From Saccharopolyspora thermophila (lineage in GTDB: Bacteria; Actinomycetota; Actinomycetes; Mycobacteriales; Pseudonocardiaceae), in NCBI RefSeq assembly GCF_014646075.1, contig NZ_BMMT01000016.1, positions 1 to 64,000 of the forward strand: a DNA stretch of 64,000 bases. The letters run 5' to 3'. Of the stretch, positions 1 to 64,000 are shown in pieces. The notes under the pieces are model-generated. The model had not been told where the DNA came from. It did no database searches and saw only the letters and a program-made list of their open reading frames with translations. Numbering within the stretch: position 1 is the stretch's first letter; the number at the start of each line of letters is the position of its first letter. Both the position numbers and the translations under genes were made by a program.

Positions 1-2
1 TT

Positions 3-137
3 GAGGCGTGTGAGCGCTGCCAGTTGGCGATGGACTCGCGTGCCTATGCCGAGGGCGGGGTGTTCGTGCCCAGCGAGCACCACATCGCTGTCTTCCACGA
101 GTGGGTCAAACACCAACTCGGCGAGCACAATTCCTGA
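3..137 (+). CDS. 3' end of an unrecognised small protein (partial)
   Basis: An open frame enters from the left edge and ends at a TGA at 135-137. The visible 44 residues contain a CxxC pair near the window edge (EACERCQ) and end HQLGEHNS. This resembles the small accessory actinobacterial proteins with a zinc-ribbon-like CxxC, but no family can be named from this fragment. The 118 bases after it, up to the permease stop, hold no gene. Confidence 0.4.
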   Translation, partial: EACERCQLAMDSRAYAEGGVFVPSEHHIAVFHEWVKHQLGEHNS

Positions 138-255
138 CCCTCGATGAGCCGTTGGTGTCGCCGCCCCTCGGTGCTCCCGTGGGGCGGCGACGCACTCGAA
201 CGACGGGCTGCTGGTCTGCTGCGGTGTCCTTCGCCTGGCCCCGGCAGCCCGGCGT

Positions 256-2112
256 TCAGAGCCTCGGCATCACACCATCGTGGGCGGTGTCGTCGTCCAG
301 GGCGCGGTCGAGTTGATCGGTGCGGAATCCACTATGGACAGACCACCGGTAGCTGACCATTGCGATCACGACGAGGGCGCACAGGTCGTAGGGATCTGGC
401 AGCAGCGGTGCGGCCAGCGGGCCGAACTCGCCGTAGTAGGAGAGCGTCAGGACTGCGAGGAGTGTGGTGATCAGCCAGATCCCGGCGTCGAGGTGCTTGC
501 GGCCCTCGACGGTGCTGAACGCTCTCAGCGCGATCAGGTAGAGCGCCAGGGTCACCGCGATGGCTGCGACGTACCAGGGGAAGTCCCAGCTTCCGGGGCG
601 CTGGGTCTCGGTGATGTTCATGAACCAGCCGCCGCGGGCGTTGATGAAGATCCATGCGGCGAGGAAGGCCGCGGAGAGCGCCCAGCCGACGCTGCCGCGG
701 ATCCAGCCGGTGCGGACCGCGGTGTAGGCGCCGTAGATGACGAGGCCGGCGAAGGTGATGACGAGCAGCTGGACCAGCGAGCTGAATCCCGTGGCGTAGA
801 TGATGAAAAGCCCGGCGAGGTACCCGACGGGAGCCCAGAAGCCCACGGCCGGTAGGCGCCAGGTACGAGGTGCGTGCGGTGCTGTGCGGCGCAGGACGTG
901 TGCGATGGGGCTGCCCATCAGGTAGCTCAGGACCAATGCCGCCGAGACCACGGAAACCAGCTGGTACCAGCTCGGGAACGGCAGCATGAACAGCGCGCTG
1001 ACGACCAGGGCGAGCAGCAGGGACACCCAGGGCGTGCCGAACCTGTTCACCTTGGCCAGTGCGCTGGGGGCGTAGCCGTCGACGCCGAGGCCGAACGAGG
1101 ATCGAGCGGCGCCGCCAAAGGTGACCCACCCGTTGCCTGCGGGGGAGACTGCGGCGTCGATGAGCAGGACGGTGGCAAAAGCCCCGAACCCTGCTGCGCC
1201 CAGCGCCTGGAACAACGGGGCCGATGCCCAGTTGCTGCTGGTCAGCGCGGACCAGTCACCAGGAGCCACGCCGGCGCTGTCCCAGTCGAGCGCGCCAAGA
1301 AAGCCGAACTGCAGACCCAGGTACACGACCATCGGGATGAGGCACGAGCCGATGATGGCCAGCGGGATGGTGCGCTCCGGGTTGCGCGCTTCGCCGGCGT
1401 AGTCGAGCACCTGGCGGGAGCCGACGTAGGCGAAAGCGATGCCGCCGATGACCAGAGCGTGCACGATGCCGCTCGACCCGGTCGGGAAGAATCCACTCCG
1501 GATGGTGAGGTTGCTGGCGCGGAAGCTGAAGAACAGCAGCACGAACGTGATCGTCGGCACGACGATCTTCCAGATTGTGACCCAGGTGTTGACCTTGGCG
1601 AGCAGCTTCACACCGAAGAGGTTCACCACGAAGAACACCGCGAGGATGGCGATGCCGGTGAGGATCCCGTTCGGCCAGGCCAGGACGGTCGTGCCGCTCT
1701 CCATGCGTACCAGACCGAGTTCGGGGAAGCTGCCGCCGAGGTAGGTCAGCGTGGCCTGGGCTTCGACCGCGGGCAGGCAGGCGGTGCCGATCCAGTACCC
1801 CCAACCCGTGATCCAGCCGGTGAGCACCCCGTGGGAGAGCGCTGGATAGCGGACGATGCCGCCGGAACGGGGAAACAGGGTGCCGAGCTCGATCCAGGGC
1901 AGCGAGACGATCAGGATCATGATCGCGCCGATGATCCACGACAGGATCGCGGCCGGGCCCGCCACGGCGGCCGAGGAGAGAACGGCGAACAGCCAGCCGG
2001 ACCCGATCTGCGTGCTGACTCCGAGCAGGGTGAGTTGCCAGAGACCGAGGTTGCGCTTGAGCTTCGTATCGGGGTTCCCCGATGCGGAGGATGGTTCGGA
2101 TATGGTGTTCAC
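256..2112 (-). CDS. APC-superfamily amino acid permease
   Basis: A 618-aa integral membrane protein with about 12-14 hydrophobic segments. The N-terminal region LGLWQLTLLGVSTQIGSGWL matches the first-helix GSG substrate-binding turn of the APC (amino acid-polyamine-cation) family, and the following helices resemble the aspartate:proton symporter YveA type. It is the last gene of a minus-strand set of hydroxyproline-type catabolic enzymes, so uptake of an amino or imino acid fits (inferred). The C-terminal ~120 residues add extra membrane segments beyond the core fold, making it longer than usual APC carriers (~450-520 aa). The start at ATG 2112 is the only good one. It is separated from the aldehyde dehydrogenase by a strong hairpin. 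Confidence 0.85.
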   Translation of the reverse strand: MNTISEPSSASGNPDTKLKRNLGLWQLTLLGVSTQIGSGWLFAVLSSAAVAGPAAILSWIIGAIMILIVSLPWIELGTLFPRSGGIVRYPALSHGVLTGWITGWGYWIGTACLPAVEAQATLTYLGGSFPELGLVRMESGTTVLAWPNGILTGIAILAVFFVVNLFGVKLLAKVNTWVTIWKIVVPTITFVLLFFSFRASNLTIRSGFFPTGSSGIVHALVIGGIAFAYVGSRQVLDYAGEARNPERTIPLAIIGSCLIPMVVYLGLQFGFLGALDWDSAGVAPGDWSALTSSNWASAPLFQALGAAGFGAFATVLLIDAAVSPAGNGWVTFGGAARSSFGLGVDGYAPSALAKVNRFGTPWVSLLLALVVSALFMLPFPSWYQLVSVVSAALVLSYLMGSPIAHVLRRTAPHAPRTWRLPAVGFWAPVGYLAGLFIIYATGFSSLVQLLVITFAGLVIYGAYTAVRTGWIRGSVGWALSAAFLAAWIFINARGGWFMNITETQRPGSWDFPWYVAAIAVTLALYLIALRAFSTVEGRKHLDAGIWLITTLLAVLTLSYYGEFGPLAAPLLPDPYDLCALVVIAMVSYRWSVHSGFRTDQLDRALDDDTAHDGVMPRL

Positions 2113-2188
2113 GAATCTTCCTGTGGGGATTCAGCGGTCCGGTCTCATGGGCGTGAGGACTTCTCCGGACCGTGGACCGAGGTGTCCA

Positions 2189-2218
2189 GGGGCGGTCTCC
2201 CGGCCAGGAGACCGCCCC
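2189..2218 (-). terminator. Strong intergenic hairpin between aldehyde dehydrogenase and permease
   Basis: A perfect 12-bp inverted repeat (GGGGCGGTCTCC and its complement) with a 6-base loop lies between the aldehyde dehydrogenase stop (2246) and the permease start (2112). On the minus strand it could terminate most transcripts before the permease or stabilise the upstream mRNA. There is no T-tract, as is common in actinobacteria. Confidence 0.65.
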
Positions 2219-2245
2219 ACGCGTCAGTGGGTTCGTGCTGGCTGT

Positions 2246-3736
2246 TCAGCGACTGGTGAAGACCAGGTTGTGCCAGGACTTTCGCTGGTCGCCGGTGATG
2301 TCGGACATGACATGCTTGATGTTGGTGTACTCGTCGAAGGAGTACGTGGACATGTCCTTGCCGAAGCCCGATGCCTTGTAGCCCCCGTGGGGCATTTCGC
2401 TGATGATCGGGATGTGGTCGTTGATCCACACGCATCCCGCCTGGATCTCCCTGCTGGCGCGCTGGGCCCGGAAGACGTTGCTGGTCCAGGCCGAGGCGGC
2501 CAGCCCGTAGGGAGTGTCGTTGGCCAGCCGGATGGCTTCGTCGTCGGTGTCGAACGGAAGGCAGACCAGCACCGGGCCGAAGATCTCCTGCTGGACGATC
2601 TCCGAGTCCTGCGGTGCGTCGATGATCAGCGTCGGGGCGTAGTAGGCGCCCCGGGCCAGTGGACCGTCGGGGAGGTACCCGCCGCAGACGACCTTCGCAC
2701 CACCGGCTCGCGCACGCTCGACCATGCCCGCGACGTGCTCTCGTTGCCGGAAGGAGATCAGCGAGCCCATATCGGTGTCCGGATCGTCGACCGGGCCGAG
2801 CCGCACATCGGTCATCAGCTCGGCGACTCGGTGGACGAATGCCTCGTAGTGCGGTCGCTGCACGTAGGCGCGGGTGGCGGCGGTGCAGTCCTGACCGCTG
2901 TTGATGAGGGCACCGGCGACGGCACCGCGGGCAGCCGCTTCCAGGTCGGCGTCGTCGAAGACCACGAAGGGGGCTTTGCCGCCGAGCTCGAGGTGTACGC
3001 GCTTGACCTGCCCGGCTGCCGTTTTCGCGACCTCGCGTCCTACGGCGGTCGAACCGGTGAAGGACACCATGGCGATGTTCGGGTGGCTGATCAGCGCATG
3101 ACCGGCTCCCCGGCCGCTGCCGGTGACGATGTTGATGACGCCGTCGGGGATTCCGGCCTCCTGCGCGGCCTCGGCAAACATCACCGACGTCAGCGGTGTC
3201 AGCTCCGCCGGTTTGAGCACGATGGTGTTGCCCGCGGCCACCGCGGGCAGGATCTTCCACGCCGCCATCTGCAGCGGATAGTTCCAGGGGGCGATGGAGC
3301 CCACCACGCCGAGCGGTTCACGCCGGATGGTGGAGGTGTGCTCCGGTGAGTACTCGCCGGAGGATTTGCCTTCCAGGTTGCGTGCGGCTCCGGCGAAGAA
3401 GCGCACGTTGTCGATGACGCCGGGAACGTCGAAGCCCCGAGCCAGCTTGATGGGCTTGCCGCCGTTGCTGCTTTCGGTCGCGGCCAGTTCGTCGCTGCGC
3501 TGCTGGAGGAGATCGGCCCAGCGCAGCATCGCGTCGCAGCGTTCGGCTGGAGGTGTGCGTGACCACGTGGTGAATGCCTTGCGTGCGGCCTGTACCGCTT
3601 CGTCGACGTCGTCGGCGGAGGCACGCGTGTCGACTGCCAGAACCTCCCCGGTTGCGGGGTTGGTGACGGAGAAGCGCTCCTCGGAGCTGCCGCTGCGGCG
3701 CTTTCCGTTGATGAAGTGCTGTCCGGTGCTGGTCAT
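2246..3736 (-). CDS. NAD(P)-dependent aldehyde dehydrogenase (PatD-like)
   Basis: A 496-aa ALDH-superfamily enzyme. The oxyanion Asn152 (APWN), general base Glu250 (LELGGKAP) and catalytic Cys284 (SGQDCTAA) are all present, as is the C-terminal SEMPHGGYKASGFGKD segment. Overall it looks most like gamma-aminobutyraldehyde/1-pyrroline dehydrogenase (PatD/YdcW). Its place in an operon with a hydroxyproline epimerase, D-amino-acid dehydrogenase and DapA-like deaminase suggests that it instead oxidises alpha-ketoglutarate semialdehyde to alpha-ketoglutarate, the last step of hydroxyproline breakdown (inferred). Its ATG overlaps the upstream epimerase stop by one base, so the two are translationally coupled. 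Confidence 0.85.
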   Translation of the reverse strand: MTSTGQHFINGKRRSGSSEERFSVTNPATGEVLAVDTRASADDVDEAVQAARKAFTTWSRTPPAERCDAMLRWADLLQQRSDELAATESSNGGKPIKLARGFDVPGVIDNVRFFAGAARNLEGKSSGEYSPEHTSTIRREPLGVVGSIAPWNYPLQMAAWKILPAVAAGNTIVLKPAELTPLTSVMFAEAAQEAGIPDGVINIVTGSGRGAGHALISHPNIAMVSFTGSTAVGREVAKTAAGQVKRVHLELGGKAPFVVFDDADLEAAARGAVAGALINSGQDCTAATRAYVQRPHYEAFVHRVAELMTDVRLGPVDDPDTDMGSLISFRQREHVAGMVERARAGGAKVVCGGYLPDGPLARGAYYAPTLIIDAPQDSEIVQQEIFGPVLVCLPFDTDDEAIRLANDTPYGLAASAWTSNVFRAQRASREIQAGCVWINDHIPIISEMPHGGYKASGFGKDMSTYSFDEYTNIKHVMSDITGDQRKSWHNLVFTSR

Positions 3737-4833
3737 CAGCGCTCCAGTGTGGTGGGTTCGAGCGGGGCATCGTCGTGCGGTTGTGGCCCCCACAGGTCGC
3801 CGAGCACGTAGCCCTGGGGGAACGGGTCGGTGTCGTGGAGGACGAACTGGGAGAACCCGGTGATCCAGCCACGCCCGCTGATCGAGGGCAGCACCGCTTC
3901 GTGGTCGCCGATCCTCGTGGTGTCCCGCAGCGTGCCGGTGAAGGTCGTGCCGAGAATGCCTTCGTGGACGAACGGTGTGTTCAGCGCCAGCTCGCCGCGG
4001 GCGTGTAGGGCGGCCATCCGGCCGGATGTTCCGGTCCCGCAGGGGGATCGGTCCAGTGAGCCGGTCCAGGTGGCCGGGTCGGCGAGGTCGACCTCGCCGT
4101 TGGGCAGCACGACCGCGTTGCGGCCCGACGTACCGGGTGTCGGTGAGGGGCCGTGGATCATTGTCAGTGCCACCTGGTTGATGTCGGGGTTGTCCGGATG
4201 GCTGACCGGGAACTGCTGCTGAGCAGCGGCGCGCAGCACCGCGCCGGCGCGGGTGAGCTGCTTGGCGGCCAACGCGTCGAGCTCGATGCCCAGGTCCGCC
4301 GCCCGCGCCTGGACGAAGAACTGCCCGCCGAAGACGATGTCGACCGGAACCCGGCCGTATTCGGGCAGCTCCAGCACGTGGTCGAGGGCCACCGCGAAGG
4401 CGGGCACGTTGTCGAACGTGACGCGGATGGCTTTGCCCCCGGACACCTCGACACGCACCGGGACCAGGCCGACCGCGGTGTCCACGACGAGCTCGGTGAC
4501 CGGTTCGCGCACCGGCAGCGACTGGGTTTCCACCAGCGCCGTGACCGCGCAGATGAGGTTGCTGCCCGACATCGGCCGGAAACCGCCCTGTTCCAGCACG
4601 ACCAGTCCGAAGTCGGCGCGCGGATCGGCCGGGGGCAGGACGAGAACGCCGCACAGCCCCGGATAGCCGCGCGGTTCCTGCAGCAGCAGGCGGCGCAGCG
4701 GGTCGAGGTGTTCGCGGCAGTACCGCAGCCGCTCCGCCATCGTCGCGCCCTTGACGTGCAGGTGACTGCCGATGAGCACCCGTCCGGGCTCACCCTCGGC
4801 GTGCACGTCGATGGTGTGGATCGTGCTGGTCAT
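3736..4833 (-). CDS. Proline racemase-family enzyme, probable 4-hydroxyproline epimerase (Ser/Cys type)
   Basis: A 365-aa member of the proline racemase superfamily (DHTGGEP-like start, here DVHAEGEP). The superfamily uses two opposed acid/base residues. Here the first is Ser89 (MSGSNLI instead of MCGHNTI) and the second is Cys265 (SPCGTGTS). From memory, Ser/Cys pairs occur among 4-hydroxyproline epimerases, while a Cys/Thr pair marks the trans-3-hydroxyproline dehydratases. With the D-amino-acid dehydrogenase and DapA-like deaminase beside it, epimerisation of trans-4-hydroxy-L-proline to cis-4-hydroxy-D-proline is the likeliest role. The start overlaps the upstream stop by four bases (ATGA). 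Confidence 0.8.
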   Translation of the reverse strand: MTSTIHTIDVHAEGEPGRVLIGSHLHVKGATMAERLRYCREHLDPLRRLLLQEPRGYPGLCGVLVLPPADPRADFGLVVLEQGGFRPMSGSNLICAVTALVETQSLPVREPVTELVVDTAVGLVPVRVEVSGGKAIRVTFDNVPAFAVALDHVLELPEYGRVPVDIVFGGQFFVQARAADLGIELDALAAKQLTRAGAVLRAAAQQQFPVSHPDNPDINQVALTMIHGPSPTPGTSGRNAVVLPNGEVDLADPATWTGSLDRSPCGTGTSGRMAALHARGELALNTPFVHEGILGTTFTGTLRDTTRIGDHEAVLPSISGRGWITGFSQFVLHDTDPFPQGYVLGDLWGPQPHDDAPLEPTTLER

Positions 4834-5747
4834 GCTGCCACGCCGTCCTCAGCCACGGAGACGCCCGCCGCGATGAGCAGGTTGCGGAGCTCCTCGCGGT
4901 ACTGCGGTGCCAGCGGGAGGACCGGGAGCCGGGCCGGTCCGGCGCTGTTGCCGACCAGGTCGAGCCCGGTCTTGATGGCGCAGGCGTAGTTGTGCGATTC
5001 CAGGAACTGGCAGATCGGGAAGATCCTGCTCCACAGCTCCCGCCCGGCGGCGAGGTCGTTGCGGACCGCGAGCGCGTCGTAGAGTTCGGCGCACAGCTGC
5101 GGGATCAGGCTCGCGGTGCCCCACACACCCGCCTTGGCGCCGCCGGCGAGTGCGGCGAAGGTCAGGGTGTCCCAGCCGTTGAGCGCGGTGATGTCGGCGG
5201 CGTACTGCTGCTGGACAGCGGTGAATCGCGGGAAGTCCCCGCCGGTGTCCTTGTAGGACGCAATTCCGGCTTCCCGTGCGAGCTGGGCGAGTTGTTCCGC
5301 CCTGAGGTCGACACCGGTTGCTGTGGGGATGTTGTAGTACATCACGGGGATGCTGATCGCGTCCGACACCGCGCGGTAGTGGCCCACCAGTTCCTCGAAG
5401 GTCGGGGCTTCGTAGAACGGCGGCACCACCATGACAGCAGCGGCGCCCGCCTGTTCGGCGTGCACGCTCAACTCCACGGTCTCGGCGGTGCTCAATGCCC
5501 CGGTGCCGGCGACGACCGGGACACGTCCGGCGGCGGCCTCGACGTAGAGTTCGGTGACGCGCTTGCGCTCCTGCGTGGTCAAGGTCGTGAACTCGCCGGT
5601 GCTGCCGCCGGGGACCAGCCCGTGGATACCGCCGGAGATGATGTGCTCGGCCTGGCGTTTCACACCATCGGCGTCCACTTCGGACCCGTCGGCGGTCAGC
5701 GGCGTGACGACGGCGGCGAGGATGCCGGTGAACTGGGGGTCGCTCAT
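4830..5747 (-). CDS. DapA-family aldolase/deaminase, probable 1-pyrroline-4-hydroxy-2-carboxylate deaminase
   Basis: A 305-aa TIM-barrel protein of the dihydrodipicolinate synthase/N-acetylneuraminate lyase family. Visible are the GGSTGEF substrate-binding loop (47-53), Tyr138 (MYYNIP) and the Schiff-base Lys166 (IASYKDTGG). In hydroxyproline degradation this family converts 1-pyrroline-4-hydroxy-2-carboxylate to alpha-ketoglutarate semialdehyde plus ammonia. That role is inferred from the neighbours; sequence alone cannot separate it from other family activities. The start was set at ATG 5747 (MSDPQFTG), preceded by GGAAGAG; a longer in-frame extension upstream lacks family similarity. Confidence 0.8.
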   Translation of the reverse strand: MSDPQFTGILAAVVTPLTADGSEVDADGVKRQAEHIISGGIHGLVPGGSTGEFTTLTTQERKRVTELYVEAAAGRVPVVAGTGALSTAETVELSVHAEQAGAAAVMVVPPFYEAPTFEELVGHYRAVSDAISIPVMYYNIPTATGVDLRAEQLAQLAREAGIASYKDTGGDFPRFTAVQQQYAADITALNGWDTLTFAALAGGAKAGVWGTASLIPQLCAELYDALAVRNDLAAGRELWSRIFPICQFLESHNYACAIKTGLDLVGNSAGPARLPVLPLAPQYREELRNLLIAAGVSVAEDGVAA

Positions 5748-5836
5748 CAGTTCTCTTCCTTGTTCTCGGTTTCGTGCATGAGCTCTTCGGCGTGACGCGA
5801 CGCGGTCGACATCGGAGAGGACTCCATGCCGAGCAC

Positions 5837-7081
5837 TCACCAGCGCGTGAAGCGGCGAGGACTGACGTCCTCGGTGATGGCCGGGAAGCGCTGGCGGAGG
5901 ATCGCGTCGGTGACGAGTTCGGCGGTGGCGGGGGCGAGGGTGAGGCCCAGCATTCCGTGGCCGGAGGCGACGAACACGTTGGTCAGGGGGTGCAGGCGGC
6001 CGATGATGGGCAGCCCGTCCGGGGTCATGGGCCGCAGTCCGGCCCAGGGGCTGGCTTCCCCGGCGGGGTTGCCCCAGCCCGGGAAGGCTTCGGTGGCGGC
6101 GCGTTTGATCGCGGCGACCCGGCGCGGGCTGATCTTCTCGTCCAGGCCACCGAATTCCATGGTTCCGGCCAGGCGGAGCATGCCGTCCAGCGGGGTCACC
6201 GCGACGCGCGCGTCCTCCAGCGTCAGCGAGGTGCGCAGCTGGATCGGCGCGGGGGAGTAGTCGATGCTGTAGCCCTTGCCTGGCCGGATGGGCAACGGCA
6301 CACCCAGTTGCCGTGAGAGGTTCCCGGTCCACACCCCGGCGGCCAGCACGAGCGTGTCGCCGCGGAACTCGCCGCGGTCGGTGACGACAGCGGTCACGGC
6401 GTCGCCGCGCCGGACGAAGCGGCGGACCGGGGTGTGCTCGTGGATCCGCACGCCCAGCTCCTGGCAGCGCTTGAGCAGACCGCGGGTGAGCGAGTCGGGC
6501 TCCACCTGCCGGTCATCCGGGAAGAACAGCCCGTGCCGGATCCGCTCCGACAGCGCGGGCTCGAACGCCTGCACCTCCGCCCCGTGCAGCCGCTGGGGGA
6601 CCATGCCGAAGCGCTCGAAGATGTCGAGCGACCCGAGCTGCTCGTCGTAGCGCTCCCGCGTCTCGAAGGCCAGGAGCACACCCGCCTTGTGCATTTCGAA
6701 GGCGATGCCGTCGGCGGCCCACTCGTCGAGCAGGTCCATGGTGCCCTCGGCCAACCGCAGGTGGGTCTGCAGGCCGCGCCGGAAGTCGCGGGCGGTGCAG
6801 TGCCGGGCCATGCCGAGCATGAACCGGACGAAGCTCGGGTTGAGCGAGGGCCGGACGTAGAGCGGGCTGTCCGGCTTCAGCATCCACCGCAGGGACTGCA
6901 GGATGACGCCGGGCGCGGGGACCGGGCCGCTTTCGGCGAGGGCGATCTTGGCGGCGTTGCCGTGCGAGGCCGCCGCTCCGGCACTGCGCGCGTCCACGAG
7001 CTCGACCTCGCAGCCGCTCCTGGCCAGCCGGTACGCGCTGGCCAGGCCCACGACACCGGCTCCGACGACGATGATTCGCAT
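5837..7081 (-). CDS. FAD-dependent D-amino-acid dehydrogenase, probable cis-4-hydroxy-D-proline dehydrogenase
   Basis: A 414-aa DAO-family flavoprotein. The N-terminus MRIIVVGAGVVGLASAYRL carries the Rossmann dinucleotide-binding GxGxxG, and the C-terminus has the FAD-contacting GHGMLGLTLAPATAELV. It resembles DadA (D-amino-acid:quinone dehydrogenase). As first gene of the hydroxyproline-type operon it should oxidise the epimerised D-hydroxyproline to 1-pyrroline-4-hydroxy-2-carboxylate (inferred). The ATG at 7081 lies 57 bases from a perfect 10-bp inverted repeat that probably controls the operon. An 89-base gap separates it from the next gene. Confidence 0.8.
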   Translation of the reverse strand: MRIIVVGAGVVGLASAYRLARSGCEVELVDARSAGAAASHGNAAKIALAESGPVPAPGVILQSLRWMLKPDSPLYVRPSLNPSFVRFMLGMARHCTARDFRRGLQTHLRLAEGTMDLLDEWAADGIAFEMHKAGVLLAFETRERYDEQLGSLDIFERFGMVPQRLHGAEVQAFEPALSERIRHGLFFPDDRQVEPDSLTRGLLKRCQELGVRIHEHTPVRRFVRRGDAVTAVVTDRGEFRGDTLVLAAGVWTGNLSRQLGVPLPIRPGKGYSIDYSPAPIQLRTSLTLEDARVAVTPLDGMLRLAGTMEFGGLDEKISPRRVAAIKRAATEAFPGWGNPAGEASPWAGLRPMTPDGLPIIGRLHPLTNVFVASGHGMLGLTLAPATAELVTDAILRQRFPAITEDVSPRRFTRW

Positions 7082-7137
7082 GGCAGCGGTGAACCTCCTG
7101 ACAGCGCTTCGCTGCGCCGGTGATGGGGGATCTTGAG

Positions 7138-7160
7138 TGCAGATTGTCTTACAATCTGCA
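7138..7160. promoter_or_regulatory. Operator-like inverted repeat, site 1
   Basis: A perfect 10-bp inverted repeat, TGCAGATTGT-CTT-ACAATCTGCA, sits 57 bases upstream of the D-amino-acid dehydrogenase start. A 17-base run (TGCAGATTGTCTTACAA) is identical to the site before the SDR gene at 12660, and the TTGT-N3-ACAA core recurs before the ABC transporter at 9050. This form suits GntR/FCD regulators, and the one at 11621 is the obvious candidate. Confidence 0.75.
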
Positions 7161-7242
7161 GGTGTGCTGGAACACTACGGCCGGGTGTGTGAAGCCGTCA
7201 AGAAGCAGCCGTGAAGTCGCTGGAATCCGCTCCTGAACGCGC

Positions 7243-7275
7243 CAGGGGCCCGCCGTGACACGCGACGGGCCCCTG
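7243..7275 (-). terminator. Hairpin terminator after the SDR gene
   Basis: A perfect 10-bp inverted repeat (CAGGGGCCCG / CGGGCCCCTG) with a 13-base loop lies 17 bases beyond the minus-strand SDR stop at 7292, in a position to end that transcript before the hydroxyproline operon promoter. Confidence 0.7.
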
Positions 7276-7291
7276 AACTGCGCGAAAACGA

Positions 7292-7891
7292 TCAGCCGAG
7301 GGAGTAGATCTGGCCGGTCTGGGCGCCTTCGATCGAACGCACGTAGGCCAGGGCGACCTGGGCGACGTCGACCGGCTGGATGCCGGGGAAGAAGTCCCCG
7401 TACTTCGCGATGCTCTCGGTGAAGACCGTCGGGCTCACGGCGTTGATGCGCTGCGGGGCGATCTCGATCGCCGCCGCACGCACGAATGCCTCCACCGCCC
7501 CGTTGGCCATCGATGCCGCACTACCGGTGGGGATGGGATCGCGGCCCAGCACCCCGGTGATGACGGTGAACGAACCGCGCTCGGCGATGCGCGAGGTGCC
7601 CTGGCGTACCAACTCGATCTGGCTGAGCACCTTCCCGCGAAACGCGGCCTCGTAGTCCTCCGGCTTCAGCTCCGTGACGCGTCCGTAGGGCACGTCGCCG
7701 GCGGCGCTGGCCACCGCGTCCACCGCGCCGACCTCGTCGTACAGCGCGGTGACCTGAGCGGGATCGGCGACGTCGTACCTGAGATCGCCAGCGGAGCGCC
7801 CGACGGTGAGCACCTGGTGCCCCCGGCCGGTCAACGCCTCGTTGACCGCCGTGCCGAGCCTGCCCGTGGCACCGATCAAGAGAATCCTCAT
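7292..7891 (-). CDS. Short-chain dehydrogenase/reductase (small, 199 aa)
   Basis: A compact SDR with the N-terminal nucleotide-binding signature LLIGATGRLGTAV. It lacks a clear YxxxK: the equivalent region is TGSAASMANGAVEAF, where the usual Tyr is not obvious, so the reductase activity may be atypical. Similar ~200-aa SDRs are commonly divergent from a LysR regulator in actinobacteria and proteobacteria, as here. The ATG at 7891 was preferred over an upstream start because the Rossmann motif begins straight after it. The 69-bp region shared with the LysR gene should hold both promoters. Substrate unknown. Confidence 0.75.
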   Translation of the reverse strand: MRILLIGATGRLGTAVNEALTGRGHQVLTVGRSAGDLRYDVADPAQVTALYDEVGAVDAVASAAGDVPYGRVTELKPEDYEAAFRGKVLSQIELVRQGTSRIAERGSFTVITGVLGRDPIPTGSAASMANGAVEAFVRAAAIEIAPQRINAVSPTVFTESIAKYGDFFPGIQPVDVAQVALAYVRSIEGAQTGQIYSLG

Positions 7892-7960
7892 GCCTGCGAC
7901 GCTATGGGCCGCTCCCGCGCAACGGAAATGCCCAGTGTGGTGCATCTATGATCGGCGGTC

Positions 7961-8842
7961 ATGAATGTGGAGCTGCGGCACCTGCGTGCCCTGGCCGCGA
8001 TCGGGCGCGAGGGCACCATCACCGGCGCGGCGGCGGCTCTGCACATCTCCCAGCCCGCGCTGTCGCGCACCCTCGACCAGCTCGAGGGCAGGCTCGGCAC
8101 CCGGCTCGTCGAACGCACCACCCGCCGCCTGGAGCTTACGGAGGCCGGGCAGCGCCTGTGGGAGCACGCGTGTCGCCTGCTCAACCAACTCGACGACGCG
8201 CTCGCCGAAGTCAAGGCCGGGCCTCGCCCGCTGCGGGTCGGGTTCGCCTGGGCGACGTTGGGTGCCCTCACGGTGCCGCTGCTCCAGCAATGGCGCGAGG
8301 AGCACCCCGACTCTCCCGTGCGCATCTACCGCCGCGACGACCCCGAAGCCGCGTTGCGCCGAGCCGAGATCGACATCGCCTTCCTGCGCACGCAGCCCCC
8401 GCCGGGGTTCAACGCGGTCGCGCTGCTGCACGAGCGTCGCATGGCGGCCGTGGCCGACACCGATCCGCTGGCCCATGCGGACGCGGTACGGCTGGCCGAC
8501 CTCGCCGACCGGCAGGTGGTCCTCTGCGCGACAGCTGCCACCACCACAGCCTCCCTGTGGCCGCCGGAGCGGCGGCCCCGCACGGTCGAGGTCGCCAACG
8601 TCGACGAATGGCTCACCGTGATCGCCACCGGTGACGCCGTCGGCGTCACCGCGGAAGGAACCCGGCACAGCCACCCCTACCCGGGGGTCCGGTACGTGCC
8701 GGTGCTTGATGTCGATCCCGTCACCGTGCACCTGGTCTGGCCACGCAATCCCGCGCATCCGGACACCGAAGCATTCCGCGAGCACGTGCGGCGCGCGGTT
8801 GGTGCCGTGCGGTCCGCGCGGGAGCGCGTGGGTCTTTCGTAA
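7961..8842 (+). CDS. LysR-family transcriptional regulator
   Basis: 293 aa. Residues 1-60 form the LysR winged helix-turn-helix (LRHLRALAAIGREG, AAALHISQPALSRTLDQLE, RTTRRLELTEAG), followed by a periplasmic-binding-like effector domain (PLRVGFAWATLGAL onward). It is divergent from the small SDR gene, the usual arrangement for a LysR protein controlling its neighbour and itself (inferred). Effector unknown. Confidence 0.9.
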   Translation: MNVELRHLRALAAIGREGTITGAAAALHISQPALSRTLDQLEGRLGTRLVERTTRRLELTEAGQRLWEHACRLLNQLDDALAEVKAGPRPLRVGFAWATLGALTVPLLQQWREEHPDSPVRIYRRDDPEAALRRAEIDIAFLRTQPPPGFNAVALLHERRMAAVADTDPLAHADAVRLADLADRQVVLCATAATTTASLWPPERRPRTVEVANVDEWLTVIATGDAVGVTAEGTRHSHPYPGVRYVPVLDVDPVTVHLVWPRNPAHPDTEAFREHVRRAVGAVRSARERVGLS

Positions 8843-8980
8843 CGGTTCACCGCGCGGCGAGGGCGGCACGCTGTTGTGCGGGTCCGTGCGGCCCAGGCGT
8901 GCCGGCGGCGCCGTGCAACGTCTCCTGAACGGTTCAGCCTTGACGTCTGTGAGGCAAGACACCACGCTATGTCGCACACA

Positions 8981-9007
8981 ACTGAAGATTGTCAAACAAT
9001 CTTCAGT
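8981..9007. promoter_or_regulatory. Operator-like inverted repeat, site 2
   Basis: A perfect 12-bp inverted repeat, ACTGAAGATTGT-CAA-ACAATCTTCAGT, lies 43 bases upstream of the ABC transporter binding-protein start at 9050. It shares GATTGT-N3-ACAATC with site 1, and the three-base spacing is the same. Confidence 0.75.
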
Positions 9008-9049
9008 TTTCTGGCGCACTGTGGCGTCTGCCGACCCGCGGAGGAGCGG

Positions 9050-9889
9050 ATGAAAAAGTCAACCAAGCAGTCGTTGGGTGTGCTCGCCCTCGTCATCGTG
9101 GCGGTGCTGGGCGGGTGGGTCGGTTCCGGATTCCGGGGTGGTGGCGCAGCCGACGGGATCGAGGCCAACCAGTGGATGAACAAGATCAGGCAGCGCGGTG
9201 AGCTGCGCGTGGGAGTCGCCATCGCGCCGCCGATGACCGACGAGAGAAACGGGGTGCTCGGCGGTCCCAATCTGATTCCGCTGCAGGACCTGGCCGAACA
9301 GCTCGGCGTGCGGCTCACGCCCGTTCCGGCGGACTGGAGCAACATCGTGGCCGGGCTGCAGGCGGACCGCTACGACGTGGCGGCCAATCTTGACCAGACT
9401 CTGCAGCGCGCCGTGTCGATCCAGTTCACCGACCCGGTCTACGAGTACCAGGGGGTGTTCGTCGTTGCGTCCTCGTCCCCGCTGAACAGCTCGGCTGCGA
9501 TCCTGGCCGCGGGACAACCGGTCGCGACGGCACAGGGCAGCGCGACCGGAGCAGCGGTGCGGGCGGCCGGTGCGCAGCTTGTGGAGTTGGCCGAGTACAC
9601 CGACGCGCTGCAGGCGGTGCAGGCGGGCCGGGCAATCGCCGAGTTCACCGATCTGCCGACTGCCGTGTCGCAGGTGCAGGCCAACCCGGCCTTCAAGATC
9701 GTCGTCCCGGATCCTCCGATCTACTCCGCGTACTCCGCCTACGGGGTCCCGCGAGACATCGACCCGCAGTCGATGCGCACGCTCAACATCGCGATCAACA
9801 ACGCCCGGGCGAACGGATCGCTGGACCGTGCCTACGCCGAGGTGAACTACCGCACGATCGACAAGCTCGGCGACCTCCAGAAGAAGTGA
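9050..9889 (+). CDS. ABC transporter substrate-binding protein, polar amino acid type
   Basis: 279 aa. An N-terminal hydrophobic stretch (about residues 8-27, after MKKSTKQ) acts as a signal peptide or anchor; no lipobox cysteine is visible. The mature part is a type II periplasmic-binding fold of the SBP_bac_3 family (RGELRVGVAIAPP, DRYDVAANLDQT, FTDPVYEYQGVFVV). First gene of a three-gene importer, with a GGAGGAG ribosome site and a strong palindromic operator upstream. The operator is shared with the hydroxyproline operon, which suggests uptake of hydroxyproline or a related imino acid (inferred). Confidence 0.88.
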   Translation: MKKSTKQSLGVLALVIVAVLGGWVGSGFRGGGAADGIEANQWMNKIRQRGELRVGVAIAPPMTDERNGVLGGPNLIPLQDLAEQLGVRLTPVPADWSNIVAGLQADRYDVAANLDQTLQRAVSIQFTDPVYEYQGVFVVASSSPLNSSAAILAAGQPVATAQGSATGAAVRAAGAQLVELAEYTDALQAVQAGRAIAEFTDLPTAVSQVQANPAFKIVVPDPPIYSAYSAYGVPRDIDPQSMRTLNIAINNARANGSLDRAYAEVNYRTIDKLGDLQKK

Positions 9890-9896
9890 GCCACGA

Positions 9897-10637
9897 ATGT
9901 CCTCCTACGATGTCGACTGGAACTTCGTCTTCTCCTCGATCCCAACGCTGCTCGGCGGACTCGTCACGACACTGCAGATCGCGGCGCTGACCATCGCACT
10001 GAGCATGGTCCTCGCGGTCCCCGTGGCGATGGCGCGGATGGCGGAGTTCGACCTTGTGCGGTGGATCGCGCAGGGCTACATCGAGATCTTCCGCTGCACC
10101 CCGATGCTCGTGCAGCTGTTCTGGATCTACTTCGCGCTGCCCGCGCTCACCGGTGTCACCATTCCCGGTTTCGCGTCCGCGGTCATCGCGCTGACGGCGA
10201 ATCTGACCGCGTTCATGGCCGAGGCATACCGCAGCGGCTTCCAGGCGGTGCCCGTGGAGCAGATCGAGGCCGGGAAGATGCTGCGTCTGAACACGATCCA
10301 ACGGCTGCGCTACATCATCCTGCCGCAGGCCGTGCGCCAGCAGCTCCCGGTGATCCTGTCGCTGAACATCTCGATGTTCAAGGACACCGCTCTGGTGTCG
10401 ACGATCGCGGTGGCCGATCTGATGTTCAAGGCCAACACCCTGGCCACCCAGTCCTACAAGGCGCTGGAGGTGCTGAGCCTGGCGGCGGCCATGTACTTCG
10501 TGATCGCCTTCCCCGTCTCGCTGCTGACCAGCTACCTCGAACGGCGGTCGCAGACCGCGGCCGCCCGGCGCAGTGCACCGAAGAAGAAGTCCCGCACCGA
10601 ATCCGACGCCGCGACCCCGATCGGAGCGACCAGGTGA
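9897..10637 (+). CDS. ABC transporter permease, polar amino acid type
   Basis: 246 aa, HisM/GlnP family. About five membrane helices are visible (TTLQIAALTIALSMVLAV, and so on). The cytoplasmic EAA loop is EAYRSGFQAVPVEQIEAGKM, the ATPase-contact signature of amino acid importers, followed by PQAVRQQLPVILS. It follows the binding protein by 7 bases and its stop overlaps the ATPase start. Only one permease is present, so it probably works as a homodimer. The basic C-terminal tail (KKKSR) is probably cytoplasmic. Confidence 0.88.
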   Translation: MSSYDVDWNFVFSSIPTLLGGLVTTLQIAALTIALSMVLAVPVAMARMAEFDLVRWIAQGYIEIFRCTPMLVQLFWIYFALPALTGVTIPGFASAVIALTANLTAFMAEAYRSGFQAVPVEQIEAGKMLRLNTIQRLRYIILPQAVRQQLPVILSLNISMFKDTALVSTIAVADLMFKANTLATQSYKALEVLSLAAAMYFVIAFPVSLLTSYLERRSQTAAARRSAPKKKSRTESDAATPIGATR

Positions 10638-11458
10638 TGACGGAGCAACGCAACACCACAGGCACGGCCACGGCCAACAGCCCCGACGGCACCGCGGCCG
10701 AGCGCTCGCAGGGGGAGCTCGTCGCCGCCCGCGGGCTCCGCAGAACCTTTAACGATTCCCCGGTTCTCGACGGGGTCGACTTCAGCATGCAGGCCGGCCA
10801 GATCACCGTGATCATCGGGCGCAGCGGGTCGGGGAAATCCACGTTGCTGAGGGTCCTCGCCGGACTCACCGAGCCCGAGGACGGCGACCTCACCATCGCC
10901 GGGCACCTCGTCCGGAAGGGCGGCGTCCGGACGGACGACTACGCCAAGGGCGAAGCGCTGGTGGGCATGGTGTTCCAGAGCTACACCCTGTGGCCGCACA
11001 TGAACGTGCTGGACAACCTCACCCTCGCGCCGCGCAAGGTGCTGGGGATGAGCCGCAGCGAGGCGGAGGACCGGGCCGCCACAGCATTGGGCGAGGTCGG
11101 CATGGCCCACCACATCCGGTCCAGGTCGACCGGCCTGTCCGGCGGGGAGCGGCAACGGGTGGCCATCGCGCGAGCGCTGATGATGCGCCCCCGGCTGCTG
11201 CTCTGCGACGAGATCACCTCCGCGCTCGACCCGCCGGTGGCCGCTGAGGTGCTCAGCGTGCTGGCCCGGCTGAAGAACGAGGAGGGGATCGCGGTGGCTC
11301 TGGTAACCCACGACATGGCCTTCGCCTCCAAAGCCGCCGACCGGCTCGTGTTCTTCTCGCAGGGCCGGATCGCCGTCGACGCGACACCGGAGCAGGTTTT
11401 CCGCGGGTGCGAGAACGCCGAACTCCGTTCGTTCGTCGAAGCGGTCACGCTGAGCTGA
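10637..11458 (+). CDS. ABC transporter ATP-binding protein, polar amino acid type
   Basis: 273 aa, with Walker A GRSGSGKST, Q-loop MVFQSYTLWPHM, signature [15 protein letters not shown], Walker B LLLCDE and H-loop VTHDM. The Walker B acidic pair is followed by I-T-S-A-L-D as usual. An N-terminal extension of about 30 residues, rich in Thr/Ala/Gly, precedes the domain. The start ATG overlaps the permease stop. With the preceding two genes it makes a complete importer. Confidence 0.9.
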   Translation: MTEQRNTTGTATANSPDGTAAERSQGELVAARGLRRTFNDSPVLDGVDFSMQAGQITVIIGRSGSGKSTLLRVLAGLTEPEDGDLTIAGHLVRKGGVRTDDYAKGEALVGMVFQSYTLWPHMNVLDNLTLAPRKVLGMSRSEAEDRAATALGEVGMAHHIRSRSTGLSGGERQRVAIARALMMRPRLLLCDEITSALDPPVAAEVLSVLARLKNEEGIAVALVTHDMAFASKAADRLVFFSQGRIAVDATPEQVFRGCENAELRSFVEAVTLS

Positions 11459-11535
11459 GGCTGCCGCCGGTCCGTGCGCGTCCGGTGGTGGACCTACCGG
11501 GACGCGTGCGGGCCGGCTCCCGCCTGCGGTTTTGT

Positions 11536-11550
11536 CTGTCAATCTGACAG
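11536..11550. promoter_or_regulatory. Weak operator-like repeat before the GntR gene
   Basis: CTGTCA-ATC-TGACAG is a 6-bp inverted repeat 70 bases upstream of the GntR start at 11621. Its TGTC/GACA half-sites resemble but do not match the TTGT-N3-ACAA sites, so autoregulation is only a possibility. Confidence 0.35.
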
Positions 11551-11620
11551 GCTGCAGTTCTGGATGCAACAATAAGGGCCGGGTGTGCTGCGCAGGGGCC
11601 CAGCGGAGCGGGAGATTCGG

Positions 11621-12301
11621 ATGAGCGTTGACGAAGCGGCGGTGACCATCAGTGGAGGTGCGGTGACGCTGCGCACCCGCCGGGAGGAGGTCGTCAAGCG
11701 CATTCGGCACGCCCTGCTGACGGGGGAGCTCAAACCCGGCCAGCGGATCAAGGAAGCCCGACTGGCGGAGTCGCTGGGGGTCAGTCGCCCGACGCTGCGC
11801 GAGTCGCTCCAGCAGCTGGTGCACGAGGGCTCCCTCGTGCAGATCCCGCACAAGGGCGTCCACGTGGCGGCGCCGACGCCGGAAGAGTTGCTCGACGTCG
11901 CTGAAGTGCGCGTGTCGTTGGAGACGATGGCAGCGCTGCGGCTGGCCAAGGATCCGCAGGGCGAGGCGATGGACGAGGTCCGTGCCGCACTGGACCGGCA
12001 CCTCGCGGCGATCGACTCCGGCGACGAGGTCCAGACCGACGTCACCCACTTCGAGCTGCACCGCACGATCTGGGAGATGTCGGGAAGCGTCACCCTGCGC
12101 AAGATCTGGCCCCTGGTGGGCAGCCAGGTCCAACGTGCGCTGAGCGTCGACCAGGCGACGATGCGCAACCCCGAGCGCGATGCCGAACTGCATCGCAGGC
12201 TCATCCGGGTGATCGAGGAGGGCGATGAGGAGACGATCGTCGCCGAGGTGCGCGCCCACATCCAGGCCAGCGTCGCCGAGGTGGTCCGCCGGCTCGCGTA
12301 G
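11621..12301 (+). CDS. GntR-family regulator with FCD domain
   Basis: 226 aa from ATG 11621, chosen because GGGAG lies nine bases upstream; an in-frame extension to 11585 has no such site. The N-terminal winged helix is clear (GELKPGQRIKEARLAESLG, VSRPTLRESLQQL), and the all-helical C-terminal FCD ligand domain contains the conserved D/H metal-binding pattern (HFELHRTIWEMSG; DAELHRRLIRVIEEGD). It lies between the ABC transporter and two SDR genes, all carrying similar palindromes upstream, and is the probable repressor of this group and of the hydroxyproline operon (inferred). Confidence 0.88.
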   Translation: MSVDEAAVTISGGAVTLRTRREEVVKRIRHALLTGELKPGQRIKEARLAESLGVSRPTLRESLQQLVHEGSLVQIPHKGVHVAAPTPEELLDVAEVRVSLETMAALRLAKDPQGEAMDEVRAALDRHLAAIDSGDEVQTDVTHFELHRTIWEMSGSVTLRKIWPLVGSQVQRALSVDQATMRNPERDAELHRRLIRVIEEGDEETIVAEVRAHIQASVAEVVRRLA

Positions 12302-12659
12302 GCCCGGCCGGCTGCTGGTGATCGGTCCGCGAACGACGAACCCGGCTTCGAGTCGTCGGTGACCGCGTTCTGGTCGACGACCGACGTGCGGCGGCGGCAC
12401 CCCATCGCGTCGAGGACCGGCTGCTTCGCAAGCGCGCCCGTTTGGTTCCGGCCGTCTGCGACGCCGGCCGACCTCGCGGCTCGTTGGCGCGTGGCCGGTC
12501 TGGTGCGGTGCAGGCGGAGACCCCGTTGACAGTCGCTGGTGCCACTGCAACTCTGCAACAAGTGCAGATTGTCTTACAACTTCTGTGGTCATGGCGGTGT
12601 GTCGCCTGAGTCCCACAAGCAATCCTGTCGCACGAACAAAGAGGTAGAGGAGCTCTGCA
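12302..12659 (+). promoter_or_regulatory. 358-bp intergenic region with operator-like site 4
   Basis: No gene is visible here. At 12564-12580 the sequence TGCAGATTGTCTTACAA matches 17 bases of site 1 exactly; the right arm then diverges (CTTCTG instead of TCTGCA), so it is an imperfect palindrome. It lies about 80 bases upstream of the SDR gene at 12660 and probably regulates it. Confidence 0.55.
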
Positions 12660-13430
12660 GTGAGTACCCCCGTGTCAGGTCGGCGTTTCGCCGACCGGGT
12701 CGCCATCGTCACCGGCGCCGCAGGCGGAATCGGCAGTGCGACCGCGGAACGTCTCGCGCAGGAAGGCGCGACCGTCGTCCTGGTGGACCTGTCCGAGAAC
12801 GTCAGGCACACCGCCGACGCCATCAGGCAGGCTGGCGGAAACGCCGAGCCCGCGGTCGTCGATCTCACCGACCCGGCCGCGTGTTCCGCGCTGGCCGAGG
12901 ACGTCATCGCTCAACACCGCCAGATCGACGTGCTGGTGAACAACGCGGGCATCAACCGACGCGGTGCCCTGCTCGATCTCGACCTCGATGCCTGGAAGAC
13001 CTCGTTCGAGGTCAACCTGGACGCGTTGTTCCATCTCTGCCGGGCCGTGCTGCCGGCGATGATCGAGCGCAGGCGCGGAGCCATCGTCAACACCGCCTCG
13101 CAGTGGGGGCTGCACCCGGCCCCGGGGCACATCGCCTACAACGTCACCAAGGCCGGCGTCGTCTCCTTCACCCACTCGCTGGCACGCGACTACGCACCCC
13201 ATGGGATCAGGGTCAACGCGGTCTGTCCGGGGGAGGTCAGGACGCCGATGCTCGAAGCCGGGCTTGCCAGAAGCGGTCGCACCATTGACGACCTCAACGC
13301 CCTGGTGCCCTTCGGGCGAATCGGTGAGCCGAGCGAGGTCGCGGCCCTGATCGCGTTCCTCGCCTCGGACGAAGCCCCGTACCTGTGCGGGTCCGCAGTC
13401 GAGATCACCGGCGCGCAGGCGGTGTCGTGA
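12660..13430 (+). CDS. Short-chain dehydrogenase/reductase
   Basis: A 256-aa classical SDR starting at GTG 12660. The cofactor motif is VTGAAGGIGSATAERL, NNAG is in VLVNNAGINRR, Ser is in NTASQWGLH, and the catalytic Tyr-Lys is AYNVTKAGV. The Asp in VVLVDLSEN at the end of beta-2 suggests NAD(H) preference. Its stop overlaps the next SDR start (TGATG). Substrate unknown; the shared operator ties it to imino/amino acid catabolism. Confidence 0.85.
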   Translation: MSTPVSGRRFADRVAIVTGAAGGIGSATAERLAQEGATVVLVDLSENVRHTADAIRQAGGNAEPAVVDLTDPAACSALAEDVIAQHRQIDVLVNNAGINRRGALLDLDLDAWKTSFEVNLDALFHLCRAVLPAMIERRRGAIVNTASQWGLHPAPGHIAYNVTKAGVVSFTHSLARDYAPHGIRVNAVCPGEVRTPMLEAGLARSGRTIDDLNALVPFGRIGEPSEVAALIAFLASDEAPYLCGSAVEITGAQAVS

Positions 13431-14203
13431 TGAGCCACGCGACCACCCCCGACTCGGATCGTCTGCTGCCGCTGCACGGCCGCACCGTCCTGGTGACCGG
13501 CGGCTCGCGGGGAATCGGCGCGGCCGCTGCCCGCACCCTGCACCGCGACGGCGCCACCGTTGTCATCAGCTACGGATCCCACAGGCAAGCCGCCCACGAG
13601 GTCGCCGAGTCGCTCGACGGCAGAGTGCACCTGGTGCACGGCGATCTCGCGGTCACCGGGGCAGCCGACCGCCTGTGGGACGACGTCATCGATGCGGTGG
13701 GCTCGATCGACGTGCTGGTCAACAACGCGGGCGCGTGGCTCGCCTCGCCACTCGACGACGCCGAGTCCTGGCGAACGGGATGGGAACGCAACCTGACGCT
13801 CAACCTCCAGGCGTGCGCGGATCTGTCCCGCCGGGCCATCCAGCATTTCCGGGAACGAGGCGGTGGCATCATCGTCAACGTGACCAGCCGCTCGGCGCAT
13901 CGCGGTGACGACGCCGAGCACCTCGCCTACGGCGCGGCCAAAGGCGGACTTCTCGCCCTCACCAAGGGAATCGCCCGCGGATTCGGCCGTGACGGGGTGC
14001 TCGCCTACGCCGTCGCGCCCGGGTGGGTCGGAACCGATCTGGCCGCAGATCATCTAGCCACCGCGGACACTTCGATGCTCCCGCTGGGAGAACCGACCCC
14101 GCCGCAGGACGTGGCCGAAGTGATCGCATTCCTGGCCACCGGCCGCTCCCGGCACACCACCGGCGCCACCATCGACATCACGGGTGCCGACTACGTCCGT
14201 TGA
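13430..14203 (+). CDS. Short-chain dehydrogenase/reductase
   Basis: A 257-aa FabG-like SDR. It has the cofactor motif VTGGSRGIGAAAART, VLVNNAGAWLAS, the catalytic Ser in VTSRSAHRG and Tyr-Lys in AYGAAKGGL, and the C-terminal TGATIDITGADYVR. Beta-2 ends VVISYGSHRQ, without the acidic residue of its partner, which suggests NADP(H). Translationally coupled to the upstream SDR. The pair may carry out consecutive or opposite-face oxidoreductions, but no substrate can be named. Confidence 0.85.
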   Translation: MSHATTPDSDRLLPLHGRTVLVTGGSRGIGAAAARTLHRDGATVVISYGSHRQAAHEVAESLDGRVHLVHGDLAVTGAADRLWDDVIDAVGSIDVLVNNAGAWLASPLDDAESWRTGWERNLTLNLQACADLSRRAIQHFRERGGGIIVNVTSRSAHRGDDAEHLAYGAAKGGLLALTKGIARGFGRDGVLAYAVAPGWVGTDLAADHLATADTSMLPLGEPTPPQDVAEVIAFLATGRSRHTTGATIDITGADYVR

Positions 14204-14378
14204 CGCGACAACGCTGCGTCGGCGCCTCTGTCAGATGGGGAGTGGACCCCCGACCCCTTCCCCCGAGGCTTGACGGTCGCCGACACCTGGATACGCCAGA
14301 TCGACAACCTTCCACCGATCAGGACCGCGGCCGAACAGCACGCCGTTCATGTCCGTGGGGCGCTTCCGCCTTCCTGGC

Positions 14379-16247
14379 CTACGTGGCGGTGCTGTGTCGC
14401 GGGCTGGGGGTGGAGTGGACGTTGCGTGGGTCGCCCGGGCGTGGGTCGGGTTTGCCGGCGATGGTGACCCAGAGGTTGGGGTCGAAGTGGTCTCGGGGGA
14501 GTTGGGCGACCATGTAGCGGACACTGCGTTCCACCTTCACGCGCCAGCGGCGGGCCGCCTCGGTGCCGTCGCCGTTGCGGATCGCCTCGTAGATACCGAT
14601 GTCCTCGCGGGCGATGAGGTCCACGGCTTCGGCCCAGTCCAGTCGCAGGATCGCGTTGAACATGCGCAGCCGGATGGTGAGGCGGTCGAAGATCCGGCCT
14701 GCTTCGGGCAGTTGCGCTGTTCGTGCGATGGCGTCCTGGAAGCGGAGGTCGGCTTCGCCGATGCGGGTGTGGTCGCCGTGCCCGGCGACCACGCGTACCT
14801 CGGCCAAGGCGGTGCTGACCGAGCGCAGGGCGGAGCGGGGGAGCATGGCGACGCGGCGCATCAGCAGGCCGCCCAAGCAGGCGCGCACGGCATACAGGTC
14901 AAGGATGTTGGTAGCGGTGACGTGCGGAACGGCGACTCCGCGGTTGGGTAGCAGTTCGAGCATCCCTTCTTCGGCGAGCACCCGCAGCGCCTCGCGCACG
15001 GGTCCGCGGGAGACGCCGAGCCGGGTCGCCAGCGGTGCTTCCTTGACGCGTTCGCCGGGCCCGAACTGGCCGTTGGCGAGCGCTTCGCGGACGAGCTGGG
15101 CCACCCGGTCGGCGATGCGGGGCGTGCCCGATGCGACGTCGTCGGGCGACGTGTGCTCATCGGCACCGGCCCGTTCGGCGTGGGAGTCACCAGCCGACTT
15201 CGAGTCGTTGACAAGCCCGTGATACTCGCGGTCTCCGCTCCAGAGAGCTCGCGGGCTCTTGGTCCACGAGAACGGCCGGGATGGCGCGGTCCAGGTGGTG
15301 CACCAGGCACGAACGTCGTCGCGGAGGCGTGCCAGCGAGGCCGCGAAGCCGAGCACGTCCTCGTGGCTGGGCAGCGGGTTGTGCGCCAGGAGGACGTCGA
15401 CCTCGTCGATCCACGAACCGTCTGGCGCAACGGCGTGCTGGTGGAACCGCGGGTGCCCTGCCAACCAGGTGTCCAGCGTGTCGTGAGCATCGGGGCTCAG
15501 GCCGTCGACGAGCAGGTGGACGGCCATCCTTGCGGGCACGGCACGGTCGAGATGTTCCAGGAAGGCCCGCAGCGGCGTGCTGTCGGCAGGCCCGTCGTGG
15601 GTGTTCGCGCTGCCTCTGACCAGTGCGAACGCGTTCGCCACAGCGAACAGTTCCCGCGCCTGCGCGGACCGGGTGGTCGGCGTCGTGACCGCGTGGTCAG
15701 GCACCGCGTGGTCGTCGGCCGCGACGGCCAGTACCCGCGCGGGAGGGTCGAGGAAGAGTCCGACCACGTCGCGGATCTTGAGCGGGAGCAGAGTGCGCGC
15801 CGCGCCCGGGCACAGCGCCGAGTGCCCCGGCCTCGGCCGGATTCGGTAGGTGCGCCAGATACGGCTCACCGTCGACTGGCTGAGCCCGACCGCTTCGGCC
15901 ATGGAGCGCGTCGACCAACGACGCCCGATGGGCGGTGGGGACAGGGTGCGCACGAGGACCTGCGCGATGGTGTCGTCGCTGATGGCCGAGGGGCGACCGG
16001 GACGCGGCCGTTCGGCGAGACCGTTCAGGCGTTCGGCGACGAACCGGGACCGCCAGGTGCGGACGGTGTCCACGGAGACGCCGAGCCGTTCGGCCACGGC
16101 CGTGTTGGTGACCTCCTGCTCGCACGCCAGCACGATCCGCGCCCGCAGCACCAGCGCTTGCGAGCAGCTGCGGCTGCGCGTCCAGCTCACCAGCGTGGAA
16201 CGTTCGCTGTCGGTGAGGACCACCGCGTCGCGGGGGCGCCGAGCCAT
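14379..16247 (-). CDS. IS630-type transposase fused to a GntR/FCD regulator
   Basis: One uninterrupted 622-aa frame. Residues ~1-145 are the IS630-family N-terminal HTH pair (LTDSERSTLVSW, NTAVAERLGVSVDTVRTW, GLSQSTVSRIWRTYRI). Residues ~150-345 follow the IS630 DDE domain order (IRDVVGLFLDPP, MAVHLLVDG, GHPRFHQH, SWIDEVD, RPFSWTKSP). The first Asp (VDEKS in relatives) reads ADDH with Ala at the aligned site, and the last Glu is Asp, so transposition activity is probably lost. After a ~40-aa linker comes a full GntR winged helix (GQFGPGERVKE, LGVSRGPVREALRVL) and FCD domain to the C-terminus. No credible independent start lies before the GntR part. It is divergent from an MFS transporter, its likely target. 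Alternatively it is a chance read-through from a decaying element. Confidence 0.8.
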   Translation of the reverse strand: MARRPRDAVVLTDSERSTLVSWTRSRSCSQALVLRARIVLACEQEVTNTAVAERLGVSVDTVRTWRSRFVAERLNGLAERPRPGRPSAISDDTIAQVLVRTLSPPPIGRRWSTRSMAEAVGLSQSTVSRIWRTYRIRPRPGHSALCPGAARTLLPLKIRDVVGLFLDPPARVLAVAADDHAVPDHAVTTPTTRSAQARELFAVANAFALVRGSANTHDGPADSTPLRAFLEHLDRAVPARMAVHLLVDGLSPDAHDTLDTWLAGHPRFHQHAVAPDGSWIDEVDVLLAHNPLPSHEDVLGFAASLARLRDDVRAWCTTWTAPSRPFSWTKSPRALWSGDREYHGLVNDSKSAGDSHAERAGADEHTSPDDVASGTPRIADRVAQLVREALANGQFGPGERVKEAPLATRLGVSRGPVREALRVLAEEGMLELLPNRGVAVPHVTATNILDLYAVRACLGGLLMRRVAMLPRSALRSVSTALAEVRVVAGHGDHTRIGEADLRFQDAIARTAQLPEAGRIFDRLTIRLRMFNAILRLDWAEAVDLIAREDIGIYEAIRNGDGTEAARRWRVKVERSVRYMVAQLPRDHFDPNLWVTIAGKPDPRPGDPRNVHSTPSPRHSTAT

Positions 16248-16534
16248 GCGGGAATCCTAGGAGGACTTCTGACTCAGAACAACCCTGGATGCTGGTGGAG
16301 CTGCACGGGCGTTGTCGACGAACGAACCAGTTCGCATACTTCGTCGCTATCCGGTGGCCACGCCGCCGTCGCCGACACGGCACCGCGAGCTCGTAACAAC
16401 CCAGTGCAGCCCCCCTCGCCCGACAACTCAAGCGGCAGCGCACCCCTCGATCCGCAGGGCCCGGCGGGTCCCCACGGTGGCCTGATCGGTGTGACGGCTG
16501 AGTCCTGGTGAGACAGCGATCGCAGGAGCTCATC

Positions 16535-17899
16535 GTGGAGCATTCCATTATCGACAACCAGCCCTACGGGCGGTTCCACCGCAAACTGTTCTTCCTCTCC
16601 TCTGGTGGCCCGTTCCTCGACGGTTACATCCTCAGTGTCATCGGCGTGGCCATCACCGGGGCGACGCGCGAGCTGGAACTGACGTCCTTCCTGGAAGGTG
16701 TGGTCGGTGCCGCCGCGTTGGTCGGTGTGCTGGTGGGTGGCTTCGTCTTCGGCTGGGTCACCGACCGCGTCGGGCGCCAGGTCATGTACACGATCGATCT
16801 GATCGCGCTGGTGCTCGCCTCGGCGCTGTCGTTGTTCGTCACGGAGGCGTGGCAGCTGATCGTGCTGCGTTTCGTCGCCGGGATCGCGGTCGGGGCCGAC
16901 TATCCGATCGCCACGTCGTTGCTGGCGGAATGGCTGCCGGCGAACCGGCGCGGTCGAACGATGGGTGCTCTGGTCGCAGCGTGGTTCGTCGGTGCGTCGG
17001 CCTCCTACGCCGTGGGTTACCTGGTGGCCGTCGTCGGCGGGGACGGGCTGTGGCGGTGGGTGCTGGCTAGTGCAACCGTGCCGGGAGTGATCATCCTGCT
17101 GGCGCGGATCGGCACACCCGAGTCGCCTCGCTGGCTGTTGCGGCACAACCGGCCCGATGCCGCACGTGAGGCGATCCGCACCGCGTTCGGTCGCTGTCCG
17201 ACCGAACAGGAGCTCGCGCACTTGGCGGAGCACGAACCCCCGAAGAAGTCGCGGCTGTCGGAGGTGTTCCGCGGCGGCTACCTGGGACGCACCCTGTTCG
17301 TCGGGGGCTTCTGGATGTGCCAGGTCGCGCCTGCTTTCGCGATCTGGACCTTCTATCCGGTGATCCTCGGTGCTTACGGCTTCGAGGAGGGCAACACCGC
17401 ACTGCTGTGGTCGATGGTGGTCAGCCTGGTGACGCTTGCCGGGTGCTTCCCCTGCATCTTCTGGGTCGAGAGCATCGGACGCAGGCCGGTCATCATCTGG
17501 ACCTTCGTCGGCGTGACGGTCTCGATGGCGGCCCTGGGCCTGTTCCCCGGCATGGTCGCCACGCTGGCGATCCTGATGTTCGTCGTCAACGCACTCGCGC
17601 TGGGCGGGGGCAACATCCTGCAGTGGATCTACCCGACGGAGCTGTTCCCCACCGACATCCGTGCCTCGGCGGTGGGGGTGGCCAGTGCGATCAGCCGGAT
17701 CGGCGCGGCCGCGGGGACCTACCTGCTTCCCGTCGGGCTCGACACCATCGGGCTCGGGCCGACGATGCTCGTCGGCGCCGGGATCGCCGCCGTCGGCACC
17801 GCGATGTGCCTGGCCTGGGCACCCGAGACGAAGGGGAAGGCCCTGCACGAATCCGCCACCGTCGTCCAGAGGTCAGCGGCGCCAGCCACGACCAGGTAG
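16535..17899 (+). CDS. MFS metabolite:proton symporter, sugar-porter type
   Basis: 454 aa with 12 predicted membrane helices. MFS loop motifs are visible (GWVTDRVGRQ after TM2, and ESIGRRPVI after TM8), with PESPRWL before the central loop and PTELFPTDIRASAVG near TM10, as in the sugar porter/metabolite symporter group. GTG 16535 was chosen because AGGAG is 6-7 bases upstream; a GTG at 16508 has none. It is divergent from the transposase-GntR fusion gene across a ~290-bp region, which fits control by that protein. Substrate unknown. Confidence 0.85.
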   Translation: MEHSIIDNQPYGRFHRKLFFLSSGGPFLDGYILSVIGVAITGATRELELTSFLEGVVGAAALVGVLVGGFVFGWVTDRVGRQVMYTIDLIALVLASALSLFVTEAWQLIVLRFVAGIAVGADYPIATSLLAEWLPANRRGRTMGALVAAWFVGASASYAVGYLVAVVGGDGLWRWVLASATVPGVIILLARIGTPESPRWLLRHNRPDAAREAIRTAFGRCPTEQELAHLAEHEPPKKSRLSEVFRGGYLGRTLFVGGFWMCQVAPAFAIWTFYPVILGAYGFEEGNTALLWSMVVSLVTLAGCFPCIFWVESIGRRPVIIWTFVGVTVSMAALGLFPGMVATLAILMFVVNALALGGGNILQWIYPTELFPTDIRASAVGVASAISRIGAAAGTYLLPVGLDTIGLGPTMLVGAGIAAVGTAMCLAWAPETKGKALHESATVVQRSAAPATTR

Positions 17900-17925
17900 C
17901 CGGCCCTCGCACGCTGCGACAGACG

Positions 17926-18117
17926 CTGACCTGCCGCAGCGAACGGGTGTTCCTGGCCGGCGACCACCTGGGCATGTTCGACACCGAAACGGAAATCCAC
18001 ACAGGACTTTTCGCCGCGCAGGAGGTCCGGAGCCTGCTGGCCACCGAACGGCAGAGCCCGCGGATCACGTCCCAGGTCCGGTCTGATGTTCGATCGGCTG
18101 CGGTCGGGGATTGGTGA
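17926..18117 (+). pseudogene. Remnant of an FAD-dependent amine oxidase-type protein (C-terminus only)
   Basis: The frame ending at TGA 18115-18117 contains ERVFLAGDHLGMFDTET followed by TGLFAAQEVRSLLATE. This is the C-terminal FAD-binding AGD segment and final helix of amine oxidase/protoporphyrinogen oxidase-type flavoproteins. Nothing upstream in this frame continues the family: it runs into the MFS gene in another frame. It therefore looks like a leftover tail after a deletion. The stretch from 18118 to 18253 holds no gene. Confidence 0.5.
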
Positions 18118-18187
18118 CGTAATGCCCTGGGAGCCGGGTCGGCCCGTGTGGAGCGTGGAGTGGTGTTGAGACCGCCGGACGGGCGCG

Positions 18188-18219
18188 GGAAGAGCTGTGT
18201 TCGCGCTGGCAGCTCTTCC
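18188..18219 (+). other. Hairpin upstream of the alpha/beta hydrolase
   Basis: A 9-bp inverted repeat (GGAAGAGCT / AGCTCTTCC) with a 14-base loop, 35 bases before the hydrolase start. It could be a terminator for upstream transcription or part of the hydrolase leader. Confidence 0.4.
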
Positions 18220-18253
18220 GCGTCGTCCCACACACGGTGAAGGAAGGTGTCGG

Positions 18254-19078
18254 ATGGGCGTCATCACCACCTCCGACGGCACGGAGATCTACTACAAGGA
18301 CTGGGGCTCGGGGCAGCCGATCGTATTCAGCCATGGCTGGCCGCTTTCGGCTGACGACTGGGACGCCCAGATGTTGTTCTTCCTGCAACACGGGTATCGG
18401 GTCATCGCCCATGACCGGCGTGGCCACGGGCGATCCAGCCAGCCAGGCCACGGCCACGACATGGACCACTATGCCGACGACCTCGCGGCCTTGACAGCGC
18501 ATCTGGATCTGGCGGACGCCATTCACGTGGGCCATTCGACCGGCGGTGGCGAAGTGGTCCGCTACCTGGCCCGACATGGCGAAAGCCGAGTGGCCAAGGC
18601 CGCGATCATCAGCGCGGTACCACCACTGATGGTCAGGACCGAGACCAATCCCGGCGGGCTGCCCAAAGACGTTTTCGACGGGTTCCAGGAGCGACTCGCC
18701 GCCAACCGCTCGGAGTTCTATCGCGACCTGCCGGCCGGGCCCTTCTACGGTTTCAACCGCCCGGGCGTGGAATCCTCGGAGGCCATCATCCAGAACTGGT
18801 GGCGTCAGGGAATGATGGGCGGCGCGAAGGCGCACCACGACGGCGTCGTCGCCTTCTCGCAAACCGATTTCACCGAAGACCTGACGAAGATCACCGTGCC
18901 GGTCCTCGTGATGCACAGCGACGACGACCAGATCGTGCCCTACGCGAACTCCGCGCCCCTGTCGGCGAAGCTTCTCCAGAACGCGACGTTGAGAACCTAC
19001 GAAGGGCTCCCGCACGGCATGCCCACCACCCATGCGGAGACGATCAACGCCGATCTACTGGCATTCCTCAGAGGATGA
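18254..19078 (+). CDS. Alpha/beta hydrolase, non-haem chloroperoxidase/arylesterase type
   Basis: 274 aa. The nucleophile elbow is GHSTGGGE, the acid lies in HSDDDQIVP and the His in [10 protein letters not shown]. The N-terminal [18 protein letters not shown] and [13 protein letters not shown] are typical of the cofactor-free haloperoxidase/arylesterase group, which hydrolyse esters and perhydrolyse in vitro. Start ATG 18254 follows AGGAAGG. Its stop abuts the cupin gene. The physiological substrate cannot be told. Confidence 0.85.
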
Positions 19079-19083
19079 CCGTT

Positions 19084-19521
19084 ATGTCGGACATCGAGTC
19101 GACGACCGGTGGGCACAAGCCTCGATCGAACGCGTGGCAGTCGGCGATCACCGTGGTACAGGAGGCGGAGCCTCCCTTCATTCCATCGGGTGCGCATGCG
19201 ATGACCATCGTCGTCGAGTTCCCCCCGGGTGATCCCGGCACTCCTCCGCACCGGCATCCCGGACCGGCCTTCGGCTATGTGCTGGACGGCGAGATGGTGT
19301 TCGAGCTCGAGGGTGAGCCGGTGCGTGTCCTGCAGGCCGGTGAGGCGTTCTGGGAGCCGGGTGGCGACGTCATCCACTACCAGGACGGCAACAACCGCGA
19401 CGACATCCCGGTGCGTTTCACCGTCACCATGCTCTGCGAACCGGGCAAACCGATGCTCACCCTCGTGGACGAGGACGAGCTCGTCCGACGCAGGAACCGC
19501 CGGGCCCCGCGCACCGACTGA
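19084..19521 (+). CDS. Cupin-domain protein
   Basis: 145 aa single cupin. Motif 1 is GTPPHRHPGPAFGYVLDGEM (metal-binding His-x-His and later Glu) and motif 2 is PGGDVIHYQDGN. Such small cupins are metal-dependent oxidases or sensor/binding proteins. An ATG at 19075 overlapping the hydrolase stop is the alternative start; 19084 has better spacing from GAGG. Cotranscribed with the hydrolase and probably with the NmrA-like gene. Function otherwise unknown. Confidence 0.75.
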   Translation: MSDIESTTGGHKPRSNAWQSAITVVQEAEPPFIPSGAHAMTIVVEFPPGDPGTPPHRHPGPAFGYVLDGEMVFELEGEPVRVLQAGEAFWEPGGDVIHYQDGNNRDDIPVRFTVTMLCEPGKPMLTLVDEDELVRRRNRRAPRTD

Positions 19522-19587
19522 CCGCGAGCTCAGCCGCACCGCTGCCGTGGCACGCCACAACTTCCAAGAAAAGGAAAGTCAACGAAC

Positions 19588-20322
19588 ATGAAGATCGCTG
19601 TCATCGGTGGGACCGGGCTCATCGGATCGCGGGTGGTCACGATTCTGAACGGGAGCGGGCACGAGGCGGTGCCGCACTCGCCGTCCACCGGTCTGGACCT
19701 GCTCAGCGGGCAAGGACTGCCCGGGGCACTGGACGGGGCCGACGTCGTCGTCAACCTGACGAACTCGCCGACCTTCGATGACGCCTCGCTGGAGTTCTTC
19801 CGCAGGACCATGGACAATCTGCTGACGGCCGCCAAGGCCGCCGGCGTGGGCCACGCGGTCATCCTCTCGATCGTGGGCGCCGACCAGGTTCCGGGCCTGG
19901 TCTACTTTCGCGCGAAGGTGCTGCAGGAGGATATGCTCAAGGCCGGCCCCGTACCGTACTCGATCGTTCGCGCCACGCAGTTCTTCGAGTTCATCGACGC
20001 GGTGCTGTCCTGGACCGCCGACGAGCACGCCGTCCGCCTGCCCACCACGCGCATCCAGCCGATCGCCGCGGCTGACGTCGCCCAGGCCGTGGCCGACGTC
20101 GCCGTGGGCACTCCGCTGCAGGGCACCCGCAACGTCGCCGGCCCGGAGGTCTTCGCGCTCGACGAGCTGGGCAGGACCACCCTCACCGTCCGCGGTGACC
20201 ACCGCACCGTCATCACCGACAACAGCGCCGGCCTGTTCGCCGCCGCCTCGGGCGACGTCCTCATCGCCAAGGACGACGCCGTGATCGCCAGGACCGCCTA
20301 CCGGGACTGGGTCGCACGCTGA
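19588..20322 (+). CDS. NmrA-like/atypical SDR NAD(P)-binding protein
   Basis: 244 aa. It starts with the Rossmann motif IAVIGGTGLIGSRVV and contains GVGHAVILSIVGAD and YSIVRATQFFEF, features of NmrA-like atypical SDRs (nucleotide sensors or quinone/NADPH oxidoreductases) rather than classical YxxxK enzymes. It follows the cupin gene by 66 bases with its own AAGGAAAG ribosome site, so it may share that operon. The 190 bases downstream hold no gene. Confidence 0.8.
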   Translation: MKIAVIGGTGLIGSRVVTILNGSGHEAVPHSPSTGLDLLSGQGLPGALDGADVVVNLTNSPTFDDASLEFFRRTMDNLLTAAKAAGVGHAVILSIVGADQVPGLVYFRAKVLQEDMLKAGPVPYSIVRATQFFEFIDAVLSWTADEHAVRLPTTRIQPIAAADVAQAVADVAVGTPLQGTRNVAGPEVFALDELGRTTLTVRGDHRTVITDNSAGLFAAASGDVLIAKDDAVIARTAYRDWVAR

Positions 20323-20512
20323 CTCGGCTCGGTGGCGGCACCGATGCCGCGCACGCTCGCCGGGACCGTCCAGGACGCGAACTGTCGCGCCGGCAGCCGA
20401 ACGGTGGTGTCCACGTCGGCCGGTCAATCCCCGATCACCTGCACCCGTACCTGATCCGCAACAGCCCCACGCTCCCTGATCACGGACCTGATCCTCGTCA
20501 CGCGGTCGGCGG

Positions 20513-22960
20513 ATGGTTGCCGTCCACATCGAGGTGGTTGTATCGGGTGCCGTGGGGGACGTCCACAACGAGTTCGCGGGCAACGCGACCTATATGGTGC
20601 AGGCCGGAGACATCAGCGGGGACATCGTGTTCTCCGCGGTCACCGATGCACCTCTGGACAGGGCGGCGAGAGATCTGGCCGCGATGGTGCACGCGCAGTG
20701 GCGGGATGAGGCGGTGGCGCGAGGACTGGCGGGCGCGGGAAAGCTACCGGTGCAGTGGGTGGCGGACTGGTCGGTGGCCGACCACCGGGACAATGTGGGA
20801 GCGGCTCCGGCTGGCGGGCTGGGTGACCTGGTGGAGGCGTTGCGCGCGATGCCCGAGCAGCGGCTGGCGATCATCGGTGGCCCCGGCTCGGGCAAGACGT
20901 CGCTGGCGATCCTGCTGACTCTGGAGCTGCTGCGCGGCCACGCGAGGGCACAGCCGGTACCGGTGATCGTGCTGGCGTCGTCGTGGAATCCGGTCAAGGA
21001 GCACTTCGACGACTGGTTGGCGCGCCGAATCGGGGAGGAGTATCTGGGGCAGGGCAAGGATCTCACGCGCGACCGGATCCGTCAGCTGGTCCGCGACCGC
21101 CGAATCCTTCCTATTCTGGACGGTCTCGACGAGATGCCGGACCTGCTGCTCGAGGAAGCGCTGGCCAAGCTGAACAGGATGCTGGGCGACGGCTCACCGG
21201 TGATCCTCACCTGCCGGGCCGCCGAGTACACCGCCGCGATCACCAACAGGAGCGTGCTCGCCGGCGCGACCGTGGTCCGTGCCCAACCAGTGGGAACCCA
21301 CACGGCAGCGGACTACCTGCGCCGGACCGCACAGCCGCTACGCCTGCCGCGGTGGGAGCCGGTGCTGTCCGAGCTCATCACCAATCCGGGCGGGCCGATC
21401 GCGACAGCGTTCCAGTCACCGCTGATGCTGTGGCTGGCGCGCACGGTCTACCACAGCGGCCCGCACGATCCGGCCGAACTGCTCGACGCGGCACGCTTTC
21501 CCGATGCGTTGGCGATCGACCGGCACCTTCTCGACGCCCTGGTGCCCGCCGTGTTTCCGGCCGGCCCGCGCTCGCCCGACCAGCCCAAGCCCATCAGGGA
21601 TTGGGGACCGTCGCGGGCCCAGCGGTGGCTGGCGTTCCTCGCCGCGCACCTGACGCACTCGCACAGCAGGGAAATCGCATGGTGGCGGCTGAGCCGGGCG
21701 TACCCCGTCCCGCTGTTCGAGGTGCCCGCCCTGGTTGCCCTCTACTTCGTCCTGGTGGAGGTGATGAATCTCTTCGTCGACTGGTATCCCAGCCCCGACG
21801 CGTTCCAGTCGTTCGAGATCGCCCTCGGCTCGGACATCGCCTTCAAGCTCGCGCTGCTTGGCGGCGTGGTGGTGGGGTTGCTGCGCCTGTGGAAGAGCGA
21901 CCTGCCGCGGCGGCCAAGGGTACGAGGGCGGCTGACCGGCATCATCATGGCCATCGCGGTCCTGACCGTGCTCGCCTCGTTCCTGGAAAGGGGCGCGTCC
22001 ATCGTCGTGTACGCCGTCGGCGTCAGCACGGTTCTGGTCGTGGGGCTCGGCGTGCCGATGCCGTCTGCCCAGGTCCTGGGACCCCGTGCGTTGCTGCGTG
22101 GTGAACGGGCGAGCACCGCACTGACAGCATCGCTGGCCGGTCCGGTGGTCGGCGCGGCGGTGGCCTGGCTGCTGCCGACGTCGGGGTGGGCGGCGGTGTC
22201 CGGGATCTGGCTGATCGGCGGGCTGGCCGCCGCTGTCGTCGTGGTCGCGCTGAGCCCGTGGAGCCAGTGGCTGCTGGCGAAAGCGGTGTTGGCGGGGATG
22301 GGCCGGTTGCCCTGGTCCGTGCTGACCTTCCTCGAAGACGCTCGCCGCGCCGGGGTGTTGCGCCAGGTCGGCGGCGTGTACCAGTTCCGCCACGCCCACC
22401 TGCAGGCGCGGCTCGCCTCGGCGTGGACCGGGCGACAGGACGTCGTGCCGGCTCCTGACCGTGACGACGCCAATGAGCTGCGCATACACACCCGCAGCCG
22501 AAGCCCGCTCAGGCCACAGGTGATCGCGGTGCTGCTGCCGGTCCTGACGGTGGTCTTCATGGTCCAGTCCGAGAACAGCCTGACCGACGCCCAGGCGTGG
22601 CTGGGCACCGGCACGCTCGTGGCCGTGCCCGTGCTTGTCGGCTGGCTCCTGACACGCCTGGTGAGCCGGAAGGTCGAGCTGCACCTGACCAGTGAGCTTA
22701 TCGAGGCGACCGTGGGACGCCGGACGCTCACGTTCGGGTGGGATGATGTCGCGGAAGTCGCCGTGCGGCCGTTCGGCAGGAGCGAGGACGTCATGCTGCA
22801 CGTGCGTCCGGTGTCCGAGGTGGAGCTCGCCCCGTGGGTACGGGTCGACTCTGCCGGATGGATCGCGATGTACCCGTTGGGTACCGACGGGACCGTACCC
22901 CCTCAGCTCGAACAGGCGCTCGCCCGCTTCGCGGGAGAGCGTTGGAAGCCCCTCGACTGA
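20513..22960 (+). CDS. Membrane-associated NACHT (STAND) NTPase
   Basis: 815 aa. Residues ~18-40 contain VHNEF followed by VQAGDISGDIVF, a short N-terminal motif frequent in actinobacterial NLR-like proteins and similar to RHIM-type amyloid cores (V-Q-x-G). The NTPase has Walker A GGPGSGKTS (122-130) and a NACHT-type Walker B ILPILDGLDE (198-207), then RAAEYTAAI (sensor region) and a winged-helix-like part. From about residue 405 onward there are several hydrophobic segments, a cytoplasmic stretch, two more segments near 665-710 and a soluble C-terminal domain. STAND ATPases act as signal-sensing switches in regulation or anti-phage defence. No toxin-like effector domain is visible. No close operon partner on this strand. 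Confidence 0.8.
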   Translation: MVAVHIEVVVSGAVGDVHNEFAGNATYMVQAGDISGDIVFSAVTDAPLDRAARDLAAMVHAQWRDEAVARGLAGAGKLPVQWVADWSVADHRDNVGAAPAGGLGDLVEALRAMPEQRLAIIGGPGSGKTSLAILLTLELLRGHARAQPVPVIVLASSWNPVKEHFDDWLARRIGEEYLGQGKDLTRDRIRQLVRDRRILPILDGLDEMPDLLLEEALAKLNRMLGDGSPVILTCRAAEYTAAITNRSVLAGATVVRAQPVGTHTAADYLRRTAQPLRLPRWEPVLSELITNPGGPIATAFQSPLMLWLARTVYHSGPHDPAELLDAARFPDALAIDRHLLDALVPAVFPAGPRSPDQPKPIRDWGPSRAQRWLAFLAAHLTHSHSREIAWWRLSRAYPVPLFEVPALVALYFVLVEVMNLFVDWYPSPDAFQSFEIALGSDIAFKLALLGGVVVGLLRLWKSDLPRRPRVRGRLTGIIMAIAVLTVLASFLERGASIVVYAVGVSTVLVVGLGVPMPSAQVLGPRALLRGERASTALTASLAGPVVGAAVAWLLPTSGWAAVSGIWLIGGLAAAVVVVALSPWSQWLLAKAVLAGMGRLPWSVLTFLEDARRAGVLRQVGGVYQFRHAHLQARLASAWTGRQDVVPAPDRDDANELRIHTRSRSPLRPQVIAVLLPVLTVVFMVQSENSLTDAQAWLGTGTLVAVPVLVGWLLTRLVSRKVELHLTSELIEATVGRRTLTFGWDDVAEVAVRPFGRSEDVMLHVRPVSEVELAPWVRVDSAGWIAMYPLGTDGTVPPQLEQALARFAGERWKPLD

Positions 22961-22977
22961 GCCTGAGCAGCCGCGCG

Positions 22978-23012
22978 CGAACGGGCCGTGCGACCAGCAC
23001 ACGGCCCGTTCG
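22978..23012. terminator. Convergent hairpin terminator
   Basis: A perfect 13-bp inverted repeat (CGAACGGGCCGTG / CACGGCCCGTTCG) with a 9-base loop, 17 bases after the NACHT gene and beyond the 3' end of the opposing glycine-rich gene. It can serve both strands. Confidence 0.75.
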
Positions 23013-23087
23013 GCGAAGCCCGTTTCGAGCGGTCAGCGGTTCCCCTGCGCGGGTTCGGCAGACTCGCCGCCGATGTCGAGCAGGGAC

Positions 23088-23420
23088 CTAGTGATGCACG
23101 TTGCCTCCGCCGTTGCCGCCGATTCCGCCGCCGCCGCAGCCGTCACCGCCGAAGCCAGGACCACCGTGGCCGCCGTGACCACCGTGGCCGGCGAGGGTGC
23201 CGAGGCCGTTGGCGTCGCCACCACCTCCGCCGTCGCCGCCGTCACCACCACCCTGGCCACCGCCGGTGCCACCGCCGTCGCCGCCGTCGCCGCCGCCGAT
23301 CACGAACGGCCCCCAGCCACCGTGGAACGGCCACGTCGTCAGGACAGTGCGCCCCGGTAGGACATCCACCCGTTGGTCGTCAAGCTCCGCGGAGCTCAAC
23401 GGTCGAACTGCGTCGAACAC
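23088..23420 (-). CDS. Small glycine-rich protein
   Basis: 110 aa from GTG 23420, chosen because GAGGGGG lies seven bases upstream. Residues 1-45 are ordinary (MFDAVRPLSSAELDDQRVDV, then LPGRTVLTTWPFHGGWGPFV). The rest is almost entirely Gly with Asp, His and Asn in GGDGG, GHGG and GGNGG repeats, one Cys, and ends GGNVHH. Codons use C/G in third positions as in neighbouring genes, supporting a real gene. There is no signal peptide. It is convergent with the NACHT gene. Function unknown; it could be structural, nucleic acid-binding or a substrate of modification. Confidence 0.6.
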   Translation of the reverse strand: MFDAVRPLSSAELDDQRVDVLPGRTVLTTWPFHGGWGPFVIGGGDGGDGGGTGGGQGGGDGGDGGGGGDANGLGTLAGHGGHGGHGGPGFGGDGCGGGGIGGNGGGNVHH

Positions 23421-23580
23421 TCGGTTTCCCCCTCGGCATCGCGGGCGCGGATCGCGAACGAAGATGGATGCCGCAACACGGTGCACGCCCCCAGATCCGC
23501 TTACCGACGCCCCAGTTCGTCGGACCTGATGGAGGATAGGGGCATCTGCGGTTCCGCGCAGTCCGCGAAACAGGTTCCGC

Positions 23581-24480
23581 CTACGCAGATGCCGGTACCT
23601 CCTCCGGTGTGACCGCTGCGTGCCGGGAGACCGTCGAGCTGCCGACCACCGGGAGGTCGAACTGGACTCGGTCCGCGCGCGTGTAGACGTTCATCGACGT
23701 GCCTCGCAGGAAGCCGACGAGCGTCAGCCCGCGGTCCTCGGCGAGCTCCACGGCAAGTGACGAGGGTGCGGAGACCGCAGCCAGCATCGGGATACCGGCC
23801 ATCACGGCCTTCTGCACCAACTCGAAGGACGCCCTGCCGCTGACCAGGAGTATCGTGCCGCGCAGCGGCAGCCATCCGGAGCGCAGGCTGTGCCCGATGA
23901 CCTTGTCCACGGCATTGTGCCGCCCCACGTCCTCCCGCAGGCACAGGAGCTCGCCGTCCGCGGTGAACAGTCCGGCCGCGTGCAGGCCGCCGGTGCGCGC
24001 GAACACCCGCTGGGCCGTCCGCAGTCGGTCTGGCAGGGCCGTCAGTGTCTCCGGCTCGACGTGCAGGGGATCCTCGGCGACCGTCCACGGCGCGGTCGTG
24101 CGCACCGCGTCGAGGCTCGCCTTCCCGCACAACCCACACGACGACGTGGTGTAGAAGTTCCGCTCAAGCGACTGGTCGGGAACGGCGACACCTGGGGCCA
24201 GCGCGACGTCCACGACGTTGTAGGTGTTGCCGCCGTCGCCCGTGGCGCCGGCGCAGTACCGGATCGCGGCGATGTCGGCGGACTGTCGCACCACTCCCTC
24301 GCTGAGGAGAAAGCCCGCGGCCAGGTCGAAATCGCTCCCCGGGGTGCGCATGGTGACAGTCAACGGGCGGCCATCCAGGCGGATCTCCATCGGCTCCTCT
24401 GCCGCGAGTGTGTCCGGCCGCTGCGATGCCGCGCCATCCCGAATGCGCAACACCCGTCGCCGTGCGGTTACTCGGCTCAT
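23581..24480 (-). CDS. fdhD: Formate dehydrogenase sulfurtransferase FdhD
   Basis: 299 aa. FdhD passes sulfur to the molybdenum cofactor of formate dehydrogenase-type enzymes. The conserved CxxC is at Cys115/Cys118 ([10 protein letters not shown]). [23 protein letters not shown] and [12 protein letters not shown] are further FdhD hallmarks. The ATG overlaps the stop of the upstream molybdoenzyme gene by four bases, so enzyme and activator are made together. Confidence 0.93.
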
Positions 24481-26780
24481 TGGACGTGTTCCTGTTCGGT
24501 TGGGGTGGTGCTGGGTTCGAGGCGGATGATGACGCCCTTGGAGGTGGGGGTGTTACTGATGCGGGCGGTGCTGTCGAGGGGGACGAGGTTGTTGGTTTCG
24601 GGGTAGTAGGAGGCGGCTGAGCCCGGTGTGGTGGGGTAGGCGATGACACGGAAGTTGCGCGCGCGGCGTTCGATTCCGTCGCGCCACACCGTCACCAGGT
24701 CGACCTCGCTGCGGTCGGGGATGCCGAGTGCGTCCAGGTCGGATTGGTTGACGAGTACCACCCGGCGGCTGCCGTGGATGCCGCGGTAGCGGTCGTTGGT
24801 GGTGTAGGGAATGGTGTTCCACTGGTCGTGGGAGCGCAGGGTTTGCAGGACGAGGTGTCCTTCGGGGGGTTGGATCATTTCGAACGGGTTGTGGCTGAAC
24901 AGGGCTTTGCCGGTGGCAGTGGGGAACCGCCGGTCGTTGACCGGGTTCGGTAGCCGGAACCCGCCGGGTTGGGTGACACGGGCGTTGAAGTCGTCGAAGT
25001 CGGGGATGACGCGGGCGATGCGGTCGCGGATGGTGTTGTAGTCGGCTTCGAATTCCTCCCAGGGGATGGCGGGTTCGTTGCCCAGTGTTCGTCGGGCCAG
25101 GCGGCAGAGGATGGCGACCTCGCTGAGGAGGTGGGGGGAAGCGGGTTCGAGTCGTCCGCGGGAGGCGTGCACCATGCTCATGGAGTCCTCGACCGTGACG
25201 AATTGTTCTCCGCTGGCCTGGATGTCACGGTCGCTGCGGCCCAGGGTGGGCAGGATCAGCGCGGTTTCGCCGCAGACGGTGTGTGAGCGGTTCAGTTTGG
25301 TCGAGATGTGCACGGTGAGTCGGCACTGGCGCAGGGCCTGCTCGGTGAGTTCGCTGTCAGGTGCGGCGCGGACGAAGTTGCCGGCCACGCCGACGAAGAC
25401 TTTCGCGCGGTGTTCGAGCATGGCGCGGATGGCGTTGACCGAGTCGTAGCCGTGGTGGGTGGGTGGGGTGAAACCGAACTCGTGGCCCAGTGCGTCGAGG
25501 AACTCCTGCGGCATCTGTTCCCAGACACCCATGGTGCGGTCGCCCTGCACGTTGCTGTGGCCGCGGACCGGGCAAACGCCCGTGCCGGGGCGGCCGATGT
25601 TGCCGCGCAGCAGCAGGAAGTTGATGATTTCGCGGATGATGGGCACGCCGTGTTTCTGCTGGGTGATGCCCATCGCCCAGCAGACGATGATCCGTTTGCT
25701 GGCCAGGACCCGGTCGCGGACCTGCTCGATCTCGGCGCGGGTGAGACCGGTGGCGGTGCGTACCTGGTCCCAGTCGAGCTTGCGTGCCTGTTCGGCGAAC
25801 TCGGCGAACCCGCTGGTGTGCGCGGCGATGAACTCGTGGTCCAGCACCGTGCCGGGGTTGGCGTCCTCGGCCTGCAGGAGCAGGAGGTTGAGTGCCTTGA
25901 ACAGGGCGAGGTCGCCACCGGGGCGGATCTGCAGGAACTGGTCGGCGATGGGCGTGCCCCGGCCGAGCAGGCCGCGTACTGTCTGCGGGTGCTTGAAGCG
26001 CAGCAGCCCGGCCTCGGGCAGCGGGTTGACCGCGATGACCTGGCCGCCGTTGCGCTTGGTGCGTTCCAGCGCGGACAGCATGCGCGGGTGGTTGGTGCCG
26101 GGGTTCTGGCCCACCACGAACACCAGATCCGCCTGGTAGAGGTCCTCCAAACTCACGTTGCCCTTGCCGATACCCAGTGTTTCGCGCATCGCGGCGCCGC
26201 TGGACTCGTGGCACATGTTGCTGCAGTCGGGCAGGTTGTTGGTGCCGTAGGCACGGGCGAACAGCTGCAGCAGGAACGCGGCCTCGTTGCTGACCCGGCC
26301 CGAGGTGTAGAAGATCGCTTCGTCGGGGCTGTCGAGCCGGCGCAGCTCGCCGGCGATGAGATCCAGCGCCGCATCCCAGTCGATCGGTTCGTAGTGATCC
26401 GCACCCGGCCGCTTGACCATGGGCTCGGTGAGCCGCCCCTGCTGGTTCAGCCACAGATCCGACTGCCGGTCGAGCTCGGAAACAGGATGCTCGCGGAAGA
26501 ACTCAGCGGTGACCCGCCGGGTGGTGGCCTCGTCATTGATGTGCTTGGCACCGTTCTCGCAGTACTCGTTCAGGTGCCGATCCTTCGGGCCCGGTTCCGG
26601 CCAGGCACACCCCGGACAGTCGATGCCCGCGGCCTGATTGATGTTCAACAGCGTCAACGCCGTGCGCCGCACCGAGGTCTGCTGCAACGAATACTGCAGG
26701 GCGTGCGCCACAGCGGGCAGTCCCGTCGCCCACTCCTTGGGCTTGGTAACGGACACACCATCACCCGGTTCCCGGTTCAC
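24477..26780 (-). CDS. Molybdopterin oxidoreductase, FdhF/YdeP-like
   Basis: 767 aa starting at GTG 26780, which AAGGAG precedes at good spacing; the frame extends further upstream without family similarity. It matches the formate dehydrogenase alpha-like family: [18 protein letters not shown], the molybdopterin domain ([53 protein letters not shown]) and a C-terminal dinucleotide-binding domain ([21 protein letters not shown]). The N-terminus has no four-Cys [4Fe-4S] pattern, only the CPGC pair, as in YdeP relatives. The coupled fdhD supports a sulfurated Mo cofactor. Redox partner and substrate unknown; formate is possible but unproven. Confidence 0.88.
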
Positions 26781-27179
26781 GCTCGTCTCCTTCGATCCCC
26801 GTCGGGCGGCGGCACCGCCCGGACCCGCATCGCAGCATCCGCCACCGCGGTGCGAAAAAGCAAAGAGAAGTTCCGGATCGCGCGATAACCGCCGTCTATC
26901 GCGGATCGCGGGGAGGTGATCTGGTTCAGCAGATGTGCGCATGGTCACGTTGTCCACTGTGGTCGTCACGTTCTGGTGTGGCCGCCGGCGCCCGCGTCAC
27001 CGGCCGTGGCGGCGACCACCGTTGAGCCGAACCGGATGGCAAACTTTATTGCCCATCTGGCAAAGGCGCCGGGCGGGTTGCCCGATTCCCGGGACCCGGG
27101 TCGGCAGTGCTGGATAGGGTGCCCGGTGATCGACGGCTGCGGCGGGGGCTCCGCCTGCGCACTGTTGCGGGAGGAAAAT
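26781..27179. promoter_or_regulatory. 399-bp divergent intergenic region
   Basis: Lies between the divergent molybdoenzyme and beta-helix-protein genes and should hold both promoters. A 7-bp inverted repeat, CGCGATA-N9-TATCGCG (26881-26903), about 100 bases upstream of the molybdoenzyme start, is a possible operator. No gene is seen. Confidence 0.35.
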
Positions 27180-29432
27180 GTGCGGTTCAACGACAGCGGC
27201 GGGCCGCAGACCGCTGCTGAGCAGCGGCTCGACGACCTGCTCACGGGGCGCCTGGCGCAGACCGACGGACAGGTCGAGCGCGCCGCCGCCGGGGCGGCAC
27301 AGGAGCGGGAGATCCGCGGGGAGTTCCTGGCCCGCCGGTTGATCGACTCGCTGGAGGAGGACGGCTGGCGGCCGTTCGCCCGGCGCAGTGTGCAGCCGCT
27401 GGTGATCCGCGTCGCGGACGCGCTGATCACCGGGGCGTTCGAGGTGCGCAACGCCGACCTGCCCTACCTGGTGGAGTTCGTGGACTGCCGGTTCGAGACC
27501 GCGCCGGACCTGCGCCAGGCGCGGTTGGCCGGGCTGGTGCTGTCGCGCTGCCGGTTCCCCGGGCTGCTGGCCCGCAACCTCACCGTCAGCACCGACGCGG
27601 TGCTGGTGGACTGCGCGAGCATCGGAGGTGTCGTCGACCTGGCGGATGCGGAGCTGGGCGGTTCGCTGCTGCTCACCGGCAGCGAGCTGCGCAACCCGGG
27701 CCAGCGGTGCGTCTACGCCGACCGGCTGTCGGTCACCGGCGCGCTGCTGGGCGTCCGGCTGCGCACCAGCGGCGAGATCCGCATCCCGGGTGCGCAGATC
27801 GGTGGGAACCTGACGCTGTCCGGTGCGGCCCTGCGCAACAGGAGCCGCACCGCACTCAACGCCACCGGCGTCCGCATCGGCGGTTCGCTGCGCCTCGACG
27901 TCGACCGGGCGACCGGTACCGCGTTCACCGCGGCGGGCCGATTGGTGCTGCCGAGCGCGCGCATCGCCGGTGACCTGCGGCTGCGGGGCGCTGTGCTGGA
28001 ACCGGGCGTGCCGCCGCCGCGACGCAGCGACTCGCAGTACCACGACCCGGCCGCCACCGTCGTCGCCGACCGCTGCGAGGTTCGCGGCGACGTCCAGTTC
28101 GACGGGGACTTCCGCAGCGGCGGCACGATCCGGCTGGTCAGCGCCGTCATCGGCGGAAACCTGCGGATGCCCGGGGCGCGGATCGACGTCGGGTGGCTGC
28201 GCTCGCCGGCGGAGTCGGTGGAGCAGCCGCTGCGCGCGGTGCACCTGGACGGCACGCAGATCCGCGGGAACCTCGACGCCAGCGCGGCGCAGGTGCGCGG
28301 TCAGGTCCGGATCACCGACGTCCAGGTCAGCGGCAGCGTGCAGCTCACCAACGCGCGGCTGGTGGGCCCGCGCACCGATGTGCTGCGGGCGAGCCGGATC
28401 AGCGTGGGCAGCAACCTGGAGTGCCGGGATGCGGAGATCGTCGGATCGCTGCAGCTGCCCGGCGCGCGGGTCGGTGCGAACGTCGACCTGCGGTCCACGC
28501 AGCTCACCAAACCCGCCTGGCACGGGCACCGCAACACCTACAAGGCGTCGCTGGACCTGCGGGCCGCCCGCATCGAACGCGACCTGATCTGCGCCGAGGG
28601 CAGCAGGCCGTTCCGCGCCGAGGGGGCGGTGGAGCTGCGGTGGGCGCAGATCGGCCGCCACCTCAACTTCTCGGGCTGCGAACTGGGCGACGGCACGTCC
28701 AGAACGGCGCTCAACGCCTTCGGCGTGGTGGCCCAGGATCTGACGCTCCTGCCGAACGAGGCACCGCACGGGCGGATCGCGCTGGGTCAGGCGCAGTGCG
28801 AGCTGTTCGCCGACAACGCTGCGGTCTGGCGGGCCACCGGCGGTGTCGACTTCGACGACTTCAGCTACACGAACTTCGCCGACTCCTTCGAACACCACGA
28901 CCGGGACCGGGTTCGGCAGCGCCTCGACTGGCTGCGCGCCACCTCCGGCGGCGCCTACCAGCCGGGCCCCTACGACCAGCTGGCCGAGGTGTTCCGGGCC
29001 AACGGCCTGGAGGAGCACGCGGTCGCGGTGCTGATCGAGAAGCAGCGCCACCGCTACGCCGCGATCGCGGCCACGGCCCGTCCGGGCCTGCGGTGGCCGG
29101 TGCGGATGTGGAGCCTCCTGCAGCGGCTCACCGTCGGCTACGGCTACCGGCCGCTGCGCGCGCTGGCCTGGCTGCTGCTGTTCGCTGCGGCGGGCACCGC
29201 GTGGTTTGACGCCCACCCGCTGGTCCCGATCAACGAGCAGGACCACCCGGTCTGGAGCCCGCTGCTGTACACAGTGGACCAGATGCTGCCGGTGGTCACC
29301 CTGGGCCACGACGACATGTGGCAGGCCCGGGGAGTCTCCCAGTGGGTCAGCGTGGTTCTCGTGGCGGTGGGCTGGATCCTGGCCACCACCATCGCAGCGG
29401 GCATCAGCCGAGGACTGAACCGCGACCGCTGA
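27180..29432 (+). CDS. Large beta-helix-repeat membrane protein
   Basis: 750 aa from GTG 27180, six bases after GGGAGG. A charged helical N-terminus (~1-60) is followed by about 500 residues of degenerate ~20-residue repeats of the form IGGNLxLxGAxLxNxxxxAL (for example QIGGNLTLSGAALRNRS, QIGRHLNFSGCELGDG). These predict a right-handed beta-solenoid like bactofilin or pentapeptide-like surfaces. A helical segment and 2-3 C-terminal membrane helices (ALAWLLLFAAAGTAWF; VVLVAVGWILATTIAAG) follow. Streptomyces homologues are sometimes labelled membrane-associated oxidoreductase, but no cofactor motif is seen. Function unknown; a scaffold or sensor is plausible. Confidence 0.8.
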   Translation: MRFNDSGGPQTAAEQRLDDLLTGRLAQTDGQVERAAAGAAQEREIRGEFLARRLIDSLEEDGWRPFARRSVQPLVIRVADALITGAFEVRNADLPYLVEFVDCRFETAPDLRQARLAGLVLSRCRFPGLLARNLTVSTDAVLVDCASIGGVVDLADAELGGSLLLTGSELRNPGQRCVYADRLSVTGALLGVRLRTSGEIRIPGAQIGGNLTLSGAALRNRSRTALNATGVRIGGSLRLDVDRATGTAFTAAGRLVLPSARIAGDLRLRGAVLEPGVPPPRRSDSQYHDPAATVVADRCEVRGDVQFDGDFRSGGTIRLVSAVIGGNLRMPGARIDVGWLRSPAESVEQPLRAVHLDGTQIRGNLDASAAQVRGQVRITDVQVSGSVQLTNARLVGPRTDVLRASRISVGSNLECRDAEIVGSLQLPGARVGANVDLRSTQLTKPAWHGHRNTYKASLDLRAARIERDLICAEGSRPFRAEGAVELRWAQIGRHLNFSGCELGDGTSRTALNAFGVVAQDLTLLPNEAPHGRIALGQAQCELFADNAAVWRATGGVDFDDFSYTNFADSFEHHDRDRVRQRLDWLRATSGGAYQPGPYDQLAEVFRANGLEEHAVAVLIEKQRHRYAAIAATARPGLRWPVRMWSLLQRLTVGYGYRPLRALAWLLLFAAAGTAWFDAHPLVPINEQDHPVWSPLLYTVDQMLPVVTLGHDDMWQARGVSQWVSVVLVAVGWILATTIAAGISRGLNRDR

Positions 29433-29457
29433 CGCAGCCGGTCCAGGAACCCAAAAG

Positions 29458-30672
29458 CTACGGACAGCGGCCGTCCGGTGTTCGCGCGAGGGCGGAACCG
29501 CCAAGCGCTGCGGCCAGCAGCAGTGCGGCGCCGAAGAGGTAAACGGTCGCGATGCCGAGCCCATCGGCGAGGAGACCGCCCAGTAGGAGGCCGACCAGTC
29601 GGCCGGTCTGGAACAACGCGTCGAACCCGGCGAACACGCGGCCCCGCACGGCCTCCTCGGTGCGGACCTGGACGAGGCTGGTGAACGTGATGGTGCCGGT
29701 CGAGGCGCCCGCCCCGTGGAGCACCAGCGCTCCGGCGGCCACCGGCGCCCGCGTCGTCAACGCCAGCAGGAGGTCCACCAGACCACGCAGCCCGAAGGAA
29801 CCGAAGACGACGCCCGGACGCGCTGCGTCGCGCACTAGGCGGTTCAGCAGCGCGGGACCGGCGAGGGCGCCGACCGCGGTGGCGGCCAGCAACCAACCGA
29901 ACCCCTGCGGGCCCAGGCCGAGGCGCTGGCGGGCGAGCACCACGAGCAGCGCGCCGGTCGCCCCGGAGGCCAGGGCGGCGAGCAGGTGCGCGGCAGCCAG
30001 CGCGCGCAGCAGCCGGTCGGTGACGAGCAGGCGCGCGCCGTCAAGCGCATCGCGCAGCCAGCCGCGCGAGGACGCTACGACCCGGCCACCGGGTACCGCC
30101 AGGCCGGTGAGCAGCGCGGCGCTGATCGCGAAGGACGCGGCGTTGATCCAGAACGCGGCGGCGAACCCGGCCGCGGCGACGAGCACCCCCGCCAGCGGCG
30201 CCAGCGCGATCTGCGCGACCACCGCGGTGGTCCACACACCGGAGTTGGCGGCGACGAGCTCGCGTTCGCCGACCATCGCGGGCAGCAGGCTGTTGGCCGC
30301 GGGGCTGAAGAACACTGTGGCCGTGGACAGCGCGAACGCGATGGCGTAGATCGCGGACACGTGCGCATCGACCAGGGGCAGCGCCGCGGCGAGTGCGGCG
30401 CGGACCAGATCGGCCGTGATCATGACCTGGCGCCTGGGCAGGCGGTCGACCACGACACCGGCCAGGGGAGCGAACAGCAGGGGCAGGGCGTCGGCGACCA
30501 CCACGCCCGCCACGCCCAGGCCCGAACCGGTGCGGTCCAGCACCAGCAGGAGCAGGGCCACCCCGGACAGGAGGTCCCCGGCGCGCGAGATCACCGAAGC
30601 CGCCCACCACCGCCGGTAGGTGGGGCGCGCGAGCAACGCGCGCACCGTGGTCCGGCCCGGTTCCGCCGTCAC
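29458..30672 (-). CDS. MFS exporter (enterobactin-exporter/DUF894-like)
   Basis: 404 aa, 12 predicted membrane helices, starting GTG 30672 after GGGAGG. The first helix region WWAASVISRAGDLLSGVALL and the loop GVVVDRLPRRQVM match the drug/siderophore-exporter branch of MFS. It lies 27 bases after pqqE on the same strand and is probably the last gene of the pqqADE transcript, so export of the pathway's product is a reasonable inference. Confidence 0.8.
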   Translation of the reverse strand: MTAEPGRTTVRALLARPTYRRWWAASVISRAGDLLSGVALLLLVLDRTGSGLGVAGVVVADALPLLFAPLAGVVVDRLPRRQVMITADLVRAALAAALPLVDAHVSAIYAIAFALSTATVFFSPAANSLLPAMVGERELVAANSGVWTTAVVAQIALAPLAGVLVAAAGFAAAFWINAASFAISAALLTGLAVPGGRVVASSRGWLRDALDGARLLVTDRLLRALAAAHLLAALASGATGALLVVLARQRLGLGPQGFGWLLAATAVGALAGPALLNRLVRDAARPGVVFGSFGLRGLVDLLLALTTRAPVAAGALVLHGAGASTGTITFTSLVQVRTEEAVRGRVFAGFDALFQTGRLVGLLLGGLLADGLGIATVYLFGAALLLAAALGGSALARTPDGRCP

Positions 30673-30699
30673 GGTTGCCCTCCCGCCCCGCGACGGGCC

Positions 30700-31791
30700 T
30701 CACCGGGCGTCGCGCGGATGCGGGCGCGGGGTGAGCACGTCGGAAACGGGCCTGGTGTCCGCGTTGGCGGCCCGCACCGCCTCGGCCACGATCTCGTGGT
30801 CCGGGGACAGGACGCAGACCGGGTCGGTGCGGGCGGCGTCACCGGTGAGCAGGAACGCCTGGCAGCGGCAGCCGCCGAAGTCGATGTCGCGCCGGAAGCA
30901 GGTGCGGCACGGTTCGGGCATCCAGTCGGTGCCGCGGAAGCGCTGGAACAGCGGCGACTCCGCCCAGATCCACGCCAGCGAATGCTCGCGCACGCTCGCG
31001 CGCGGCAGCGGCAGTACCTGCGCGGCCGGGCAGGGCAGCACGTCCCCGCTGGGCGTCACGGTGAGCTGGCGCCGTCCCCACCCGGCCATGCAGGGCTTGG
31101 GGTAGTCGTCGTAGTAGTCCGGCAGGACGTAGATGATCTCCATCCGACCCGCCAGGCGCCGCCGCGCGGCCCGCACCACCGCCTCCGCCCGCTCCACCTG
31201 TTGCCTGCTGGGCAGCAGCGCGGCGCGGTTGCGCAGGGCCCAGCCGTAGTACTGGGTGTTGGCCAGTTCGAGGCGGTCGGCGTCGAGCTGCTCGGCCAGG
31301 GCGAGCACGTCGGCGATGCGATCGAGGTTGAGCCGGTGCAGGACCACGTTCACCGTCAGCGGCCAGCCGAGCTTCTTCACCAGCCGGGCCGCGGCCACCT
31401 TGCGCTCGAAGGAGGGCAGGCCCGCGATGCGGTCGGACATGGCCGCTTCGTGCGCCTGGATGCTGATCTGCACGTGGTCGAGACCGGCGTCGCGCAGCTG
31501 CTCGGCGCGGCGCGCCGACAGCCCCAGCGCACTGGTGATGAGGTTGGTGTACAGGCCCAGCTCGCTGGCGGTGCGCGCGATGTCCACCACGTCCCGGCGC
31601 TGCAGCGGCTCGCCGCCCGACAGGTGCAGCTGCAGGACACCAAGATCGCGGGCTTCGGCCAGCACCCGCCGCCACTGCGCCGTGGTGAGCTCGTCGCGGT
31701 AGTCGCCCAGGTTGACCGGGTTGGAGCAGTACGGGCAGTGCAGCGGGCACTCGTAGGTGAGCTCGGCGAGCATCCCGAGCGGTCTAGTCAT
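30700..31791 (-). CDS. pqqE: PqqE-type radical SAM peptide cyclase
   Basis: 363 aa from ATG 31791 (a GTG at 31794 is the alternative). The radical SAM cluster Cys15/19/22 lies in TYECPLHCPYCSNPV. LSGGEPLQRRD follows, and the SPASM auxiliary-cluster cysteines appear in LPCPAAQ and EPCRTC...GGCRCQAF. PqqE makes the Glu-Tyr carbon-carbon bond in PqqA with PqqD as chaperone, the first step of pyrroloquinoline quinone synthesis. Sequence and order (A-D-E) fit PqqE better than mycofactocin MftC. Its start lies inside the end of pqqD. No pqqB or pqqC accompanies it in this window. Confidence 0.9.
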   Translation of the reverse strand: MTRPLGMLAELTYECPLHCPYCSNPVNLGDYRDELTTAQWRRVLAEARDLGVLQLHLSGGEPLQRRDVVDIARTASELGLYTNLITSALGLSARRAEQLRDAGLDHVQISIQAHEAAMSDRIAGLPSFERKVAAARLVKKLGWPLTVNVVLHRLNLDRIADVLALAEQLDADRLELANTQYYGWALRNRAALLPSRQQVERAEAVVRAARRRLAGRMEIIYVLPDYYDDYPKPCMAGWGRRQLTVTPSGDVLPCPAAQVLPLPRASVREHSLAWIWAESPLFQRFRGTDWMPEPCRTCFRRDIDFGGCRCQAFLLTGDAARTDPVCVLSPDHEIVAEAVRAANADTRPVSDVLTPRPHPRDAR

Positions 31792-32065
31792 CACCGACCT
31801 CCACGTACCGCTTGACGACGAGCCGGGCGAGGAACGCTGTCACCTCGTCGTCGACCACCCGGTCGTAGCGGCCGCGCAGGTTCGCCACGATGTCGGCCAC
31901 CGTTCGGCTTCCGTCGCACAGGTCGAGGATCGACGCGCCCGGCCGGTTCAGAACCGACACGGACTCCGGCCCCAGCAGAACGTGGCGCCCGCGCGACCGG
32001 TCGAAGGCCAGCCGCACGTGCGCCGCCAGCCTCGGGCGGCTGGACCGGGTCACGTCGGTGCTCAT
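31784..32065 (-). CDS. pqqD: PqqD-type peptide chaperone (RiPP recognition element)
   Basis: A 93-aa winged-helix RRE protein. RPRLAAHVRLAFDRSRGRHV and LLGPESVSVLNRPGASILDL, then CDGSRTVADIVANL, follow the PqqD family closely. It binds PqqA and presents it to PqqE. ATG 32065 lies 31 bases after the pqqA stop, and the gene overlaps pqqE by eight bases or more. A much longer in-frame upstream extension has no family similarity and was not used. Confidence 0.9.
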   Translation of the reverse strand: MSTDVTRSSRPRLAAHVRLAFDRSRGRHVLLGPESVSVLNRPGASILDLCDGSRTVADIVANLRGRYDRVVDDEVTAFLARLVVKRYVEVGDD

Positions 32066-32096
32066 CGCCCTCCTCGCGGACGACCCCGCGCGGGCG

Positions 32097-32234
32097 CTAC
32101 TCCTCCATCCGCGCCACATACATCGTGATCTCGGACGCGCACACGAGTTCCTCGAACTCCGGGGCCTCCCACTCGACGTCCTCGAACTCGGGGATCTCCC
32201 ACCCGAGAACGGACCGCGGGGCATCGGATTCCAT
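32097..32234 (-). CDS. pqqA: PqqA-like precursor peptide
   Basis: 45 aa. The C-terminal core SEITMYVARMEE contains the invariant Glu35-x3-Tyr39 pair that PqqE cross-links. The leader is acidic and repetitive (WEIPEFEDVEWEAPEFEEL). ATG 32234 follows AGGAGGGAGG. It is immediately upstream of pqqD and pqqE. The leader is longer than in many PqqA peptides (~23-30 aa), but actinobacterial forms of this length exist as far as I recall. Confidence 0.85.
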   Translation of the reverse strand: MESDAPRSVLGWEIPEFEDVEWEAPEFEELVCASEITMYVARMEE

Positions 32235-32540
32235 GACCGGCACCTCCCTCCTGTGCTCCGAGCGCGGAGGCCGAGAGAGCGTCCCGACGGCGGAAGTCGC
32301 CGGAGGCAACGGGCAATTCCGCCGGGGCGTCCTGGCAGCCGGGTGCCCGCGGTACCACGGTTGCGGGAGTGACCGCGAGCGTGCGTCGCGTGGGAAACAG
32401 CGGAGAACCAGCGGTCGTTCGGCAAATGTTCCCGGGCCATCCGACACCACCCCCGATGTGTGGATGGAACCCCTACCCCGGCAGGATAGCCCCGACCCGG
32501 CGCGGCCGTAAGGCGCATCGGCCCCCGCCGCACGTGCGGT
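32235..32540 (-). promoter_or_regulatory. 306-bp region upstream of pqqA
   Basis: No convincing gene lies here. It should contain the promoter of the pqqA-pqqD-pqqE-MFS transcript and the 3' end of the DoxX transcript. No operator or strong hairpin stands out by eye. Confidence 0.3.
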
Positions 32541-32972
32541 TCAGCGCGCACGAACACGCGCTTCGGCGCGTGCCAGCCGGGCTCGGTGCAGCAGCGTGTC
32601 GAGCGCGAACGGCCCGGCCCCGAGGACGGCGATCAGCAGGAAGATCCAGGAGTACATCGCCGCCAGTTCCCCGGCGTTCTGGATCGGTAGGTGCGCGCGA
32701 GGCTGGTGCACGCTGAAGTAGGCGAACGCCATGGTGCCCGAGCTCACCACCGCGGCCGGTCTGGTGAACAGCCCGAGCAGCACCAGGCCACCGAACACGA
32801 ACTGGATCAGCCCCGCCCACCAACTCGGCCACTGACCCACCGGAGTGGGCACTGGGGCGCCCAGCACGCCGAAGAGCGTCGCGGCCCCGTGCAGCACGAA
32901 CATGAACGACACGACGATCCGAGTCAGGGACAACACGACACCGCCCAGTCGAAGTTCCACAGCCTGCGTCAC
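32541..32972 (-). CDS. DoxX-family membrane protein
   Basis: 143 aa with four predicted membrane helices. LTRIVVSFMFVLHGAATLFG, then GLIQFVFGGLVLLGLFTRPA and FAYFSVHQPRAHLPIQNAGE, are DoxX-family patterns. GTG 32972 was chosen because the family similarity starts here. DoxX proteins are quinone- or thiosulfate-linked membrane subunits or stress proteins; the role here is unknown. It is upstream of pqqA on the same strand, but the 306-bp gap argues for separate transcription. Confidence 0.8.
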   Translation of the reverse strand: MTQAVELRLGGVVLSLTRIVVSFMFVLHGAATLFGVLGAPVPTPVGQWPSWWAGLIQFVFGGLVLLGLFTRPAAVVSSGTMAFAYFSVHQPRAHLPIQNAGELAAMYSWIFLLIAVLGAGPFALDTLLHRARLARAEARVRAR

Positions 32973-33050
32973 GACGCACCCCCAACCGTTCCGCTCCCTC
33001 TCGGCTATCCGCGTCGTGGCACCGCCAACCCGGATGCCCGGTAATACCCG

Positions 33051-33110
33051 GACCGGCCGTTCATCAGCGGGCGCACCCCCAGTTCGGCGTCCACTGCTGA
33101 ACGGCCGGTC
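33051..33110 (-). terminator. Hairpin after the ArsR-type regulator gene
   Basis: A 13-bp perfect inverted repeat (GACCGGCCGTTCA / TGAACGGCCGGTC) with a 34-base loop, just past the regulator stop at 33109. Probably its terminator, although the long loop makes this less certain. Confidence 0.5.
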
Positions 33111-33813
33111 ACGTGCTGCGCAGCGCGACGCAGCACTCGGCGGGGCGCGGCTCGAGGACGGCTTCCACGGACCGTGCCTGCAAACCGGCGAGGAAGCCAC
33201 GCAGGAAGGCGTGGTTGATGCCGCACACCAGCTCGGGCGACCGTGCGGTGAGCGGGTGGAACGGGCAGTTGCGCAGCCGCAGGCACGTCGGAGTCTCCCT
33301 TTCGGGTTCGAAGCCGTAGCTGACCAGCACCTGCCCGGTGCTGGTCAGCGCCCGTTCGGCACCGAGGCGTCCCGGGCGGCTGCGCGCGCGTTCCTCGGCG
33401 CCGAGCCGCTGCCCGCGCTCCTGTGCCACGCGCAGCGCCGCCTGCACGGCGTTCTCCTGCGCGCCCTCGGTGAGCACCGCGTCGAGCAGGATGTCGGCCA
33501 GCAGGTCGTGCCGACGTGGCGGGATGCTCACCCGGACGTCGACGCCGGTGGGTTCGTACACCTTGGGAACGCGGCCGACCTTGCGGATGCCGCCGACGGG
33601 CTCGAAGCGCGCGCACAGCAGACCGGCCTCGACGAGCTTGTCGAGGTGGAAGGCGGCGAGCTTACGGGAGATGCCGACCGCCGCGGCCGCCTCGTCGCGG
33701 GCGACCGGCCGTCGGGCGTGCCGGATGAACTCATACATCCCGCAGCGCAGTTCGTCGTCCAGGGCGGCCACCGCCGCGACAGCGGAAGCGGCCCGGGCCT
33801 TCCTGCGGGCCAT
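33109..33813 (-). CDS. ArsR-type winged-helix regulator with C-terminal Cys cluster
   Basis: 234 aa. The N-terminal HTH (RRPVARDEAAAAVGISRKLA, then FHLDKLVEAGLL) is of the ArsR/SufR-like type. The C-terminal half has TCLRLRNCPFH followed thirteen residues after the second Cys by ELVCG, giving a C-x5-C-x13-C arrangement, and a further ECC near the end. Cys-rich C-termini in this group bind Fe-S clusters or metals (SufR-like), so a redox or iron sensor is plausible but unproven. Target genes unknown. Confidence 0.78.
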   Translation of the reverse strand: MARRKARAASAVAAVAALDDELRCGMYEFIRHARRPVARDEAAAAVGISRKLAAFHLDKLVEAGLLCARFEPVGGIRKVGRVPKVYEPTGVDVRVSIPPRRHDLLADILLDAVLTEGAQENAVQAALRVAQERGQRLGAEERARSRPGRLGAERALTSTGQVLVSYGFEPERETPTCLRLRNCPFHPLTARSPELVCGINHAFLRGFLAGLQARSVEAVLEPRPAECCVALRST

Positions 33814-33923
33814 GCCTCATCCTACCGCCGTTTTGCGCGAATCACGGTGTCCCGAAACCGGCAGCGGCAGCCTCGTGCCAGCCGGGACAGCGGGATAAGC
33901 CCACCGCGGTTGGTGAAAAACGG

Positions 33924-33946
33924 CCGCTGGGGAGGTTACCCAGCGG
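33924..33946 (-). terminator. Hairpin terminator after DUF1990 gene
   Basis: An 8-bp inverted repeat CCGCTGGG-N7-CCCAGCGG, 13 bases beyond the minus-strand stop at 33959. Confidence 0.5.
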
Positions 33947-33958
33947 TAGGGCGCCGGC

Positions 33959-34663
33959 TCAGCCCGGGTCGATGTTGCGGAGCACGAAGCGGTCGAGGGG
34001 GTGTGCTCGGGCGTCCGAGGGGGCGACGACGAGGCCCGTCCGCGGTTCGGGCGCAGGTGGGGGACGATCGCTGAACCGGCGCATGCGGCGGCCGCACTCC
34101 CGGTAGTAGTGCAGTTGCCGCTGGCGGCCGAACAGCGCCCAGCCCAGCCGCAGGGCGGGGCCGAGGGTGGGGGCGCGCTGGGAGTAGGCGTCGATGACGA
34201 ACTCCACCTCGCCGGTGTTCTCGTCCTTGACGACCTCGTAGCTGATCCTGCCGCGTTCCAGGTGCCCGTGCAGGGTTTCGTAGCTCCAGCCCCACACCCG
34301 CCGACCGGCGTCCTGGCGGTCGACGACCCCGGTCACCCGCACACCGACGTAGAACCGCATGCCGGAGAACCGGCCTTCCAGCAGCATGGTCCGGCCCAGC
34401 AAGGGTTCGTCGGCGTCGTACGCCGCGCGCACGATGTCCGGGGCCGAGAACTCGTAGTGCCGGACCAGCCGGCACGCGGTCTCCCACGCCCGCCCCGGTT
34501 CCGGGGGGCCCGGGGACTCCGCGGGGAGCCGGGTGCTCCACCGGTCGAAGCGCCACGCGGGTCCGCCGACCTCGTCGGCGGTGTAGTTCACCTCGCGGCC
34601 GCGCAGTTGCGCCAGCCTCCGCGCCACGTCCACCCCGGCGAAGCCGGTGGCCGGACCGCTCAT
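33959..34663 (-). CDS. DUF1990-family protein
   Basis: 234 aa. VNYTADEVGGPAWRFDRWS at the start of the domain, then GWSYETLHGHLERGRISYEV and YSQRAPTLGPALRLGWALFG, are typical of DUF1990, a START-like fold of unknown function common in actinobacteria. Its ATG overlaps the stop of a small upstream membrane protein gene (ATGA), so the two are coupled. A second, related protein is encoded divergently at 34951. Confidence 0.8.
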   Translation of the reverse strand: MSGPATGFAGVDVARRLAQLRGREVNYTADEVGGPAWRFDRWSTRLPAESPGPPEPGRAWETACRLVRHYEFSAPDIVRAAYDADEPLLGRTMLLEGRFSGMRFYVGVRVTGVVDRQDAGRRVWGWSYETLHGHLERGRISYEVVKDENTGEVEFVIDAYSQRAPTLGPALRLGWALFGRQRQLHYYRECGRRMRRFSDRPPPAPEPRTGLVVAPSDARAHPLDRFVLRNIDPG

Positions 34664-34872
34664 TCGCACAGCCGCAGGGCATCGCCGATCAGCCACAGCA
34701 TCGGCGGCCACAGACCGACGAACAGCGCCCGCCGTTCGGCGTTGCCGCGCTCGGTCTGGTCCACGGTCTTGGCCCGGATCCACAGGCCGATGCACAACCC
34801 CACCGCCCCCAACGACATCAGGTGCAGGTGGGAACTGCGCAGTCCCACCCGGTGCAACAGCCCCACGACCAT
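34660..34872 (-). CDS. Small membrane protein
   Basis: 70 aa with two likely hydrophobic segments (MSLGAVGLCIGLWI; ALFVGLWPPMLWLIG) joined by a charged loop (KTVDQTERGNAERR). ATG 34872 follows GGGAG, and the stop overlaps the DUF1990 start. This arrangement supports a functional pairing. Family not recognised. Confidence 0.65.
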   Translation of the reverse strand: MVVGLLHRVGLRSSHLHLMSLGAVGLCIGLWIRAKTVDQTERGNAERRALFVGLWPPMLWLIGDALRLCE

Positions 34873-34950
34873 ATCCGCTCCCGCTGGTGTCGTCCTGTTT
34901 CCCGGCGGGTACCCGCTGCGCAGTTCCGTATTCGGACCGCGAGGAGAGCG

Positions 34951-35646
34951 ATGACCAGCTGGCGACGGCGGGCCGCGACCATCGTGCTCCGCTGGTTCCT
35001 GGGTGTGGCGCTGGTGTCGTGGCGGTACATGTGGCAGACAACCCCGCTGTACCGCACCGAGCACGTGGGCGAACTGCCGGAGGAACCGCCACCGATCCCA
35101 CCGGAACTGGTCGACGACGACCTGCAACTCGACCGCGACGGCGTCGGCTCGCTGTACCACCGCCAGTTCCGGGTGGATATCGCCGACGCCCGGGTCGATG
35201 CCGAACAGCTGGTGGGCGCGGTGATCCGCGACTTCGAGAGGTTCGTGCCGTCGGAGGTCGTGGGCATCCGCGGCAGCAGGTCCGACCTGCGCGTGGGCGA
35301 CGAGTTCGTCGTGGAGATGCCCGGACCGTGGAACGGTCCGGTGCGGGTGGTGCACGCCGACGGCACGTGCCTGCGGCTGGCCACGCTGTGCGGCCACCTG
35401 GAGGCCGGGCAGATCCAGTTCCGCGCCCGACCCTGCGGTGAACTCCTCCAGTTCCGCATCGACGCGTGGGCCCGCCCGAGCACCCGGCTGGTGAACCTGC
35501 TCTACGCGCACCTGCGCCTGGCCAAGGAGATCCAGCTGAACATGTGGGTGCGGTTCTGCCGCGCGGCGGCCGACGCGGCCGGTGGCCGGCCCGCCGACGG
35601 CATCCACATCCGCACCCACGCCATCCCCGCGGCGACCGGACCGTGA
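34951..35646 (+). CDS. DUF1990-like protein
   Basis: 231 aa, ATG preceded by GAGGAGAG. An N-terminal hydrophobic helix (IVLRWFLGVALVSW) is followed by a soluble domain. FVVEMPGPWNGPVRVVHADG and LATLCGHLEAGQIQFRARP resemble the GWSYETLxGHLExGxIxYEV region of DUF1990, so it is a distant or membrane-anchored relative of the divergent neighbour. The short 78-bp region between them should contain both promoters. Function unknown. Confidence 0.75.
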   Translation: MTSWRRRAATIVLRWFLGVALVSWRYMWQTTPLYRTEHVGELPEEPPPIPPELVDDDLQLDRDGVGSLYHRQFRVDIADARVDAEQLVGAVIRDFERFVPSEVVGIRGSRSDLRVGDEFVVEMPGPWNGPVRVVHADGTCLRLATLCGHLEAGQIQFRARPCGELLQFRIDAWARPSTRLVNLLYAHLRLAKEIQLNMWVRFCRAAADAAGGRPADGIHIRTHAIPAATGP

Positions 35647-35647
35647 C

Positions 35648-36421
35648 TCAGCGAAGCAGCAGACCCGGCAGTTCGGCGATGGAGTCCAGCACGTGGTCCG
35701 GTTCGCCGGACGCGGCGTCGAGGGCCTGCGGGGTGAACTTGCCGGTGCGCACCAGGACTCCGGTGATGCCCAGACGTTGCGCGGCCAGCACGTCGGATTC
35801 GACGTCGTCGCCGACCATCGCGGTGCTGCCGGGTTCGGCGTCGATCTCGCGCAGCGCGGAGCGGAAGAACTCCGCCGAGGGCTTGCCGACCACGGTCGCC
35901 TCGCGGTGGGTGGCCCGCTCGATGCCCAGCAGGAAGGCGCCGGTGTCCAGCTGCAGCCCCTGGTCGGTGCGCCAGTACAGGCTGCGGTGCATCGCCACCA
36001 GCGGTGCGCCGCGCTGGACGTGGGCGAACACCCGGTTGAGCGTGCCGTAGTCGAACTCCGGTCCGGCACCGCCGAGGACGACCACGTCGGGGTCCTCGGC
36101 GACCAGCTCCACACCGGTCAGGTCCGCGCTGATGTCACCGCTGTTGACCAGCAGGCAGCGCGCCCCGGGGTGGTGGCGCCGGAGATAGGCGGCGGTGGCG
36201 GCGGGGGCGGTGCTGATCTCGTCGGCGGTGACGTCGAACCCGGCTTCGGTCAGGGTCGTCGCGATCGCCGCCCGCGTCCGGGTCGTGGTGTTGGTGACCA
36301 GCAGGACGTTGATGCCGCCCGCGCGCAGTTCGCACAGCGCGTCGGCCGCGCCGGGCAGCGGCCGCCAGGAGACGGTCAGCACCCCGTCGATGTCGATCAG
36401 CGCGGCCCGCGTGTTCGCCAT
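35648..36421 (-). CDS. HAD-superfamily phosphatase, subfamily IIA (NagD/LHPP-like)
   Basis: 257 aa. Motif I is LIDIDGVLTVS (DxDG), motif II VTNTTTRT, the motif III Lys is in VVGKPSAEFF, and motif IV is AMVGDDVESD. The size and cap position match the IIA group, near LHPP (phospholysine/phosphohistidine phosphatase). Substrate cannot be inferred. It is convergent with the DUF1990-like gene, only one base apart. Confidence 0.85.
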   Translation of the reverse strand: MANTRAALIDIDGVLTVSWRPLPGAADALCELRAGGINVLLVTNTTTRTRAAIATTLTEAGFDVTADEISTAPAATAAYLRRHHPGARCLLVNSGDISADLTGVELVAEDPDVVVLGGAGPEFDYGTLNRVFAHVQRGAPLVAMHRSLYWRTDQGLQLDTGAFLLGIERATHREATVVGKPSAEFFRSALREIDAEPGSTAMVGDDVESDVLAAQRLGITGVLVRTGKFTPQALDAASGEPDHVLDSIAELPGLLLR

Positions 36422-36551
36422 CCCCGCAGGGTAGGGCGCGGGTCCGGAACCCCGAAACCGGTCAGGGCGTCGCGGCGGTGACGTCCGGCCACACCTGGTC
36501 GCGCAGCGACAGGAACAACGTCCGGGAACCACACCGGCGCCAGGTGGACCG

Positions 36552-36959
36552 TCAGCGCGGCACCGCGATCATGACCTCGACCTCCACCAGAATCTCCGGC
36601 CTGGCCAGCGCGGACACCACGATCAGTGACTGGGCGGGCCAGTCGCCGCCGGGGAACCAGCGGGTGAACGCCTCCCGCACGCCGGCGCGGAAGCCCGCCA
36701 GGTTCTCGGCGCCCGCGACCATGCTGAACACCTTCACCAGCTGGTCCGGTCCCGCTCCCGCGGCCCGGAACGCCCGCTCGATGTTGGCGAACACGGCCCG
36801 GGTCTGCGACTCCGCGTCCTCGCCCGCCAGGCTGCCGTCCGGCAGGACGCCGACCTGCCCGGAGACGACCACGAGCTCGTGGTCGGCGGGCACGTGGCTC
36901 AGATGGCTGTACAACCCGATCGGGGCCGCCAGGGTCTCCGGGTTCCAGCGCCGGATCAT
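36552..36959 (-). CDS. RidA/YjgF-family protein
   Basis: 135 aa. RidA proteins hydrolyse reactive enamine/imine intermediates. Here GQVGVLPDGSLAGED, QTRAVFANIERAFRAAGAG and ARPEILVEVEVMIAVPR correspond to conserved blocks; the Arg in ARPEILVEVE corresponds to the catalytic Arg of active RidA. ATG 36959 follows AAGGAG. The ~290 bases upstream to the BCCT gene hold only that gene's terminator. Confidence 0.83.
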   Translation of the reverse strand: MIRRWNPETLAAPIGLYSHLSHVPADHELVVVSGQVGVLPDGSLAGEDAESQTRAVFANIERAFRAAGAGPDQLVKVFSMVAGAENLAGFRAGVREAFTRWFPGGDWPAQSLIVVSALARPEILVEVEVMIAVPR

Positions 36960-37167
36960 CGGTTCTCCTTGTTCATCCACAATGGATAATTGTGGGGTGG
37001 TCAGGGCGTTCCGTGGCACGCGGGTGGTCCGTGCTGGCAGATGATACTGGTGCTGGAGACGGTGGAAACGTTCAGGTGTCAGCGGCATTCCGGGAAACGC
37101 TTTCCAAGATGAGTACGAAGCGTGTCACTCAATCTACAAAGGACATTCGTCTGCGGCGGCAGCATGC

Positions 37168-37220
37168 GGGGAGCGGCCGGGGCTGCTCGACAGGATCCTC
37201 GGCGCCACCGGCCGCTCCCC
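37168..37220 (-). terminator. Hairpin terminator after the BCCT gene
   Basis: A 13-bp perfect inverted repeat (GGGGAGCGGCCGG / CCGGCCGCTCCCC) with a 27-base loop, 28 bases past the transporter stop at 37248. Confidence 0.6.
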
Positions 37221-37247
37221 GGCTTCGGCGCTGACCGCCCAGGCTCG

Positions 37248-38885
37248 TCAGGGCCTTGGTTCGGCCGGAACCGGTGTGGGAGCACCGGCGTCGGTATCCT
37301 CGGTGACGTCGCCGGGGGAGCCGTTCCGCGCCGGTCCGGCAATCCCGCCGGTTCGGTCCGTGGCGAAGGTGCTCAGCACCGGTTCGGCGGCCAGATCCTT
37401 CCAGAGCGACACCGCGACCCCGACGACGACGAGCAGGAACGGTGCCGAGCTGACGATCACCATCTGCTGCAGCGCATCCAGGCCACCGGCGGCCAGCAGG
37501 GCCATCGCCGCGGCGCCGGTCACCGCGCCCCACAGCGCCAGGATCCACCGGGGTGGCTGCTCGGTGCCGTGGCTGGTCAGCATCCCGAGCACGAAGGTGT
37601 TGGCGTCGGCACCCGAGACGAAGAACAGCACGACGAGCACGATCGTCACCACCGAGGTGATCGTCGGCAGCGGCAGCGACTGCAGCGTGGCGAAGAACGC
37701 CGCGTTCGCGTCGGCGGCGGCCGCCACCGCGATGCGGGTGGTGCCGGCCAGGTCGCTGTGGATCGCGGTGCCGCCGAAGACGGTGAACCAGACCGAGAAG
37801 ACCACGCTCGGCACGAGCAGGACGCCCACGATGAACTCCCGCACCGTGCGCCCGCGTGAGATCCGCGCGAGGAACACGCCCACGAAGGCGGCCCAGGACA
37901 GCCACCAGGCGAGCATGAAGTAGGTCCAGGTCTGCATGAAGTCCAGGTCGCCGTCGGCCGGGGTGATCAGGCTCGTCGACACCAGCTCGCCGAGGTAGCG
38001 GCCGACCGACTGCACGTAGAGGTCGGCCAGGTAGGTGGTGGGGCCGACGACGAGGACGAAGACGAACAGCAGCGCACCCAGGCCCATGCTGGTCTCCGAC
38101 AGGTAGCGGATGCCGCGAGCGACGCCGGTCAGCGCGGACGCGGTGAACAACAGGGTGATGACCCCGATGATCACGAACTGCACCGGTCGGGAGGTGGGGA
38201 TGCCGAACAGCGCGGTGAACCCCCCGTTGATCTGCATCGCGCCGAGCCCGAGCGAGGTCGTGGTACCGAACAGCGTCGCGACGATCGCGAACACGTCGAT
38301 GGCCCCGCCGACCGGCCCGCCGGTGCGCGCGCCGAGCAGGGGCCGGAACAGCGCGCTGACCAGGCCGGGGCGGCCGCGGCGGAACATCGACCAGGCCATC
38401 GCGAGCCCGACCACCGCGAAGATGCCCCAGGCGTGCAGACCCCAGTCGAAGAACGAGAACTGCATCGCGGTGATCGCCGCACCCGGAGTCATCGGTGCGG
38501 CCAGCCCGTGCGGCGGGTTGGCGAGGTGGGAGATCGGCTCGGCGACACCGTAGGAGATCAGCCCGATGCCCATCACGGCCGACAGGATCATCGCGTACCA
38601 GGTGAGCCGTGGGAACCTCGGTCGCTCGTCGGCGCGGCCCAGGCGCAGCCGGCCGTACCGGCTGCACGCCAGGAAGACGAGGAACACCAGGAATCCGAAC
38701 GACACCAGCAGGTATGCCCAGCCGAACCCGCGGGTGATCGCGTCGAGGGCCGCGGAACCCGCCTGGGACAGCGAGTCCCCGGCGGCGGCACCCCACACCA
38801 CGATCGCGAGGGTCAGGGCCAGTGAGGTGTACAGGGCGGGGCCGGGACGCCGGCGATCCGGCGGTGCGGTGGGGGAATCGGACAT
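37248..38885 (-). CDS. BCCT-family (betaine/choline/carnitine-type) transporter
   Basis: 545 aa from ATG 38885 (ACGGAGA upstream); 12 membrane helices. BCCT hallmarks are WGLHAWGIFAVVGLAMAW, the TM8 region WTYFMLAWWLSWAAFVGVF and LARISRGRTVREF. Known members have an aromatic FYWAWW box in TM8 that cradles the trimethylammonium group. Here it reads FMLAWW, so two of the usual aromatics are replaced and a different quaternary or zwitterionic substrate is likely. Divergent from a catabolic operon, with a shared operator repeat 76 bases upstream. Confidence 0.88.
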   Translation of the reverse strand: MSDSPTAPPDRRRPGPALYTSLALTLAIVVWGAAAGDSLSQAGSAALDAITRGFGWAYLLVSFGFLVFLVFLACSRYGRLRLGRADERPRFPRLTWYAMILSAVMGIGLISYGVAEPISHLANPPHGLAAPMTPGAAITAMQFSFFDWGLHAWGIFAVVGLAMAWSMFRRGRPGLVSALFRPLLGARTGGPVGGAIDVFAIVATLFGTTTSLGLGAMQINGGFTALFGIPTSRPVQFVIIGVITLLFTASALTGVARGIRYLSETSMGLGALLFVFVLVVGPTTYLADLYVQSVGRYLGELVSTSLITPADGDLDFMQTWTYFMLAWWLSWAAFVGVFLARISRGRTVREFIVGVLLVPSVVFSVWFTVFGGTAIHSDLAGTTRIAVAAAADANAAFFATLQSLPLPTITSVVTIVLVVLFFVSGADANTFVLGMLTSHGTEQPPRWILALWGAVTGAAAMALLAAGGLDALQQMVIVSSAPFLLVVVGVAVSLWKDLAAEPVLSTFATDRTGGIAGPARNGSPGDVTEDTDAGAPTPVPAEPRP

Positions 38886-38960
38886 CGTTGTCTCCGTGAG
38901 CTGGTTCGACGAACGGTGCAGTGCGTCCTGCCCGCAGGGGCAGCCGGTGTGATTCAGGCA

Positions 38961-38977
38961 CTGTTGCATGCAAGAAG
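38961..38977. promoter_or_regulatory. GntR operator-like repeat, copy A (BCCT side)
   Basis: CTGTTGCATGCAAGAAG, with the 10-bp palindrome TTGCATGCAA at its centre. It is identical over all 17 bases to a second copy 154 bp away over the GntR start. The 76-base distance to the BCCT start suits operator control of that promoter. Confidence 0.7.
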
Positions 38978-39114
38978 TCGGCGGTCAATACCGAATTTCA
39001 CCGCCCCCGTGGCGACCTCGTGGGCGGTGTTCAGCTAATTGATCAGGGCTTTATCGGTCCTGTTGTACGGGCGGGATGGATCTATTGACGTTCGCAGAAG
39101 CGGTCATCTAGCTT

Positions 39115-39131
39115 CTGTTGCATGCAAGAAG
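39115..39131. promoter_or_regulatory. GntR operator-like repeat, copy B (over the GntR start codon)
   Basis: The second exact copy of CTGTTGCATGCAAGAAG. The ATG inside it (39122) is the apparent start of the GntR gene. A repressor bound here would block initiation directly. It also suggests a leaderless or near-leaderless transcript, because no ribosome site precedes the ATG. Confidence 0.7.
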
Positions 39132-39823
39132 ACGGGGTGCGGGTCGCCCGGCGTGGCGCCCAGGAACGGGTCGTCGCCGGGGTCCGGCGCGGCATCATCG
39201 AAGGTCGCCACCTGCCGGGCCAACCGCTGTCGGAACAGGCCCTGGCCGCCGAGTACGACGTGTCCCGGACTCCGGTCCGGGAAGCGCTCAAACAGCTGCA
39301 GATCGAGGGTCTGGTCGAAATCCGGCCGCGGGTCGGCACGTTCGTCCGATCCCCGAGCCGACGCGAGATCGTGGAGCTGTTCGAGCTCAAGGAGATGCTC
39401 GAGGGCATGGCCGCGCGGCTGCTCGCAGCCCGCGGCGCGGTCCCGGTCCTGGACGAACTCGAGGAGAATATCGAGCGTTCCGGCCACGCCGTGGCCCGCG
39501 GCGACGCCGAGGGCTACGCGACCCTGGTCCACGAGTTCCACGAACTGATCGTGCGCGGCGCGGACAACACCCAGCTGCAGTCGCACTACCGGACCCTGAT
39601 GAACCAGCTCGCCTACCACCGGCTGGTCTCGGCGTCGCTGACCCGCCCGGGACGGCTCGGCGCCTCGCTCGCCGAGCACCGGCACGTGCTGGAACTGATC
39701 CGCGAGAAGGACGGTTTCGGCGCCGAGTTCGCCATGCGTGACCACGTCCGCTCCAGCGAGCGGGCGACCCTGACCGCCGACGACCCGCTCACCGGCGGTC
39801 GACCCCTTCGGAAGGAGCTCTGA
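39122..39823 (+). CDS. GntR-family regulator with FCD domain
   Basis: 233 aa. The winged helix is RRGIIEGRHLPGQPLSEQAL and EYDVSRTPVREALKQLQ; the C-terminal FCD helical domain includes EFHELIVRGADN and LAEHRHVLELIRE with metal-ligand-like His/Asp residues. The start is ATG 39122 inside the operator; a GTG at 39137 is the alternative. Its stop is one base before the monooxygenase ATG, and the monooxygenase ribosome site (GAAGGAG) lies in its last codons. It probably represses this operon and the divergent BCCT gene (inferred). Confidence 0.87.
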   Translation: MQEDGVRVARRGAQERVVAGVRRGIIEGRHLPGQPLSEQALAAEYDVSRTPVREALKQLQIEGLVEIRPRVGTFVRSPSRREIVELFELKEMLEGMAARLLAARGAVPVLDELEENIERSGHAVARGDAEGYATLVHEFHELIVRGADNTQLQSHYRTLMNQLAYHRLVSASLTRPGRLGASLAEHRHVLELIREKDGFGAEFAMRDHVRSSERATLTADDPLTGGRPLRKEL

Positions 39824-39824
39824 C

Positions 39825-40958
39825 ATGCGGTTCTCGATCTTCCACAACGTCGGCGCACCAGGCCGGCTCGACGACGTCGCCAGCGTGCTCGACGAGATCC
39901 GCGAGATCGCGACCTTCGCCGACACCGCCGGCTTCCACTCCATCTGGTACACCGAGCACCACTTCGGCCACGAAGGCTACGAACTGGTGCCGAACCCGGT
40001 CCTCATGTGCGCCGACATCGCCGCCCGGACCTCGCGGATCCGGATCGGGCAGGCCGCGAACATCGTGACCTTCTGGAACCCGTTGCGCCTCGCCGAGGAC
40101 ATCGCACTGCTCGACCAGCTCTCCGGCGGCCGCGTCGAGGTCGGCATCGGCCGCGGGCTCTACGGTCGCGAGGCAATGAACCTCAACCCGGTCGCCGACC
40201 CCCGCGACCAGGAGCAGAACCGGGCCCTGTTCGAGGAGACCGTCGAGATCCTGCGCAAGGCGTGGAGCGGGGAGTTCTTCACCCACCACGGCCGCTTCTA
40301 CCAGTACCCCGCCCCGGGCGTCACGTGGAACCACCCGCTGTCCCCGCCGTCGCCGGAGTTCGTCGGCGAGGACGGCACGATCTCGGCGCTGCAGGTCGTG
40401 CCGCGTCCCTTCCAGCGCCCACACCCCCCGCTGTCGCAGGTCATCGACACCCCGCGGTCGATCCAGGGCGCCGCCCGCGCCGGGAGGAAGGGCATCTTCT
40501 GGATGCCGCCGATCTCCGAGCTCAAGGGCAGGTTCGCGCTCTACCGCGACACCCTGGCCGAGGCCACCGGTGTCGAGCAGGAGCTGGGCACCGGCCTGTC
40601 GCTGGTCCGCGACGTCTACGTGGCCGACACCATGGAGCAGGCCCGGGCCGACTTCGAGGAGGCGCTGCTGACCTCCTACCGCTGGATCTGCCACTGGCGG
40701 GGGCTGAACAACCTGCGCGAGGTCGGCGAGGACATCACCGGTCGCGAGCTTGACTTCGACTTCCTCGCCGAGCGCAACCTCCTCGTCGGCACCCCGGATT
40801 ACGTCGCCGAGAAGGTGCACGAACTGCAGCAGGAGCTGAACCTGCAGGACCTGATGCTGTGGACCACCCACCCGGGCCTGGAGCACCGCAAGGCCATGCG
40901 CAGCTTCGAGCTCTTCGCCGAGAAGGTCATGCCGCAGTTCTCCGGGGCGGCGTCGTGA
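39825..40958 (+). CDS. Luciferase-like flavin-dependent monooxygenase
   Basis: 377 aa bacterial-luciferase-fold (group C) monooxygenase: GFHSIWYTEHHFGHEGYELV, the FMN-site region RIRIGQAANIVTFWNPLRLA and GRVEVGIGRGLYGRE. Such enzymes use reduced FMN supplied by a separate reductase, and one is encoded in the same operon (44437). Known relatives open N-heterocyclic rings (RutA for uracil, TgnB for trigonelline, pyridine monooxygenases). With a BCCT importer and semialdehyde-type dehydrogenase nearby, ring cleavage of a quaternary N-heterocycle is inferred. It overlaps the next gene by GTGA. Confidence 0.87.
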   Translation: MRFSIFHNVGAPGRLDDVASVLDEIREIATFADTAGFHSIWYTEHHFGHEGYELVPNPVLMCADIAARTSRIRIGQAANIVTFWNPLRLAEDIALLDQLSGGRVEVGIGRGLYGREAMNLNPVADPRDQEQNRALFEETVEILRKAWSGEFFTHHGRFYQYPAPGVTWNHPLSPPSPEFVGEDGTISALQVVPRPFQRPHPPLSQVIDTPRSIQGAARAGRKGIFWMPPISELKGRFALYRDTLAEATGVEQELGTGLSLVRDVYVADTMEQARADFEEALLTSYRWICHWRGLNNLREVGEDITGRELDFDFLAERNLLVGTPDYVAEKVHELQQELNLQDLMLWTTHPGLEHRKAMRSFELFAEKVMPQFSGAAS

Positions 40959-41572
40959 GCGCCGGCATCCGCCGGATCGTCACCGTCGTCGAGGAGACGC
41001 TGCGCGAGGTCGGCGAACCGGTGCGGACCCCGGTGCGTCGCGCGGCCGCCGTCGCGGTGGTGGCCAACCCGTGGCTGGGCCGCGGAATCCAGGACGACCT
41101 GTCCGCCGAGGTCGCCGCGCTGGCCCCGGAGATCGCGCACGCGCTGTCGGACCGGCTGCTCGACGTGTTCGGCGGCGCCGAGCACGTCGAGGCATTCGGC
41201 AAGGCCGCCATCGTGGGCTTGGACGGCGAGATCGAGCACGCGGGCGCGCTGATCCACACCCCGTACTTCGGCGATGTGCTGCGCCACCGAACCGACGGCG
41301 AGTCGATCATCGTGTTCTCGGACCAGCGTGCCGCCGCGGGCACGACGTTGTCGGTGCCGATCTGGCACAAGACCCGCGCGTCGACCCGCTCGCACTACCA
41401 GACCGTGCCGGTCCGGGTGCCGGACGCTCCGCGTCCCGGTGAGATCGCGGTGATCGCGGCGGCCTCCGACGGACCCCGCCCGAACGCCCGCATCGGGGAC
41501 CGGCGCACCGACACCGCGCTCGCCGACCACGTCCTGAACCGAACCCGATCCGAACAGGAGCTCGTTCCGTGA
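40955..41572 (+). CDS. DUF1185 (AA_synth) family protein, copy 1
   Basis: 205 aa, GTG start overlapping the monooxygenase stop. RRAAAVAVVANPWLGRGIQD, then EAFGKAAIVGLDGEIEHAGA and RSHYQTVPVRVPDAPRPGEI, follow the DUF1185 family, named for amino acid synthesis but without established activity. The second copy follows at once. A hydrolytic or isomerising step in the pathway, perhaps as a hetero-oligomer, is an inference only. Confidence 0.78.
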   Translation: MSAGIRRIVTVVEETLREVGEPVRTPVRRAAAVAVVANPWLGRGIQDDLSAEVAALAPEIAHALSDRLLDVFGGAEHVEAFGKAAIVGLDGEIEHAGALIHTPYFGDVLRHRTDGESIIVFSDQRAAAGTTLSVPIWHKTRASTRSHYQTVPVRVPDAPRPGEIAVIAAASDGPRPNARIGDRRTDTALADHVLNRTRSEQELVP

Positions 41573-42126
41573 GCGTCACCATTCGCAGCATCCACACCAC
41601 GATCGACGAGATCCACAGTGAAGGTGGGCGCCCCGTCCAGCCCGCGGCGCGCGTCGCCGTCGTGCTGGCCGTCATCGAAAACCCGTGGGCGGGACAAGGT
41701 TTCGTCCAGGACCTCGGACCGACGATCGACGCGGTCGCGCCGGAGCTGGGCAAGCTGCTCAGCGCCCGGGTGGTCAGCGCGCTGGGCGCGCCGGTCGAAG
41801 CCTACGGCAAGGCCGCGATCGTCGGTCTCGACGGCGAGATCGAGCACGGCTCCGGGCTCATCCACACGCTGAAGTTCGGCGACCACTTCCGTCACGCCGC
41901 CGCCGCGACCACGCTGCTGCCGGCCGTGGAGAAGCGGGCCCCGGCCGGCACCGTGTTCGACATCCCGCTCAAGCACGTCACCGATGCCACGATCCGGTCG
42001 CACCACCAAACCGTCGAGGCCCGGGTGCCGGACGCCCCGCGGGCGGACGAGATCATCATCGGTCTCGCCGCCGCCGCCCAAGGCCGTCCGCACGCCCGGC
42101 TGGCACCGCTGGCGAGCGAGCAGTGA
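41569..42126 (+). CDS. DUF1185 (AA_synth) family protein, copy 2
   Basis: 185 aa, related to copy 1 throughout: RVAVVLAVIENPWAGQGFVQ, EAYGKAAIVGLDGEIEHGSG and RSHHQTVEARVPDAPRADEI. The two share the segment GKAAIVGLDGEIEH exactly, so they arose by duplication but have since diverged, with copy 2 lacking the C-terminal extension. GTGA overlaps at both ends imply equimolar synthesis with copy 1. Confidence 0.78.
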   Translation: MSVTIRSIHTTIDEIHSEGGRPVQPAARVAVVLAVIENPWAGQGFVQDLGPTIDAVAPELGKLLSARVVSALGAPVEAYGKAAIVGLDGEIEHGSGLIHTLKFGDHFRHAAAATTLLPAVEKRAPAGTVFDIPLKHVTDATIRSHHQTVEARVPDAPRADEIIIGLAAAAQGRPHARLAPLASEQ

Positions 42127-42899
42127 ACACCTCGGCGGCTGACGTGGTCCTGCTGCACGGTGTCGGCCTCGACCACACGATGTGGCACCGCGTCGCACCG
42201 GAGCTCGTGGCCGCGGGCCACCGCGTCCACGCACCGGACCTGCTCGGTCACGGGACGGCGCCCGACGCGGCGCCGGGCACGGCACTGGCCGACCTGGCCG
42301 CCCCGGTGGCGGGACTCATCGCGGAAGCGGACACCCCGGTACACCTGGTGGGCTTCTCGCTCGGTGCCCTGGTGGCGAGCCGGGTGGCCCTCGACCACCC
42401 CGCGCGGGTCGCGTCGCTGACACTGGTCAGCGGCGTGGCCAACCGGTCGGAAACCGAGCGACGAGCGGTCGCGGCCCGGCTCGAGGCAGCGCACCGCGAC
42501 CTGGCGGGCGCGTTCGACGCGGCGGTGGACCGGTGGTTCTCGCCGCGCTGGAGGAACGCCGAACCCGACCTCGCCGCCGCGATCCACGACGTCCTGCGGG
42601 CCAATCGGCCTACGTCGTACCTCGCCTGCTACACCGTGTTCACGGCGGCCGATGCCGAGCTCTGGCCGGAACTGCCCCGCATGGTCCCGCCGGTGCTCGC
42701 CATCACCGGCGAGGACGATCCCGGATCCACCCCGCGGATGGCGGCGGCGGTCGCCGATCGCGTCCCACGCGGAAGGTGGGCCACCGTCCCGGGGGCCCGC
42801 CACCTGCTGCCGCTGGAGCGTCCGGACGCGGTCGTCGCCGCGGTCCTGGCCCAGATCCGCGGCCTCCCACTCGATCTTCCAGGAGCGATGGTTCCATGA
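42123..42899 (+). CDS. Alpha/beta hydrolase
   Basis: 258 aa. The oxyanion region is VVLLHGVGLDHTMWHRV, the nucleophile elbow GFSLGALVA, the acid lies in GEDDPGS and the His in ARHLLPLERP. Hydrolases of this type act on ring-opening products in N-heterocycle pathways (for example amide or enol-amide hydrolysis), which would suit its place after the monooxygenase (inferred). The start GTG overlaps the upstream stop and its own stop overlaps the aldehyde dehydrogenase ATG. Confidence 0.83.
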   Translation: MNTSAADVVLLHGVGLDHTMWHRVAPELVAAGHRVHAPDLLGHGTAPDAAPGTALADLAAPVAGLIAEADTPVHLVGFSLGALVASRVALDHPARVASLTLVSGVANRSETERRAVAARLEAAHRDLAGAFDAAVDRWFSPRWRNAEPDLAAAIHDVLRANRPTSYLACYTVFTAADAELWPELPRMVPPVLAITGEDDPGSTPRMAAAVADRVPRGRWATVPGARHLLPLERPDAVVAAVLAQIRGLPLDLPGAMVP

Positions 42900-44425
42900 G
42901 CACCGCAGCCCGAACCGGCCCTTCCACCACTGTGGACGCCGAACGCCTGCCCCGCTGGGAACACCACATCGGCGGCGAGCCGGTGCCCCCCGCGGAGGGC
43001 CGCTACTTCACCAGCGACAACCCGACCACCGGACGCCCGTGGTACGAGGCCGCCCGCGGCAGCGCGGCGGACGTCGAGCGAGCGGTGACCGCGGCGACCC
43101 GGGCGTTTCAGTCGCCGAGCTGGCGGCGGCTTTCGCAGACCCGCCGGGGCGCGTTGTTGCGCCGGGTCGGTGAGCTGATCGGCGAGCGCGCCGAGGAGCT
43201 GGCCCGCATCGAGACGACCGACAACGGCAAGCTGCTGCGGGAGATGACCGCGCAGCTGGCCGGGTTGCCGGAGTACTTCTTCTACTACGCCGGGCTGGCC
43301 GACAAGATCCACGGTGAGACGATCCCGGCCAGCAGCGTCGACGTCCTCAACTACACGCTGCGCGAGCCGGTCGGCGTGGTCGGGGCGATCACGCCGTGGA
43401 ACTCGCCGCTGACCCTCACCGCCGCCAAGCTGGCTCCCTTGCTGGCCTGCGGCAACACCGCGGTCGTCAAGCCCTCGGAGTACACCAGCGCCTCGATGCT
43501 CGCCCTGGCGCCGCTGTTTGAGGAGGCGGGTTTCCCGCCCGGGGTGGTCAACGTCGTCACCGGGCTGGGCACCGAGGCCGGAGCCCCGCTGGTCGACCAC
43601 CCCGGGGTGGCCAAGCTGTCGTTCACCGGCAGCACCGCGACCGGGGCGTGGATCGCCGAGCGGGCCGGTCGGCGACTGGTCCGGGCCGGGCTGGAGCTGG
43701 GCGGCAAGTCGCCGCAGCTGGTCTTCGCCGACGCCGATGTCGCCGCCGCGGCCAACGGCGTGGTCGCCGGGATCTTCGCGGCCGCCGGCCAGACCTGCAT
43801 CGCGGGCAGCCGGGTGCTCGCCCACCGCTCGATCTACGACGAGCTGGTCGAGCGGGTGGTCGCCCGGGCCGCCACGATCCGGATCGGCGACCCGATGGCC
43901 GCCGACACCGAGCTCGGGCCGCTGGCCATGCCGGCCCAGCTGGCCAAGGTCGAGGAGTACGTGGCGGCCGGCCGGGCGGACGGCGGCACCGTCGCCTACG
44001 GCGGTGGCCGCCCGGATGTCGGGCTCGGCGGCTGGTTCCACGAGCCGACCGTGTTCACCGGCCTGACGAACGACGCCCGCATGTGCCGGGAGGAGATCTT
44101 CGGCCCGGTCGTGGCGATCATCCCGTTCGACGACGATGACGAGGCCCTGCGGATCGCCAACGACACCAACTACGGCCTGGCCGCCGGCGTCTGGACCAGG
44201 GACCTGGCGCGTGCGCACCGCGCGGCGGCCGCGCTCGACGCGGGCACGGTCTGGGTGAACATGTACCGCGCGATGTCGCCCATGTCGCCACGGTCGGGGT
44301 TCAAGAGCTCCGGGCTCGGCGTCGAGCACGGCACCGAGGTGGTCCGCGAGTACACCCGGCTCAAGAGCGTCTGGATCAACACCAGTGACGAGCCCACCGG
44401 CGACCCGTTCGTCCTGAGGTCCTGA
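42896..44425 (+). CDS. NAD(P)-dependent aldehyde dehydrogenase
   Basis: 509 aa ALDH: Asn169 (ITPWNSPL), Glu267 (LELGGKSPQ) and Cys301 (GQTCIAGSR). The C-terminal SPRSGFKSSGLGVEHG resembles hydroxymuconic-semialdehyde and betaine-aldehyde-type dehydrogenases. It should oxidise a semialdehyde produced after ring cleavage (inferred from the operon). A much longer in-frame reading upstream belongs to another gene's shadow; the ATG at 42896 overlaps the hydrolase stop. Confidence 0.88.
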   Translation: MSTAARTGPSTTVDAERLPRWEHHIGGEPVPPAEGRYFTSDNPTTGRPWYEAARGSAADVERAVTAATRAFQSPSWRRLSQTRRGALLRRVGELIGERAEELARIETTDNGKLLREMTAQLAGLPEYFFYYAGLADKIHGETIPASSVDVLNYTLREPVGVVGAITPWNSPLTLTAAKLAPLLACGNTAVVKPSEYTSASMLALAPLFEEAGFPPGVVNVVTGLGTEAGAPLVDHPGVAKLSFTGSTATGAWIAERAGRRLVRAGLELGGKSPQLVFADADVAAAANGVVAGIFAAAGQTCIAGSRVLAHRSIYDELVERVVARAATIRIGDPMAADTELGPLAMPAQLAKVEEYVAAGRADGGTVAYGGGRPDVGLGGWFHEPTVFTGLTNDARMCREEIFGPVVAIIPFDDDDEALRIANDTNYGLAAGVWTRDLARAHRAAAALDAGTVWVNMYRAMSPMSPRSGFKSSGLGVEHGTEVVREYTRLKSVWINTSDEPTGDPFVLRS

Positions 44426-44436
44426 GCGGAGGCACC

Positions 44437-44964
44437 ATGACAACGCTGCATCCCACCACCGCCGCAGACGGCACCGTGGACACCGCGGGACTGCGGGAAG
44501 CGTTCGGTCGTTTCCCCAGCGGGGTGACCGCGGTGTGCGCGCTCGGGGAGAACGGCGAGCCGATCGGGATCGCCGCCAGCTCGTTCGTCGGTGTGTCGCT
44601 GGACCCGCCGCTGGTCGGGCTCTGCGTGCAGTACACCTCGACCACGTGGCCGCTGCTGCGCGAGCGCCCCCGGGTGGGACTCTCGGTCCTCGGCGCCGCC
44701 CAGGACCGGGCCTGCCGCCAACTCGCCTCCAAGACCGGCGACCGGTTCGCCGGTCTCGACTGGCACACCACTGCCGAGGGCGCCCTGCTGTTGCACGGCG
44801 CGACGGCGTGGCTGGACTGCTCGGTGGAGCGCACCGTTCCGGCCGGTGACCACGAATTCGTGCTGTTCCGGGTGCAGCGCCAGTGCACGCACCCGCACCT
44901 GGGGCCGCTGGTGTTCCACGCGAGCACCTTCCACACGCTGGCCGGGTTGGAACGGGCGTCGTGA
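44437..44964 (+). CDS. Flavin reductase (RutF/HpaC-like)
   Basis: 175 aa flavin reductase-like domain: LREAFGRFPSGVTAVCALGE, GIAASSFVGVSLDPPLVGLC and DHEFVLFRVQ. It uses NAD(P)H to make reduced FMN for the operon's luciferase-like monooxygenase. It is preceded by CGGAGG and overlaps the RibBA-like gene by GTGA. Confidence 0.87.
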   Translation: MTTLHPTTAADGTVDTAGLREAFGRFPSGVTAVCALGENGEPIGIAASSFVGVSLDPPLVGLCVQYTSTTWPLLRERPRVGLSVLGAAQDRACRQLASKTGDRFAGLDWHTTAEGALLLHGATAWLDCSVERTVPAGDHEFVLFRVQRQCTHPHLGPLVFHASTFHTLAGLERAS

Positions 44965-46085
44965 CCGCCCAGCTGGACCCGCAGCTCGCCCCAGCGGTTC
45001 CGCACGCCGATCCGACGGCCCGGGTCGGCCCGGCTCTGGCGGCGTTGCGTGCCGGACGGCCGGTGCTGGTGGTCGACGACGCCGGCCGGGAGGACGAGGG
45101 CGACGTCGTCCTCCCGGCGGCGCTCGCCGATCCCACGTGGGTGGCGTGGACGGTCCGGCACACTTCCGGCCTGCTCTGCGCGCCGCTGGAAGGTGATCGC
45201 GCCGACGAGCTGGACCTGCCGCCGATGGTGCGGCACAACGCCGACCCACACGGCACCGCCTACACCGTCTCGGTGGACGCGGCGGAGGGCATCGGGACCG
45301 GGATCAGCGCCGCCGACCGGGCGCGCACCGCCAGGGTGCTGGCCGACCCGCGGTCCGTGGCCGACGACCTGCGCCGCCCCGGGCACGTGCTGCCGTTGCG
45401 GGCCCGCCCCGGTGGTGTCGTCGAGCGCGCGGGGCACACCGAGGCCGCCGTCGACCTGTGCCGGCTGGCCGGCCTGCCCCCGGTCGGGGTGATCGCCGAG
45501 CTGGTCACCGGGCCGGACGAGCCCGGCGCGGGTGCCACGGCGTGCCGTGCCGAGGTCGCCGAGCTGGGCCGGCGTTACGACCTTCCGCTGCTGGACGTCG
45601 CCGACCTGATCCGGTACCGGCTGTTCTTCGGCGACGGGCTGCGCGGGCGGGTCACCCGTGGGGCCCGGGCGGCGTTGCCGACCGCGCACGGTGGGTTCGA
45701 CGCCATCGGGTTCCGTGACGAGGTCACCGGTGCGGAGCACGTCGCGCTGCTGGGCCCGTCATCGACTGGGCGGCCGCTGGTCGCGGTGCACGTCGAGTGC
45801 ACGGTCGGTGGCGTGTTCGGCAGCCGGGCGTGCGACTGCCGCCGGGAACTGGAGGCGTCGCTGGCCGCCGTGGCAGGCACCGGCGGGGCAGTGGTCTACC
45901 TGCGCCCGGGCTCGGTCGCGGCGCCGATTCCGCTCGGCTGCGTCGGAAACACCCGCTGCGAATCGCACGCGGCTGCGGCCGCGGCCATCCTCGTCGACCT
46001 CGGGCTCGTCGAGGTCCGGCTCCGGGCGAGCGGAAGCGTCGAGGCGTCCGCGCTCGCGACCGGCGGTATCCACGTCGTCGCCTGA
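44961..46085 (+). CDS. RibBA paralogue with intact DHBP synthase and degenerate GTP cyclohydrolase II domain
   Basis: 374 aa. Residues ~20-215 keep the 3,4-dihydroxy-2-butanone-4-phosphate synthase signatures (VDDAGREDEGDVV, TSGLLCAPL, GTGISAADRART, RRPGHVLPLRARPGGVVERA, GHTEAAVDLCRL). The C-terminal part keeps the zinc cysteines of GTP cyclohydrolase II (HVECTVGGVFGSRACDC) but is short. After VVYLRPG it lacks the RGIGL loop of active enzymes. It may make only the riboflavin four-carbon precursor, boosting flavin for the monooxygenase (inferred). A moonlighting role in the pathway is also possible. Confidence 0.82.
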   Translation: MTAQLDPQLAPAVPHADPTARVGPALAALRAGRPVLVVDDAGREDEGDVVLPAALADPTWVAWTVRHTSGLLCAPLEGDRADELDLPPMVRHNADPHGTAYTVSVDAAEGIGTGISAADRARTARVLADPRSVADDLRRPGHVLPLRARPGGVVERAGHTEAAVDLCRLAGLPPVGVIAELVTGPDEPGAGATACRAEVAELGRRYDLPLLDVADLIRYRLFFGDGLRGRVTRGARAALPTAHGGFDAIGFRDEVTGAEHVALLGPSSTGRPLVAVHVECTVGGVFGSRACDCRRELEASLAAVAGTGGAVVYLRPGSVAAPIPLGCVGNTRCESHAAAAAAILVDLGLVEVRLRASGSVEASALATGGIHVVA

Positions 46086-46199
46086 CCACCGACCGCACGA
46101 CGCTCCCGAGACGCCCGCCGGGGCGGACGATGGCGGCCCACCGTGGCCGGCGTGGGCACGCGTGCGGGCGAGAACTGCGGGCACTGCCCGCGAAGTGGT

Positions 46200-46233
46200 G
46201 CGCCCCGCACCTGCGGTTGCGGGTGCGGGGCGC
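46200..46233. terminator. Convergent hairpin terminator after the catabolic operon
   Basis: A perfect 12-bp stem (GCGCCCCGCACC / GGTGCGGGGCGC) with a 10-base loop, between the operon's last stop (46085) and the opposing small gene (46249). Confidence 0.7.
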
Positions 46234-46248
46234 GGTGCGGCTGCGTCG

Positions 46249-46419
46249 TCACGCGGACTTCCAGGCCGGGGGCACCGGGCGGCCGTCGGCGCGCAGGAGC
46301 TCGGCCAGGGATGCGGTCAGGTCGGGCCAACGCTCGCGCAGCCACTCCAGGTGCGGGGTGGTGCCGCGCTTGACGACATCGGTGTTGTTCGTCGTGTGGA
46401 TCAGGACATGCGAAGGCAC
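46249..46419 (-). CDS. Small unrecognised protein
   Basis: 56 aa from GTG 46419, ten bases after GGAGG. The sequence, beginning PSHVLIHTTNNTDVVKRGTT and containing HLEWLRERWPDLTASLAELL, has well-formed helical content and no membrane segment. Family not recognised. It lies alone between a terminator and the XRE-cupin gene. The 207 bases upstream hold no other gene. Confidence 0.5.
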   Translation of the reverse strand: MPSHVLIHTTNNTDVVKRGTTPHLEWLRERWPDLTASLAELLRADGRPVPPAWKSA

Positions 46420-46626
46420 CCTGACTACTCCTCCGGTGAGGGTCGTTGACGGGAATTCACCGAAGTGATCAACGGACCCGGGCTGTTCGTTACACCTCGT
46501 CGACGCCTGGTCGCAAGGCCCGTCGCACTGCCCGGACACGCTGGCCACCGCGCTCCGCTGGCGCGGCCGCGTAGCAGTGGGCGAGGTCTGCTCGAGGCGT
46601 CGAGACGCCGAACAACAAGCGCCTGC

Positions 46627-47202
46627 CTAGGCGGGACCGGGCGGCAGGTGGACCGTCATGATCAGGTGGCAGGTCCCGATACCCGAGCCGCGGTAGGTGT
46701 GCGGCGCGTCGGCGTCGAACGTGGCGGTCTGCCCGGCTTCGACGGTGTGCTCGGTACCGTCGACGACCAGGGTCATCCGGCCGGCGGTGACGCTGACGGT
46801 TTCCACGACTCCGGCCTGGTGGGGGTGGCTGGGGTATTCCTCGTCCGGTTCCAGCCGCCAGCGCCAGACCTCGACGGGGGCCGGGCCGGAGGTCGTCAGC
46901 ATGAGCCGGGCCTCGCCACCCCGTTCGCCGGTCCACAGTGGTGCGACGGAGTCGGCGGCCACGACCCGGACACGGCCTTCGGATGGTCCCTGCATCAGGG
47001 CGGACACCGACATGCCCAGGGTGTCGGCCAGGCGGACCAGGGTGGCCAGGTTGGGGTTGCCCTGGGCCTTCTCCAGCCCCACCAGGGCACCCTTGCTGAC
47101 CTGGGCGCGTCGGCTGAGTTCCTCCAGGGACAGACCCGCGCGGATGCGGGCCGCCCGGACGTTGTGCGCGACCGTCCACAGCGCTGCGGCTGTCTCGGCC
47201 AT
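46627..47202 (-). CDS. XRE-family regulator with C-terminal cupin sensor domain
   Basis: 191 aa. The N-terminal HTH_3 is ARIRAGLSLEELSRRAQVSK and NPNLATLVRLADTLGMSV; the C-terminal cupin is EEYPSHPHQAGVVETVSV followed by GTEHTVEAGQTATFDADAPH. This architecture (PuuR/ClgR-like sensors) binds small amines or other metabolites in the cupin. It is divergent from an EamA transporter, and twin direct repeats lie between the genes, so it probably controls the exporter and itself. Confidence 0.87.
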   Translation of the reverse strand: MAETAAALWTVAHNVRAARIRAGLSLEELSRRAQVSKGALVGLEKAQGNPNLATLVRLADTLGMSVSALMQGPSEGRVRVVAADSVAPLWTGERGGEARLMLTTSGPAPVEVWRWRLEPDEEYPSHPHQAGVVETVSVTAGRMTLVVDGTEHTVEAGQTATFDADAPHTYRGSGIGTCHLIMTVHLPPGPA

Positions 47203-47234
47203 CTGATCACCATCCTCGCGGGTTGACCATTTGA

Positions 47235-47257
47235 TTGTACCGCTCGGTCAATCCAGT
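47235..47257. promoter_or_regulatory. Operator-like direct repeat, copy 1
   Basis: TTGTACCGCTCGGTCAATCC (continuing AGT) matches copy 2 at 19 of 23 positions. It begins 33 bases upstream of the XRE-cupin start. Confidence 0.6.
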
Positions 47258-47278
47258 TGACGAAACCCGGTCTTTCTG

Positions 47279-47301
47279 TTGTATGGTTCGGTCGATCCAG
47301 T
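47279..47301. promoter_or_regulatory. Operator-like direct repeat, copy 2
   Basis: TTGTATGGTTCGGTCGATCC (continuing AGT), 44 bases from copy 1 start to start, about four helical turns, so a regulator would bind both on the same DNA face. It lies 20 bases before the EamA GTG. Confidence 0.6.
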
Positions 47302-47320
47302 GAGCGGCAAGGGAGGTGTT

Positions 47321-48157
47321 GTGCTCGCTCTGGTGCTGGCCATCGGCAGTTCGCTCGCGTACGGATGCGCCGATTTCCTCGGCGGTCTCGGCGCCCGCAG
47401 AGCACACGTGCTGCGCACCGTGACGATCGCCGCCCCGGCCAGTCTCGTTGTCGAGCTGCTGCTGTGGCCGGTGCTCGGCGCCTCGTTCAGCGCTGCGGCC
47501 CTCGGCTGGGGTGCCGCATCGGGGGCTGCCTCGGCCGCCGCGTTCGCCCTGCTCTACCGCACCCTGGCGCTCGGTCCGATGAACGTGCTGTCGCCCGTGA
47601 CCGCCCTGGTGTCCGCCGCACTGCCGGTCGGTGTGGGCATGCTGCAGGGCGAGCGTCTGACCGCCGCCGGACTGGTGGGTCTGCCGCTCGCGTTGGTGGC
47701 GGTGGTGCTGGTCAGCGCCGGGCACGGCGCGGGCTCGGCGCGCCCCTCGCGTGCTGCGCTGCTGCTGGCGTTCGGCGCGGGCACCGCGATCGCCCTTCAG
47801 CTGGTGTTCCTGCACCAGGCGCCGTCGGACAGCGGGGTGGCTCCGCTGATCGTGGGCCGGGCGGTGTCCTCGACCGTCACCCTGGCCGCGGCGGGGGTGA
47901 TGCGCCGCAAGCTGGGGCCCGAGCGGCCCGCGTACGCGATCTCGGCCGCCGCGGGGGCGCTGGACTCGGTGGCCAACCTGCTGTTCCTGCTCGCCGCCCG
48001 CAGCGGGGACCTCGCTGTCGTCGCCGTGATCGTCGCCCTCTACCCGGCCGGCACGGTCCTGCTCGCCCGCGGTGTGCTCGCCGAACGGATCCAGCAAGGC
48101 CAGCTCGTCGGCCTGGGCACCGCCGCCGTCGCCGTCAGCCTCCTCGCCCTGACCTGA
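47321..48157 (+). CDS. EamA/DMT-family transporter
   Basis: 278 aa, about ten hydrophobic segments in two repeats (VLAIGSSLAYGCADFLGG, then LGPMNVLSPVTALVSAALPV; and the second half from ALLLAFGAGTAIALQL). GTG 47321 follows GGGAGG; an ATG at 47279 is in frame but has no ribosome site and sits inside the operator repeat. DMT carriers export metabolites or drugs; here probably the effector of the divergent XRE-cupin regulator (inferred). Confidence 0.84.
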   Translation: MLALVLAIGSSLAYGCADFLGGLGARRAHVLRTVTIAAPASLVVELLLWPVLGASFSAAALGWGAASGAASAAAFALLYRTLALGPMNVLSPVTALVSAALPVGVGMLQGERLTAAGLVGLPLALVAVVLVSAGHGAGSARPSRAALLLAFGAGTAIALQLVFLHQAPSDSGVAPLIVGRAVSSTVTLAAAGVMRRKLGPERPAYAISAAAGALDSVANLLFLLAARSGDLAVVAVIVALYPAGTVLLARGVLAERIQQGQLVGLGTAAVAVSLLALT

Positions 48158-48267
48158 GGGGCTTGCAATCCCGCACCGAACCGAAGGGAATACGCCAGCA
48201 GCGCCGCCGCCTGGACCGCATCGGTTGCTGGAAGTCCTGATTTTCCCCGCACGAACGGAGCCCTCCC

Positions 48268-48975
48268 ATGACCGCCTTCCGCCTCGCCCCCGCCGTCGCG
48301 GACGCCTTTCCCGGCACCCGCATCGCCGTGGTCACCGCCACCGGTCTGCGCGGCCGCGAACCCTGGCCCCGCACCGCCGCCGCCCTGGCCGAACTGGAGC
48401 AGCAGCTCGCTGACGGCACCTGGCACCCCGCCGACGAGACCGACCCCCGCATCCAGGCGTGGCACACCGCCTACCGCTCCTTCGGCACCAACCCCCGCCG
48501 CGTCCGGCCCAGCGTCGACGCGCTCGGCCGCCGCCTCGCCAAGAGGGGAACCCTGCCGCGCATCAACCCGGCCGTCGACACCTACAACGCCGTCTCCGTC
48601 CGCCACGGCCTGCCCGCCGGCGCCTTCGATCTGGACCACGTCACCGGCGACGTCGTCATCCGCCACGCCGAGGGCACCGAGTCCTTCACCCCGCTCGGCG
48701 AACCCGACACCGTCGAGAACCCCAAACCCGGCGAGATCATCTACGCCGACACCGCAGGCGTGCTGACGCGTCACTGGAACCACCGCGACGCCCACCGCAC
48801 CCGCGTCACCGAGGACTCCGCACGCGTCGCCTTCGTCCTCGAAACCCTCCACGCCGACCGCGACGGCCACCTGCTCGAGGACGCGGCGAACGAACTGCGG
48901 AGCCTGCTCGCCCCGCACACCGAACAGGTCGCCGTGCACTACCTCAGCCCGGCACAACCCCAGACCACGACCTGA
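48268..48975 (+). CDS. B3/B4 tRNA-editing-domain protein
   Basis: 235 aa. WHTAYRSFGTNPRRVRPSVD, then ALGRRLAKRGTLPRINPAVD and TYNAVSVRHGLPAGAFDLDH, are the B3/B4 domain of phenylalanyl-tRNA synthetase beta subunits as found in stand-alone proteins. Such free-standing proteins may edit mischarged tRNA, but the activity is not established. It follows the EamA gene by 110 bases and could be cotranscribed. Confidence 0.82.
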   Translation: MTAFRLAPAVADAFPGTRIAVVTATGLRGREPWPRTAAALAELEQQLADGTWHPADETDPRIQAWHTAYRSFGTNPRRVRPSVDALGRRLAKRGTLPRINPAVDTYNAVSVRHGLPAGAFDLDHVTGDVVIRHAEGTESFTPLGEPDTVENPKPGEIIYADTAGVLTRHWNHRDAHRTRVTEDSARVAFVLETLHADRDGHLLEDAANELRSLLAPHTEQVAVHYLSPAQPQTTT

Positions 48976-49141
48976 GCACGGCGGCAGCTGAACCGCCCTC
49001 GTACGCCGAGTCCGGCCGAGGTCGGCGGTTCGCGTGGTGTCGGCGTTGTGCGCGCGACTCACATTGCCTGAGCCGCCAGCGGGTACGCCAGCAGGGCGGA
49101 GGTCCCGCCGGAAGCGGAGCGACGTCCCAGGAGGGCTGATC

Positions 49142-49570
49142 ATGACAGCGACGAAAGCCTCGGTCTTCGACCACGCACTGCACACCGCCAACGCGTGGTT
49201 GCACGACGTGGCCAAGGAGTTCGGCACCGACGACCGGCAGTTCGTCCACCGGGTGCTGCGCGCCTGGTTGCACACCCTGCGCGACCGGCTCACGGTCGAG
49301 GCCACCGCGCATTTCGCCGCGCAGCTTCCCGAACTGCTGCGGGGCATCTACTACGAGGGGTGGGACCCCAGCGCGGTACCGCAGCGCTACGACGCCGCCG
49401 AGTATGCGTCCCGCTTCGCCCGGGACGCCAACATCTCCCTGCAGGACGTGCACCGGGTGGCGCCGACGGTGACAGCTGTCGTCCAGAGCCACGTGTCGCC
49501 CGGGCACCTTGGCAAGGTCCTCGACCAACTGCCGAAGGACATGCGGGCGCTGCTGCGAGCACAGGCGTAA
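49142..49570 (+). CDS. DUF2267-family protein
   Basis: 142 aa, ATG after AGGAGGG. FDHALHTANAWLHDVAKEFG and FVHRVLRAWLHTLRDRLTVE, then AQLPELLRGIYYEGWDP, are DUF2267 repeats, an all-helical fold of unknown role often encoded near stress genes. No partner is evident. Confidence 0.78.
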   Translation: MTATKASVFDHALHTANAWLHDVAKEFGTDDRQFVHRVLRAWLHTLRDRLTVEATAHFAAQLPELLRGIYYEGWDPSAVPQRYDAAEYASRFARDANISLQDVHRVAPTVTAVVQSHVSPGHLGKVLDQLPKDMRALLRAQA

Positions 49571-49635
49571 CCGGTCGCCGTCGCGCCGAGAAAGTCCCGC
49601 TGACGCCCCGAATCCGATGTGGCAGGATCGCGCGG

Positions 49636-50079
<444 letters not shown>

Positions 50080-50089
50080 CGTGACCGCC

Positions 50090-50500
50090 ATGGACATCAC
50101 CATCCACGAGACATTTCTCCCGCACGACGACCCCGACACCGCCCTGGCGTTCTACCGCGACGCCCTCGGTTTCGAGGTCCGCAACGACGTCGAGTACGCC
50201 GGGATGCACTGGATCACGGTCGGCCCGGCCGGCCAACCCGGCACGTCCATCGTGCTGTACCCACCGGCCGCCACCCCCGGCCTCACCGACGACGAGCGCC
50301 GCACCATCGCGGGGATGATGGCCAAAGGCACCTACGGCATGATCAACCTGGCCACCAGGGACCTCGACGGCACCTTCGAGCGGCTGCAGGCCCGCGACGC
50401 CGAGATCGTCCAGGAGCCGACCGAGCAGCCGTACGGGCGACGCGACTGCGCCGTCCGCGATCCCGCGGGCAACCTGATCCGCATCAACGAGCTGCGCTGA
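50090..50500 (+). CDS. VOC-superfamily (glyoxalase/bleomycin-resistance fold) protein
   Basis: 136 aa: ETFLPHDDPDTALAFYRDAL, GFEVRNDVEYAGMHWITVG and DCAVRDPAGNLIRINEL. The paired beta-alpha-beta-beta-beta units are typical. These proteins either bind a drug or metabolise small molecules. An in-frame GTG at 50081 is the alternative start. It belongs to an AraC-VOC-UvrA-like set that may be a detoxification or resistance module. Confidence 0.82.
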   Translation: MDITIHETFLPHDDPDTALAFYRDALGFEVRNDVEYAGMHWITVGPAGQPGTSIVLYPPAATPGLTDDERRTIAGMMAKGTYGMINLATRDLDGTFERLQARDAEIVQEPTEQPYGRRDCAVRDPAGNLIRINELR

Positions 50501-50532
50501 CGATCCGGCCCCGGCCCGCGTACGAGGGAGAC

Positions 50533-52926
<2,394 letters not shown>

Positions 52927-53210
52927 CCGGCGCCCTCACGGACACCGGGGAGACCCGCTCCCGCTCTACTGCCCCCGTGCCTGCCGGGACGCGCGGGCGT
53001 ACCGGGCTGGCCAGGAGGATCTTCCCTCCAAGGGAGGTTCTCCGGGCGCGTGCCGTGCCGGGCGGGAACGCCGACCTTACGGTGGTTTTCGCCGAGTCGA
53101 CGGGGCGGTGTCCGCACCGCTGACCGCCCCGACACCGACATCGCCGAGCCCCGGTGGGGGCAGCGTCGGCGGTGAGGAAACCGGCCCCTGCGGGCCGCAC
53201 GGGAGGTGCC

Positions 53211-54161
53211 ATGTTCTTCCACGTCCAGCGACTGATCAACGAGATCGTGCCCGACGAGCCCGATCCCGCCGCAGCCAACGTCCTCCAGGAAGGGCTGGGG
53301 GGCCAGTTCGGTGAAATGCGCACGATGATGCAGTACCTGTTCCAGAGCTTCAACTTCCGCGGTGCGGACGCCCGGCCGTACCGGGACCTGCTCTACGGCA
53401 TCGGTACGGAGGAGATCAGCCACGTGGAGCTGATCGCCACCACCATCGCCCGACTCACCGATGGCTCGCCCCGCTACAACGGTGCCAAGGACGACCCGCT
53501 GGACCAGCCCGGCGCGCGCGGCATGACTCCGCTGTCGAACGCGTTGTCGCAGGGCAACGTGCACCACTTCCTCGTCGGCGCGCAGGGCGCGCTGCCGGTG
53601 GACGCGGTGGGCAATCCGTGGTCGGGTTCGTACGTGTACAACAGCGGCAACCTCGTGCTGGACCTGCTGTACAACCTGATGCTGGAGTCGACCGGTCGGT
53701 TGCAGAAGTGCCGCATCTACGAGATGAGTGCGAACAAGACGCTGCGTTCGACGGTGGCCTACCTGATCGTGCGCGACCAGGCGCACGAGAACGCCTACGC
53801 CAAGGCGCTGGAGACCCTCGGGGTGAACTGGGGCAAGACCCTGCCGATTCCCAAGACCAACGCCGAGCGCTTCCCCGAGGTGGCCACGCTGCTGGAGAAG
53901 GGACTGCACACCAAGCAGTACACCTTCAGCCTCGACCACCTGTCCCAAGCCGGGAAGGTGTTCCGCGGCACGGCACCCGGGCAGGACGGTCAGGTGCTCC
54001 GTACCGCGCAGGCACCCGAAGGTTTCCCCATGGACATCGCCCCCGAGCGCCCCGAGGAGTTCAGCCCGGGCCTGGACCCGGCACTGCTCGAACTCATCCA
54101 GGCCACAGCGGAGATGGAGGCCGCCGAGGCCGACGAGCCCATCCGCTACAGCCGAGCCTAG
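53211..54161 (+). CDS. Manganese catalase
   Basis: 316 aa ferritin-fold Mn catalase: QFGEMRTMMQYLFQSFNFRG, GTEEISHVELIATTIARLTD and RDQAHENAYAKALETLGVNW supply the Glu/His dimanganese ligands. It breaks down hydrogen peroxide without haem. ATG 53211 follows GGGAGG. The ~280 bases upstream hold no gene. Cytoplasmic; no signal peptide. Confidence 0.9.
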   Translation: MFFHVQRLINEIVPDEPDPAAANVLQEGLGGQFGEMRTMMQYLFQSFNFRGADARPYRDLLYGIGTEEISHVELIATTIARLTDGSPRYNGAKDDPLDQPGARGMTPLSNALSQGNVHHFLVGAQGALPVDAVGNPWSGSYVYNSGNLVLDLLYNLMLESTGRLQKCRIYEMSANKTLRSTVAYLIVRDQAHENAYAKALETLGVNWGKTLPIPKTNAERFPEVATLLEKGLHTKQYTFSLDHLSQAGKVFRGTAPGQDGQVLRTAQAPEGFPMDIAPERPEEFSPGLDPALLELIQATAEMEAAEADEPIRYSRA

Positions 54162-54208
54162 AGTTCCCGGCAGCTCGTGCGCCGATCGCCCGCCGCCGTG
54201 GTGAGTCG

Positions 54209-55567
54209 TCAGGGAACGGACTCGCCACGAGCGGGCGAGGCGGTGAGCCGGTGCGCGTCGCGGACCGGCGTCCGGCGTTGCTCGGGGATCGGCGTTTCGT
54301 CGATCTCGTAGTGCAGCGATGCCGCGCAGCGCTGGAACTTGTCGATGAGTTCGGCTTCGTCGGCTGCGCCGATGTAGATGTTGGCGAGGTTGTAGCTGTA
54401 ACTGTCCTGGTCGTAGAGCTCCGAGAGCCGGTCGTGCTCGTGCGCGATGAGATCGATGCTCGTGCCCGGAACAGCTCGTTGCACCGCCGCGGTCTCCTCG
54501 GGGGTCGGGTGGCGCACCACGACGCCGTCGGTGAAGTGGCGCAGGAACCACTTGGCCGCGACCTGGTAGCGGCCGCGGCGATGCGGCATCCGCGGGCGGC
54601 GTCCGAACGCGAGCTGCAGCATGCAGTGGTGGTTGGTGACGCCGTCGACGTGCTGGAACAGCGCCGCGTGCGACTGGGAGTGCCGGGGGTTGACCTCCAG
54701 CAGGCCGATCTCGTCGGTGTCGTGGTCCCAGAAGAACTCGACGTTGAAGGCGGAGTTCACCAGGCCGAGGTGGCGGACCACCCGCTCGGCTGCCGAAATC
54801 ATGCGGTCGCCGACCGCGCCCGGCAGCGTCGAGGGGTACTGGTAGCGGAGGAAGCTCGGCGTGTCGCCGGAGGTTACGGAGTCCACGATCCCGTAGACGT
54901 CCGGTTGACCGCGGTAGCAGTAGCCCTCCACGGTCACCTGCCGGCCGCGCAGCGCTTCCTCGACGATGCACATCTGCCCGCCGATACCGGCGACTTCCGG
55001 GGGCAGGTCGACGTGGCTGAGCACCGCCTCGAACGCGTCGCCGACCCGGTGGATCCGGCGGCGAACGGCCTCCAGCGCCGCGCTGAACTCGGCCTGGTCA
55101 CCGCAGCGGTAGGCGAGCATCCCGGAGAACGACTTCACCGGCTTGAGCCACAGCGGAAAGCGCACCCCGGCCGGGGGTGCGGTGTCGCGTTCCGGGTCGA
55201 CCAGACCGAAGCGCGGCCACTCGTCGATGACCTTGCGCTGTTCGAGCCGGCACCAGTACTTGTGTTCGCACTTGACGACGGCCGCCAGCGGCGCGTGGTT
55301 CGTCAGCCCCATCCGCCGGCACAGGATGGGAACCATCGAGGTGACCGGGAAGTCCCAGTAGCCGACGATCGCATCGGCCGGCCAGCCGGAGGACTGGATG
55401 ACGCGTTGCGCCTCGTCGAGCAGCCGCATCACCGGAATGTTCTCCCGTAGCTGGAGTTCGTGGATGCCCAGCACGGGGTGGAACCGGTACTGGTGTACGT
55501 CCGGTAGTCCCAGCAAAAGCCGCCGGTTGTGGTCGTCGAGCCCCAGCACGAACACGTTCTTCCGCAT
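54209..55567 (-). CDS. ATP-grasp domain protein
   Basis: 452 aa, ATG 55567 after GGAAGGA. An N-terminal Rossmann-like pre-ATP-grasp domain (VFVLGLDDHNRRLLLGLPDV) is followed by the ATP-grasp core: FPLWLKPVKSFSGMLAYRCG (ATP-binding Lys) and FNVEFFWDHD followed by IGLLEVNPRHSQSHA (magnesium ligands). The family forms carboxylate-amine or carboxylate-thiol bonds via acyl phosphates, but the substrate cannot be read from sequence. The gene is alone on its strand, converging with the Mn catalase. Confidence 0.8.
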   Translation of the reverse strand: MRKNVFVLGLDDHNRRLLLGLPDVHQYRFHPVLGIHELQLRENIPVMRLLDEAQRVIQSSGWPADAIVGYWDFPVTSMVPILCRRMGLTNHAPLAAVVKCEHKYWCRLEQRKVIDEWPRFGLVDPERDTAPPAGVRFPLWLKPVKSFSGMLAYRCGDQAEFSAALEAVRRRIHRVGDAFEAVLSHVDLPPEVAGIGGQMCIVEEALRGRQVTVEGYCYRGQPDVYGIVDSVTSGDTPSFLRYQYPSTLPGAVGDRMISAAERVVRHLGLVNSAFNVEFFWDHDTDEIGLLEVNPRHSQSHAALFQHVDGVTNHHCMLQLAFGRRPRMPHRRGRYQVAAKWFLRHFTDGVVVRHPTPEETAAVQRAVPGTSIDLIAHEHDRLSELYDQDSYSYNLANIYIGAADEAELIDKFQRCAASLHYEIDETPIPEQRRTPVRDAHRLTASPARGESVP

Positions 55568-55694
55568 GTTCGACAATCCTTCCCAGCGCTGAGCTGCTGA
55601 CCAGGCCGAACCGTTGGTCACCGAACGGTTACCCGGCCGCGGGCCCACCCGAACCGTCCCGGGCAAGGTGCCCGGCGTCTGGCGTGCGGCGCGA

Positions 55695-57929
<2,235 letters not shown>

Positions 57930-58034
57930 CCCGCAATAGCTACCACGACCCCGGCGGCCCGCGGCACATGCCAAGGGCGCTGCAGCGCGGCGACGTGCCC
58001 GACAGCGTCCACTTCGGACACAGCGGTGCCGCGG

Positions 58035-58817
58035 TTACCGGTCCGACTCCGGTGCCCGCCGCGCCGCGTCGAGGTGGTCCCGCGCGGCCTGCTCCAGGTG
58101 GAGCAGGTCGGAGGAGACCGACGCGAAGGTGAACCCCTCGGCGAGGCGCGTCGCCGCCACCGCGCCAGCCGGGGTGTGGATGCCCACGGCCACTCCCGCC
58201 GCCGCGGCGGCCTGACGAATTCTCTCCAGCGCGGCGTCGAACTCGCCGGCCACCGCCGGGTCGTTCGGGAACCGCCCGCCCACCGCCAGGCACAAGTCCG
58301 ACGGTCCGACGTAGACCCCGTCGAGGCCGGGCGTCGCGCAGATCTCCTCAACGTTGGCCAGCCCGTCGGGCGTCTCGATCATCACCAGCACCACGGTCGC
58401 CGCATCGGCCTCGGCGGGCTTGGGCCCGATCCGCAGACCGGAGCGCGTCGGACCGTAGGACCGCCTGCCGACCGGCGGGTACCGGACCGCGGCCACCGCT
58501 GCGGCGGCCTGCTCCGGGGTGTCGACCAGCGGCACGATGACCCCGTGCGCCCCGGCGTCCAGCGCCCGCCCGATCGCGGCGGGGTCGTTGGTCTCCACCC
58601 GTACCAGGCCCACGCTGGACCCGCCGGCGTCGATGGCGGTCAGCGAGGCCAGCAGCCCCGAGTAGCCCAGCAGGCCGTGCTGGCCGTCCAGGCACACGTA
58701 GTCGTAGCCGAGGCGGGCGATCCGCTCGGTCGCGGCCGGCGCGTCGAGCACGGACCAGTAGCCGATCATCGGTTCGCGGGCGCGCAGTCGCGCGGCAAAG
58801 GCGTCAGCGGCGCTCAT
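58035..58817 (-). CDS. HpcH/HpaI-family aldolase
   Basis: 260 aa class II pyruvate-dependent aldolase: GYDYVCLDGQHGLLGYSGL (catalytic His), DAGAHGVIVPLVDTPEQAAA, VVLVMIETPDGLANVEEICA (metal Glu) and GVYVGPSDLCLAVGG. Members cleave 4-hydroxy-2-oxo acids to pyruvate and an aldehyde. It is divergent from the remains of a DeoR-type regulator, which suggests that its regulation has changed or been lost. Confidence 0.87.
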   Translation of the reverse strand: MSAADAFAARLRAREPMIGYWSVLDAPAATERIARLGYDYVCLDGQHGLLGYSGLLASLTAIDAGGSSVGLVRVETNDPAAIGRALDAGAHGVIVPLVDTPEQAAAAVAAVRYPPVGRRSYGPTRSGLRIGPKPAEADAATVVLVMIETPDGLANVEEICATPGLDGVYVGPSDLCLAVGGRFPNDPAVAGEFDAALERIRQAAAAAGVAVGIHTPAGAVAATRLAEGFTFASVSSDLLHLEQAARDHLDAARRAPESDR

Positions 58818-59042
58818 GTTCTTGTCCTCCTGCGGGCATGGGTGGTGGTCGACCGTTCGGTGGGTGGTGGCAGTCACAGTGGCACGCGTCGCGCGTTTCG
58901 TGCAAGATGTTTTGCGCGATGTGCGCAACTCGGACGTCCAGAGGCGGGCTCTGTTTCCGGAGGCGGGTATCGTTTGCGCGAAATGCGCAGTACGGCGCGG
59001 GAGGCTCAGCCGCGTCGACATCCGGCCCGAGGAGGACGACCG

Positions 59043-59489
59043 ATGCCCCCAGCAGCGTCGCGTGCCCGCCGGGACGAGATCGTCCGGCTCACGGAGCGCA
59101 CCGGCCTCGCCAGCGTGCTCGAGCTGTCCCGCAGGTTCGGCGTCACGGTGTCGACGATCCGCCGCGACCTCGCCCGGCTGCACCGAGGGCAAGCTGACCC
59201 GCACCTATGGCGGCGCGATCGCCCGCGAACCGGCCCCGGAAGCCTCACTGCGCCACCGCATCGGTGAGGACCTCACCGTCAAGCGGCGCATCGCGCGGTG
59301 CGCGCGGGCGCAGGTCCGCACGGGCGAGACCGTCCTGCTCGACGCCGGATCCACGGTCGGCGCGCTCGCCCACGACCTCCGCGATGCCGAGCACCTGACG
59401 GTCGCTGGACGCTGGTGACCGACGCGACCGCGCCGCGGGGCTTCGTCGAGGCGCTGCGCGGCACCGGCGTCGACGTCGTGCTCACCTAG
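59043..59489 (+). pseudogene. Decayed DeoR-family regulator
   Basis: Three pieces of one DeoR protein lie in different frames. The N-terminal HTH (LASVLELSRRFGVTVSTIRR DLARL) runs from ATG 59043 to about 59182. The frame then shifts, and GKLTRTYGGAIAREPAPEAS continues through VLLDAGSTVGALAHDL to a stop at 59418. The last piece, TLVTDATAPRGFVEALRGTG, returns to the first frame and stops at 59489. A 1-base insertion or 2-base deletion explains the first break. An internal loss of roughly 100 codons explains the second, because the middle of the effector domain is missing. No functional protein is expected. Confidence 0.8.
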
Positions 59490-59784
59490 CCCGCGGCCCG
59501 CCGAACGTGGTCGTCGAGTCCGAGCCGGAGGTCCCGGTGGTGCCGGTCTGCGGCCCCGAGGTGCCGCTGCCACTGGTTCCCGATGTCCCCGAGGTGCCGT
59601 GGGTCGCGGTGGTGCCCGGCGCCGGAACCTGCGGTGGATGGGTCTTGGTCGGGGTCAGGTGCACGGCTGCTGGTGGCCGCGGGGCGGCAGGCGTCGGCGC
59701 GGACAGCGCCAAACCGGCGGCCAGCACCACGGCCAGCGCGGTCGCCGCGGCGAGCGCGAGGACGACGAGTCGTGCGGGCATCAT
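59482..59784 (-). CDS. Small secreted or anchored Thr/Ser/Gly-rich protein
   Basis: 100 aa from ATG 59784 (GGGGGG upstream). An N-terminal hydrophobic segment, LVVLALAAATALAVVLAAGL, is a signal peptide or anchor. It is followed by a Pro-rich stretch and a low-complexity Gly-Thr-Ser tail with GTSG repeats. The tail is probably outside the cell and perhaps glycosylated. It overlaps the end of the DeoR pseudogene by eight bases on the other strand. Function unknown. Confidence 0.6.
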   Translation of the reverse strand: MMPARLVVLALAAATALAVVLAAGLALSAPTPAAPRPPAAVHLTPTKTHPPQVPAPGTTATHGTSGTSGTSGSGTSGPQTGTTGTSGSDSTTTFGGPRAR

Positions 59785-59952
59785 GGGCACCCCCCATGCC
59801 GTCGAGGTTCACTCGCCCACCAGGATGAGCCCGCGCACCCGGGATCGGGGTGGGTCCAACGTCCCGGCCACGCGGGAACGCGGGTCGCTCGATAGGTTCG
59901 AATCCCGCGGCGAGCTCCCGTGACCGCCGGTGGCCCGCCGTAGCGTTTCGGC

Positions 59953-60515
59953 ATGAACGGGATTGTCAAGAGGAGCGAGCCGCGCACCTCCGTCGCGCAG
60001 AACCTCCTCGAGGAGCAGGTGGGAAACGGGTTCACCGCGGCGCAGCAGTACGTGGCGATCGCCGTGTGGTTCGACCAGCGGGACCTGCCGAGGTTGGCCG
60101 CGCACTTCTACCGGCGCGCGGCGCGCAGGCGCGAGGACGCGATGCGCGTCGTCCAGTACATGATGGACAACAACATCGCGGTCGAGATCCCCGGGGTGCC
60201 GTCGGTGCGCAACGATTTCGCCGACCCCCGCGAACCGATCGCCCTGGCCCTGGAGCAGGAACACGCCGCGACGCGCGAGTTCACGGCGCTGTCCGAGCAG
60301 ATGCGCCGGGAGGGCGACCACCGCGGCGAGCAGTTGCTGCGCTGTTCCTGACCGCGCAGGTGGACAACGTCTCGCAGCTGACCACGATGCTCAACGTCGT
60401 GGACCGCGCCCAGGGTGACATGTTCGACCTGGAGACCTACCTCGCCCGCGACCCGGTCCCCGCCAGCAGGCACGACTCGGCGGCCCCGCACCCCGCCGAC
60501 CGGACGGGGGCGTGA
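59953..60515 (+). pseudogene. Frameshifted ferritin paralogue with lost ferroxidase residues
   Basis: From ATG 59953 the protein follows mycobacterial-type ferritin (BfrB): FTAAQQYVAIAVWFDQRDLP, then LAAHFYRRAARRREDAM, MMDNNIAVEIPGVPSVRNDF and EGDHRGEQLLRC, and stops at 60351. The family's next block (WFLxEQVxxVxTMxxLL) continues one frame over as FLTAQVDNVSQLTTMLNVVD to a stop at 60515. Restoring one G near 60346 (TGG for TG) would join them, so this is a single-base deletion or a sequencing error. Independently, ferroxidase positions are changed: the Glu of NEF reads Gly (VGNGF), and the EERNHAM block reads RRREDAM, losing Glu and His ligands. Confidence 0.75.
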
Positions 60516-60632
60516 CCGCGCTCCGGCCGCCCGCGAGCTGGTGACCATCGGCTCTGGCCGCGGGTGCGGCGCGGGGCGATGGTCTGAGGTGGAGACCAGC
60601 TCGGCGGACAGGGCTGGCCGGAGGGGCGGACC

Positions 60633-61514
60633 ATGATCCCGCAGCTGCGGAAACCGGTCGTCGTCGGGATCGACGGGGCCGCGTCGGCGCTGGACGCGGT
60701 GCGGTGGGCCGCGGTGGAGGCGCAGCGGCGCGGCACCGGGCTGCGCGTCGTCTGCTGCGACGTCTTCGCGCTGGTCTACCTGCCGGACGTGCCGACCGTG
60801 CGGCTGCCGGAATCGTTCCGCAACGCCGTCGCCGAGCAGGCCGCGCAGTGGTTGCAGCAAGCCAGGACCGCGGCCTGGCAGCAGGCCCCGCGCCTGCGGT
60901 ACGTGCGCACGTTCATCCGCCCCGGGACACCGGTGCCCGCCCTGCTCGACGAGTCGAAACGCGCGCAACTGGTGGTGGTGGGTAGCCGGGGCCTGGGACC
61001 GGTCAGTGGGGCGTTCGCGGGATCGGTCGCCGTGGAGCTGTCCGCACACGCCGAATGCCCGGTCGCCATCATCCGCCGACCGGTCGCGACCGAACCCGAC
61101 GCGCCGGTCGTCGTCGGGGTGGACGGCAACGCCGACCACGCGCTGGAGACCGCGTTCGAATGCGCGGCGCAGCGCCGGGCGCCGTTGGAGGCAGTGCACG
61201 CCTGGCACACCGTCGGCACCGCGCGGGCCTGGCGCAACTTCCACGACGAGGGCCGCGCCGCGGTGCTGCAACGGGAGGAAGAGCGGATTCTCGACGAGAC
61301 GCTCGCCCCGTGGTGCGAGAAGTACCTCGACGTCGAGGTGCGGCGGATCGTGGCGCAGGACACGCCGGCGCGGGCGCTGCTCCGGCACGCGCAGCACGCC
61401 CAGCTGGTGGTCGTGGGATCCCGCGGACGCGGGGCGTTCGCCGGCTTGGTGCTCGGGGCCACGAGCCAGCAGTTGGTGCACCACGCGCCGTGCCCGCTCA
61501 TCGTCGCGGGTTGA
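60633..61514 (+). CDS. Tandem universal stress protein
   Basis: 293 aa made of two UspA domains (~1-145 and ~150-293). Each ends with the nucleotide-binding Gly-rich loop: VVVGSRGLGPVSGAFAGSVA and VVVGSRGRGAFAGLVLGATS. This is the ATP-binding class seen in actinobacterial dormancy/hypoxia clusters. ATG 60633 follows GGAGGGG. It heads a short run with a SHOCT protein and a second USP. Confidence 0.9.
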   Translation: MIPQLRKPVVVGIDGAASALDAVRWAAVEAQRRGTGLRVVCCDVFALVYLPDVPTVRLPESFRNAVAEQAAQWLQQARTAAWQQAPRLRYVRTFIRPGTPVPALLDESKRAQLVVVGSRGLGPVSGAFAGSVAVELSAHAECPVAIIRRPVATEPDAPVVVGVDGNADHALETAFECAAQRRAPLEAVHAWHTVGTARAWRNFHDEGRAAVLQREEERILDETLAPWCEKYLDVEVRRIVAQDTPARALLRHAQHAQLVVVGSRGRGAFAGLVLGATSQQLVHHAPCPLIVAG

Positions 61515-61532
61515 GAACCAGGGGAGGACTCG

Positions 61533-61781
61533 ATGCACTGGGACGGTTACGGCTGGGGGGTGTGGGGACTGACGATGATGACGGTCAGCATGGTCCTGTT
61601 CTGGGCACTGGTCGTCCTGGCGATCGTCGCGCTGGTCCGCTACCTGCAGCGCAGCGGCCGGGTCGAGCGCGGCACGGGCACCGCGGAGGAGCTGCTGGCG
61701 GAGCGGTTGGCCCGCGGCGAGATCGACGAGGAGGAGTACCGGCGCAGGCGCGCGGCGCTCGGTGAACGCTGGAAACGGTGA
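61533..61781 (+). CDS. Small membrane protein with SHOCT domain
   Basis: 82 aa. One membrane helix (MVLFWALVVLAIVALVRYL) is followed by a SHOCT-like C-terminal motif (ELLAERLARGEIDEEEYRRR), a short oligomerisation module. It lies 18 bases after the tandem USP with GGGGAGG upstream, and 13 bases before the next USP start. Function unknown; often found in stress operons. Confidence 0.82.
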   Translation: MHWDGYGWGVWGLTMMTVSMVLFWALVVLAIVALVRYLQRSGRVERGTGTAEELLAERLARGEIDEEEYRRRRAALGERWKR

Positions 61782-61794
61782 GGGGGTGCAAGCC

Positions 61795-62301
61795 GTGACC
61801 GCTGGGGACTTCATCGTGGTGGGCGTCGACGGATCGGACGCCAGCGCCCGGGCGCTGCAGTGGGCCCTGGCCGAAGGGCGGCGGCGGGACGTGCCGGTGC
61901 ACGCGGTCATGGCCTGGGAGTCACACGCGGTCCTCGGCGGACCGGCGCCGCTGCTCATGCGCCCCGAGCTGGCCCCGCACCACGCGCGCGAACAGCACTG
62001 GAAGGAGCTGAACCAGGTGGTGCGCCGCTGCACCGGTGGGGAACCGGTGCCGGAGGTGCACATCGAGCTGGTCGAGGGCCGCGCCGCCGAGGTGCTGGTC
62101 AACCGGTCGGCACACGCGGCCATGCTGGTCCTGGGCGACCGCGGGCGCGGACGCGTCACCGATGCGGTGCTGGGTGGCACGGCACTGCGCGCCATCCACC
62201 GGGCGCGGTGCCCCGTGGTCGTCATCCCCAAGGGAATGCCGGAGCAGGGCGGCCGGAGCGAACCGGACGGGCTGGAGGCCATCGACCCGGTGCTGGGTTG
62301 A
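61795..62301 (+). CDS. Universal stress protein, single domain
   Basis: 168 aa from GTG 61795 (GAGGGGG upstream; GTG 61786 is the alternative). One UspA domain: FIVVGVDGSDASARALQWAL at the N-terminus and LVLGDRGRGRVTDAVLGGTA as the ATP-binding loop. Cotranscribed with the SHOCT protein and tandem USP. Convergent with the GH65 gene, five bases apart. Confidence 0.88.
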   Translation: MTAGDFIVVGVDGSDASARALQWALAEGRRRDVPVHAVMAWESHAVLGGPAPLLMRPELAPHHAREQHWKELNQVVRRCTGGEPVPEVHIELVEGRAAEVLVNRSAHAAMLVLGDRGRGRVTDAVLGGTALRAIHRARCPVVVIPKGMPEQGGRSEPDGLEAIDPVLG

Positions 62302-62306
62302 GGCCG

Positions 62307-64000
62307 TCAGCACGTGGTGGTCCCGGCCGCACCGGGCTCCAGCGAGAAGCGGGCGGTTTCTCCCGGGCCGAGCTGGATCGTGCGGCTGCCGCAGGCGCAG
62401 GTCACCGGTTCGCGGGTGTGCCCGGCCGCGGTGCGCACCGTCGCGGTGCGGCCGGTGACCCGGATGGTGAGGGGCTGTCCGCGGAACCGGATGGACAGCT
62501 CCAGCGGGCCGAGCTCCGCGGGCCACAGCGGGTTGAGCCGCAGCACGCCGCCGCGGACCTCGATCCCCGCGAAGCAGCGCTGCAGCAGGTCGATGCTGCC
62601 TGCCATGGCAGCCAGGTGGATGCCCTCGGAGGTGGTGCCGTGCTGGGTGTCGTGCAGGTCGCTGGCCAGCACCTCGTCGAAGAACTTTAGCGCCCGGTGC
62701 CTGCGGCTGCGGGCGAGGACCCAGGCGTGCACCACGGCGCTGAGCGTCGAACCGTGGCTCGTGCGCTCGAGGTAGTAGTCGATGTTGTCGGGGATGCTGG
62801 GCATCGGGTAGCCGAGCCCGGTGAACAGCTCCGCCAGTTCCTCCGCCGACAGCAGGTGGAACAACATCAGCACGTCGGCCTGCTTGGACGCCTGGTAGCG
62901 GTTGGGGTCGTCGCCCTCGGCTTCCAGGATGCGGTCCAGGCGCTGGATGTCGCCGTAGCGCCGCCGGTAGGCGGCCCAGTCCAGTTCGGCCAGCTGCTCG
63001 TAGCCCTCGAACTGGCTGATGATCCCGTCGCCGTGGAACGGCACGAACATGCGTTGCGCGATGCGTTTCCAGCGGTCGATCTCGTGGTGGCGGATGTCCA
63101 GCGCGTCGACGAGCTCGCCGCGGCGGTCGGCGGGCAGCTCCCGCAGGACCTGCACGGCCGTGCGGCACAGCCAGGCCGTCATGACGTTGGTGTAGGCGTT
63201 GTTGTCGATGCCCGGCCGGTTTGAGCCAGGGTAGGCGGTGTGGTACTCGTCCGGCCCGACCACACCGCGGATGACGTAGCGGTCCCGGCTGTGGTCGTGG
63301 TCGGCCAGGGAGGCGAAGAACCGGGTGATCTCCAGGATCATCTCGGCCCCGTGGTCCTGGTGGAACTCGTCGTCCCCGGTGGCCTGGTGGTAGTGCCACG
63401 TGTTGTGGGCGATGGCGATGCCGATGTGGCGCTGCAGGTGCGTGTGGTCGACCAGCCAGCGGCCGGAGAGCGGGTTGAGGTGTACCAGCTGGCTTTCCTC
63501 CCGCCCGTTGCTGCCGCTCTGCCACGGGAACATCGCCCCGGCGAAGCCGTTGTCGCGGGCGGCTTTCCGGGCGCGCGGCAGGCGGCGGTAGCGGTAGCGC
63601 AGCAGCGCGCGGGTCAGCTGCGGCAGGTGCAGCGTGAGGCTGGGGAGCACGAACAGCTCGTCCCAGAAGATGTGCCCGCGGTATGCCTCGCCGTGCAGCC
63701 CGCGGGCGGGGATCCCCACGTCGAGGTCGGCGGTGTGCGGTGACACCGTCTGCAGCAGATGGCACAGGTGCAGGCGAACCGCCTGCTGCGCGGGCTCGCT
63801 GGTGGACAGTCCGAAGTGGAACGCGGTGTGCAGCCGTGCCCACGCCAGGCAGTGCGACCGCAACAGGTCGTCGAAGTCGGCGGCGTCCCGCACCTGTTCG
63901 ATGGCCTCGGCGACGGGTTCGGTGCTGGCGAAGTCCCGCGACGTGTGTAGCGAGACGATCTTGTCGACCCGCACTTCGGCGTTCCGGTCGACGTCCGCGG
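62307..64000 (-). CDS. GH65-family glycosyl hydrolase/disaccharide phosphorylase (5' end beyond window)
   Basis: The frame is open to the window edge, so only the C-terminal ~565 residues are present. The (alpha/alpha)6-barrel of GH65 is clear: HGEAYRGHIFWDELFVLPSL, the catalytic Glu in GVVGPDEYHTAYPGSNRPGI, and the phosphate/sugar-contact region KQADVLMLFHLL. The C-terminal beta-sandwich follows (NPLWPAELGPLELSIRFRGQ). GH65 enzymes phosphorolyse or hydrolyse trehalose, maltose or kojibiose. Trehalose breakdown beside stress proteins would fit, but the substrate is not determined. An internal GTG at 63974 is not taken as the start because similarity continues upstream. Confidence 0.88.
   Translation of the reverse strand, partial: ADVDRNAEVRVDKIVSLHTSRDFASTEPVAEAIEQVRDAADFDDLLRSHCLAWARLHTAFHFGLSTSEPAQQAVRLHLCHLLQTVSPHTADLDVGIPARGLHGEAYRGHIFWDELFVLPSLTLHLPQLTRALLRYRYRRLPRARKAARDNGFAGAMFPWQSGSNGREESQLVHLNPLSGRWLVDHTHLQRHIGIAIAHNTWHYHQATGDDEFHQDHGAEMILEITRFFASLADHDHSRDRYVIRGVVGPDEYHTAYPGSNRPGIDNNAYTNVMTAWLCRTAVQVLRELPADRRGELVDALDIRHHEIDRWKRIAQRMFVPFHGDGIISQFEGYEQLAELDWAAYRRRYGDIQRLDRILEAEGDDPNRYQASKQADVLMLFHLLSAEELAELFTGLGYPMPSIPDNIDYYLERTSHGSTLSAVVHAWVLARSRRHRALKFFDEVLASDLHDTQHGTTSEGIHLAAMAGSIDLLQRCFAGIEVRGGVLRLNPLWPAELGPLELSIRFRGQPLTIRVTGRTATVRTAAGHTREPVTCACGSRTIQLGPGETARFSLEPGAAGTTTC

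Follow-up and report, generated by a model that had tools for sequence, protein, structure and literature searches.

A single-frame fusion of an IS630-type transposase to a GntR/FCD regulator, a probable domesticated repressor of actinomycetes

The 64,000-nucleotide stretch of Saccharopolyspora thermophila DNA analysed here (the window) carries, at 14379..16247 on the minus strand, a gene for a 622-amino-acid protein in which an IS630-type transposase is joined through a linker to a GntR/FCD regulator. We consider it reasonably likely that this protein is a domesticated, metabolite-responsive repressor with two DNA-binding modules, born of an IS630 insertion, and the analyses below suggest that part of a bacterial control system derives from a mobile element. 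Counting the window copy, 16 intact fusions were found in Saccharopolyspora, in a second genus of its family and in Streptomyces, that is, in two bacterial families; the comparisons rest mostly on 15 intact copies read at the DNA level, since the sixteenth (L105) was found later.

One reading frame for transposase and regulator

The frame opens with an ATG at 16247 and runs through 622 codons to 14379, stop-free until its end. The first-pass annotation had described a single-frame fusion of an IS630-type transposase to a GntR/FCD protein at these positions, and both the description and the coordinates were borne out by the frame itself, by Pfam and NCBIfam matches, by collinear alignment and by the 15 other intact full-length copies; the strand is minus. 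At the N-terminus, roughly over residues 30-135, lie the transposase's two helix-turn-helix (HTH) modules (15843..16160, minus strand; PF13551, PF13565), matched above the Pfam cut-offs by HTH_29 (residues 35-95, 53.8 bits) and HTH_32 (residues 61-131, 60.3 bits). Besides, the NCBIfam model of IS630 transposases, NF033545, scored 100.9 bits against a cut-off of 100, with its best stretch at residues 35-138, which places the region among IS630 HTH regions. Residues 141-340 (15228..15827, minus strand) make up a degenerate DDE core that is apparent from alignment to 16 IS630 enzymes; no DDE family stood among the best 25 of the 41 Pfam families matched to the fusion protein. In the same alignment, the N-terminal 350 residues are collinear with the 16 transposases, down to the enzyme's last residues, N-D-S. 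A linker (residues 341-374; 15126..15227, minus strand), fast evolving by its dN/dS, leads over to the GntR winged helix (residues 379-440; 14928..15113, minus strand; PF00392, 58.1 bits with 27 needed) and the FCD effector domain (residues 450-569; 14541..14900, minus strand; PF07729, 36.3 bits with 24.3 needed). As both of the latter exceed their cut-offs, the C-terminal half belongs to the FCD subfamily of GntR regulators, and with all Pfam matches above cut-off, the claim of two HTHs plus a complete GntR/FCD part was confirmed.

A credible start codon for the GntR half alone had been said to be lacking, and this holds: the single ATG, GTG or TTG in codons 315-382 is GTG382, which lies inside the GntR domain. 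A transcript start within the linker, checked on the sequence, is not indicated either, as no start codon near the linker is common to the 15 copies and a conserved promoter-like block in the 15 upstream regions sits just upstream of the full-length start, not at the linker. In a structure model of the transposase half, the 10-residue mean pLDDT was 80-94 for residues 11-80 and 91-130. FadR-type (FCD) GntR regulators (2hs5, 3ihu, 7xp0/7xp1) were among the best sequence and fold matches in the PDB, and a Foldseek search with the N-terminal half gave a weak match to the DNA-binding domain of SETMAR (7s03, E 0.077); structure matches of the fusion protein were weak overall, which we counted against the proposed mechanism.

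Ungapped columns of the alignment to IS630 enzymes place the catalytic triad at D178 (15714-15716), D248 (15504-15506) and D284 (15396-15398; all minus strand), meaning that the Glu alone is changed in the window copy. Of the triad state read in the first pass, the kept middle Asp and the exchange of the Glu for Asp stand, whereas the supposed replacement of the first Asp by Ala does not, D178 being in an ungapped column. D-D-E occurs in none of the 15 fusions versus 15 of 16 aligned IS630 enzymes (the remaining one has D-E-E), those 16 rows having been chosen by hand and by a motif that includes the Glu. From fusion to fusion the triad of the 15 copies varies (DDD, DGD, TGD, RGE, RHR, DGE, PDR, GGE); judged from these alignments, catalysis has decayed while both HTHs have been kept.

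Selection was estimated by the Nei-Gojobori approach for eight pairs of fusions. The dN/dS values were 0.10-0.37 for the transposase HTH region (residues 1-140), 0.25-0.61 for the DDE part, 0.39-1.64 for the linker in seven pairs (one was not computable), 0.08-0.32 for the GntR domain and 0.06-0.27 for the FCD domain; mean pairwise identity was 0.61 in the HTH region as in the GntR helix, and 0.35 in the DDE core. In this test, which the first-pass annotation had called for, neither part of the transposase half came near 1. By these estimates the transposase HTHs are under purifying selection, and an HTH region that is constrained next to a DDE core that is less so is the pattern expected if DNA binding was kept and catalysis was not.

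Fossil ends of an IS630 element

A fossil left terminal inverted repeat of IS630, TCTGAGTCAGAAGTCCTC, lies at 16261..16278 (minus strand), starting 31 nt ahead of the start codon. It was detected with an end matrix built from 27 IS630 ends (consensus CCTGAGTCGTTAATTCGT, preceded by TA-GTGT in most), for which it is the top-ranking of 33,966 positions on both strands of 17 kb at the window locus. A left end 31-34 nt before the fusion start was among the top 3 of 27,568-33,966 positions in 14 of 15 copies and ranked first in nine; in L079 it was not recognisable with this matrix (rank 43). When a 14-base core pattern derived from the fusions was searched in the 5.36-Mb source genome, the one match fell exactly at the fossil repeat, and a reversed control gave none. 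In the window copy, the TA adjoining the left repeat is absent, as is the two-ended arrangement of terminal repeats that marks an IS630 element.

Alignment of the 15 upstream regions further revealed a conserved CTAC..T block, from which we presume a -10 box of the fusion gene, TAGGAT (16254..16259, minus strand), 7-12 nt before the ATG; the fusion transcript is probably leaderless. Also conserved among the fusions is GAGTC, the core of the repeat, which lies upstream of this box.

The opposite end of the element survives as a remnant within the coding sequence. IS630 elements target TA, and in 14 of 16 of them the stop codon of the transposase is the TAG closing the right end (...GGA CAC TAG in most); the repeat therefore encodes the final residues of the enzyme, and the TA target plus one flanking base make up the stop. 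Since the enzymes thus end inside the right repeat and take their stop from target and flank, these elements look prone to in-frame fusions. The fusion gene of the window holds in its linker the right-end remnant AAC GAC TCG (N347 D348 S349; 15201..15209, minus strand). An in-frame GAC-TC(A/G) of this kind is present in 14 of 16 fusions, being absent from L077 and L079, and the outer right-end bases GGACAC are gone from the fusion frame. For L084 and L078, the sole better match to an IS630 end than the left end was their own right-end remnant, and the remnant of L023p ranked second. The serine codon of the remnant is TCA in 7 of the 14 copies that keep it, and TCA accounts for 4.3% of serine codons in 15 fusion genes. 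Three present-day IS630 frames (L096, L087, L044) continue in frame past their right end into the flank, with TAC instead of TAG following the element in L096, and we regard their sequences as living parallels to the proposed fusion origin, so that how a bacterial regulator arose can be tested step by step.

We propose that, in an ancestral actinomycete, a GntR/FCD gene received a complete IS630 element on its upstream side and in its reading frame, whereupon a changed base in the stop codon formed by TA and flank would have let translation continue into the neighbouring gene, and the left end of the element would have become the core promoter of the fusion gene. The ends, the in-frame remnant and the membership of the fusions in one clade can be read directly; the order of events is what we infer from them.

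The divergent promoter and a two-module model

Next to the fossil left end, a divergent sigma-70-like promoter, TTGTCG-N17-CATACT, with the palindrome-like TTGTCGACGA at its -35, occupies 16312..16340 on the plus strand; this was the one match in the window, where none was found elsewhere with up to two mismatches. The motif is conserved among copies: in 14 of 15, TTGTNN-N17-CA(T/G)ACT (N18 in L076), read toward the divergent gene, begins 65-67 nt ahead of the fusion start, and L105, found after this rule was made, carries it 66 nt before its start (15 of 16 overall). Wherever both were recognised, the divergent -35 starts 33-35 bp from the fossil repeat's outer edge. The conserved promoter is absent from L077, where a reverse-transcriptase-like frame (3667-6069; by eye of the group II intron type) was noted upstream of the fusion. 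FCD-type GntR regulators have a GT..AC palindrome as their binding class. A GntR-type palindrome, TTGTYRACRA, sits on the divergent -35 in only 7 of 15 copies, and by this count the GntR site is the weakest part of the two-module model.

In the window, the divergent gene (16535..17899, plus strand) encodes an MFS transporter (PF00083, PF07690) whose homologues stand beside fusions elsewhere; the mechanical frame begins at GTG 16508, and GTG 16535 fits the start in L085 better. By our reading of the loci, 9 of 15 copies have as divergent neighbour an MFS gene homologous to the one in the window, and in two more such a gene comes after an OYE-like gene; the other divergent neighbours are a proline-racemase-like gene (L081, below its NCBIfam cut-offs), an amine oxidase (L084) and a DHDPS-like gene (L021), with none seen in L077. 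Examples of neighbours above cut-off in one library (Pfam or NCBIfam) comprise MFS, RidA, DAO, amine oxidase, DHDPS, OYE-type and aminobutyraldehyde dehydrogenase proteins. The earlier idea that the fusion perhaps acts on the divergent MFS promoter gains from the conservation of a divergent promoter at a fixed distance. Elsewhere in the window (11585-12301), a separate GntR-type regulator lies near two SDR-family genes.

In the model that we favour, the transposase HTHs would occupy the fossil left repeat and repress the fusion's own promoter, a GntR dimer would bind at the divergent promoter, and the two modules together would keep an importer and the catabolic genes of an amino acid or amine silent, repression ending once a metabolite binds to the FCD domain. 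That an exapted transposase gave a regulator a second DNA-binding module, as suggested at the outset, is supported as far as sequence comparison goes, with binding of either module putative.

It is rather unlikely, yet deserves weighing, that the GntR/FCD half regulates alone, with the transposase half serving as a conserved scaffold or dimerisation arm that has lost DNA binding and the left-end block being kept only as promoter. The block does overlap the presumed -10 region, and two Streptomyces copies (L082 and L083; 2 of the 17 copies outside the source genome) retain the GntR half without the transposase half, the rest being 72-82% identical to Streptomyces kin; in these the HTHs may be dispensable, or the copies may be decaying. 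On the other hand, constraint on the HTHs is nearly as strong as on the GntR helix in both dN/dS and identity, and the GAGTC core is conserved although it lies upstream of the presumed -10. More doubtful is an extension of the favoured model in which the protein would pair both fossil ends, the left at its promoter, the right some 1.04 kb farther downstream within its own frame, to form a metabolite-controlled repression loop built on what is left of the transposon paired-end complex. This reading is motivated by the persistence of the right-end remnant in 14 of 16 copies within an otherwise fast-changing linker, by the use of the rare serine codon TCA in half of these, and by the high rank of the remnant as an IS630 end in L084, L078 and L023p; the remnant may also be mere ancestry.

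Animals are known to have gained transcription factors by capturing transposases, and host-transposase fusions have been described in animals (PMC12062965, PMC10027918). The primate SET-Hsmar1 mariner fusion SETMAR is reported to have retained binding to terminal inverted repeats, to bind transposon ends and to repress the bound loci (PMC9062482, PMC8327481). Like SETMAR, the fusion described here combines a host protein with a transposase of the wider IS630-Tc1-mariner group, joins a transposase DNA-binding domain to a host domain, has lost catalytic residues and is under purifying selection; the conserved left-end block, taken together with the conserved HTHs, suggests that SETMAR-style binding to transposon ends may likewise be retained. 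It differs in being bacterial rather than primate, in having a partner of the ligand-sensing regulator type instead of a methyltransferase, and in that the fossil repeat is the gene's own promoter. CSB-PGBD3, too, regulates genes as a host protein with a transposase attached (PMC3459987). That protein is made by alternative splicing, whereas the bacterial fusion would have arisen by read-through of the element's right end. TldR proteins descend from TnpB, are RNA-guided and unrelated to DDE transposases, and we know of none fused to a metabolite-sensing regulator. They are transcription factors of mobile-element origin nonetheless (PMC13418256), and those from mobile elements that PMC8987985 names in its relevant passages are Xre, RHH and antitoxin proteins, with no transposase in that enumeration. 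Among the matches listed in open-licence literature, we found neither a bacterial IS630-GntR fusion nor any other bacterial DDE transposase fused to a metabolite-sensing regulator.

With IS630 transposases the fusion shares the HTH pair, the collinear DDE region, the C-terminal N-D-S and the end sequences, but its family has lost the triad, its right end is ruined and a C-terminal regulator was gained; with FadR-type (FCD) GntR regulators it shares winged helix and FCD domain, but its first 375 or so residues are transposase and linker. On the features compared, it is a host-transposase fusion and not an IS630 member, and it was not filed as the latter because triad, element ends and mobility are lacking. 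If the favoured model is true, bacteria would offer here an example of a captured DNA-binding domain that has kept its equally captured binding site, the fossil end, as a neighbour, protein and operator having arrived in one insertion.

Distribution and ancestry of the fusion family

Full-length fusions occur in S. hirsuta and S. spinosa as well as in three records from Streptomyces, in additional genomes of the window's genus and family, and in additional Streptomyces genomes; eight relatives are 50-75% identical to the window fusion over the full length. The distribution is patchy, which we counted against the favoured model: the fusion was found in 5 of 22 genomes of the genus (source genome included), in 1 of 394 genomes drawn from the class, which was the source genome itself, and its relatives in 6 of 199 and 6 of 229 genomes of two overlapping Streptomyces draws (2 and 1 of these, respectively, hold only copies without the transposase half), all of which are lower bounds, as in the large searches scoring was confined to the few top candidates of each genome. 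The fused homologues that the first-pass annotation had asked for thus exist in the form of the 16 intact copies, with the qualification that the two Streptomyces copies mentioned above lack the transposase half and a paralogue in the source genome is decayed.

In a tree with the 16 IS630 enzymes, the 15 N-terminal halves fell on one side of a single branch (100/100). The C-terminal halves, including two from the truncated copies, formed one group against four stand-alone GntR proteins (99/99), an outgroup too small to show the parent, and sub-groups matched between the two trees. By this phylogeny, all compared fusions stem from one fusion event and constitute one clade.

Three further readings are touched by the copy numbers. 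It is very unlikely that the protein is a trans-acting IS630 silencer, a dead transposase that competes for IS630 ends and whose GntR half makes silencing metabolite-dependent: the upstream block does resemble the ends of present-day IS630 elements, yet in the source genome, with scores for all 71 candidates, the 29 further matches all leave the transposase half uncovered, the repeat core is found a single time, and the linkage to catabolic genes would be left unexplained. That the fusion is an IS630 variant still able to move, with the GntR part as a passenger domain, is scarcely credible, for although some genomes hold several copies (four intact paralogues in Streptomyces LHD-70), three of those four, compared with one query, are 44-46% identical to it or the query itself, D-D-E is lacking in 15 of 15 fusions, the outer bases GGACAC are lost from the frame, and in the source genome no near-identical mobile copies were found, only one copy and one decayed paralogue at 59% identity. 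A recent chance fusion heading for decay, of which that paralogue might be a sign, is just as hard to believe given 16 intact copies in two bacterial families and purifying selection in the eight pairs measured.

The decayed paralogue itself (L086; G000:C10:133000-147000) spans 139061-140800, with an internal TAG and no in-frame start for the first 35 residues, and adjoins an aldehyde dehydrogenase gene, with an amine-oxidase-like gene also in its vicinity. In L023, two paralogous fusions lie close together (6001-7866, plus strand, and 8551-10398, minus strand), each with a divergent MFS gene.
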